IMG/VR virus record: IMGVR_UViG_3300012920_000122
Location: 1 to 34,892 of that record
DNA: 34,892 nucleotides
Origin: a virus
Strand: one strand, 5' to 3'
The notes beneath the pieces are model-generated. The model made no database searches and was not told the origin of the DNA. It worked only from the letters and a program-made list of their open reading frames with translations. Shown piece after piece: positions 1 to 34,892 of the stretch. Within the stretch, counting starts at the first letter, position 1; each line of letters starts with the position of its first letter. The translations under genes were made by a program, and so were the position numbers.

Positions 1-82
1 AAGGCCTGTTAAGACCATTGTGATTACGACAACCAAAAGGGTTTCCGTAAATGTAGCCGCCTTCCTCACGCCATATCATCAT
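1..82 (-). CDS. possible N-terminal fragment of a leftward gene (partial)
   Basis: Reading leftward from two adjacent ATG codons (77-82), an open frame runs off the window edge. It begins MMIWREEGGYIYGNPFGC, which reads like real protein. The same frame stays open upstream to about position 226, through a terminator-like hairpin, so the true start is uncertain. A major capsid gene is the usual neighbour after a scaffold gene, but nothing here identifies this fragment as capsid. A short plus-strand frame ending at 89 overlaps it and cannot be excluded. Low confidence. Confidence 0.3.
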   Translation of the reverse strand, partial: MMIWREEGGYIYGNPFGCRNHNGLNRP

Positions 83-126
83 ACCAGATAGGCGAGAGGT
101 ATGTAAGTGCCCTATTGGGTGACCGC

Positions 127-166
127 AAAAATAACCCGCCTCAGGATAAAAATCCCAAAGCGGGTT
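127..166 (-). terminator. rho-independent terminator after the scaffold gene
   Basis: On the minus strand, AACCCGC (166-160) pairs with GCGGGTT (139-133). An inner GGAT-UUUU-AUCC hairpin is nested inside, and ATTTTT (132-127) follows directly. The T-run is present only in the leftward direction, so it would end the leftward portal-scaffold transcript about 65 bases after the scaffold stop. Confidence 0.65.
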
Positions 167-169
167 CTC

Positions 170-228
170 GTGTCTACCTATTCGACAGGATTGCCTAATA
201 TGTCGAAATAGGCGTCTTATTTAGACAC
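170..228. repeat. long imperfect inverted repeat downstream of scaffold
   Basis: GTGTCTACCTATTCGACA (170-187) pairs with TGTCGAAATAGG (201-212) and TAGACAC (222-228). The second arm is interrupted by nine unpaired bases (213-221) and one bulged A. The loop is 188-200. It lies between the scaffold stop and the terminator. It could be an mRNA processing or 3'-end stabilising structure, or a protein-binding site; the sequence does not decide. Confidence 0.5.
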
Positions 229-231
229 TAA

Positions 232-1404
232 CTAGACGTTACCTAAGGCAGCTTCAACACTTTCAGTAAAACTCAAGCCGTCATTACGACTAGTGGTTCC
301 AGAAGTCGGACTAGATTGTCCTGACATCTTAGGCTCAACAGACTCGTATTCAGCCAGCCTATCAGTAAGGGTCTCTACTTCCTTCCGCATGGAGACATAC
401 TCGCGTATCACAGAGGGCATAAGCTGGGCCGTAACTGCATTGTAAGCATGATCCACAGGGTGCAGAACTTGGGGGTCTATGTTAGCTGCGTTTTGTTGTA
501 TCTCAGCCATATCTAAACCTTCTATCCCCGCGAGGAAAGGGAGCTTCGCTTGGACTCTTTCCACAACATTGCGAGTTACATTCTGCCTGAGACTAGCTTT
601 TTCCGCGGCATCTTGTTTAATTTTTTCTTCCTCAACTAGTTTAGCTTCAGCCAAAGCCTGCTCTGCGTTTTCTTGAAGCTCATGCCGGCGAGCAATGATT
701 GGATCAATATCTTCAATAATACGAAACAACTTAGCTTTGTCCCTCTCGGAAGCGTTAGGAAACATCTCCAGAAGTTGGTTCTCTTGTTCTTGCTCATCAT
801 CAAGAGATAAGACTTCTTCTAAAGAATCCGGGTCTACGTCATACTTATCAGCCAACTGATCAGCCTGTTCCATCAAAGCAACCAGAGGAGTGATGATAGC
901 TTCTTTGTAAGCTTCCGTGTTCTCCAAGTTGTTAAACATTTGCTGCTGCTCATACTCAGCCAGCTTTTCTTGGAGCTGTTCAACATCTTTGTTTTCAGCA
1001 AGACCAGTCAACTCTTGTATCTTGCTCTCATACTCTTCCTGCTTTTGTAGCGCGATCTCTAGCTCTGAGTTGCTGTGCTTTAGCTCAGACTTTAGCTTCT
1101 TAAATCTATTAGCAGCTTTTGGAGTCCAATCATCACCAATGTCTTCAGACAAAGATTCTACGGGCTCTTCATTATCAACAGCAGGCTCTGGTTCCGGTTC
1201 CGGTTCTGGTTCCGGTTCTGGTGTTGGCTCTGGCTCTGGCTCTGGCGCTGGTGTCTCCTCGGCAATCTGGTCCGCGGTATTATCTAGATCAGCAAAAGCC
1301 TTTTCAATTGCGCCAGCAAAAGTATCTGCCGAAGAAACATCAGGTAATGTTTCAACATTAGACTCTTCAGTGGCCTCTGCTACGGATTCTGTATGTGATT
1401 CCAT
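232..1404 (-). CDS. capsid scaffold (assembly) protein
   Basis: This 390-aa acidic protein is rich in Glu and Gln. It has a Pro-Glu repeat tract at about residues 50-75, followed by a long predicted coiled coil (about 100-290) and a short conserved-looking C-terminus ending in AALGNV. Strong acidity, helical content and position two genes after the portal match podovirus scaffolding proteins, which template procapsid assembly and then leave. The start overlaps the end of the preceding gene by 25 bases, typical of a packed virion operon. The Pro-Glu tract is a low-complexity DNA repeat (about 1185-1250) and may vary in length between relatives. Scaffold function is inferred from composition and context, since scaffold sequences diverge quickly. 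Confidence 0.75.
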   Translation of the reverse strand: MESHTESVAEATEESNVETLPDVSSADTFAGAIEKAFADLDNTADQIAEETPAPEPEPEPTPEPEPEPEPEPEPAVDNEEPVESLSEDIGDDWTPKAANRFKKLKSELKHSNSELEIALQKQEEYESKIQELTGLAENKDVEQLQEKLAEYEQQQMFNNLENTEAYKEAIITPLVALMEQADQLADKYDVDPDSLEEVLSLDDEQEQENQLLEMFPNASERDKAKLFRIIEDIDPIIARRHELQENAEQALAEAKLVEEEKIKQDAAEKASLRQNVTRNVVERVQAKLPFLAGIEGLDMAEIQQNAANIDPQVLHPVDHAYNAVTAQLMPSVIREYVSMRKEVETLTDRLAEYESVEPKMSGQSSPTSGTTSRNDGLSFTESVEAALGNV

Positions 1405-1688
1405 TCGTTAATCTGCTGTGGTTGGGGAGAGTTAGGTTGGCGGGTTAGCTTTTCGAGATCATTAAAAGCATCCCTGTATCCAGCATACCACGCAAATCTG
1501 TGGCTATTAGCTTGAGGATCATCCGAAAAGTTATGCACGGAAGGACCAGCAGCTTCTTTGAGAATAGCAACTGCTTGTTGAAAAGCAGGCTGCTCTACAA
1601 GATCTCTGAGCGTGGTTACAGACTCAATGTCTCTAAACCAACGCTCTAACTTAACTGGGACGGCTATTGCTTTCTTCTTAGCGGCCAT
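1380..1688 (-). CDS. small phage protein between portal and scaffold
   Basis: A 102-aa protein starting with a basic segment (MAAKKKAIAVPVK), then a helical middle and a Gln/Pro/Asn-rich tail. The ATG shares one base with the portal stop codon (TAATG arrangement), indicating translational coupling. Its 3' end overlaps the scaffold start. Small unnamed proteins are common between portal and scaffold genes in marine podoviruses, but no specific family can be named. The position suggests a head-assembly or connector accessory role (inference). Confidence 0.7.
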   Translation of the reverse strand: MAAKKKAIAVPVKLERWFRDIESVTTLRDLVEQPAFQQAVAILKEAAGPSVHNFSDDPQANSHRFAWYAGYRDAFNDLEKLTRQPNSPQPQQINEWNHIQNP

Positions 1689-3931
1689 TATGTCTGTTCT
1701 TCGCGAAACTCAAGAGCAGCTTTTGCATCTCGCATTGCTTGCTCTTGCTCAAACTTACGTTGCTTGAGGGCCATGTCGAGTTCAGCTTTTTGCTGGGCAA
1801 TCTGCATCTCGATCTCTGCCTTTTGTAGTTTCATATCCACCTCGGAAGGACCCGAAGGCTGCTGACCTTGTTCAGCGGCCATACGGTTCTGATCCCGTTG
1901 AATCTTCTCCAGTGCTTGCATCGTATTATTGATGGCCTCTTCGGCATACTGGAGGACCTGTTTTGTCTGGGAAACCAGACCTTCTAAAGCTGGGTCACCA
2001 GCAGCAAACTGAACAGTCTCGCTAATATGCTGGTAGAATGCCTGCAATAACGGCAGGGCTTGTTGAGGGTCCACTTGACCAGAATCCATTCCCTCGATGA
2101 CTTGCTGAAGAACCGGAACGTGGACCTGTAAATGTTGTCCATGCAACTCGTTCGACACTACCGGGACCGGGGTGCCTTGTTGCAGTTCTCCGTTTTCCAG
2201 AATAGCAATCTTTGTGTCCATCGCTGGGCGGCTCTCCACCTGCGCCGGAACGTATCGGTCAGCCAAGTCGTGACCCACCCTACTACTAACAATGTCACGA
2301 GTGAGATTACGACGACCGACATCATCGAATTGACCACTAATGCCTTGCAGCTCCCGTAAAGATACAAGTCTGTTGGCGAGTGACCCGCTTCCAATGGAAC
2401 GAACCGCTTTGGTCCTTTCGACATCGAGGCTCGTGATAAAATTTCTTTCAACCCCCCTCTTTTGGCAGCGGTCGTAGAAGTCTTTGACGGAGGCATCTGA
2501 TTTTTTAGATTGGACAACTCGACGGACCATTTCGCGTAAAAGGCGACCCCAACTAGCATAGAACAAATTCAGAGTCGATCCGCTGATGCGGGTTGCAACA
2601 TCCATGTCCGATACCACCTGCATCTGATTCCTGTATGGTGAACCCTGTTGCGGGCCATAGGAACTGATGGTGTCTGTATTGAGTTGCAGTTGCTGTGTTA
2701 AATCTTGCAGGGCTGGCTGGACCGCGGTGCCTAAGTTCGGGATCGCCTTCTCGACGATCTTTACATTCGGGCTCATCACGGCGTAGGCGCCATAGAAAGT
2801 AAACTGTAATTCATCCAGAGAACGCTGGTTCTCAGGCTGGATCATCACCGCAGAGGAAAGCATAGCGCCATCAATCTGCTGGCACCGGAGCCGGTTGCTC
2901 GTTTGGATGTGGTTGAAAATCCTCTGACCCAGACCGCGGATCGAATGGTAAGTGCCATTTGATCCCACGCCGTATGTAAACATCACATAGGCCTGCTCAG
3001 GTTTCTCGTATCGGCCAATGCGCTGATACATGAATTCCTTAGGGCTCTGCTCCGCAGAAATGTAGTGGCTGATACTGCCGTCCATCTCGCGAACCCAGTA
3101 ATGAAGGACATCCACCGTAGGGTTCTGGATGCCTTCGTAGAGGTCGTTGTTCTTGATCTCTGCTTGGTAGGCCTCGTAATCTGAATAGTAAGTCCCACGG
3201 CCACTAGAGCGACCGCTAGTCTTGACGTTCTTCATCATCACCCGCTTCACTTCCTCTACGTTCCACCCAACTGCTTTCGCAGCACTCTCGTTCTTGATGA
3301 AAGCGTGCAACTCATGGAGGTGATACTTCCGGCGACCCACTGCGATGTCGATGCTCTCTTCCGTCGCGGGTGATTGACGAGGGATCAACATGTCGGCAAA
3401 ACTGCCAACTTTGAATCTCCAGTCGTCTACAGAATCGAAGTATGCGATTCCAACGCCATGTTTGATGAAGTGCGTGCAGAGACGAAGGAAAGATGAGTGG
3501 AATTCAGGCCAGTTTCGGAACAGGTGGGTCAGCTCTTCGGCCACTATCTCTTCTTTTGGGCCAACTTCGCTTCTTTCGCCAGTCAAAGACTTTACCTCCA
3601 CAAGACGCTCAAGCGAACTATACAAATCCACATAGGCAGACAAAGACACATCCAGCAAACGCTGGGCCTCCCCAAAGTTCAGGTTCGTCTTCAGAGACTG
3701 CCCGCTGATAGCCAGCTTCCCCGTGTCGTAGGGAGCGGCGCCATCAAACATAGCATCCACGCGGGCTCGGTTGACCGCAGACTTCTCATCAGCTTTTCGC
3801 AAAGTCTGAAAAATTCCTACCGCAGACTTTACGTCCTTTAGCCGCGATTTGACGGGTGCTCCCTTCTCGTCAAGACTTTCGAGGTCCAACCCATCCAATT
3901 CATAAAGTTTTGACATTGGAGCGTGCATCAT
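1688..3931 (-). CDS. portal (head-tail connector) protein
   Basis: A 747-aa protein of the size expected for large podovirus portals. It would form the dodecameric ring at one capsid vertex through which DNA is packaged and ejected. The central region (about 130-540) has the mixed alpha/beta, Trp- and Tyr-rich composition of portal wing and stem domains, including an FYASWGRLLREMVRRV helix near residue 460. The last 120 residues form a Gln/Lys/Glu-rich coiled coil, as in many portal C-termini. It lies directly upstream of the small protein and scaffold genes. Two starts are possible: ATG at 3931 (double Met) or ATG at 3916 (MSKLYELDG), the latter perhaps more usual. No Shine-Dalgarno is seen for either. 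Confidence 0.85.
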   Translation of the reverse strand: MMHAPMSKLYELDGLDLESLDEKGAPVKSRLKDVKSAVGIFQTLRKADEKSAVNRARVDAMFDGAAPYDTGKLAISGQSLKTNLNFGEAQRLLDVSLSAYVDLYSSLERLVEVKSLTGERSEVGPKEEIVAEELTHLFRNWPEFHSSFLRLCTHFIKHGVGIAYFDSVDDWRFKVGSFADMLIPRQSPATEESIDIAVGRRKYHLHELHAFIKNESAAKAVGWNVEEVKRVMMKNVKTSGRSSGRGTYYSDYEAYQAEIKNNDLYEGIQNPTVDVLHYWVREMDGSISHYISAEQSPKEFMYQRIGRYEKPEQAYVMFTYGVGSNGTYHSIRGLGQRIFNHIQTSNRLRCQQIDGAMLSSAVMIQPENQRSLDELQFTFYGAYAVMSPNVKIVEKAIPNLGTAVQPALQDLTQQLQLNTDTISSYGPQQGSPYRNQMQVVSDMDVATRISGSTLNLFYASWGRLLREMVRRVVQSKKSDASVKDFYDRCQKRGVERNFITSLDVERTKAVRSIGSGSLANRLVSLRELQGISGQFDDVGRRNLTRDIVSSRVGHDLADRYVPAQVESRPAMDTKIAILENGELQQGTPVPVVSNELHGQHLQVHVPVLQQVIEGMDSGQVDPQQALPLLQAFYQHISETVQFAAGDPALEGLVSQTKQVLQYAEEAINNTMQALEKIQRDQNRMAAEQGQQPSGPSEVDMKLQKAEIEMQIAQQKAELDMALKQRKFEQEQAMRDAKAALEFREEQT

Positions 3932-3950
3932 ACCCTGAGGGATCTAACTG

Positions 3951-4391
3951 TCAAGGTTTAGGAAAACAGTGATCCATGATCCTTGAAACCGGAACATGGC
4001 ACTGCTTACCATGTTTCCCGCGCAATCGAACATAGGGCTGGTGCTTGCGGTGGTAATATTCCGTCACCATGAACGGTTGCCGGCTCCGTGGACCCCGAAG
4101 GTTCTTCACCTTCCACACCGCCCCGTAGGGGGTGACCACATAATCAGGGAAGTCCGGCACAGGGACATAGGTATCGGTAGGGAGGTGCAGGGTTCGGGCA
4201 TCAGGGTTCTCGTGCGAGACGCGGATTGAGCGTCCGTCGTCGGTGACCACTGTGGAGTGCCATTGGTTCGAGATCCAGTGGCGCTTGAGCCGGCGCTTCG
4301 TCTTTACATTGTAGATGTAGCCGCTGGGACTCAGGCCGTAGTCGGAGGCGCCTTTGACGGGCGTGAAGGTTTGGGGCGTCATGGGATTCAA
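3951..4391 (-). CDS. NUMOD4/HNH-type protein lacking the nuclease core
   Basis: About 146 aa from a TTG start (4391), or 143 aa from the in-frame ATG at 4382 (MTPQTF). Two NUMOD4-like motifs are visible: ASDYGLSPSGYIYNVKT near residue 15 and FPDYVVTPYGAVWKVKN near 80. Such modules bind DNA next to HNH nuclease cores in phage homing endonucleases. The C-terminus reads VPVSRIMDHCFPKP, which resembles the helix just before an HNH core, and then stops. The catalytic His-Asn-His segment is missing. It may be a truncated homing endonuclease kept as a DNA-binding protein, or a decaying remnant. It sits immediately upstream of the portal gene. Confidence 0.6.
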   Translation of the reverse strand: MNPMTPQTFTPVKGASDYGLSPSGYIYNVKTKRRLKRHWISNQWHSTVVTDDGRSIRVSHENPDARTLHLPTDTYVPVPDFPDYVVTPYGAVWKVKNLRGPRSRQPFMVTEYYHRKHQPYVRLRGKHGKQCHVPVSRIMDHCFPKP

Positions 4392-4410
4392 AAAGTATTC
4401 CTATATTTAG

Positions 4411-4443
4411 TGTAGTCTTAATGAAGTCTTCTATAAGACTACA
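4411..4443. repeat. 33-bp interrupted dyad, copy 1 of 2
   Basis: TGTAGTCTTA (4411-4420) is the exact inverse of TAAGACTACA (4434-4443), with an inner GAAG-T-CTTC palindrome between them. A close copy lies at 28646-28678. Both lie 12-20 bases after the stop of a small leftward gene and before the next leftward start. No T-run follows, so a classical terminator is unlikely. An RNase III-type processing hairpin or a repressor operator fits better (inference). Confidence 0.6.
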
Positions 4444-4462
4444 TTAGATACAAGAGAACTTT

Positions 4463-4726
4463 TTATTTTTGTTTCCGACGGGCCTTGATCCTTTCCTTGT
4501 TCCGAAGGTAGTAAGCCTTGTTGTAATCGCTCTTCTTTTTCTTCTTTTCCGCGAGCTTTTCAGGCTCAAGAACGGACCACAACTCGTCTCGACGATCGAA
4601 CTTCTTCTTTGTTCGGTGATAATAATCACGCTGATACTTTAATCGAGCTTCCCTGTTTCGCCTGTAATACGCTTGTTTTATAGGGTCTGGCACGCCTGAT
4701 TGTCCGCAAAAGGGGGTAAGTGTCAA
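4463..4726 (-). CDS. small basic protein, function unknown
   Basis: About 87 aa from a TTG start at 4726; a shorter form from GTG (MPDPIKQAYYRRN) is also possible and no ATG is available. The sequence is very Lys/Arg-rich, with two similar elements: AYYRRNREARLKYQRDYY near residue 20 and AYYLRNKERIKARRKQK at the C-terminus. Repeats of this YY-x-x-N-x-E type occur next to HNH or recombination endonuclease cores in phages, but no catalytic residues are seen. Nucleic-acid binding is likely from charge alone. It is the first leftward gene of this module and faces the rightward cassette across a divergent intergenic region. Confidence 0.5.
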   Translation of the reverse strand: MTLTPFCGQSGVPDPIKQAYYRRNREARLKYQRDYYHRTKKKFDRRDELWSVLEPEKLAEKKKKKSDYNKAYYLRNKERIKARRKQK

Positions 4727-4989
4727 ATTTTTTCATACGCCCCTATATATACATGTATGCGCGGTATAAAAAGCCGGCACCCCACCGGTGGGGGGTCTCG
4801 CAATATATTAATAGCAGACCGATCCGGCCCTGTTCCACGGTCCACGGTCCATGGCCCACTGTTCGAGGTGCGAGGTCCACTGTCGAACAATCGCCGTTCA
4901 GGGTTTGCGTTCATCAGGACCAGAACACTCCTGCCCCCTGAATCCCAGTCCCTGATCCATGTTCCCTGTATAGAGAAGCATGGGCCAGT
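4727..4989. other. divergent intergenic region with A/T-rich and repeat elements
   Basis: No convincing gene is present. An A/T-rich segment (4740-4770) contains TATATATACATGTATG and GGTATAAAAAG and could hold host-type promoter elements. Next come a perfect palindrome (4780-4793), short tandem GGTCCAC units (4833-4851), an inverted repeat TGTTCGA/TCGAACA (4860-4866, 4883-4889) and CCCTGAAT/CCCTGATCC repeats (4929-4958). It separates the leftward virion module from the rightward cassette, so regulatory function is likely. Confidence 0.4.
4780..4793. repeat. perfect 14-bp palindrome
   Basis: CCCCACCGGTGGGG reads identically on both strands. On the minus strand the adjoining sequence GCGAGACCCCCCA partly matches the GCGCACCCCCCA core of the rightward promoter candidates. 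It could be an operator or a decayed promoter facing the leftward genes. Confidence 0.35.
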
Positions 4990-4990
4990 G

Positions 4991-5013
4991 AAGCGCACCC
5001 CCCATTGTTGGTG
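4991..5013 (+). promoter_or_regulatory. T7-type phage promoter candidate A
   Basis: AAGCGCACCCCCCATTGTTG followed by GTG matches sites at 7574 and 8625 over the first 15 bases. It stands directly before the first gene of the rightward cassette. The A/T part (ATTGTTG) departs most from the CACTATAG end of T7-like promoters, so it may be weaker than the other two. Confidence 0.5.
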
Positions 5014-5036
5014 TAATGAGAACCAACCAACAACCA

Positions 5037-5369
5037 ATGAATCATTCTTTCCGCAACCTCAGAACAGCCAATGAAACATTCGGCTACATCGGGATGACAG
5101 AATCTCTCCTAGAAGCACTGGCCGCAAAGGGCATCTTCACCACCGACGAATTCGGAAACATCATTGAAGTGGACGGCTTCAAAGTAGTCCGAGCAGCCAA
5201 TGGCCACTCTTCTCTGAGCCGAGTGAGTCCAAGGCGCCGTGATCTGACTACCTCTGGCGGTAGCGTCCGGTTGCAGGAATATCTCACACCAGAAGAGATC
5301 GCGGCCTGCATCAATGAAGAGAAGCACCGCCGCGCTGAGAGGCTCAGGATCTCCCGTCAAATCGCTTAG
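5037..5369 (+). CDS. unknown small protein, first gene of rightward cassette
   Basis: A 110-aa protein starting MNHSFRNLRTANETFGYIGM. A longer frame from ATG 5016 exists. The 5037 start is preferred because it follows AACCAACCAACAACCA, the same leader that precedes the ATG at 5391 and, in part, at 5704. Its first half is mixed (IFTTDEFGNIIEVDGFKVV looks like a beta hairpin). The C-terminal third is charged and helical (TPEEIAACINEEKHRRAERL). No family recognised. It follows promoter candidate A by about 24 bases, and the next gene starts 21 bases after its stop. Confidence 0.6.
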   Translation: MNHSFRNLRTANETFGYIGMTESLLEALAAKGIFTTDEFGNIIEVDGFKVVRAANGHSSLSRVSPRRRDLTTSGGSVRLQEYLTPEEIAACINEEKHRRAERLRISRQIA

Positions 5370-5390
5370 TCAAACCAACCAGAACAACCA

Positions 5391-5612
5391 ATGAACATAC
5401 CGACATACCAGATTGAAAACAATATGCTAGTTATCATCCCATGCCTTGGAGCCTATGGCCCATGCTCAATCGAGTGGCTCGTCAGATACTGCCTTGAGCA
5501 GAAGGACACCACAAGGGAAGCGGTGCTTGCTGCCATTGATCGTATCGCATCCAGCCCCGAAGCTACCGTGGAGGACGGCTACCTTATGTTCGAGGGCCTA
5601 GGCGGATGTTAA
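5391..5612 (+). CDS. unknown 73-aa protein
   Basis: A 73-aa protein, MNIPTYQIENNMLVIIPCL at the N-terminus, with a middle helix pair (SIEWLVRYCLEQKDTTREAVLAA) and a short beta-like end (ATVEDGYLMFEG). The helix-turn-helix-plus-wing appearance could suggest a small winged-helix fold, but this is weak. The start follows the AACCAACC-type leader with no Shine-Dalgarno. Ribozyme copy 1 begins 8-11 bases after its stop codon, so cleavage would leave this mRNA with a hairpin 3' end. Confidence 0.6.
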   Translation: MNIPTYQIENNMLVIIPCLGAYGPCSIEWLVRYCLEQKDTTREAVLAAIDRIASSPEATVEDGYLMFEGLGGC

Positions 5613-5619
5613 TCCTGAA

Positions 5620-5685
5620 ATAGTCGAAACGCCCGCAAGGGCGTCCGGTATGGGCTGACCGCCTGCCGCTTGAAGATGACAGGTC
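5620..5685 (+). ncRNA. type II hammerhead ribozyme, copy 1 (variant core)
   Basis: GUC (5623-5625) forms half of stem II and GAAA is at 5626-5629. Stem III CGCCC/GGGCG carries a GCAA tetraloop (5630-5643). U5644-C5645 completes the GUC cleavage site. Stem I is CGG (5646-5648)/CCG (5666-5668). The core reads CUUGAAGAU instead of CUGANGA, with two extra U, followed by GAC (5678-5680). Stem II may extend by CCU/AGG across a bulge. Order and pairing match the hammerhead, but the core insertions could reduce or abolish activity. It lies 19 bases before the next ATG. Confidence 0.65.
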
Positions 5686-5703
5686 AAACCAACCAACATT
5701 ACC

Positions 5704-6228
5704 ATGAGAAACAACCAAGAGATATTGAAGCTCGCCGTCGCAGAATTCATCGATCACACGACTGACATTCTGGCTGATGGCATCGTCGAATACCGACAGG
5801 ATCGCCAAGCATTTGATGCCGAAGGCAACCTCTGGTTTTATTTACGGGGCTACTCGAACACCGACGGGGGAGTGTTCCGCGATTACCGCCTGTATCAGGC
5901 CCGCATCGAGGGGAGCTGGGGGAATGAGAAGGGCGTGATCAGAGCCTTCTGGCCGAAGGATCCTGACAACGGGGAATACTTCTGGAATGGGGACTGGGGC
6001 ACCGACCCCCTCGCCCGTCTCTACTTCGACGACATGCAGCGTTATTTGCTGGGCGCCCATTTTGACAAGCCGGAGATCGAGGCCCGCTTCAACAAGAAGA
6101 CTGGCGCCCTGACCAGCCGCTACTTCGACCTCCCCTTCGGCGAGCGGCGAGCAGTGCGCGGCCTGTATGCTGAGAAGAAGAACCCACTGCGATGCACCAT
6201 CGCGGGCAACCCTGAGAGCTACGAGTGA
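5704..6228 (+). CDS. unknown 174-aa protein
   Basis: A 174-aa soluble protein rich in Tyr, Trp and Phe, with a beta-like centre (NLWFYLRGYSNTDGGVFRDY and RLYQARIEGSWGNEKGVIRA) followed by an acidic WPKDPDNGEYFWNGDWGTD segment and a basic C-terminus. No family recognised. ATG 5704 follows CAAACCAACCAACATTACC, the cassette-type leader, and stands 19 bases after ribozyme copy 1. Its TGA overlaps the GTG start of the ASCH-like gene (GTGA), indicating translational coupling. Confidence 0.65.
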   Translation: MRNNQEILKLAVAEFIDHTTDILADGIVEYRQDRQAFDAEGNLWFYLRGYSNTDGGVFRDYRLYQARIEGSWGNEKGVIRAFWPKDPDNGEYFWNGDWGTDPLARLYFDDMQRYLLGAHFDKPEIEARFNKKTGALTSRYFDLPFGERRAVRGLYAEKKNPLRCTIAGNPESYE

Positions 6229-6593
6229 AAGCGTTTAACTGTAACGATAGCCAGAAAAACTGGACCGCCCTCATCCTCGCCGGACAGAAGACAATCGAGA
6301 CCAGAAACTCCCCCTCCCTTGGCTCACTTGTGGGCCAGCGAGTGGGGCTCATTCAGACGGGAGTGGGCAAGGCCAAGCTCGTCGGCTACGTCACCATCTC
6401 CGGCGCTGTCACATACGAAGACGAACCCCACTTCCGAAAGGACGAGCACCTGCACCATGTTCCCTGCGACCTGAACGGGTTTGAGTGGACCGGTGCAAAG
6501 GTGGGCTACGTCCTCACGGATCCCGAACGGATAGACCCTCAGACCCTGCCGGCCTCGTGCAGGGGGATCGTCATAAGAAACCTCCCTGAGTGA
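6225..6593 (+). CDS. ASCH-domain-like protein
   Basis: A 122-aa protein, the usual length for a single ASCH domain. It starts with GTG overlapping the upstream TGA by two bases. The family signature is visible: WTALILAGQKTIETRNSP near residues 13-30 (the W-x3-I-x-x-G-x-K-T-x-E-x-R type motif), then GQRVGLIQTG and AKLVGYVTISGAV as beta strands of the PUA-like barrel. ASCH proteins bind RNA or act on nucleotides or modified bases; some hydrolyse acetylcytidine. An RNA-related role is attractive in a ribozyme-containing cassette but unproven. Assignment rests on motif pattern, without an alignment. Confidence 0.65.
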   Translation: MKAFNCNDSQKNWTALILAGQKTIETRNSPSLGSLVGQRVGLIQTGVGKAKLVGYVTISGAVTYEDEPHFRKDEHLHHVPCDLNGFEWTGAKVGYVLTDPERIDPQTLPASCRGIVIRNLPE

Positions 6594-6602
6594 TCCTTGA
6601 CT

Positions 6603-6632
6603 CTGCTCCTCTTCCATTGCGAAGGGGAGCAG
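6603..6632 (+). promoter_or_regulatory. strong hairpin between ASCH-like gene and next gene
   Basis: CTGCTCCTCTT (6603-6613) pairs with AAGGGGAGCAG (6622-6632) around an 8-base loop, with one G-U pair. No T-run follows, so it is not a standard terminator. It takes the intergenic place that ribozymes hold elsewhere in the cassette, so a processing or 3'-end protective role is plausible. Its presence also argues that the next gene starts at ATG 6662 and not at GTG 6590. Confidence 0.5.
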
Positions 6633-6661
6633 GAATCAGGAATCAACCTGAACTAGAAACC

Positions 6662-7597
6662 ATGAAACTAGAAATCGACGACATCACATTACTTGAAGTG
6701 GCCACTCGTAACGAGCTGGCCAACCTACGGAAACGCATCGAGCGGGTAACCAGTCACCCGCGATCATCGGGCCAAGCATGGGAACACCTCAAGAGGCAGG
6801 TAGAGGAGGCGGTCAAGATCACAGAGCAAAGACTCTCCGGCGCCGCCCTAATATGGCGCGAGGAGAGTGGGGCGCAGATTGATAATCGCCTCAAGAGGCG
6901 CTTCCACATCGCGACCTTGGAGCACGACGACCATCCTCTCGCCGGCGAGGCACGGGGGATGTATAAAACGCCGGTCACCGTGATCACTGAAGGGCCTTAC
7001 GGGGGTGATCACTCGACCGTCGCGGACGAGCGCCGCTATTACATCGCGTGCCATGTGGGTAACATCACCGAGCAGCACGACATCTCCAGCGATGAATCGG
7101 TGACCAGCTTGGAACGGCTCGAAGCTCACGCTGAGGGACTGCTCGAAGGCACGGTGAAAAAATATCTGGAGTTGGAGGCCGAGCAATTGCGAACCGACAA
7201 GGACAATCTGGCAGACACCTTCGGCGGGCCTCACCCGCTGGGGCCAGAGCTGGACTACGGGACGCTGTCCTCCCACCAGATCAGGACAGCGGTGGAGATT
7301 GCCAAGCTGGCCATGGACGCTGACTACTCCGCGGGCTGGCAGATCCTTGCCATCGACGACGAGGGCAAGCGCATCACTGGGGAGCCCATCGCATATCAGC
7401 GGAAGGGGAGCAACCCTCCCTCGCTCAAGTTGATCCATGATCTCATGGCCCTGCACCCCGACGCCGTGGAGCTGGTGATCGAGGGCATGGGGATGGTGTT
7501 CTCCGAGACCGGCAACGCCATCGAGAGACGCGAGCACGCCGAGCCCAACGGTGAGTGGTGGCAGGTCTCCATCAAGCGCACCCCCCACTATAGTTGA
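6662..7597 (+). CDS. unknown 311-aa protein
   Basis: A 311-aa protein from ATG 6662, which follows CAACCTGAACTAGAAACC, a cassette-type leader. A longer frame from GTG 6590 overlaps the preceding stop but crosses a strong hairpin and is less likely. The first 70 residues are a charged coiled coil; the centre (about 85-150) has beta-like segments (VTVITEGPYGG and RRYYIACHVGN); the end is mixed and closes with WWQVSIKRTPHYS. No family recognised. Its last codons contain promoter candidate B, so coding and regulatory sequence are stacked here. Confidence 0.65.
   Translation: MKLEIDDITLLEVATRNELANLRKRIERVTSHPRSSGQAWEHLKRQVEEAVKITEQRLSGAALIWREESGAQIDNRLKRRFHIATLEHDDHPLAGEARGMYKTPVTVITEGPYGGDHSTVADERRYYIACHVGNITEQHDISSDESVTSLERLEAHAEGLLEGTVKKYLELEAEQLRTDKDNLADTFGGPHPLGPELDYGTLSSHQIRTAVEIAKLAMDADYSAGWQILAIDDEGKRITGEPIAYQRKGSNPPSLKLIHDLMALHPDAVELVIEGMGMVFSETGNAIERREHAEPNGEWWQVSIKRTPHYS
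7574..7596 (+). promoter_or_regulatory. T7-type phage promoter candidate B
   Basis: AAGCGCACCCCCCACTATAG (7574-7593) ends in CACTATAG, identical to the -7 to +1 part of the T7 and SP6 promoter consensus. ACCC-x-CACTA also resembles the T3 consensus. The first 14 bases match sites at 4991 and 8625 exactly. It sits inside the last codons of the upstream gene, and the next ATG is 10 bases after the expected start G. No phage RNA polymerase gene is in the window. Confidence 0.6.
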
Positions 7598-7602
7598 ACC
7601 TT

Positions 7603-7860
7603 ATGAACACGAACATGACAAACACCAGAGCCTTCGAGGAGGCAGTGATCAGGAGCAGCAGCAAAACATTCGAGGCATTCGACTCCCTCGAAAAGTTCCT
7701 AGAAGAGAAGAGGTGGGACCTGACCCCGCGATCAAACAAGGAATTCAGAAGCCGCGAACTGGCTGTTGAATTCTGGAATACTGCGAGTGAGTCCACGCTC
7801 AATGTCTTCGATGAATGGACTCGCGTTGCTGACGCAATCAACAGCACCCCCCGAAAGTAA
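7603..7860 (+). CDS. unknown 85-aa protein, paralogue-like to the 11539 gene
   Basis: An 85-aa protein from ATG 7603 (MNTNMTNTRAFEEAV), just downstream of promoter candidate B. A TTG-start extension to 7594 would begin at the promoter start site and is unlikely. The C-terminal half (ELAVEFWNTASESTLNVFDE followed by WTRV) resembles a segment of the 117-aa protein encoded at 11539 (AALEFALTFESQSVIDQFTR followed by V), suggesting a shared small helical domain. Function unknown. Its stop codon directly abuts ribozyme copy 2. Confidence 0.6.
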   Translation: MNTNMTNTRAFEEAVIRSSSKTFEAFDSLEKFLEEKRWDLTPRSNKEFRSRELAVEFWNTASESTLNVFDEWTRVADAINSTPRK

Positions 7861-7920
7861 CAGTCGAAACGCCGCGAGGCGTCCGGTATGGAATGGCCCC
7901 CTGCCGCTGAAGTGACAGGC
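7861..7920 (+). ncRNA. type II hammerhead ribozyme, copy 2 (core variant)
   Basis: GUC (7863-7865) and GAAA (7866-7869) are followed by stem III CGCC-GCGA-GGCG (7870-7881), a GNRA tetraloop hairpin. U7882-C7883 completes the cleavage GUC. Stem I is CGG (7884-7886)/CCG (7904-7906). The core CUGAAGU (7907-7913) has U in place of the invariant final A, then GAC (7914-7916) closes stem II. All other elements match the hammerhead. The A-to-U change may weaken cleavage. It begins right after the stop codon of the preceding gene; the next ATG is 22 bases downstream. Confidence 0.7.
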
Positions 7921-7941
7921 CAACGTAGAACCAATACACAT

Positions 7942-8625
7942 ATGAAAGATACCAACAACATCCTGCCATACAACACGAGCAACCCTTTGCCGTATAACAC
8001 GAGCAACCCTCTGCCGTATAACAAAGCCAAGATCCAATCCCTCGCTCTTCAGATCAAGAGAACAGGCGAAGCCATCACTGCGACGATGGACATCAACGAG
8101 GTGACACAGCGTAGGCCACTCAAGGTGGATCGAGGCCTGCGATTGTTGCAGGCTCACCGATGGGACCTGAGAAAGGAATACAAGGAAATGGTCAAGTCCA
8201 CCCGCGCAAGACGCGAGATAGGGCCAGAGCCTGAGACTCTCCCGACCATCCAGCGCATCGAGATCACGGCGGCAGAGTTACCGGATGGTCAATTCCGCCG
8301 CCGGTTTCGCAGCGTCGATGACTTCGACCGCGAGCTGGAGATGATTGCAAAGTGGCGCGATGAGAGTGGAGAAGACCGCTATACCTACACTAAGGTATAC
8401 TTCAAGATCATCCTGACCGATGGCTCCTCCTACACTGGGGGCCGGATAGATGTCCGCAACTCCTCGCGCTTCCAAGAGAATGAGAGCGGTGAGATCTCGC
8501 TGGTGGAGCACGTTCTCCACAACCTGCGAGGGCAGATGGATGGGGCATGGGGAACGATGGATCTGGACGAGGTCTACCGGTGGGAGGAGGTGCTCCTCAG
8601 ATCGCAGCATCCGATCGCTCTCTGA
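7942..8625 (+). CDS. unknown 227-aa protein with N-terminal LPYNTSNP repeats
   Basis: A 227-aa protein from ATG 7942 (MKDTNNILPYNTSN). An upstream ATG at 7888 lies inside ribozyme copy 2 and is rejected. The N-terminus carries 2.7 tandem copies of LPYNTSNP encoded by a 24-bp repeat, a likely flexible linker. The rest is mixed: a basic helical region (about 30-95), then a beta-like domain (YTYTKVYFKIILTDGSSYTG and GGRIDVR) and a Trp-containing helical end. No family recognised. Ribozyme 2 lies before it and promoter candidate C begins at its stop codon. Confidence 0.65.
   Translation: MKDTNNILPYNTSNPLPYNTSNPLPYNKAKIQSLALQIKRTGEAITATMDINEVTQRRPLKVDRGLRLLQAHRWDLRKEYKEMVKSTRARREIGPEPETLPTIQRIEITAAELPDGQFRRRFRSVDDFDRELEMIAKWRDESGEDRYTYTKVYFKIILTDGSSYTGGRIDVRNSSRFQENESGEISLVEHVLHNLRGQMDGAWGTMDLDEVYRWEEVLLRSQHPIAL
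7963..8028 (+). repeat. 24-bp in-frame tandem repeat
   Basis: Two full units (7963-7986, 7987-8010) and one partial unit (8011-8028) with a few substitutions, each encoding LPYNTSNP. The length is a multiple of three, so unit gain or loss keeps the reading frame. It probably arose by slippage. Confidence 0.8.
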
Positions 8626-8647
8626 AGCGCACCCCCCATTATAGGTG
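8625..8647 (+). promoter_or_regulatory. T7-type phage promoter candidate C, feeding ribozyme 3
   Basis: AAGCGCACCCCCCATTATAG (8625-8644) followed by GTG. It matches site A over 15 bases and site B over 14 bases, and ends in ATTATAGG, close to the T7-type CACTATAGG. Initiation at G8644 or G8645 would give an RNA whose first bases (GGUGACAGUCGAAAC) run straight into ribozyme 3. It overlaps only the last base of the upstream gene, so coding constraint does not explain its conservation. Confidence 0.6.
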
Positions 8648-8649
8648 AC

Positions 8650-8710
8650 AGTCGAAACGCCCTTCGGGGCGTCCGGTGAGGAATGAGTCCCCGCCGCTGA
8701 TGAGACAGCT
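8650..8710 (+). ncRNA. type II hammerhead ribozyme, copy 3 (canonical core)
   Basis: GUC (8651-8653), GAAA (8654-8657), stem III CGCCC-UUCG-GGGCG (8658-8671) with the very stable cUUCGg tetraloop, cleavage-site U8672-C8673, stem I CGG (8674-8676)/CCG (8694-8696) with an inner GGA/UCC helix, canonical core CUGAUGA (8697-8703), and GAC (8704-8706) pairing with the first GUC. All invariant hammerhead positions are present. Cleavage is expected after C8673. Stem II is only three certain pairs, so activity may need loop contacts. The next ATG is at 8738. Confidence 0.85.
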
Positions 8711-8737
8711 CTCTCAATTGTTCATTGATACACTACC

Positions 8738-9502
8738 ATGTCTATCACACTACACCCGCACCGCGGGAAGAATAGATGGTGTGGCCCCGGTGCCATTGCC
8801 ATCCTGACAGGCGTCACAACTGATGACGCATCGCGCATGATCCGAGCCTTCACCGGCAAAAGAAATTGCATGGGCACCCCTACTCATGTCGTCCGCAAGG
8901 TCCTGTATGAGTGCGGGATCACATCCCACTTGTCCGACGAATACTGGTCGGGCAAGAGGCCGACCCTCAATCAGTGGGTCGCCGATGGTCTCAGTCGAGG
9001 GGGCACCTACCTCGTCATCGCAGGCAACCACTTCCAGATCCTGACAGACGGTCTGTTCGTGGACAATCAGGTGAAGGAGGTGACCGCCTTCGAGGACCTG
9101 AAGAAAGGCAAGCGCCGTAGGGTCTCGCACGCCTACCGACTTCACTCCCCGAACGGGGTGAAGATGCCCACCCACATCAACGGTGTCCTCGTTGATGCTG
9201 AGATGCTGGAGGAGCAGCGGAGGAAAATCCGCAGGCAACTTGATCCGACCCGCCGGAAAGCGCGTGCCCTCGCCAAGAAGTTGGATGTCACCATAGACAC
9301 TGAGGACTGGCGCGATTATGAACAGCTCTGGGTCTACGTGAGCGAAGAGTTCGAGTTGCAGTATGGCGACCCGTGGGAGGAAGGAGACGGTCACTGCCGG
9401 CATAATTGGTATGAGGTTCTCCAGATGCTGGAGGATGAACAGCGGCGGCGGGAACACCGTAGAGAGCTGGGGGTCATGGATCCTAGGTGGTTGGGCGAAT
9501 AG
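8738..9502 (+). CDS. C39-like papain-fold cysteine peptidase domain protein
   Basis: A 254-aa protein. The N-terminal 115 residues show a papain-like C39-type pattern: NRWCGPGAIAILTG, with candidate nucleophile Cys15 at a helix start preceded by a polar residue; GGTYLVIAGNHFQIL with His98; and Asp109 or Asn110 in LFVDNQ as the third residue. The remainder (about 130-254) is basic, then acidic and helical, with an HCRHNW segment, and is unrecognised. It could process phage or host proteins or act as an inactive fold. It is preceded by promoter C and ribozyme 3. Its TAG stop overlaps the first base of ribozyme 4 stem II. Confidence 0.6.
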   Translation: MSITLHPHRGKNRWCGPGAIAILTGVTTDDASRMIRAFTGKRNCMGTPTHVVRKVLYECGITSHLSDEYWSGKRPTLNQWVADGLSRGGTYLVIAGNHFQILTDGLFVDNQVKEVTAFEDLKKGKRRRVSHAYRLHSPNGVKMPTHINGVLVDAEMLEEQRRKIRRQLDPTRRKARALAKKLDVTIDTEDWRDYEQLWVYVSEEFELQYGDPWEEGDGHCRHNWYEVLQMLEDEQRRREHRRELGVMDPRWLGE

Positions 9503-9566
9503 TCGAAACGGGGGTGCGCCCCCGTCTGGCAGGGACTGGCCTCCCGCCACTGAAGAGACAGGCCTA
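9501..9566 (+). ncRNA. type II hammerhead ribozyme, copy 4 (canonical core)
   Basis: GUC (9502-9504), GAAA (9505-9508), stem III CGGGGG-UGCG-CCCCCG (9509-9524), cleavage-site U9525-C9526, stem I UGG (9527-9529)/CCA (9547-9549), core CUGAAGA (9550-9556), GAC (9557-9559). Compared with the other copies, stem III is rewritten yet fully paired, and the first stem I pair changes from C-G to U-A on both sides, which is direct covariation. GGC/GCC may extend stem II across an internal loop. It overlaps the stop codon of the peptidase gene by one base. Confidence 0.88.
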
Positions 9567-9577
9567 GAAAAAGTTTG

Positions 9578-9610
9578 ACCCAGGTCCTGCTGCATCAGTA
9601 GGATCTGGGT
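9578..9610 (+). promoter_or_regulatory. long leader hairpin before the zinc/OB-like gene
   Basis: ACCCAGGTCCT (9578-9588) pairs with AGGATCTGGGT (9600-9610) with one G-U, and an inner CTG-CAT-CAG can extend it. It lies between ribozyme 4 and ATG 9628. No T-run follows. The downstream product looks like a nucleic-acid-binding protein, so a translational operator bound by it is possible (inference). Confidence 0.5.
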
Positions 9611-9627
9611 TGCAACCCGTAGTTACC

Positions 9628-10476
9628 ATGAAAGATACACATCTACCTACAGTTACACCCGCGGAGGCAAAGACCTTCACCGGCGAGGATCTCATTGTCG
9701 TCGCCGACATCTACGTCGAGCCCGGTTACGATGCCGAGGAAGGCCCGTCCATCGAGCTGGACATCCTGCACCCCGACCTTCGGGACAATGCCGTCTGGCC
9801 TGAGGACATCGGGCACGGGAGCGGGCAGCGTCTCCGTTGTCAGGTGTGCGGACAGCACCTGCTCTACGCGAGCGAGGCTGTTCACAAGCCCAGCAACCGT
9901 GGCCTGTTCATTGGCCGCGAGTGTGCTCACCACATCCACGGCTTGCGTGGTCTCACCACGCTCGACATGAAGCGCCTCAAGAGGCGCCTGCACACACGCC
10001 AACGATTCCACAAGCTGGCGGAAGACCGCCCTCGTTTGGCACCCGTGATTGAGTGGGCGCGGGGCAGCGAGGCCCACTACATCGCGAGGGACATCGTCTC
10101 TCGATTCGGCGAGGGTCGCAAGCTCTCGTTCAAGCAGTGGCGCCTGCTCGTCAAGCTCCACCGTGGCAGCCTTGAGCGTGCCAAGCGTGAGGCCCAGTGG
10201 GCTGAAGAGAAGGCCGGCGCCCCCGCCCTCGTCGAGGGACGGCAGGAGATCGAGGGGGTCATCCTCAAGATCGACGAACGCGAGACCGATTGGGGGTGGG
10301 TGCATAAGATCACCCTCAAGATGGACAACGCCAACGTGGTGTGGGGGTCCCTGCCTAGCGCACTCAGCAACTGTGACAAGGGCGACCGTGTTGCGTTCAC
10401 CGCGACAGTGCAGCTCTCCGATAAGGACGAGCACTTCGGATTCTTCAAGCGCCCTTCCAAGGCGCGTGTTGCCTGA
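9628..10476 (+). CDS. zinc-motif and OB-like nucleic-acid-binding protein
   Basis: A 282-aa protein from ATG 9628 (MKDTHLPTV), preceded by GTAGTTACC. A Cys/His cluster, CQVCGQ (Cys71, Cys74), His86, and ECAHH (Cys99, His101), resembles a zinc ribbon or treble clef. A basic helical middle (about 112-195) follows. The C-terminal 75 residues (EIEGVILKIDERETDWGWVH, ITLKMDNANVVWGSLP, DRVAFTATVQLS, FGFFKRPS) have the strand pattern of an OB-like barrel, a pattern found in uncharacterised phage and plasmid proteins. Likely binds DNA or RNA. It ends a ribozyme-punctuated stretch; no ribozyme is found after it. Confidence 0.65.
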   Translation: MKDTHLPTVTPAEAKTFTGEDLIVVADIYVEPGYDAEEGPSIELDILHPDLRDNAVWPEDIGHGSGQRLRCQVCGQHLLYASEAVHKPSNRGLFIGRECAHHIHGLRGLTTLDMKRLKRRLHTRQRFHKLAEDRPRLAPVIEWARGSEAHYIARDIVSRFGEGRKLSFKQWRLLVKLHRGSLERAKREAQWAEEKAGAPALVEGRQEIEGVILKIDERETDWGWVHKITLKMDNANVVWGSLPSALSNCDKGDRVAFTATVQLSDKDEHFGFFKRPSKARVA

Positions 10477-10495
10477 ACCCCCAGCCAATACTTGA

Positions 10496-11209
10496 ATGAT
10501 GAAAAAGGAACTACCAATGATCCGTTCTTATCACCCCGACGATAAGGTATTCGAAGAAGATTCAAAGAAGCACATCTCTCTTGAGTCTTCCCGAATCCTA
10601 CCGCCAGAGCGAGAGATACTCCTACCGTTGTGGCATCCACGGATGCTCCATCAGTTAGAACAGCACCAAGAAATGGAGATGAAATTATGCAAAGGTTTCT
10701 CCCCTGATGGTCGCAACTATAAAGGGGAGATCCAATACGAGAAGGGTCGGGCTGGAGGTTTGACCAGCCGTAACAAGCATGAAGTATACTTCACCCATGG
10801 CTGGCACTGGAACAGGCTTGAAACAATCAAGGGTAAGCCGTGGTCTTATCTACATGGGGAACTCGAATGCTTCACAATAGATGATCGGTGGCACCATATC
10901 AGCGGGACACTCGATATGAGGCAAGGGAACCATGAGGTTCTGGTCGAAGATCCTACTGGCAAGATACACGAGTGCGTTATGATTGTCTTCTTTGGCTGGT
11001 CCCACCCGAAATATTACTCTTACACCGTCCTAAAAAAGGAAGTGGAAGAGACTGAGAGGCATCTAGGCTTGCGAATGGTAGAGGTTGAAGTCTACGACGA
11101 AGAGAAGACAGATGGAGAGAACAAAAAAATCTCTGATCCAGATCTTCGTTTCCCGCTCTCATCTGAGACGATTGAGTTGAGGGCTACTACTACTAAAAAC
11201 TTCCTTTAA
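10496..11209 (+). CDS. unknown 237-aa protein
   Basis: A 237-aa protein from ATG 10496. A second start at 10517 (MIRSYHPDD), preceded by GAACTACCA, resembles the leaders used elsewhere and may be the real one. The sequence is His/Trp/Tyr-rich in the middle (HEVYFTHGWHWNRLE; DDRWHHISGTLDMRQGNHEV) and charged at both ends. Scattered His and Asp residues hint at metal binding, but no motif is diagnostic. No family recognised. It is less GC-rich than the genes before it, so it may have a separate history. Confidence 0.6.
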   Translation: MMKKELPMIRSYHPDDKVFEEDSKKHISLESSRILPPEREILLPLWHPRMLHQLEQHQEMEMKLCKGFSPDGRNYKGEIQYEKGRAGGLTSRNKHEVYFTHGWHWNRLETIKGKPWSYLHGELECFTIDDRWHHISGTLDMRQGNHEVLVEDPTGKIHECVMIVFFGWSHPKYYSYTVLKKEVEETERHLGLRMVEVEVYDEEKTDGENKKISDPDLRFPLSSETIELRATTTKNFL

Positions 11210-11232
11210 CCCTGAGCCCTGAACCCTGAACC
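11210..11232 (+). repeat. CCCTGAR heptamer repeat leader
   Basis: Three successive CCCTGAG/CCCTGAA units precede ATTCAACCAATG of the next gene. Related CCTGAACCCTGAA strings occur at 11892-11905 before another start and near 4929-4958. They probably mark a shared leader type, not a mobile repeat. Confidence 0.5.
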
Positions 11233-11241
11233 ATTCAACCA

Positions 11242-11535
11242 ATGAGTAAACCAACAACACCAATGAGTGAACCAACACCAACAACAACATACAAAGCGGA
11301 GTTTGAATTCAACTCCGCCCACAATCGATTCCCCCTGACGCCAGAGGCTGATATCAAAACCATGCTGAATGATATCGGGGAATCCCTTGAATACGTCCAG
11401 ACCATCAACATCATAAAAGATGTCACCGTCGTAGAGATGGAGATCGTCCCAAAGGAGGAGATCGAGAGTCTTCGCCGCCTGCGTGCAGAGGTGGGTGACC
11501 TGTGCGAGGAGCCTGCCGAAGCCACTGAATCCTGA
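11242..11535 (+). CDS. unknown 97-aa protein
   Basis: A 97-aa acidic protein with a Pro/Thr-rich N-terminus (MSKPTTPMSEPTPTTTYKAE), then a beta-alpha-like body (AEFEFNSAHNRFPLTPEADI, MLNDIGESLEYVQTINI, VTVVEMEIVPKEEIESL) and an acidic tail. The ATG follows CCATTCAACCA, with no Shine-Dalgarno. The alternation of strand and helix suggests a small ferredoxin-like fold, but no family is recognised. The next gene begins three bases after its stop. Confidence 0.55.
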   Translation: MSKPTTPMSEPTPTTTYKAEFEFNSAHNRFPLTPEADIKTMLNDIGESLEYVQTINIIKDVTVVEMEIVPKEEIESLRRLRAEVGDLCEEPAEATES

Positions 11536-11538
11536 ACG

Positions 11539-11892
11539 ATGAACAACTTACTCAACTACAGGAGGCAGGCCAATCAGCCCGACTGGTTCGGCAAGGACGA
11601 GGATCATTTCTACCACGCCGTGACCAGCGGGACATCCCCGTCGAACGAGTGGTATGAATTCGAGAACTACAGAGCGGCGCTAGAATTCGCGCTCACGTTT
11701 GAATCGCAAAGTGTCATCGATCAGTTCACTCGCGTCACAGTGGGGGAGAAAGAGCGATGGTATCACAACGATGATGTGGGGATCGGCAGCAATCCATACG
11801 CCTCATCCGATGAGGAAGAAGGCTACGCCGTGCAGCAAGGATCGAAGCCAGCATCCTTCGCGGACCTCGCGCAAGCGGAGTCTCGTTTCTAA
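11539..11892 (+). CDS. unknown 117-aa protein, paralogue-like to the 7603 gene
   Basis: A 117-aa protein. Residues from about 30 to 65 (GTSPSNEWYEFENY then AALEFALTFESQSVIDQFTR) resemble the C-terminal half of the 85-aa protein at 7603, pointing to duplication of a small domain within the cassette. The C-terminus is acidic and low in structure (SSDEEEGYAVQQGS). Function unknown. The gene starts three bases after the previous stop and is followed by a CCTGAACCCTGAAACAGGAA leader for the next gene. Confidence 0.55.
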   Translation: MNNLLNYRRQANQPDWFGKDEDHFYHAVTSGTSPSNEWYEFENYRAALEFALTFESQSVIDQFTRVTVGEKERWYHNDDVGIGSNPYASSDEEEGYAVQQGSKPASFADLAQAESRF

Positions 11893-11914
11893 CCTGAACC
11901 CTGAAACAGGAACC

Positions 11915-12085
11915 ATGGAACAGGTAACACCATACAACATCCGCACCAAGGCTGACCTCGACGCTGCCTTGGCTGACGGTCCACGCGCTACGTCGTGGAA
12001 TCCAAGCGACGAGGAGATACAAGCAATGTTCGACGAGCTACACTCCGAGGGCAACATCCCATACACATACGAAAATGAAGCATGA
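11915..12085 (+). CDS. unknown 56-aa acidic protein
   Basis: A 56-aa protein starting MEQVTPYNIRTKADLDAALA and ending NIPYTYENEA. ATG 11915 directly follows CCCTGAAACAGGAACC, the cassette leader type, which is the main reason to accept this short gene. A longer open frame upstream overlaps the previous gene and is not credible. Acidic, probably helical. Its last 11 bases overlap the next gene. Small acidic phage proteins are often host-enzyme inhibitors, but nothing here proves that. Confidence 0.5.
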   Translation: MEQVTPYNIRTKADLDAALADGPRATSWNPSDEEIQAMFDELHSEGNIPYTYENEA

Positions 12086-12272
12086 CTACATCCTATCTGG
12101 GTGGAACGGCCTCGACATCCTCATCCTGTTCGCAGTGGTGGGGGTGCTGGGCCTTCTACTAATCGCCGCCGTCAAGGTGGCACGCAACAACTCCCGCCGC
12201 CGCAAGATGTGGAGGGACTATGAAAAAGATTGCGTCCGAGATCTCAAGACAGGGAGGAGGCTCAGGTTATGA
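12075..12272 (+). CDS. small single-pass membrane protein
   Basis: A 65-aa protein with one clear transmembrane segment (LDILILFAVVGVLGLLLIAA, about residues 13-32), followed at once by a basic cytoplasmic tail (RNNSRRRKMWRDYEKD). The short outside N-terminus and positive inside tail fit an N-out orientation. Size and layout are compatible with a holin, spanin component or membrane anchor, but no lysis enzyme is next to it, so the role is open. It starts inside the end of the preceding gene, and its TGA overlaps the next ATG. Confidence 0.6.
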   Translation: MKHDYILSGWNGLDILILFAVVGVLGLLLIAAVKVARNNSRRRKMWRDYEKDCVRDLKTGRRLRL

Positions 12273-12727
12273 CCGAGGCTCAAGCATACGAGGCGGGCCT
12301 GCGAGGCAAGCCATCCCACCACATAGCCGCTGCGAGGTGGAGTCAGGATCGTAAGATCCGGCTCGCCTTTTCAAGAGGGCTTGAAGATGGCTGGGTATAT
12401 GATACGAAAGATCCCAGCATGACTGCTGAGAAGTTGATCAAAAACGAATGGCCCGACATCGAGGAAGGCCACGCCGTCCTGTTCGCAGACGGTAAGCACG
12501 AGTATGAAGGCACCCTTTACTTCGCCGAGTCGAAGGAGATGGAGGACACTAACTTCGTCTACATCGACGCGCCCGAAGTGGGGAGGGACATACCGGTAAA
12601 GCCAGAGAATGTTCTGGAGGTTATCGGAGATCACAATTACTTCGAGGACAAAGGCCTTGCGGAAGCGAGGGCCGAAGAACTAATGAGGCGGGACAGCCTT
12701 GAACTTTACAAGTCTCGACCGTTTTAA
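12269..12727 (+). CDS. unknown 152-aa protein
   Basis: A 152-aa protein from ATG 12269, in an ATGA overlap with the upstream stop. It is one of few genes here with a purine-rich GGGAGGAGG segment upstream. The first 45 residues (AYEAGLRGKPSHHIAAARWS then FSRGLEDGW) have the Gly/Trp spacing of ribosome modulation factor-like or related short helical proteins, a weak resemblance only. The rest is a mixed acidic domain (HAVLFADGKHEYEGTLYFAE). It is the last gene before the strong terminator at 12830. Confidence 0.55.
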   Translation: MTEAQAYEAGLRGKPSHHIAAARWSQDRKIRLAFSRGLEDGWVYDTKDPSMTAEKLIKNEWPDIEEGHAVLFADGKHEYEGTLYFAESKEMEDTNFVYIDAPEVGRDIPVKPENVLEVIGDHNYFEDKGLAEARAEELMRRDSLELYKSRPF

Positions 12728-12829
12728 TTGTTGGGACGGTCAGAGGTAAGTCGTGAGTGCCGCGCATACTTTGGTGGTCTACCCCCAGCCACGCAAACCA
12801 CGAAGGGGGTCTTCATGGTAGTAACATAA
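12728..12829 (+). other. non-coding stretch with hairpin before terminator
   Basis: No reading frame of note. ACCCCC (12781-12786) pairs with GGGGGT (12805-12810), and TGGT and ACCA segments offer alternative pairing. With the terminator that follows, this could be a 3' UTR or the body of a small RNA. tRNA features such as a TTCRA T-loop are absent. Confidence 0.3.
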
Positions 12830-12859
12830 AGGGCGTCCCTTCGGGGGCGCCCTTTTTTT
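12830..12859 (+). terminator. strong rho-independent terminator of the rightward cassette
   Basis: AGGGCGTCCC (12830-12839) pairs with GGGGCGCCCT (12844-12853) around a TTCG tetraloop, with one G-U pair, followed by a run of seven T (12853-12859). It is the clearest terminator in the window and ends the main part of the cassette before two further small genes. Confidence 0.9.
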
Positions 12860-12919
12860 GTGCCCTCGTTTAGGGCTCGACCGGCGGATCGGTTGCTGGT
12901 TTAATCAAGGCTCGCTGCC

Positions 12920-13219
12920 ATGGGGAACCAGTATCGTCCGAGGAAAACTAAAACACGGGACTTCCAGATCAACGGGGAGACCATTGAGTTAAAAGCATCT
13001 CTTGCCGTGGGGGATGAAACACCCAGCGTGATAGCCTTCACGCCCGAGATCTCCATCCGGTGTGCTCACTGCGACAGCGAGAAGTCTCTCAACAAGTTTG
13101 CCCACTCCATCGTCGCAGCGTTAGAGATCGAAGAGGGCGTGGGCTACATGAGTAAGGTGATCAAGACCAAGGAGGTCATTGAACAACTCAGCCAAGAGAT
13201 AGGAGGACTCGCTGGATGA
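12920..13219 (+). CDS. unknown 99-aa protein with one CxxC
   Basis: A 99-aa protein with a basic N-terminus (MGNQYRPRKTKTRDF), a beta-like region (INGETIELKASLAV), one CAHC motif (near residues 48-51) and a helical C-terminus. A single CxxC could bind metal in a dimer. No family recognised. It follows the terminator at 12830; two small hairpins (12862-12876 and 12880-12893) lie in its leader, so it needs its own promoter or read-through. Its stop overlaps the next ATG (ATGA). Confidence 0.55.
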   Translation: MGNQYRPRKTKTRDFQINGETIELKASLAVGDETPSVIAFTPEISIRCAHCDSEKSLNKFAHSIVAALEIEEGVGYMSKVIKTKEVIEQLSQEIGGLAG

Positions 13220-13440
13220 GTCGCCACCACGTTCAAATCTTTGAGCCCGCCGATATGCCCCTGATGTTTCATGGGATATTCTATGGTCGCGAGCTGCAAC
13301 GGTATCAGGTGTGCCCCCTGATTGAGGGCAAACTCTGGGACCCCCTCCCCCTCAAGCGGGGAGACGCCTTGGCAGAGATGGCAAAGGCCTACCTGCTTGA
13401 GGTTGAGGAGAAGTCAGTGAGCAAGCCGCTTAGTTCTTAG
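13216..13440 (+). CDS. unknown 74-aa protein, last gene of cassette
   Basis: A 74-aa protein (MSRHHVQIFEPADMPLMFHG) with a mixed N-terminal half and a helical C-terminus. ATG overlaps the stop of the preceding gene, so the two are probably co-translated. No family recognised. The last 11 bases overlap, tail to tail, the end of the 4313-aa gene on the other strand, so the cassette abuts the virion module with no spacer. Confidence 0.55.
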   Translation: MSRHHVQIFEPADMPLMFHGIFYGRELQRYQVCPLIEGKLWDPLPLKRGDALAEMAKAYLLEVEEKSVSKPLSS

Positions 13441-16400
13441 GTAGGTCGTCAACCATGATGAACCGGTCTCTCTTATAGAATTCTTCACTAAGAATTCTTG
13501 CTCTCCGCTCACCTTCGGTTTCATCCCCCTTGCTTTTGGCAGTGTTCTTAAACTCCTTATTTAGCAGCTCGTCAAACAGACGACTTTGATCTGGCCTGTC
13601 CATTACGGCGACGGGTTCTAGTAGTTTGTTAGTCCTCGATTTGCCAACGCTTCTCTCTATCATCACCGCCTTGACTCTCTCAGGTGGAACGCCGAGACGA
13701 ACTAAGCCACGCATAACCAAGAGAAGCTCTTGGTTCTTACGCCTCAATGCATCTGTCGTGTCGTTAAACACATCACGAATTGCTTGATCGCTCATGTTTG
13801 CATCCCTCTTGAGGATGCCATATCTACTCTTAACGTCCGCAAAATCTTTGCGATACTGTAGCAAGTATCTCCCAAACTCTGACTCCAAGTCGTGCGTATG
13901 TATCTTGAAGGGGGCAAAAGTTTTGATGACTTCCCAGCCCGCGCCAGTTAGATCCCCCTTACTCATATCACCATAGGCTTCTTTCAAGGCTCTGAAATTT
14001 ACGGGCAAGAATGCTTCCTTAATAAACGCCATGAATCTTTCAGATACATTTCTCTCTGCTTCATCGGCGCCTTCTATGACAAACCGGCGACCCGTCCTTG
14101 GATTTTTATTCAGCATCATCGCATTAATAAATGCAGAGACCGCAATCTGAGGATCGAAGTATTGATCTTTCAAATAACCTAGAGCCAACTCTTGAGCGGC
14201 GCCTAACTTTTGGCCTTTGAAAAGTTGTTCTAAAGATTTTGTGATCGGATCCACATACATCGCAAACGGATTGACAAAGGTCAGGTTCAAGGAACGGAGG
14301 GTCCCACCAAAAAAGAAACGTGTGAAGGTCTGCCTTTTATAATATTCAGGGCCAAGGATTTTAAGAGCATCGTCTTCTTCATCCCCAAACCCAACGCCAG
14401 CAAAGACCTTACTTACAACCTGAGGTAAGACATAACTGATAACCCCTAGCATACTGGTCATGGCACCTATTCTAGAGCCGCCTCTCTTTGCCATAATCGT
14501 ATCCCCATCTTGGATACCTTGCGTAAGCTCTCTAGCCCCTAAGATATAAGTGTTGTGAACAATACGAGGAATCTCAGTTCTAAATCTAATGAAGGGTCCA
14601 ATTAAATTGGAGAGCATATTATTTCTGAAAGCGTCTACAATTGGGAGAGACTGTGAGTATGATTGATAAGTCATTTTGATCTTATCAGCAGCGGCTCTCT
14701 TACGACCCTCCAGACCCAAGGTAGCATTCCGGCCCTCTGGATATTTAGCAGCGGACTGCTCCAAGAATTCAAGCTCACGATTATAGGCAACAATCTTAAC
14801 AGCCGCATCAATAGCGGCTGATATTTCGATTACTCTTTCGGTCGCTACTGAGGCCCCCTTCTTACCCTTAGCAAGAACGCTTTCCTGTTCGTGCAGTTTT
14901 TCGAGAGCGGCGCCCAATGACTCTTCGCCCAAAACCAAATCTTGGAGGACGCCTGCCCGCAACTCATCACGGAATAGTCCCAAGTTAGCTAACTCAATCA
15001 ACTCAGCGTCTACAACATCCCGACCCAGTCTGTTCCCAAGGCTTACGACATCGCCGGCTGTTCTAGCAAACGTCTGAACAAACACACTATCCTTTTTATA
15101 AAAGTCTGAAGCCTTGAATCCCCCTTGTGCCAACAAGAAGAAGTAAGAACCCATAGCATTCCTTGTATGAAAACCGGGATTGGGGTGCGTTTTCAACAAC
15201 ATACCCAGACCCGTTGTGAACCTGAAGCCTCTCGAAAAAAGGTCCATGGCTTGGGTGGCAGTGTCCGTAACTCCTGCCGTAGACACACCACTGAGAGCTT
15301 GATTAAGGCCCGTGACTAAAGCAGCGGGGGCGTAAAGATCACGCAATGGATCACTTGCTCCCCGTGCCTGAGCTGTCGCAGTCTTAGAGGTTTCGGTTGT
15401 GCTTCTGACCGGCCTCCAATCGTAGTAAGGAGACTCTTTTCCAAACTCTTTTACACTCTCATATCTCTCCTTAGTGGTGACCATTGACTTAGACTCAAGT
15501 CCATAGTCTCTAATCTGATTTAAGAATACTTGCTGGGAGGTAATGTGAGAGACCGTTGAAAGAGTTCTTAATGTAAGGTCTGTCCCAACTTCAGGCCCAT
15601 ACTCTCCAAGTAGATCACGGATAGGTTTAGGCAAGTCTGTCCGCTTCCTAAGGTTGTCAATAGACTGCCGGAGATCTGATCTAGTTGATTCTGAAAGACC
15701 GGCTCCGGGTTCGTATTGCTGAAGGAACGCCTGATAAGTGTCTTCAGCTATTTTCGGATTGTTATCAAGTTCCTCGTTGGCGAGCACTTGAGCCTCGTGG
15801 AAGTCCATCCCTTTTTTAACATGGAAATCCGTGCGCTGTCTTAAGTAGTCCTCTGCAAAATATTCCTGCGCGGCATCTCTAACCTCAGCAAACTCAGGAT
15901 CTGATCTTACCTTATCAAGGAAACCAACCTCTGTGAACATACGGTAAGCACGGGTCAAATAGATATCCGCCGTGTCAGAAATTCGTATGCCTATCTCAGG
16001 ACTAACTCCCGCCTCTATCAATTTCTCTTGTAGAGGATTAATCAAATCCTCTCTGATTTCTATGATGTGAGAAGCAAGGCTAACCTTACGACCGCGAGAC
16101 CAGCTACGAACTTTTGCAGGGTGACTCCTCTCCAGAGAAGCTAAGGCCCGCAATCGATCTTGATTAACTTTTTCGACAGCCTCTTTATAAGCCTCCCTTG
16201 TTTTTTCTTCTCGTTCCTCTTTGGCAATATCTCGCAATGCCTGTTTCTCATCGCGATGTTCCTGCCTTGTTAGCGACCCTCGCTCTAAGTTCTGAGCAAA
16301 CTCAAGGTCATCAATGTATTCTTGCTCTATCTGATCCAAGACACTGTCGGGAACAAGATTGCCATCAACATACCCCTGAGCTTGAGCGATAAGACCAATG

Positions 16401-19400
16401 GGGACTTCGTTATCAAAGTCTTCTTTGATGATCAACTTCAACTCTTTGGCGTAAGCTATTGGAGCTACTACTCCCAGAGCCTTGTTCATCTGGTCTCTAG
16501 CCTCAACGATCTTTCTGTAGGGGGTAGCTATGTCTCCTTGCGTAAGCCTGAGTAGGATATCCCAAGTTGTATCAAAGATATTTGTCCTTGGTTTTCCTCT
16601 TCTTATGAGAGCCTTGGAACGGTCAGCTCTCTCAGAAGGAATCATAGCCAAAGGCACATCTATTTGATCGATTATGTCTTGGAACATTCCCCCAGATGAA
16701 GGCCTCTTCACAGGAGACCTGAGCTGGAGGGGAACCTGCTCAAGAGTCTTCTCAACAGCCTCGTCGTAGTCGGAAACATATTCCCCCTGACCAGCAAAGT
16801 ATTGTGTGGGCTTGCCAACATAGCGCATGAACACTACGTCGGGGGCGCCGGCATTGAAGCGGGCGTATCTCTCAGCATCCCATCCTTCGGGAGCAAACTC
16901 AGGGTTGAACCTGAGGCGTGCAACAGCCTTGAATCCTAGCTTGCCGTAGATGTCAGGAAGGACGGTGTCAAAACCATTAAGCCATTTTACCTTGTTGGTT
17001 TCGGTGGCAATCTCAAAGGCATCCAGAACCATCTCTGTGGTGGCTCCCGCAGATTTAGTGACTGAGCCTACCTCCCCAGATGGGGAGATACTTATTGTCG
17101 TGGTCTCACCATCTTTCTCCAAGAGAATGAGGTCGTAGCCATCATACTCTTCAGGCGGGAGAACATCAACGGATGTCCCAAACTTGTTGGCCTCTTTATT
17201 AGCAAGGGCCGCAGCAGAAAAATCTTCCGCGCTTAGAGATACTCGTCGATCTTCCTGCGAAGATCCTCGTCCGCTTCGATACCTCGTTCGGGCGCCGGTA
17301 AGTCTGCCGGTGCGCTTGACTGGGGAACTAAGCTGGACAGCCCCTCCACGAACGCCGCCAGTTGACTGTCCGTCAACTGCCCCGCTATCTCGTGAGGTTC
17401 GTCTACTCTTATCTCGTTGGACACTTCGGGCTGCTGATTCTGCTTCTTCTCCAAGCCCTCTGAGCTTGGCGAGTTTGATGAATTCTTCGTCATAGGATGA
17501 TTTGAGGCTACTGTCTTTCCGTCCTTTTATGCGCTCCCAAATGTCCTTCTCAGGATACCAGAGCACAGCCTGAACGTCCGCATTTGTAACACGGTAACCT
17601 CTCTTTTCAAGTCTCTTCCGTATGTCATTCACAACGGCAGAAATAACCCTGCGATCTTGTGGAGTAGGAACATCAATCGGTTTTACCGAATCAGCTATCC
17701 TCGAAGCCGCGAGCGCCCATGCTGGTTTGAAAGCATTGCGCTCTTGCTTGTCCATCAAGAGGTCCTTGTTGTTGGCTACATACCAGTCTTGGGTAAAGCC
17801 CGCCTTCAGCGTTTTAGCTTTGCGAGCATTAAATGTTTCCTCATCAATTGTCCCCGCTTTGAAATCTGCCTCCAGTTGCTTACGCACTTTTGCGAGACGA
17901 GGCTTTGCCTTCTCAAAGGCTCTATCAATTTCGCGGGCCTCTTTCTCTTTGGCTCGAATAAATTCTTTATGAGTCAGAGGCTTGCCGGATCTGAACTTAC
18001 CTAGTTCAAATCCAGACATGGGAGTCTGGGTCAGCTTGAAATGACGCTCGCTTATCTTTTTAAGTTCCTTCGCAAATTTAATAACAGCCGATCCAAACTC
18101 TTGGTCCGTCTCCAGACGTTTCATAACTGCATCCGACATACTGCGGTATGTGCCGTCTGTCTTATTAGAGCGATTGATTGGTCGGAGCTTGCTGATAACT
18201 GGATCTAGTTTGATCCCATACTCACGGGCCGCGTCGATGAGTTTAGCAAGTTGCCGGTCTGTGGTTCCAGAACCGACGACATCTCCAGTCCACCGGCCCC
18301 ATGTCCTACGCATCCAAAGGTCCACGGTAACGGGATCAAAGTTGCCCATGATATTTTGCAAGAACCCTTGTCCAATCTTAGGGCCAAAGATAGCAGCCCC
18401 TTGGACAGTCTCTTCCTTTGTCCCTTCGATAGAAGCTTTCCTGCCAGTTACTTGCTCAATAAGTTTCTCCAGATCGGGGACCTTGATGTCGCGAGTTAAG
18501 AATGCTTCAAGCTCCGCGAAGCCATACCTGTCGATGAATTTATTGGCGAGGTTTAGGTTGGAAGCAATCGAGGGAGACTTCTCTCCGTAGCCGCCGACTT
18601 TCTTTCCGTCTTCATCGAGTGTCGATTCTGCTTTAGATGGATCAAACTTACCGGTCTCGCGGAATATCTGATACTGCTCTTCCGCAAACCTAGTGTTGAG
18701 AGCAACGGTCAGGTTTTGAGAAGTAATTGCTAAAGCAATTCTCATGGTGAGATCCGCTGCTGCGGCTGGATCTTCGGCTGTCTCAAATCCCTTATAGGTC
18801 ACCGCCAGCTCAGAGTTAGCCAGCTCTGGGTGAAGAACCGCCGCTACCTGCATAGCAATTTCGATTGATGTCGAATACCAGTCAGACGCATTCTTACCAC
18901 TAGCGTGGAAGGCTGCCTCGAATTCATCGACGCCCACTTGCGTAATCAATTCAATCTCTTCTGGAGTGATGTCTTTACTGGTGAGCTTACGACCCCAGAA
19001 CTCCATTGCCAGCTCCTCGATGTAACTCCCGACCTCTTCGTTCTTCGTAACATTTGCTCCTTTAGGCGGGAGGTTCCGGTCAGACCATAAGAAGTTATGA
19101 GCCGAGGTGGCAAAGCGATCGGCTGTTCTGTCAGCGTGTGCTATTCTGACATCCGACCTGAGGATATCTACAAGGGTATCCTTCTCTTGGAAATCAACAT
19201 AACGCTGAACAGATGACTGAGGGTTAGAAGCATCAAAGACAATTTTAGCTAGTGGCCGGCTCCGAAGGACTGGCACTGCTTCTCTGACAAAACCCCGTTC
19301 CATGGCACTATACTCCCTGAGCATCAAGTTGACCGCAGCCTCCATCGATCCGCCCAAGTTCTTAGTGTTGCGGGCTCCAGATCTAAGTCCGGCCAGAACA

Positions 19401-22400
19401 TACCTTTTTAGAATTTGGAATGAGGTAGGGTTTTGAGAAAAGAACTCGTAGTCTTGTTCAGTCGTAAAGCCACGCAGGACTTTCTGAACAACCATACGCA
19501 GCTTCTCTTCTGCTAAGGTCTGCCGCTGCTCAGGATCCGCTAGTTCTTCTTCGGTAAGCTCCCGACCTAAGTATTCTTCGGCGATCTCTTGATACTGCTC
19601 TTCACTAAGCTCCGACATCACAGCTTCAACCTGTCCCTGTGTCAAAGAGTTGAAACCTCCTGTATGAATTACTTCTTCAGAAAGAATAGAACGAACGTAT
19701 AGGCTGGCAGACCTTGGGTCCATAATACTAACGGTTTCAGCCAGACCCTCTAGGTCCACAAACAGAGTGTTGGACTCTACGTCAGAGAACATAACAGCCG
19801 ATCCTTGTTCCGGTTTACCCACAGCAATAGGCATCCCGTATGGAGCCGAGGCCCTCAAAGTGGCAACCGCAGATTCTAATGCGGCTTGCTCGTCCAGATT
19901 GGTAGTCAAGGTATCAACAGAGTCCCCAAGAATCTCCTCCACCTCAGACTCACTTGATTGAGACTTGATAGGTGAATAGAGGCGGAATGTTCTTTGGAAA
20001 ATATTAGGCTCAAACTCATCAGCACCTTGTGCAAACCCTCGCCGGACGGCACGACGAACAACAACACCAGAGTTGTAGGCGACCGCAGCCCCCATGGCTT
20101 TGATGTCTTTCTCGTTCTGGAGATAGGTTGATCTGCCCAGATCCAGAATGTCCTGCAAAGCCTCAACGTATTTCTCACTCTCGCGATTTGTAACCTTGCG
20201 GAACAAGCCGGCAAAGATAGATACCAATCTCTGGAAGATGTTCTGGTTCCCTTGAGCAGGGAGATCCACCACATACTTCTGGAACTCTGGGGACAGCAGG
20301 AAGTGAGCAACAAACTCATCAATGTTTTCCAGCCCCGCATCGAGGATAGGATTCGCTTTACCTTTTTCTACATAGCTTTTCTTAGCGTTGTCATAAAGGT
20401 TACGGAGCCTAGTCAGTGCAGACCTCTGAAAATCAGTAAGGTCGGACTCTGGCTTGTTAAGAACATCTGCTAAAAATGCGTGGGTGTATTCCTCCAAGAG
20501 GACATTCTCTAAACCGCGTCCGTTTCCGGTAGCTAAGTTAATAGATACAACCCTCGTTCCGTCAGTCAAGGTGCTGTAAGTCCCCGCGAAAGCAGACTCA
20601 TTTGAGTCCATGATGAACTCAACGCTCTTCATAAAATTAGAGTCTTCGAGCAACAGCTCTGCAACTAAGCGATGGTTCGGGTTGGAGCTTTCTTTCTTTA
20701 TGTTCCTGACAGCGGCAACAACGCTTTCTGGATCTCCAGACACCAGACCCAGACGATCTACATCGAGCAGGTTCTGAATCTCAGCTTCTCTTCTTAGAGC
20801 CTCCTCTATGTATCCACGCGAGGATCGCTCAAGGATTGATTGGTTGTTGCCTTTAAGAAGTTGTTTAGCAATATCTCTACGAGATTTTAACTTAGGTCGA
20901 ACGACAGTTATTTGTCTTACCCTCCCGTCAGCTCCGCGTTCTCCGCTGGGGTCGGGAATGTTTTGGGTAGTAGTGGCATCCCCCATGCGGTTGAAAAGCT
21001 CAGGAGTATATTTCTCGATGAGCCTCACCATTTCATCCACCACCTGAGAGTCTTCAGAAAGATCCCCTTCAACTTGATAGGAAAGCGATGACAGATAAAA
21101 GGCGTCTTTAAGATCTTGGGCAGACTCTAAGTCTGCTATGTTCTTCAAAAAGTTAAGAGCTGCCGGGTTCTCATGGTTGCCCCTCTGAATCCATCCGCCG
21201 ATATCGCGCATCACTAAGCGAGCATCCAGCCCTTCAATATATCTTTGTCTCTGTTGTTCTACCCCAACATAAGGTCCTTTGTAGGCTAGATCATTCAAAG
21301 CAGCTCTTAGCTTGCCGTCGGGGGCACTGTCGAGAACGCTCAGTATACGATTTAACACTGCGGTTGTGATGTTACCGTAGTCTTGCCCTGTGATTGAAAT
21401 CTCAGGACTCAAAGGGCCGAGGTCTTTAGGGTTCCCCAGCAGTCTCTGAACTTCTTCTTGTTCTTCCTGCCTACTTAGTTCGGCTTCCGCGGAAGATCTG
21501 AACTCCAAAGCGGTATCAGTGCTATCACCAAAGCCGGACAATGCTCCTTGTTGCAGGCCACCTTCTTCAGCCCCCAGCGCAAGTTGTGCCCTCACATCGT
21601 CGTGTAGGCCTCTTGTTATTTCCTGCTCCACATATCGATCTTTGACAGTGGTAGCCGTCTCCCTCACCTCTGGCATCGCACCGTCTGCGAACTGTTCGTT
21701 GTTTAAAACTTCGTTGTTAATAAACTCAACGATTATGTCTTCTGTAGTTTGCTCTGAATCTAAACTACTAGATAAGATCTTGAGTGCGCGATCAGCAAAT
21801 TGATCAAGAGGAACACCTTCTCTGAGCTGATTTTTAAGTTTATCAACAGCAACTTTTCTTTTGCTTTTAGTAGGTGCAACAACACGAGTTCCTTCTGCGG
21901 CAGGCTCAGAGATATTTTGTAACTGTGACCTCAAATCATATAGACGAGCAAGATACTCATGTTCAGTGATTAAAGCATTTGCCACAGTAGATACATTATC
22001 GTCGTTTATCTTCCCTCCTTCTTTTCCCATCTGAAGCATAAAACGAGCCGTTGACTCTTCATTTGTAAGGGCTTCGTTTACAAAGTCAGAAAGACTCCTG
22101 TAGAGTTCTTTGAAAGTTACTCTATTTTTACTACTCGTAAGTCCAGTTTTAGCGTCTACAGCATAGACTGTATCTGGGTAAAGTCTGTCCCCTGTATCTT
22201 TTGCATCAACGAATAAGCTGAGAATATTTCTTACGTTATTATTACGATTGGTGTTCAAAACAACCGAACCCATCTTATGCACCTGCGTAACCGCAGACTC
22301 TAATAGCAGGTGTTGTTTTCCATCAGAGCTTAGAGTTCCAAGCACGGGGCGAAGGACATCAACAGCAAACCCTTCTGCTTCTACGATAGCGGGATTGAGT

Positions 22401-25400
22401 AGATCCATATTGAAGTCTTCAGGAATTGGGACCTGCTTCTTCGCCGACAAAAGTGCGGCGACCACAATCGGATCGTTGTTAAAAATACCGTAGCCGTCTC
22501 TGTCTATTCTTGCCTTTACCTTTTCCCCTTTTTCCTTGGTCTTACCGGTGATAGGGTTAAAGAATCTTTTTTTCGTGCGCGTCGAAAAATTTTTCTCTCC
22601 TTTCTCGCCTCTAGAAATCGGAAAGACTGGATAGTAACTATAAACAGTCGCCCCCAAGTAATCGGACTTCTCTGCGAAGTTCTTGGTCATAGGCACCCCG
22701 AATTTTGCAGACTTCTGGAACCTGACGGGATAGCCAGTGTCGCGAGCGAGGTCGTCTACCGCTTTGATTTCTTCTTTTTCTTCGGCGGTTAGTTTGTCGC
22801 CTGAACGGAAAGGGGCCGTATCGATTTTAAGTTTGCGTCTTCCAGCGCGGGCGGTAACTAGAAAAGGAAGAGTCGTGTAAGGGGTCAACTTCGGGCGGAC
22901 GGCACGGCGCTCTGGTTTCCCAAGACCCTCAGCGACCTGTTGAGTTTTTTGAGAAATCTCAGAACGAGTTATATCTTGGATCCTAGCTTTTTCTTGGCGG
23001 CGAACTTTATCAGCTTCAACATTCTCAGTCCCGCGCAGTGAAGAAAAATCGAATTCTCCAAAAAGCTCACCTTGTTGATCAGGATTAATTATTCGGAGGT
23101 CGATCCCTACAGGTCCGTCAGCCGTAGTCCTATTGGCGCCGATCTCTTCTAAGTCGAAGAGCCTGCGAAAAGTCTCAGGCAAAGTATTCTGAAGCTCATT
23201 AAGTAGTTGATCCGCTTCTTCCTCAGTAGTTTGTTCAACGAACAAAGCGCCAGTTCCTAAGGTGCCCGGTTGATTGAATCCTTGATCAGGGGGCACGGTT
23301 ACTTCAAGACCACCCTGCGGGGTCTCTACCATGCGAGTGCGCCCAGTCTCCGTGCGAACCGGAAGTGTTTCTGTCGGTGTTTCTTCGGCAGTAGAAGTAA
23401 CATCAATCGTCTCAGTCGCAGGTGTGTCACCTTCTTCCGTTAAAGTTTCGGTTGCCGGATCTGGAGCGGGGGCAACAACTTTTCCTCGTGTTCTGACCCG
23501 CTTGTCATATGTCTCTGCAAACTCTGCGGCTGCTTCAGGAGAGCCTGATTCTTCAAGGCGTTTTATAACCCCTTCCCTAAACTCATCTGCTACTGCCTGA
23601 GTTTCATCAAGCTCTTGCAAAGTTGTGGTGGGAAGTTCTCCTCTATTGAACAGTCGGCGGGCGGCAGCAGGGCCACCCTTAAACGCTACAGGGGCGGCAG
23701 CACCGAAGGCGGCACCAATTGCAAAAGAAAGAGCCGTGTGGCGAACCCTGTCTATCATTGGGGTGTCGCGATTCAAAGCGGCGTCCTCAACAAACGTGGC
23801 AGCAAAATCTTGAATAGCTTCCTCAGCACCTTCAAAGCCACCGGATAAAAGCGTTCCTTTGACTGGACCCTTAATGAATTCTTTTACGCCCTTCGTTCCC
23901 GAAGCATACTTCTTAATGCCGATCTCTACTTGCTTCGTAACGGCTCTTTTAATGGCCAATTTAGAATAGTTTCCGGTATTCCCCAAAGATCGAATTAAAT
24001 TTTCTAAGCCTTTGTAGGTCATTCCCCTAGCAAAGGCATCATCAATTGCGCCCGCCCCCGCAAAGGTAAAGGCACCTGTAACAGCGCCTGTGATTGATCC
24101 AACAACCAAAGTCGGCCCCATGGCCAAATCAAAAACTTCTTGTTCAGTAAGAGAAGGATCGGAGGCTTGGATCTGATTATACAAAGTTCCGAACGTGGCG
24201 GCTGACGCTCTATTTGCCGCAGTAGTAAACACCGCCCCAGTCAGACCGGCTCTTTGCGCTACAGTATTATTGTAGGCTTTGATGGTTTTCATCACGCCTT
24301 CCCTGCCCCCTGTCTTAACAGACTCTTTAATTAGACCTGCCGCCACAGCTCTTTCTGCTGCCGCTTCTAAGCCTTTTGTGCCAGAAGTTTTTATTGTCCT
24401 CAAGGTAGACCTACCGGATAGGCCTTTGAGCATTCCTTTGACAGACATACGAGCGGCTCCGGTCGCTAAAGATTTGCCCCCCGCATACATTACTCCACCA
24501 ACACCACCAGTAAGTAGTGTCAAAATAGCAGTTGCGGACATGTCAACAATCACCGGAGCGATAGTCTGCAAAGCTATCTGACCAGCACTAACTTTCTCCC
24601 CAAACAAGTAAGCAATTTCTTGGCGGTCAGCGGAATCATCGGCCTGTTTATCTAAAGCTTTAGTAGCTAGTTTTCTAAAAGGAACAAATTTACCAAGACG
24701 AGGATCGCCGGGAAGATAGCCCCCTACGTTATCAAGGGCATATGCGGCAAGATTAGGGGCGACTTCAACCACATTAGTAAAGGCATCAACAATTGATTGA
24801 CCCACCCCAATTGAAATAAAACCTTCGTTACCCCTCTTAAATTTATCATAATTATCAGGGTCATCTAGAAACTCTTCTAGAATCTCTGGTCCTTTCTTGC
24901 CTTCTGCTATTCTTGAAGTCGAAAACTCAGACCAATCATCAGCTTGATTGGTGGCATCTCTAAGAAGTAATTGATTTATTCTGGGGTATTCTTGTGTCAT
25001 CAGAGCTTTTCTCTGATTAACCAAAATTTCTTTGTAGTCTTCCGTAAGACCTTCCTTTTCAGCAACCGCTTGTTCAAAAGCAGCTTTACGGTAGAGGACA
25101 CCTCGATGAGCTAAAGGACCTCTGAAACCATTAGTAAGAATGTTGTTGGACAAATTCTTATTATCAAAGTTAAACTTACCGCTGTTGTGTGCATGATCTA
25201 AAACAACCTGCCGGTAAGCTAAGGTAAGATCTTCGTCAGAGTAAAAATCTTCTACTGATAAAGCCCCAGACTCAACAATATCTCTGCGTAACTTATTAAT
25301 AACAAAAGGAACTTTTCGCCTTTCAGCAATAGCTAGTCTTCTGCGAGCTTCTTGTTTATTCTTTAATTGTGGGTCGTCCTTAACAAGAGGCGAAAATTTG

Positions 25401-26371
25401 CCTACTAAGTCCATGGCAAATTGCCCAGCATCTTTGAAAGGTGTGGCATACTGGTCCAGCTCTTTAAGAACATATTTATTAAGTATCCCATCTACGTCTT
25501 TGTCTAAAAGAAACGCGGCCCTATTAGCGTGTCCCTCGACGGATTCTTGCAATTGCTCATCAGTTTTTAACTTCTCAACAATTATATTGTATAATGTAAC
25601 AAGATTTTCAGCCTGATAAACAGGGACATTGGTTCCCTGTTGTCTCTCCAATAAAGCACGAGCAACCAGAGCATCAGACATTTGGACTCCGTTGGCTTTA
25701 GATTGACGAAGAGCTGTTAGAAAACCAGCAGGGTTGAAAACACGGTTACCTTTTTCGTCTTCGGTAAAAGACATCTGCTCCGCTAACTTGCCCGCCTTTA
25801 TACTAGTGGTTCCATCGCTACGAGATAAACGAGCAAAAGGTAATTCGCTGGAATTTACAGACCTTTCTTGGATGTTTGAAAAACTGTCTTTTATGTCTTC
25901 ACCAAGACGCGCACGTAGTTCGTCTCGTTTAGCTACCGTGGTGTCCGCTAAATCCTCAGTTCCTTCCAGATCAGTGACAAGTTTATCGACCGCTTCATAC
26001 TGACGAATTTGGTCACGGATAGGGTCAAAAAAATCAATAGCCTCTGACTCTTTTACACTATTAATTTTAGTCTCCAAAGAAATCTCAGGAGATTCAAAGT
26101 AAGTAGAAAATGTATCTAGGTCTCCGTCTTCAAGATACCCGTCCGAAACTAACTCGTTGTATAACCCTTGTCGGATCTGTTGTTCTAAATCAACGGTGTA
26201 TCCGCCTGACCCAACATAAGACTCCCGCAAGTAATTAGAATAACGAAGCTTCTTGTTTATCTCATCTTCTCTCTGACCCCCAAACTCCATAGGGTCGTTA
26301 TCGATTGTGGATGACCATTCAGAAAATGGCTTAGGAGTTTCAATTGGTTTAGGGTCTACCGGATCAGACAT
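13430..26371 (-). CDS. giant polyvalent internal virion protein (4313 aa)
   Basis: A single uninterrupted 4313-aa frame, over a third of the window. Recognisable parts: hydrophobic Gly/Ala segments near residues 617, 765 and 885, as in ejected inner-core proteins; a Pro/Thr linker (about 960-1010); two zincin-like motifs with EExxH in place of HExxH (EEYTHAF near 1960, with DEFVAHFLLSPEFQ near 2024; SEEVIHTGG near 2235); a NASDWYSTSIEIAM segment near 2500 and a GNFDPVTVDLWMRRTWGR segment near 2674, both of types seen in phage polyvalent proteins; a GNAT-like domain (about 3075-3187, IYGKLGFKAVARLRF); coiled coils; and a hydrophobic segment near 3980. Likely packaged in the head and ejected with DNA, delivering enzymatic domains. 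No viral RNA polymerase motifs were recognised. Confidence 0.8.
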   Translation of the reverse strand: MSDPVDPKPIETPKPFSEWSSTIDNDPMEFGGQREDEINKKLRYSNYLRESYVGSGGYTVDLEQQIRQGLYNELVSDGYLEDGDLDTFSTYFESPEISLETKINSVKESEAIDFFDPIRDQIRQYEAVDKLVTDLEGTEDLADTTVAKRDELRARLGEDIKDSFSNIQERSVNSSELPFARLSRSDGTTSIKAGKLAEQMSFTEDEKGNRVFNPAGFLTALRQSKANGVQMSDALVARALLERQQGTNVPVYQAENLVTLYNIIVEKLKTDEQLQESVEGHANRAAFLLDKDVDGILNKYVLKELDQYATPFKDAGQFAMDLVGKFSPLVKDDPQLKNKQEARRRLAIAERRKVPFVINKLRRDIVESGALSVEDFYSDEDLTLAYRQVVLDHAHNSGKFNFDNKNLSNNILTNGFRGPLAHRGVLYRKAAFEQAVAEKEGLTEDYKEILVNQRKALMTQEYPRINQLLLRDATNQADDWSEFSTSRIAEGKKGPEILEEFLDDPDNYDKFKRGNEGFISIGVGQSIVDAFTNVVEVAPNLAAYALDNVGGYLPGDPRLGKFVPFRKLATKALDKQADDSADRQEIAYLFGEKVSAGQIALQTIAPVIVDMSATAILTLLTGGVGGVMYAGGKSLATGAARMSVKGMLKGLSGRSTLRTIKTSGTKGLEAAAERAVAAGLIKESVKTGGREGVMKTIKAYNNTVAQRAGLTGAVFTTAANRASAATFGTLYNQIQASDPSLTEQEVFDLAMGPTLVVGSITGAVTGAFTFAGAGAIDDAFARGMTYKGLENLIRSLGNTGNYSKLAIKRAVTKQVEIGIKKYASGTKGVKEFIKGPVKGTLLSGGFEGAEEAIQDFAATFVEDAALNRDTPMIDRVRHTALSFAIGAAFGAAAPVAFKGGPAAARRLFNRGELPTTTLQELDETQAVADEFREGVIKRLEESGSPEAAAEFAETYDKRVRTRGKVVAPAPDPATETLTEEGDTPATETIDVTSTAEETPTETLPVRTETGRTRMVETPQGGLEVTVPPDQGFNQPGTLGTGALFVEQTTEEEADQLLNELQNTLPETFRRLFDLEEIGANRTTADGPVGIDLRIINPDQQGELFGEFDFSSLRGTENVEADKVRRQEKARIQDITRSEISQKTQQVAEGLGKPERRAVRPKLTPYTTLPFLVTARAGRRKLKIDTAPFRSGDKLTAEEKEEIKAVDDLARDTGYPVRFQKSAKFGVPMTKNFAEKSDYLGATVYSYYPVFPISRGEKGEKNFSTRTKKRFFNPITGKTKEKGEKVKARIDRDGYGIFNNDPIVVAALLSAKKQVPIPEDFNMDLLNPAIVEAEGFAVDVLRPVLGTLSSDGKQHLLLESAVTQVHKMGSVVLNTNRNNNVRNILSLFVDAKDTGDRLYPDTVYAVDAKTGLTSSKNRVTFKELYRSLSDFVNEALTNEESTARFMLQMGKEGGKINDDNVSTVANALITEHEYLARLYDLRSQLQNISEPAAEGTRVVAPTKSKRKVAVDKLKNQLREGVPLDQFADRALKILSSSLDSEQTTEDIIVEFINNEVLNNEQFADGAMPEVRETATTVKDRYVEQEITRGLHDDVRAQLALGAEEGGLQQGALSGFGDSTDTALEFRSSAEAELSRQEEQEEVQRLLGNPKDLGPLSPEISITGQDYGNITTAVLNRILSVLDSAPDGKLRAALNDLAYKGPYVGVEQQRQRYIEGLDARLVMRDIGGWIQRGNHENPAALNFLKNIADLESAQDLKDAFYLSSLSYQVEGDLSEDSQVVDEMVRLIEKYTPELFNRMGDATTTQNIPDPSGERGADGRVRQITVVRPKLKSRRDIAKQLLKGNNQSILERSSRGYIEEALRREAEIQNLLDVDRLGLVSGDPESVVAAVRNIKKESSNPNHRLVAELLLEDSNFMKSVEFIMDSNESAFAGTYSTLTDGTRVVSINLATGNGRGLENVLLEEYTHAFLADVLNKPESDLTDFQRSALTRLRNLYDNAKKSYVEKGKANPILDAGLENIDEFVAHFLLSPEFQKYVVDLPAQGNQNIFQRLVSIFAGLFRKVTNRESEKYVEALQDILDLGRSTYLQNEKDIKAMGAAVAYNSGVVVRRAVRRGFAQGADEFEPNIFQRTFRLYSPIKSQSSESEVEEILGDSVDTLTTNLDEQAALESAVATLRASAPYGMPIAVGKPEQGSAVMFSDVESNTLFVDLEGLAETVSIMDPRSASLYVRSILSEEVIHTGGFNSLTQGQVEAVMSELSEEQYQEIAEEYLGRELTEEELADPEQRQTLAEEKLRMVVQKVLRGFTTEQDYEFFSQNPTSFQILKRYVLAGLRSGARNTKNLGGSMEAAVNLMLREYSAMERGFVREAVPVLRSRPLAKIVFDASNPQSSVQRYVDFQEKDTLVDILRSDVRIAHADRTADRFATSAHNFLWSDRNLPPKGANVTKNEEVGSYIEELAMEFWGRKLTSKDITPEEIELITQVGVDEFEAAFHASGKNASDWYSTSIEIAMQVAAVLHPELANSELAVTYKGFETAEDPAAAADLTMRIALAITSQNLTVALNTRFAEEQYQIFRETGKFDPSKAESTLDEDGKKVGGYGEKSPSIASNLNLANKFIDRYGFAELEAFLTRDIKVPDLEKLIEQVTGRKASIEGTKEETVQGAAIFGPKIGQGFLQNIMGNFDPVTVDLWMRRTWGRWTGDVVGSGTTDRQLAKLIDAAREYGIKLDPVISKLRPINRSNKTDGTYRSMSDAVMKRLETDQEFGSAVIKFAKELKKISERHFKLTQTPMSGFELGKFRSGKPLTHKEFIRAKEKEAREIDRAFEKAKPRLAKVRKQLEADFKAGTIDEETFNARKAKTLKAGFTQDWYVANNKDLLMDKQERNAFKPAWALAASRIADSVKPIDVPTPQDRRVISAVVNDIRKRLEKRGYRVTNADVQAVLWYPEKDIWERIKGRKDSSLKSSYDEEFIKLAKLRGLGEEAESAARSVQRDKSRRTSRDSGAVDGQSTGGVRGGAVQLSSPVKRTGRLTGARTRYRSGRGSSQEDRRVSLSAEDFSAAALANKEANKFGTSVDVLPPEEYDGYDLILLEKDGETTTISISPSGEVGSVTKSAGATTEMVLDAFEIATETNKVKWLNGFDTVLPDIYGKLGFKAVARLRFNPEFAPEGWDAERYARFNAGAPDVVFMRYVGKPTQYFAGQGEYVSDYDEAVEKTLEQVPLQLRSPVKRPSSGGMFQDIIDQIDVPLAMIPSERADRSKALIRRGKPRTNIFDTTWDILLRLTQGDIATPYRKIVEARDQMNKALGVVAPIAYAKELKLIIKEDFDNEVPIGLIAQAQGYVDGNLVPDSVLDQIEQEYIDDLEFAQNLERGSLTRQEHRDEKQALRDIAKEEREEKTREAYKEAVEKVNQDRLRALASLERSHPAKVRSWSRGRKVSLASHIIEIREDLINPLQEKLIEAGVSPEIGIRISDTADIYLTRAYRMFTEVGFLDKVRSDPEFAEVRDAAQEYFAEDYLRQRTDFHVKKGMDFHEAQVLANEELDNNPKIAEDTYQAFLQQYEPGAGLSESTRSDLRQSIDNLRKRTDLPKPIRDLLGEYGPEVGTDLTLRTLSTVSHITSQQVFLNQIRDYGLESKSMVTTKERYESVKEFGKESPYYDWRPVRSTTETSKTATAQARGASDPLRDLYAPAALVTGLNQALSGVSTAGVTDTATQAMDLFSRGFRFTTGLGMLLKTHPNPGFHTRNAMGSYFFLLAQGGFKASDFYKKDSVFVQTFARTAGDVVSLGNRLGRDVVDAELIELANLGLFRDELRAGVLQDLVLGEESLGAALEKLHEQESVLAKGKKGASVATERVIEISAAIDAAVKIVAYNRELEFLEQSAAKYPEGRNATLGLEGRKRAAADKIKMTYQSYSQSLPIVDAFRNNMLSNLIGPFIRFRTEIPRIVHNTYILGARELTQGIQDGDTIMAKRGGSRIGAMTSMLGVISYVLPQVVSKVFAGVGFGDEEDDALKILGPEYYKRQTFTRFFFGGTLRSLNLTFVNPFAMYVDPITKSLEQLFKGQKLGAAQELALGYLKDQYFDPQIAVSAFINAMMLNKNPRTGRRFVIEGADEAERNVSERFMAFIKEAFLPVNFRALKEAYGDMSKGDLTGAGWEVIKTFAPFKIHTHDLESEFGRYLLQYRKDFADVKSRYGILKRDANMSDQAIRDVFNDTTDALRRKNQELLLVMRGLVRLGVPPERVKAVMIERSVGKSRTNKLLEPVAVMDRPDQSRLFDELLNKEFKNTAKSKGDETEGERRARILSEEFYKRDRFIMVDDLPKN

Positions 26372-26409
26372 AGCCGAAATAGGTTTGGGACTGTAATGAG
26401 ATTATGTAA

Positions 26410-27543
26410 TTATGTATTGAACAAAGAAATGGGGCCAGTTGACGGAGTCATAGCAGCGCGGGGAGGACCCACTAAAGGAGGAAGAGCAGGAAATCCTCTT
26501 GCTCGATCAGCTAAAAGCTCTCTTCTTTTTTGACGGATCAATATGAGTAATGTTCCATACAACTCCATATTATCCATAGACTGTAACTTCTTATCGTAAT
26601 CGTCGTCTCCAGTTACTCGTGGAACAAGGTCTTTGTATATGCTCCGCATGTTTTCTACGCTTTCTCGCGTAAACCTTGGGGGGCCGTCAATTGTATCTTT
26701 TTCTAAGTCATTACCGGGCGCCTTTGGCGCTTGTCTGTTGGGCTCCGCGTTGGACAAACTTGGAGGTTTAGCATCTACTGTCATTTCAGTAGACCTGCGC
26801 CTCAGGGCCTCAAGTCCTGTCTCGTATCCTGTCAGGATATCTACTTGTTCATCTAAGTTTTGAACAAAGAAGTTGCGTTGCTCTGATTCTCTCTTCTGTT
26901 GATCCTCAAGTGCTTTTCTTTGTTCAGAAGAAATACGTCCCCCACGAACACCCTCCGCAAAAGAAACGTAAGATTCTCCTTCAGGGATGCCCTCAACTAG
27001 TTTTTTAGTTGCTTCAACATTTCCAGATTGTGCCAAGCCATAGGCCAAACCAAGCTTGCGGCTATTCTCTCTGGTAGCGCGGTCCTCTATGTCTTCTTGT
27101 CTTTTCTGTTCTCTTAGATCAATGTCGTTAGTCTCAAGGGCAGAAGTAAACAGGTTCCTTAATTGAGGGCTGTTCGTTATCTGGCCAATCATAGTCCTCT
27201 GCAAGTTGTTAATGTCTCGCGCTTTATCAAATGAACTCTTGCTGGGGTCTGTGAGAATTGTGTCTAACTTAGCAGATACATCGGGCAGACGACGTAGGGC
27301 ATCTTTTTCCTGCTTTGCTTTACGGCGAGCTTCTCTCATGTCAGCCCGCGAGCGGTCAAACGCAAGTTCCTGTTGCTCCAGCCGGACGAGGTTGTTAGTC
27401 AACTCCATCGAGCGATCTTGTAGGGGCGCGATCACCTCTTGGTAGTTTTTACGCATCCTCCGCTGTTCGGAATCACGAAGCCCACCAACAGGAAAGAACT
27501 GCCCCCGCAGCCCTGCAATGTCAGAATTAAAATCAATAGACAT
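26410..27543 (-). CDS. coiled-coil virion-type protein
   Basis: A 377-aa, highly charged, mostly helical protein. Long coiled-coil segments cover about residues 25-260, Arg/Lys/Glu/Gln-rich, followed by a Pro-rich linker (DAKPPSLSNAEPNRQAPKAP) and a Pro/Gly-rich C-terminus. It lies directly upstream of the giant gene and two bases after the previous stop, in the run of leftward virion genes. Size, coiled coils and position fit an internal core or tail-tube accessory protein like the smaller internal virion proteins of T7-like phages. Not recognised at family level. No Shine-Dalgarno before ATG. Confidence 0.6.
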   Translation of the reverse strand: MSIDFNSDIAGLRGQFFPVGGLRDSEQRRMRKNYQEVIAPLQDRSMELTNNLVRLEQQELAFDRSRADMREARRKAKQEKDALRRLPDVSAKLDTILTDPSKSSFDKARDINNLQRTMIGQITNSPQLRNLFTSALETNDIDLREQKRQEDIEDRATRENSRKLGLAYGLAQSGNVEATKKLVEGIPEGESYVSFAEGVRGGRISSEQRKALEDQQKRESEQRNFFVQNLDEQVDILTGYETGLEALRRRSTEMTVDAKPPSLSNAEPNRQAPKAPGNDLEKDTIDGPPRFTRESVENMRSIYKDLVPRVTGDDDYDKKLQSMDNMELYGTLLILIRQKRRELLADRARGFPALPPLVGPPRAAMTPSTGPISLFNT

Positions 27544-27544
27544 A

Positions 27545-28237
27545 CTACAACCCTACACTCCCTGAATACTTAGTGATGCCCCCAGATCTAGAACCGCCAC
27601 CCAGTCTGCCTGTTCTCAACCCACCGCGAGATCTACGATTTTTTCTTTTATCCAAAATGCGTCTGGCAATTTTTCGGGCCTGATTTTCTTTAGCTTCGTT
27701 GTCTCTCATTAGGTTGATCTCGTCACGTTTTTCCATCTCGCGACGTTCGCGTTCTTCCTGAGTAACAATATTAGGCTCTGCCATTCCGGCCATCTCAGCC
27801 CCGAAGAACATCTTGTTAGCCTCGTCTGTTGCCCCTACCCGACGCAAAGCGCGGGCTGCGCGGCGCATACGGCCTCTTTCTGAACCAAGCTCTTTAGGAG
27901 TTTCCCTCAAGGCGCCCCCGCTTCCAAGTTGATAGTCATCATCCTGCATCGCCTCCAGACGATCTAACCCAGTGCGAGCCTGCATTACTCGTGAGGCTGC
28001 GTTAAATGCTTTTTGTTCCGGTGTTAAAACTTTAGATTGGTTTTTTCTCCGGCGTCTTCTATCCCGACGACTTTCTTCAGGGACCAGAGATGGGTCTAAC
28101 ATTGTCGGGACACGGTTAGCATCATCTAAAGTTCTCTGGACAACATTCTCTCCGTAAATAGAACCAAATTTTTTTGGATCTTCTTCTTCTTCTTCTTCTT
28201 CTTCGTTCCCAAAAAATTCAAACTCGCGTTTAGCCAT
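27545..28237 (-). CDS. highly charged virion-type protein with poly-Glu and GRS-rich tail
   Basis: A 230-aa protein starting MAKREFEFFGNEEEEEEEED; the Glu run is encoded by a triplet microsatellite (about 28180-28205). The middle is Arg-rich and helical (RRDRRRRRKNQSK; coiled coil near 155-200). The C-terminus is Gly/Arg/Ser-rich (SRGGLRTGRLGGGSRSGG). This acidic-basic polarity suggests binding to DNA or to an oppositely charged virion partner. It is tightly packed between the conserved small protein and the coiled-coil protein, in the leftward virion operon. Function inferred only from context. Confidence 0.6.
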   Translation of the reverse strand: MAKREFEFFGNEEEEEEEEDPKKFGSIYGENVVQRTLDDANRVPTMLDPSLVPEESRRDRRRRRKNQSKVLTPEQKAFNAASRVMQARTGLDRLEAMQDDDYQLGSGGALRETPKELGSERGRMRRAARALRRVGATDEANKMFFGAEMAGMAEPNIVTQEERERREMEKRDEINLMRDNEAKENQARKIARRILDKRKNRRSRGGLRTGRLGGGSRSGGITKYSGSVGL

Positions 28238-28238
28238 A

Positions 28239-28532
28239 TTACCAGAGATGTTTGCAAGCCCAGTAGCGGGCAGTAGTTTTGTCTTTTGCGGTATCGCAGT
28301 TCATGCGGGACCTGAAATTTTTTCGTCGTTTTGGATTTTTGTGCTGTCTAAAATCTTGATAGTCGCGGTGTCCATAAGACACTTTGCGGACTTTGTCCCC
28401 TTGTTTGGCCAACACCACAAATTTTTTCTTAGATCCAGCAGGGGCCTTCTTGGGCTTGTTGACACCAGCAAAAATTTCCCCCCTGAATTTTATTTTGCCA
28501 GAGGGTAGACGTTTAAATTTAGGTGCCGCCAC
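28239..28532 (-). CDS. conserved small basic phage protein
   Basis: About 97 aa from GTG 28532 (MAAPKFKRLPSGKIKFRGE); a longer frame from TTG 28622 exists but crosses a promoter-like sequence. The C-terminal half (KVSYGHRDYQDFRQHKN, KRRKNFRSRMNCDTAKDKTT, ARYWACKHLW) matches a conserved small protein found beside structural genes in marine podoviruses and related phages, with the invariant NCD and YWACK words. Two Cys and a His could bind zinc, and its strong basic charge fits DNA contact. Its molecular role is not established. The predicted transcription start lies almost at the GTG, so a leaderless mRNA is possible. Confidence 0.65.
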   Translation of the reverse strand: MAAPKFKRLPSGKIKFRGEIFAGVNKPKKAPAGSKKKFVVLAKQGDKVRKVSYGHRDYQDFRQHKNPKRRKNFRSRMNCDTAKDKTTARYWACKHLW

Positions 28533-28539
28533 AAGCAAT

Positions 28540-28568
28540 AAATTACAATTTTGTAAAGTAATTGTCAA
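28540..28568 (-). promoter_or_regulatory. sigma70-type promoter candidate for the leftward virion genes
   Basis: On the minus strand TTGACA (28568-28563) is followed, after exactly 17 bases, by TAATTT (28545-28540). The -35 box is perfect and the -10 box matches four of six positions. A second TTGACA-containing copy lies about 34 bases upstream. It would drive the conserved basic protein and the virion genes after it, with start near 28533. Confidence 0.5.
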
Positions 28569-28645
28569 CGGCGGTGGACTAACATCCCAGACGTTGTCAA
28601 CAACCCCGATGGTAACCCGCAACCCAAAACTTACCTCTAAAGATG

Positions 28646-28678
28646 TGTAGTCTCATAGAAGCCTTCAATAAGACTACA
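28646..28678. repeat. 33-bp interrupted dyad, copy 2 of 2
   Basis: TGTAGTCTCA (28646-28655) and TAAGACTACA (28669-28678) with inner GAAG-C-CTTC. It shares outer arms and inner palindrome with the copy at 4411-4443 while intervening bases differ. It lies 12 bases after the stop of a small leftward gene, and a further AGACTAC half-site follows at 28686-28692. A processing hairpin or operator is likely. Confidence 0.6.
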
Positions 28679-28690
28679 CTTAATCAGAGA

Positions 28691-28900
28691 CTACTTTTGA
28701 TGTCCGTTGAGGATTTTGCCCAAAGCAGCCAGTCGATCCATAGAGGACTCAAAGCTTTTGCGCCTATGTTTTGTAGGCCGCTTATCAACGTCTATCTCAC
28801 AAAGGTTCGATTGAATCTCTCTTAACTCGTTAAAAATTAACTGCCTAGCCGACTCCCTTTTGATCATCGGCATGTGATGCTTTACGTCTATTATCTTCAT
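28691..28900 (-). CDS. unknown 69-aa basic protein
   Basis: A 69-aa helical protein (MKIIDVKHHMPMIKRESARQ ending GKILNGHQK), rich in Lys, Arg and His. It starts seven bases after the TerL stop and is followed by the dyad at 28646. Small basic proteins next to TerL are common but unrelated to each other, so no function is given. The closeness to TerL suggests co-transcription. Confidence 0.5.
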   Translation of the reverse strand: MKIIDVKHHMPMIKRESARQLIFNELREIQSNLCEIDVDKRPTKHRRKSFESSMDRLAALGKILNGHQK

Positions 28901-28907
28901 AACAAGC

Positions 28908-30695
28908 TCAAGATAAAAGGGATGTGTCAGGATTCTGCAAGGCAGAACCCAGTGACTTGATTGTTACCTGTTTCTTGAACCCTGATCCCTGACCCTCTTT
29001 CGGTGGATCAACGGCCACGAGTCCCAGCCTCTGTCGCGCACAATCGAGAGCAAGGAACGCAGCATCAGCCAAGTCGGGGCTCCTGCCAAACCTAGCTTTG
29101 AACTCGACCTTGGATTCAATCTTCACTTTCAAGGAACCAGTCTTAATCATGTCGTAGTTACGGGCACACATTTCTTGGGCCAAGTCGGAGCTGACCCCAA
29201 ACACTTGTTGAGTTCGCATCAGTTCCTTGCCCACGAACCACAGTTCGGAAACACGGTTCACGTAAAGTTCCTCGCCGGTAAGCTGGCTGTTCATAGACAC
29301 ACGTTTGTCAGACGCCTTCCCACCAAAGGTGACCCGCATAAAGTTTGGGGACCACTCGCCGGCCAACACATCGCAGAAAGGGGCACCCGCGCCAGTGGAG
29401 TCAACCGCCACATTCTCTGGCAACACCTTGCGTCGTTTGCAGTGATCCACAATTTGCTGCACTATCTGGTATGTGCGGGGGACCGCTTTATTCGTCGCAT
29501 CATCATTGAGGTGTATGGTGTCTGTGAACTGACACACATACTGCCCATTGCGAGCGTAGCCTACTTCTGCAATAGCGAGAATCGTGCGGTCGCCACCATT
29601 CGTAAACGCAGGGTCGATGCCGGCCACCAGAGTTGGGGTGTTCGCCCAATCTACTTTCCCCATCGCACCACTCTTAGTTAGCTCAGACTCTGCGTATATA
29701 CCTGTGGTTTCGTCACTGTCGAAAAAGATCGCCCTAACCATTCGCATGTAGCCCCGCGACTCCGGCCCCAGCAAAAGGCGGTCTTCCTCTAGTTTAGCAG
29801 CGGTCGGGAGCCATGGGTATTTTACTTCGCCCAACAAAACATTGGGGCTGCGCTCTCCGTCTAGCCTGATATATTTACCACCCCATTTTGTTTTCCACTC
29901 ATCTGCGGTCTGTATGTCTACAGAGTCCCACCCGTTGTCCGGCTCAGACCACACACCAAAAGCGTCAAACCGTGAGTTCGGGTTCGACATACCCACGAGT
30001 TGAAACTGTGGGTTCTTCGACAGGTTGGTCAGACCGGCGTTCAGGATAGCCTCTGAGAGTTCAGACAACTCGTCACCAATCAGAATCACTCTCTTCTGTT
30101 TGATTCCAATAAATTTACCTACCGCCTCTCGCGTCTTGGACTTCTCCGCAGCAATCAGTGACAGGCCCGCTCGCTCGATTAAATTTTCCCGTTCGTCAAC
30201 GTAGGCCGCGTTTCCTATTGAATCCCGAATCTTGATCGGTGCGCCCTCTACCACTGACAGGAGCGAGATCACTGAACCCCAGATCCTTTTCCTTGCTTCC
30301 CGTAAAGTGGTCGATGTCATCAGGACCAGTGTGTCGCGAGGTTGGGAAAGCCAGTTTACGATCCCCCACGCGGCCATCGTATGTGACTTACCGGATGATG
30401 CAGAGCCCCCAATCGCCAAGTATTTATTGTTCAGAGCTTCACGGATCATTTTCTCTGCCCATGGGTGTCTGACCATCATAGGCTCCGGCAGATCTTCGTG
30501 GTTCCAAAGCTCGTCGCAAATCCGCCAGAAGTAGTATTCTCTTGCTATGACTTTAGGATGATGAGCAAAGCCATAGAGCAAGGCTGTTAAGATACTAGTC
30601 GGGGGAATCAACAATCCCCCAACGTCCATCTTCTTCGTCGTGGGGTCTATACGTGGTTCTATTACACGCTTGCGCTTGTTAGGGTCTGGCGGCAT
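28908..30695 (-). CDS. terL: terminase large subunit
   Basis: A 595-aa protein, normal length for TerL, the motor that packages DNA and cuts genome ends. Walker A is GGSASSGKS (residues 96-104), Walker B with catalytic Glu is ILIGDE (204-209), and STT near 128-130 may be part of the coupling motif. The RuvC-fold nuclease domain shows GIDPAFTNGGDRT (Asp361), VDSTGAG (Asp432) and GRSPDLADA (Asp541, Asp544). All key residues are present, so it should be active. It is divergent from TerS on the other strand with a 32-bp gap, an unusual arrangement. No Shine-Dalgarno is seen before ATG. Confidence 0.95.
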   Translation of the reverse strand: MPPDPNKRKRVIEPRIDPTTKKMDVGGLLIPPTSILTALLYGFAHHPKVIAREYYFWRICDELWNHEDLPEPMMVRHPWAEKMIREALNNKYLAIGGSASSGKSHTMAAWGIVNWLSQPRDTLVLMTSTTLREARKRIWGSVISLLSVVEGAPIKIRDSIGNAAYVDERENLIERAGLSLIAAEKSKTREAVGKFIGIKQKRVILIGDELSELSEAILNAGLTNLSKNPQFQLVGMSNPNSRFDAFGVWSEPDNGWDSVDIQTADEWKTKWGGKYIRLDGERSPNVLLGEVKYPWLPTAAKLEEDRLLLGPESRGYMRMVRAIFFDSDETTGIYAESELTKSGAMGKVDWANTPTLVAGIDPAFTNGGDRTILAIAEVGYARNGQYVCQFTDTIHLNDDATNKAVPRTYQIVQQIVDHCKRRKVLPENVAVDSTGAGAPFCDVLAGEWSPNFMRVTFGGKASDKRVSMNSQLTGEELYVNRVSELWFVGKELMRTQQVFGVSSDLAQEMCARNYDMIKTGSLKVKIESKVEFKARFGRSPDLADAAFLALDCARQRLGLVAVDPPKEGQGSGFKKQVTIKSLGSALQNPDTSLLS

Positions 30696-30727
30696 TATTA
30701 AGTGAATGTAAATCTACTCTTTATATC

Positions 30728-31336
30728 ATGGCCGACAAGAACGAAGGGAACAGCGAAGTGGTGCAAGAGGCGTTAGCCATGCACGCTAGTGGGATGACCA
30801 ATGCCGCTATTGCCCGTCACTTAGGAGTCCACGCCGGAACCGTGCGACGGTGGTTCCGTAAATTAGGTCTTCCGCCCAAAAAAGCAGGGTTCAATTTACC
30901 GGATACAGTAGACGACCAAGACAGGCTGAAGCGAGACTTGGAAGTCCACTTAGAGGACATGACTCAGCAAGCGGCCACTGAGGCAAAGCTAACCGCATCC
31001 AAAGAAGAGGATAAAATCCTAGCGGAAATAGCCGAGTCTCAGAATAACCCTGCCGATAAATATCAGCACTACATCGCTGCCGCAGGCATTAAGCTGATGA
31101 GGGATAGTATGCAAAACATCAAGGGTCCTAAGACTGTCCGAGAACTTTCTGAGCTGGATCAGTTAGTGCGGCGGAACTTAGGTCTCAACGCTAAGACCGG
31201 TGGGGGTCAGAGTCGGATGCAGATAGATATTTCTATTCTTAACAATTCCAAAGCGGACAAAGGGAACGGTTCCCTCGATAAGTTAAAAGATAAAACAATA
31301 ATCGATGTTGAGCCGAACGATGAGCTGGGGGGATAG
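30728..31336 (+). CDS. terS: terminase small subunit (DNA-recognition subunit)
   Basis: A 202-aa protein with an N-terminal helix-turn-helix (residues 15-45: MTNAAIARHLGVHAGTVRRW as core), a long helical middle for oligomerisation, and a Lys/Asp-rich C-terminal tail. This domain order fits TerS proteins, which bind the packaging site and recruit TerL. The adjacent divergent TerL supports the call, although an HTH transcription regulator cannot be fully excluded. It heads a run of rightward genes that overlap each other, and its end overlaps the next ORF. Confidence 0.7.
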   Translation: MADKNEGNSEVVQEALAMHASGMTNAAIARHLGVHAGTVRRWFRKLGLPPKKAGFNLPDTVDDQDRLKRDLEVHLEDMTQQAATEAKLTASKEEDKILAEIAESQNNPADKYQHYIAAAGIKLMRDSMQNIKGPKTVRELSELDQLVRRNLGLNAKTGGGQSRMQIDISILNNSKADKGNGSLDKLKDKTIIDVEPNDELGG

Positions 31337-31598
31337 ATTTAGTCTCAACTTTGAGGGGGATGAGGATACGTCCGGCTACCACTCAATTACTCTTTTAGAG
31401 GAGTTGTCCGACGCATTCTTGGGGGTGTTGCACCATCCTAATGGTCCACCAATAGCTTGCTACAGTCACTCAATGGCTGCGGCTATTCTAGCCCACAACC
31501 GGAAGCTTTCACATTCGGTTGCCTGTAAATTCGTTGACTATCTAGCTGCTCATGCTAAAGGAAAATCCGCCCCTGCTTTTTTAAAAGCTGAACCGTGA
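31305..31598 (+). CDS. unknown 97-aa protein
   Basis: A 97-aa protein from ATG 31305, or 92 aa from ATG 31320 (MSWGDRFSLNFEGDEDTSGY). It overlaps the end of TerS in either case. The C-terminal two thirds are helical (HSITLLEELSDAFLGVLHHP; SHSMAAAILAHNRKLSHSVA) with several His residues. No family recognised. Overlap suggests translation coupled to TerS. Confidence 0.5.
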   Translation: MLSRTMSWGDRFSLNFEGDEDTSGYHSITLLEELSDAFLGVLHHPNGPPIACYSHSMAAAILAHNRKLSHSVACKFVDYLAAHAKGKSAPAFLKAEP

Positions 31599-31607
31599 CC
31601 AAAATAA

Positions 31608-31841
31608 ATGTTTCTGTTCAGACAAATAGAACGAAATCCGATTGTGATCCGCCGAAAAGAATTGGGTGGAAATCGATTTGTTTACAAGCTGGAAGAGAAA
31701 CAAGGTGTTTACTGGCGCGTTATACCCTCTAACATGAAAGAAATTAATTTTATGCTCTTGTTAGAGAAACACTTAGAATACGAGATTCCTTCTTTTGGGA
31801 ACGGCCTTTTGATAATAGACCACATAATCCCTTTACCATAA
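31608..31841 (+). CDS. unknown 77-aa protein
   Basis: A 77-aa protein with a beta-like N-terminal half (NPIVIRRKELGGNRFVYKLE and GVYWRVIPS) and a helical-to-beta end (LLIIDHIIPLP). No family recognised. It sits nine bases after the previous stop and four bases before the MazG-like gene, in a compact rightward operon. Confidence 0.5.
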   Translation: MFLFRQIERNPIVIRRKELGGNRFVYKLEEKQGVYWRVIPSNMKEINFMLLLEKHLEYEIPSFGNGLLIIDHIIPLP

Positions 31842-31845
31842 AGAT

Positions 31846-32211
31846 ATGGAACACAAAAAACTTCTGGAGATCCACGAGGCTACCTGCCTCAAGGCGCAAG
31901 AAATTATGCGTCAGAAAAATAGTGACTATTGTGGGGGTGAGCACGCTTCCTCAAAAGAAGCTCTGGCTAATTTTAAAGCCGCAAAAATGTTAGGCCTGCA
32001 CCCTGTGACGGGTTTACTGCTTCGGGTCCAAGACAAGATAATGCGTATCCGATCGTTTGTAGCAGACGGTCAGTTGCGGGTAGAGAATGAGTCAGTCGAA
32101 GACGCTTGTGATGACATCGTCAACTACGCAATTTTGTGCAAAGCTTTATTGATAGAAGAGCTACAAAACAGAGACGATTACACAAACTACAGATTAGATG
32201 GAAACAGTTAA
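31846..32211 (+). CDS. MazG/DUF1599-like all-alpha NTP pyrophosphatase family protein
   Basis: A 121-aa all-helical protein with the DUF1599 (nucleotide modification associated domain 1) pattern: KNSDYCGG (24-31), ANFKAAKMLGLHPVTGLLLR (41-60), DKIMRIRSF (63-71) and ESVEDACDDIVNYA (82-95). The acidic ESVED/DDIVNYA segment corresponds to the Mg2+-binding helices of the MazG-like fold. Such proteins hydrolyse or bind NTPs or modified dNTPs, and phages often carry them beside replication genes. The length is normal for a single domain. The substrate cannot be told. Its end overlaps the next gene by 14 bases. Confidence 0.65.
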   Translation: MEHKKLLEIHEATCLKAQEIMRQKNSDYCGGEHASSKEALANFKAAKMLGLHPVTGLLLRVQDKIMRIRSFVADGQLRVENESVEDACDDIVNYAILCKALLIEELQNRDDYTNYRLDGNS

Positions 32212-32431
32212 TCGAAATCAAAAAGAACAGTGCGAGCTGGAATTCCGAGGCCTATCTTCTTGGCTTACTCTACGCGCAGATTCCCTCAAAGAGGGCAGAG
32301 CAGATGTCGAGAATACTCTCGAAACGCTGAGTAAGTATGTGGGGAGAATAAAAGCAAACGTAGACTATTCCAAATGGATCTCCGAATGGGGTCCTGAGGA
32401 CCCCTCTACCGAAGATGATAGTGGGGATTGA
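32198..32431 (+). CDS. unknown 77-aa acidic protein
   Basis: A 77-aa helical protein (METVNRNQKEQCELEFRGLS) with an acidic C-terminal tail ending STEDDSGD. It overlaps its upstream neighbour by 14 bases and the resolvase gene by 17 bases. The tight overlaps support a real, co-translated gene. No family recognised. An acidic tail could contact a DNA-binding partner, possibly the resolvase encoded next. Confidence 0.55.
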   Translation: METVNRNQKEQCELEFRGLSSWLTLRADSLKEGRADVENTLETLSKYVGRIKANVDYSKWISEWGPEDPSTEDDSGD

Positions 32432-32897
32432 TAATGGTCTCGATGGAGGCCTGTGTGCGATCTCTGCTTTTAACGGAGACTTAATTGCTAAGACTGCGAT
32501 GCCTTGCCAGCAACGCAGCAAGAAACGTGAGATTGATACTCGTAAAGTAAATGAGTGGCTCCTCAATCTTAACACTCCATTTGTTCTGGCAATTGAGGAA
32601 CCTCTAGCCCACGCTAAGAGTTCTCAAGCTGTAAGATCAATGGCAATATCGTTTGGCAAATTGATTGGCATGGCGGAATGCAAAGACTACGAGGTAGCCA
32701 GAGTGAGTGTGCAAAAATGGCAGAGGAAGATGTTGGGCTTTGTTCCGAAGGGTATGACTAAGATTGCCGCCTTGAATACAGCGGAGCGGCTTGCTCCTGA
32801 GGAGAACTGGTTAAAAAATAAAAGGTGCCGGACCCCCCACGACGGGATGATTGATGCTTTTCTAATCGCCCGTTATTTTTGGGGCAGTCAAAAATAG
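32415..32897 (+). CDS. RuvC-like Holliday junction resolvase
   Basis: A 160-aa protein with the RNase H-fold resolvase layout. MIVGIDNGLDGGL supplies Asp6 of the first strand; FVLAIEEPLA supplies Glu61/62; HDGMIDAFLIA supplies His142, Asp143 and Asp147 on the last helix. A conserved-type RVSVQKWQRKMLG segment sits before it. It is the normal length for phage or bacterial RuvC. It would cut branched DNA during replication or before packaging. Start ATG 32415 lies within the end of the preceding gene, and a structured non-coding stretch follows its stop. Confidence 0.85.
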   Translation: MIVGIDNGLDGGLCAISAFNGDLIAKTAMPCQQRSKKREIDTRKVNEWLLNLNTPFVLAIEEPLAHAKSSQAVRSMAISFGKLIGMAECKDYEVARVSVQKWQRKMLGFVPKGMTKIAALNTAERLAPEENWLKNKRCRTPHDGMIDAFLIARYFWGSQK

Positions 32898-32905
32898 TTG
32901 ACCCC

Positions 32906-32994
32906 CCGCGATTGTGGCCACACACTGGCGCCCGCATAGTGTGTATTGCGAGGTAACTACAAGTGCTGGCCGGTTTGTCATGGCCGGTCAGCAC
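32906..32994 (+). ncRNA. structured intergenic RNA or DNA element
   Basis: Two stems sit between the resolvase and the next gene. The first pairs CGCGAT (32907-32912) with ATTGCG (32945-32950) and ACACACT (32920-32926) with AGTGTGT (32938-32944) across an internal loop. The second pairs GTGCTGGCCGG (32963-32973) with CCGGTCAGCAC (32984-32994), 11 bp with one G-U. Pyrimidine-rich sequence (33007-33036) begins 13 bases later, too far for a standard terminator. It could be a regulatory RNA, a processing site or a replication element. No known ribozyme core was matched. Confidence 0.45.
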
Positions 32995-33048
32995 GACCTG
33001 CCTCAACTTTTTTCTTCTCTTTTTGTTTTGTTTTGGTAAGGGCATTGA

Positions 33049-33309
33049 ATGCCTCATCACACTAGACCTGACGATATTCAGGAATATTTTTACCAACACT
33101 CTATCAGCATTAGCACAAAACCTGACGTTATACGGAGGGGGATTGAGTCTGCTGAGACGCTGGGATTCCGACATAAAGTCAACGAAGTAGGGGACATAAT
33201 TGTCATCACTCCCCTACAACATAAACGAGTCTACCGAGGATTCGGGAGGTCCAGATATCAAATCTGCACCGTCCTTATGCACGCAATGTTTAGCTCTGTA
33301 ATGCACTAA
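33049..33309 (+). CDS. unknown 86-aa protein
   Basis: An 86-aa protein starting MPHHTRPDDIQEYFYQHSIS, with an alpha/beta-looking body (RRGIESAETLGFRHKVNEVG then DIIVITPLQHKRVYRG) and a hydrophobic end. No family recognised. It follows a long pyrimidine-rich segment, and its TAA shares a base with the ATG of the helicase (TAATG), so the two are probably translated together. Confidence 0.55.
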   Translation: MPHHTRPDDIQEYFYQHSISISTKPDVIRRGIESAETLGFRHKVNEVGDIIVITPLQHKRVYRGFGRSRYQICTVLMHAMFSSVMH

Positions 33310-34625
33310 TGAAGACACTATTTTTAAGCCAACTAGAATCCCACGATTTGTTTTTAGATTGCTTGTTGAGGGGGGACAACACTTGTGACACTTCCCATGT
33401 TGGAACTGGTAAGACCGTTGTGGGGTGCCACCTAGCATTAAGCCTAAAGCGGGCCGGATACAGCGTGGCCGTAATTTGTCCAAAATCTGTGATCCCGTCT
33501 TGGACCCGCGAAATGAAGGAAGTGCAAGTCGAACCCATATTTGTTCTTAACTACGAAAAGATAAGGACAGGGAAGACGAAGCACATGAGCAAAACCGGCA
33601 AGAAAATTATGCGGTGGAGCCTGCCCGAAAAAACGGTCGTGCTGTTTGACGAGGTGCATAAAGCAAAAGGTCCTTACACCCAGAATGCACAGCTACTAAT
33701 TAGTCTTATTCAGCAGGGCTATCAGGTTCACGGTATGTCCGCAACAGCGGCTGAAGATCCTACAGAGATGAGGGGGCTTGGTTACATGCTGGGGCTACAC
33801 TCTTTAAACAAGCCTACAGATCAGTTAGATAGCTGGGTTGACTGGATGAAAGAATTTGGGTGCTACCAAGATGACTACTACAAATGGTCGCTGAGTGCCT
33901 CTGGGAGAGCAAAGTTACCCTTACTGAGAAAAGAAATGTATTCTCGAAATGTGAGGCGCCTGACAACAGATCATTTCCCCGACTCGTTTAAGAAAAATCG
34001 AGTAATCGTAGAGCCTATAGATTTTAAAAAATCCCATCAGATTCAGGCCGCGTATCGAGAGGCCGGCGTGACACCCGCCATCGTCCAAAGATTTATTGAG
34101 GAAGGGACTGTTGAAGATAGTGAATACTATCTGGTAAACATTCTAAGCGCGAGAATGTTGGCTGAATCTTTTAAGATTCCAGAACTTTGTGAGATGGCCA
34201 CCGACCTCGTGGCGGAAAACAAAAGCGTTGTGGTGTTCGTAAATTTTTCTGAGACAGCGAAGGTCCTTTGCAAGAATCTTAAATGCCGAAGCATAGAAGG
34301 AGGCCAGACTTTAGAGGAACGTCAGGAAGCGATCGACCGATTCCAAAACGATGATGACTACATAATCGTCGTAAATATTGCTGCGGGAGGAACCGGTATT
34401 AGCCTCCACCACACTGAGTCTTCCAATAGACAACGTGTATCTCTTATTTGTCCTTCCTTTTCCGCTAAGAATCATTTACAGACATTAGGGCGTATTCACC
34501 GGAACGGAGCTAAGAGTGATGCCATACAGAAGATTCTGGTGGCGAGCAACACCGTCGAGGAGGCTGTTATAGAGTCCGTGCAAAGAAGAATAAAGAACCT
34601 CGAATTACTACACGATGAAAGTTGA
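33309..34625 (+). CDS. superfamily 2 DEVH-box (SNF2-like) helicase/ATPase
   Basis: A 438-aa SF2 helicase with both RecA lobes. Motif I HVGTGKTVVG (30-39, Lys35), motif Ia AVICPKSVIPSW (54-65), motif II FDEVH (113-117), motif III SATAAED (144-150), motif V AAGGTGISLH (358-367) and motif VI QTLGRIHRNGAKSD (391-404). The motif V and VI wording is close to SNF2-type translocases. The length is that of a minimal core with no extra domains. In phages such enzymes sit beside a PD-(D/E)XK nuclease in replication or recombination modules, as here: the next gene overlaps by 11 bases. Confidence 0.9.
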   Translation: MKTLFLSQLESHDLFLDCLLRGDNTCDTSHVGTGKTVVGCHLALSLKRAGYSVAVICPKSVIPSWTREMKEVQVEPIFVLNYEKIRTGKTKHMSKTGKKIMRWSLPEKTVVLFDEVHKAKGPYTQNAQLLISLIQQGYQVHGMSATAAEDPTEMRGLGYMLGLHSLNKPTDQLDSWVDWMKEFGCYQDDYYKWSLSASGRAKLPLLRKEMYSRNVRRLTTDHFPDSFKKNRVIVEPIDFKKSHQIQAAYREAGVTPAIVQRFIEEGTVEDSEYYLVNILSARMLAESFKIPELCEMATDLVAENKSVVVFVNFSETAKVLCKNLKCRSIEGGQTLEERQEAIDRFQNDDDYIIVVNIAAGGTGISLHHTESSNRQRVSLICPSFSAKNHLQTLGRIHRNGAKSDAIQKILVASNTVEEAVIESVQRRIKNLELLHDES

Positions 34626-34892
34626 TCACGGATCGCGAGATCACGCAGAATTCAGCCCAAGCTCTTTGAAGTATGTTGCGGCATGTTCTGGCTACGAGGG
34701 CAAAAGCGGGACCAGCCCAGCGGCTGAGATGGGGACTAGAATTCACGAAGCTTTAGAAGTCCACGATCCTTCAGCTTTGCACAACGAACAAGAGTTACAG
34801 ATCTATGAGCAGATTGTAGAAATGGAGCAAAGTTTTCTAGCGAACTTTGGGGAAATCGAAGAGGAGCATAACGAAATACAAGTTGACGTTGA
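34615..34892 (+). CDS. Cas4/RecB-like PD-(D/E)XK nuclease (partial, 3' end beyond window)
   Basis: About 92 residues from ATG 34615, cut by the window end. FSPSSLKYVAACSG followed by SPAAEMGTRIHEALE is typical of the N-terminus of phage RecB/Cas4-type exonucleases: a serine-rich start of the first helix, then a GTRIHEALE helix with the conserved His. The catalytic Asp and E-x-K lie beyond the edge. In some families the domain has an Fe-S cluster; Cys34 could be the first ligand. Overlap with the helicase suggests the two work together in end resection or replication. Confidence 0.75.
   Translation, partial: MKVDHGSRDHAEFSPSSLKYVAACSGYEGKSGTSPAAEMGTRIHEALEVHDPSALHNEQELQIYEQIVEMEQSFLANFGEIEEEHNEIQVDV

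Follow-up and report, generated by a model that had tools for sequence, protein, structure and literature searches.

Four hammerhead-like RNA motifs lie in one run of genes of an uncultured marine phage, and they raise the question of whether these are true self-cleaving ribozymes and what they do to the transcript that carries them. The stretch of DNA analysed here (the window) comprises a linear 34,892-bp viral record of IMG/VR. A sequence-only reading had placed the motifs at 5620, 7861, 8650 and 9501 and had described them as a regular and distinctive intergenic series. That reading is mostly correct, and the cluster belongs to a kind known since 2011.

Four type II hammerheads, all intergenic and on the + strand, have been found at 5621, 7861, 8649 and 9500, within 1–2 nt of the positions first given. 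In the covariance search with a type II model that the sequence-only reading had proposed, Rfam RF02276 places 9501–9567 (copy 4, 38.7 bits) and 8650–8714 (copy 3, 38.5 bits) above its gathering score of 37. Copy 1 is sub-threshold (5622–5688, 28.6 bits, E 0.016), and copy 2 (7861) is absent from the RF02276 results, even sub-threshold. A first covariance model that included the window copies scores the four sites at 71–86 bits and the next best site at 11 bits. Because circularity was to be avoided, a second model, R2, was built from nine ribozymes of other phages and no window sequence. It recovers the same four sites with 82.9, 71.2, 58.6 and 58.6 bits (E 5e-16 to 9e-11 over the whole window) and no further window site up to E<=1 with filters off. 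Therefore, all copies are true relatives of each other and of the phage type II hammerheads. The string GTCGAAACG occurs four times in the window against 0.23 expected, and none of 100 shuffles reaches four. The ribozymes and their neighbouring features, all on the + strand, are as follows.

5391..5612, + strand: ORF 5' of copy 1, stop at 5610-5612
5621..5692, + strand: copy 1, type II hammerhead; R2 58.6 bits, Rfam 28.6 bits (under the cut-off); predicted cut 5645/5646; pseudoknot 5656-5660 (UGACC) with 5682-5686 (GGUCA)
5704..6228, + strand: ORF 3' of copy 1, no family
7603..7860, + strand: ORF 5' of copy 2, stop at 7858-7860 adjoining the ribozyme
7861..7928, + strand: copy 2, type II hammerhead; R2 58.6 bits, no Rfam match; predicted cut 7883/7884; pseudoknot 7894-7898 (UGGCC) with 7918-7922 (GGCCA)
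7942..8625, + strand: ORF between copies 2 and 3, no family above the cut-off
8649..8718, + strand: copy 3, type II hammerhead; Rfam 38.5 bits, R2 71.2 bits; predicted cut 8673/8674; pseudoknot 8685-8688 (GAGU) with 8708-8711 (GCUC); counterpart at the same junction in the relative G002
8738..9502, + strand: ORF between copies 3 and 4, phrog_3754, function unknown; 71% identical counterpart in G002 with hammerheads on either side
9500..9502, + strand: UAG stop of gene 8738-9502, its G being the outer G (11.3) of copy 4 stem II
9500..9571, + strand: copy 4, type II hammerhead; Rfam 38.7 bits, R2 82.9 bits; predicted cut 9526/9527; pseudoknot 9538-9542 (GGCCU) with 9560-9564 (AGGCC)
9628..10476, + strand: ORF 3' of copy 4, phrog_4750, function unknown; 79% identical counterpart in G002
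12828..12862, + strand: strong hairpin resembling a terminator, with 12 pairs, a UUCG loop and a T-run, a possible end of the transcript, in a region where terminator-like sites are no more numerous than by chance

The fold has been examined in an alignment of the four window copies with three from G002. The paired positions are paired in 94% of cells, as compared to 35–51% when the 3' partners are slid. Five pairs are altered on both sides, and the covariation extends over stem III, stem I and the pseudoknot. Stem III is paired throughout despite its varying sequence and length, and its GCAA, GCGA, UUCG and UGCG loops were correctly described, as was the change of C-G to U-A in stem I of copy 4. 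Stems I and III are closed by loops and stem II is open, as in a type II hammerhead.

A pseudoknot between loop I and the 3' tail is common, but not universal, in type II hammerheads. It was missed at first reading and is present in all four copies, with 4–5 covarying base pairs. When the tail letters were redealt, the observed runs were matched in 30 of 20,000 trials, and exchanging the tails of 190 ribozymes from other phages lowers the mean run from 4.9 to 3.5. This pseudoknot has already been published and is required for fast cleavage in one tested type II ribozyme (Perreault et al., 2011; PMC3088659). On the other side, single-strand folding energies of the window copies are ordinary (z -1.7 to 0.2) and the hammerhead helices appear only partly in the minimum-energy fold, although folding programs cannot model the pseudoknot; this folding is uninformative. 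Taken from Rfam, the two covariance models, covariation and a conserved position in a relative, the evidence supports the assignment of all four motifs as type II hammerheads.

A CUGANGA-like core had been attributed to every copy. This holds for copies 3 and 4, whose cores (CUGAUGA and CUGAAGA) fit the consensus, position 7 being free, and fails for the other two: copy 1 reads CUUGAAGAU before GAC, with two inserted bases, and copy 2 reads CUGAAGU, an A9U change. The conserved core deviates in only three of the best 150 hits, two of which are these window copies; the third, L041:4764, has one extra U before stem II and is otherwise perfect. In the hammerhead core A9 pairs with G12, and changing A9 is damaging. 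Because of the core changes and this A9–G12 pairing, copies 1 and 2 may cleave slowly or not at all, though their helices and pseudoknots are intact, while copies 3 and 4 are probably active. Whether copies 1 and 2 are decaying remnants, retained only because their genes are, beside two working ribozymes is evenly balanced. Decay is favored by the rarity of A9U and of the double insertion among relatives, and by the observation that several core-variant hammerheads are slow or inactive (PMC3088659). On the other hand, both copies have kept all three stems and a matched pseudoknot, and at least one of the changes is seen elsewhere, as L041:4764 also has the U inserted before stem II.

The copies differ in their distance from the upstream stop codon. 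Copies 1 and 3 begin 8 and 23 nt past it, copy 2 abuts a UAA, and copy 4 is fused with a UAG. The claim that every copy lies between a stop and the next start thus stands for copies 1–3 and needs amending for copy 4, which contains the stop at 9500–9502. Hammerheads occupy only 4 of ~15 junctions in the gene run at 4.7–13.4 kb. This is a series and not the regular one that had been described, and regular punctuation of the whole operon is excluded.

The window terminase (TerL) has 431 relatives in IMG/VR, and neither TerL nor the ribozyme region has a relative among deposited phages. As a tentative hint of the host, two of the TerL relatives come from contigs assigned to an Opitutae MAG and two from contigs of other bins. 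Among 50 relatives' records searched for hammerheads, many of which are fragments, only G002 (IMGVR_UViG_3300037963_004142, 92% TerL identity) has them: at 1231, 2163 and 3140, with one more cut by the contig end at 1–60. Ribozymes 1231 and 3140 precede the counterparts of genes 8738–9502 (71%) and 9628–10476 (79%), as copies 3 and 4 do, with a small ORF (3232–3426) between ribozyme 3140 and its gene. The search of related phages for ribozymes at the same junctions, also suggested by the sequence-only reading, has therefore returned two shared junctions. In G002 one further ribozyme precedes a gene for the antirestriction protein ArdC (PF08401, PF18818), a unit missing from the window. Copy 4 resembles G002 ribozyme 2163 in stem III and in its CUGAAGA core, while the sequence after it corresponds to that after ribozyme 3140, not 2163. 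Conservation across the lineage is ruled out, as copies occur only in the window and G002 among 51 records. Judging by the 49 of 50 relatives' records without a copy, many of them fragments, the ribozymes are not essential to the lineage.

Similar series are found in many other phages. A first pattern scan gave 84 stretches and a second, with the other stem II, at least 120 more. Among 50 records from the first scan's stretches, 32 have two or more Rfam copies, with up to 11 in a series. A strict descriptor finds 202 copies in the first set and 369 in the second (~440 distinct), and it has 0 hits in the reversed sequences of both sets. Two or more copies are present at 45/79 and 73/103 loci, respectively, counts that are not frequencies among all phages since the records were picked by strict matches. 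None of these 118 multi-copy loci has mixed strands. Four-base stem III loops are GNRA or UNCG in 118/151 (set 1) and 117/161 (set 2) cases, and the loops of all four window copies are of these types too.

In this survey the ribozyme usually fills the gap between stop and start. For 156 of 181 set 1 ribozymes, the upstream ORF ends at the ribozyme and an ATG-started ORF follows within 100 nt; random places nearby satisfy both in 19% of cases. In the same set, which represents the GUC-stem group, 100 of 187 ribozymes have a UAG whose G is the stem II G11.3, its U and A lying outside the search pattern. Of these UAGs, 83 end a reading frame that has been open over 50 codons or more; the corresponding numbers for the other two frames are 9 and 13, and UAG makes up 28% of stops in the background. 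In set 2 (GGC group) the stop is near the ribozyme, often abutting it, without a preference for UAG, which rules out UAG fusion as a property of all type II hammerheads. The ATG peaks 18–28 nt past stem II in both sets. Behind the ribozymes lie genes of many kinds (134 families among 170 proteins), and a shared function has not been seen: ArdC accounts for 3 and ArdA for 1 of 143 proteins.

Hammerheads are also carried by the cultured Streptomyces phages R4, Hank144 and Pablito, whose right arms hold 9, 7 and 6 copies at Rfam level, respectively, each of them on the coding strand. As in the window, these form type II series in one operon and on one strand, between or against annotated genes, and the strict-descriptor copies fall between the depositors' genes. 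They differ in that stem II is mostly GGC/GCC and the phages are unrelated to that of the window. In R4, some of the annotated genes are tiny and coincide with ribozymes. No paper has been found on the hammerheads of these three phages.

Clustered type II hammerheads in prophages were published in 2011 by Perreault et al. (PMC3088659; Rfam RF02276), who proposed that such clusters process long phage transcripts; the same study showed self-cleavage of other phage-type clusters in vitro as well as in E. coli. The window has what defines a cluster there, several same-strand copies flanking genes in a phage genome, and the distinctiveness first claimed for it is weakened, the arrangement being known and common. 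Both share the fold, the loop I/3'-tail pseudoknot and copies that flank one gene or a short run of unrelated genes. The antirestriction neighbour is ardA in the published clusters and ardC in G002. The window differs in belonging to another, uncultured marine phage and in the altered cores of two copies. The HHphage of haloviruses HF1/HF2 is likewise a core-variant hammerhead just 5' of a start codon, and the transcript 5' end has been mapped to within 3 nt of its cut site (PMC3088659). Unlike the window copies, it has been described as a lone element upstream of a helicase gene, in an archaeal virus and with other core changes.

Based on these observations, the cluster, which lies in an accessory-gene operon of a dsDNA phage, very probably cuts the transcript into separate mRNAs. 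The motifs, their covarying structure, their place between genes and their conservation at two junctions in G002 are shown; cleavage, mRNA fate, any coupling to translation and the processing of a long transcript by these copies are inferred. Each ribozyme would be co-transcribed with the operon and would fold when the 3' strand of the pseudoknot is made, with the cut predicted between stems III and I, just 3' of the GUC. Cutting would leave the upstream mRNA with a terminal stem III hairpin and a 2',3'-cyclic phosphate, and the GNRA or UNCG loop of that hairpin would fit a protected 3' end. On the downstream mRNA, a 5'-OH would be followed by the stem I hairpin and then by a short leader up to the AUG. 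A 5'-OH would resist decay that depends on a 5'-monophosphate. The long transcript would thus become one- to few-gene mRNAs that decay separately.

A different role is suggested by phages that differ in gene content at their ribozymes. Sequences L034 and L080 are 99% identical over 6.6 kb, with an extra 826-nt unit in L080. The single ribozyme of L034 combines two successive ribozymes of L080, with the 5' portion of the first and the 3' tail of the second meeting in CUGAUGAGACAGG. Since each of these two L080 ribozymes has a matched pseudoknot, the L034 case would be a deletion. At another L034/L080 junction the flanks agree and the ribozyme bodies differ; at this place L005 carries a gene enclosed by two ribozymes, one similar to each of the two bodies. 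A systematic search has found seven places where a phage pair differs by one ribozyme-bounded stretch, a gene in five and a tandem ribozyme pair in two, and where the shorter sequence has a hybrid ribozyme. Breakpoints within ribozymes are seen in at least five differences by gene gain or loss. Near-identical blocks end inside ribozymes in both sequences in 21 of 59 cases, against 6.6 expected by length, which is only suggestive since gene boundaries attract breakpoints anyway.

The ribozymes could therefore be mainly recombination joints, in which the conserved blocks GUCGAAAC and CUGANGAGACAG supply short homology for gene insertion, loss or swap, with cleavage being secondary or insulating any new gene. 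The hybrid ribozymes, the block ends, the ribozyme-ArdC unit missing from the window and the diversity of genes behind ribozymes all point this way. However, phages often have breakpoints at gene boundaries, the boundary here is the ribozyme itself, and the counts cover ribozyme junctions alone, while the conserved catalytic core and pseudoknot argue for selection on RNA cleavage; we consider this explanation rather unlikely. A more tentative proposal, and a doubtful one, is a gene-cassette system in which the ribozyme is the whole joint (stop in stem II, ribozyme, start). Any gene brought in by recombination between ribozymes would be insulated from the start on an mRNA of its own, and folding would be blocked by a ribosome at the stop until translation is over. 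The in-frame stop in stem II and the hybrid ribozymes at sites of gain and loss are absent from the main text of PMC3088659 as searched, where "stop codon" does not occur, and no description of either has been found in the open literature, subscription papers lying outside the search.

It is very improbable that the hairpins are mRNA-stability or translation-coupling structures that are never cleaved. Stable tetraloop hairpins and pseudoknots just past stops and before starts would suit such a role, but the unpaired CUGANGA, GAAA and GUC are the most conserved part, and a plain hairpin needs none of them. Chance hairpins or repeats merely resembling hammerheads deserve practically no credence: only two of the four copies pass Rfam alone, but an artefact is ruled out by covariation, the shuffles, the empty reversed-sequence controls, and R2 matches at E<=9e-11 for all four copies and nothing else.

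A 2017 review (PMC6155905) still described what prokaryotic and phage hammerheads do as an open question. The window and the survey offer concrete tests of that role, as the series are common, sit exactly between stop and start and move with genes. With 6–9 copies in cultured Streptomyces phages, and R4 grown on S. coelicolor, it is testable in an ordinary laboratory.

In the cultured Streptomyces phage R4 (L315), the following tiny annotated genes overlap Rfam-level hammerheads:

1763-1846, gp60.1, over the hammerhead at 1777-1841
4126-4218, gp67.1, over the hammerhead at 4145-4209
7074-7175, gp75.1, over the hammerhead at 7097-7161

gp60.1, gp67.1, and gp75.1 are probably mis-annotations. 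Direct tandems of two hammerheads with no intervening gene have been observed in stretches from other phages, L280 (positions 1448/1522) and L293 (positions 766/834), and in both cases a related phage has one hybrid hammerhead at that place.

In the window, the repeat AAGCGCACCCCCCAYTRTAG is found at 7567-7597, 8618-8648, and 4984-5014. It encodes the C-terminal end KRTPHYS of gene 6662-7597, while the copy at 8618 is located immediately 3' of the stop of gene 7942-8625 in a different frame. The latter gene's end looks as if it had undergone a frameshift. The two intergenic regions external to the ribozyme operon carry 64-nt copies (4410-4473 and 28645-28708) that are 73% identical to each other. 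Both contain GTGTAGTCT..AGACTACA inverted repeats and are possibly control or terminator elements. A single ORF of 4313 aa occupies 13430-26371 on the - strand; its ends share only 24-42% identity with relatives, whereas the terminase (TerL) shares 84-92%.

The contig of the nearest relative, G002, starts within a hammerhead (L172:1-60), which may reflect an assembly break at repeated ribozymes. If so, ribozyme series may be under-counted in metagenomes.
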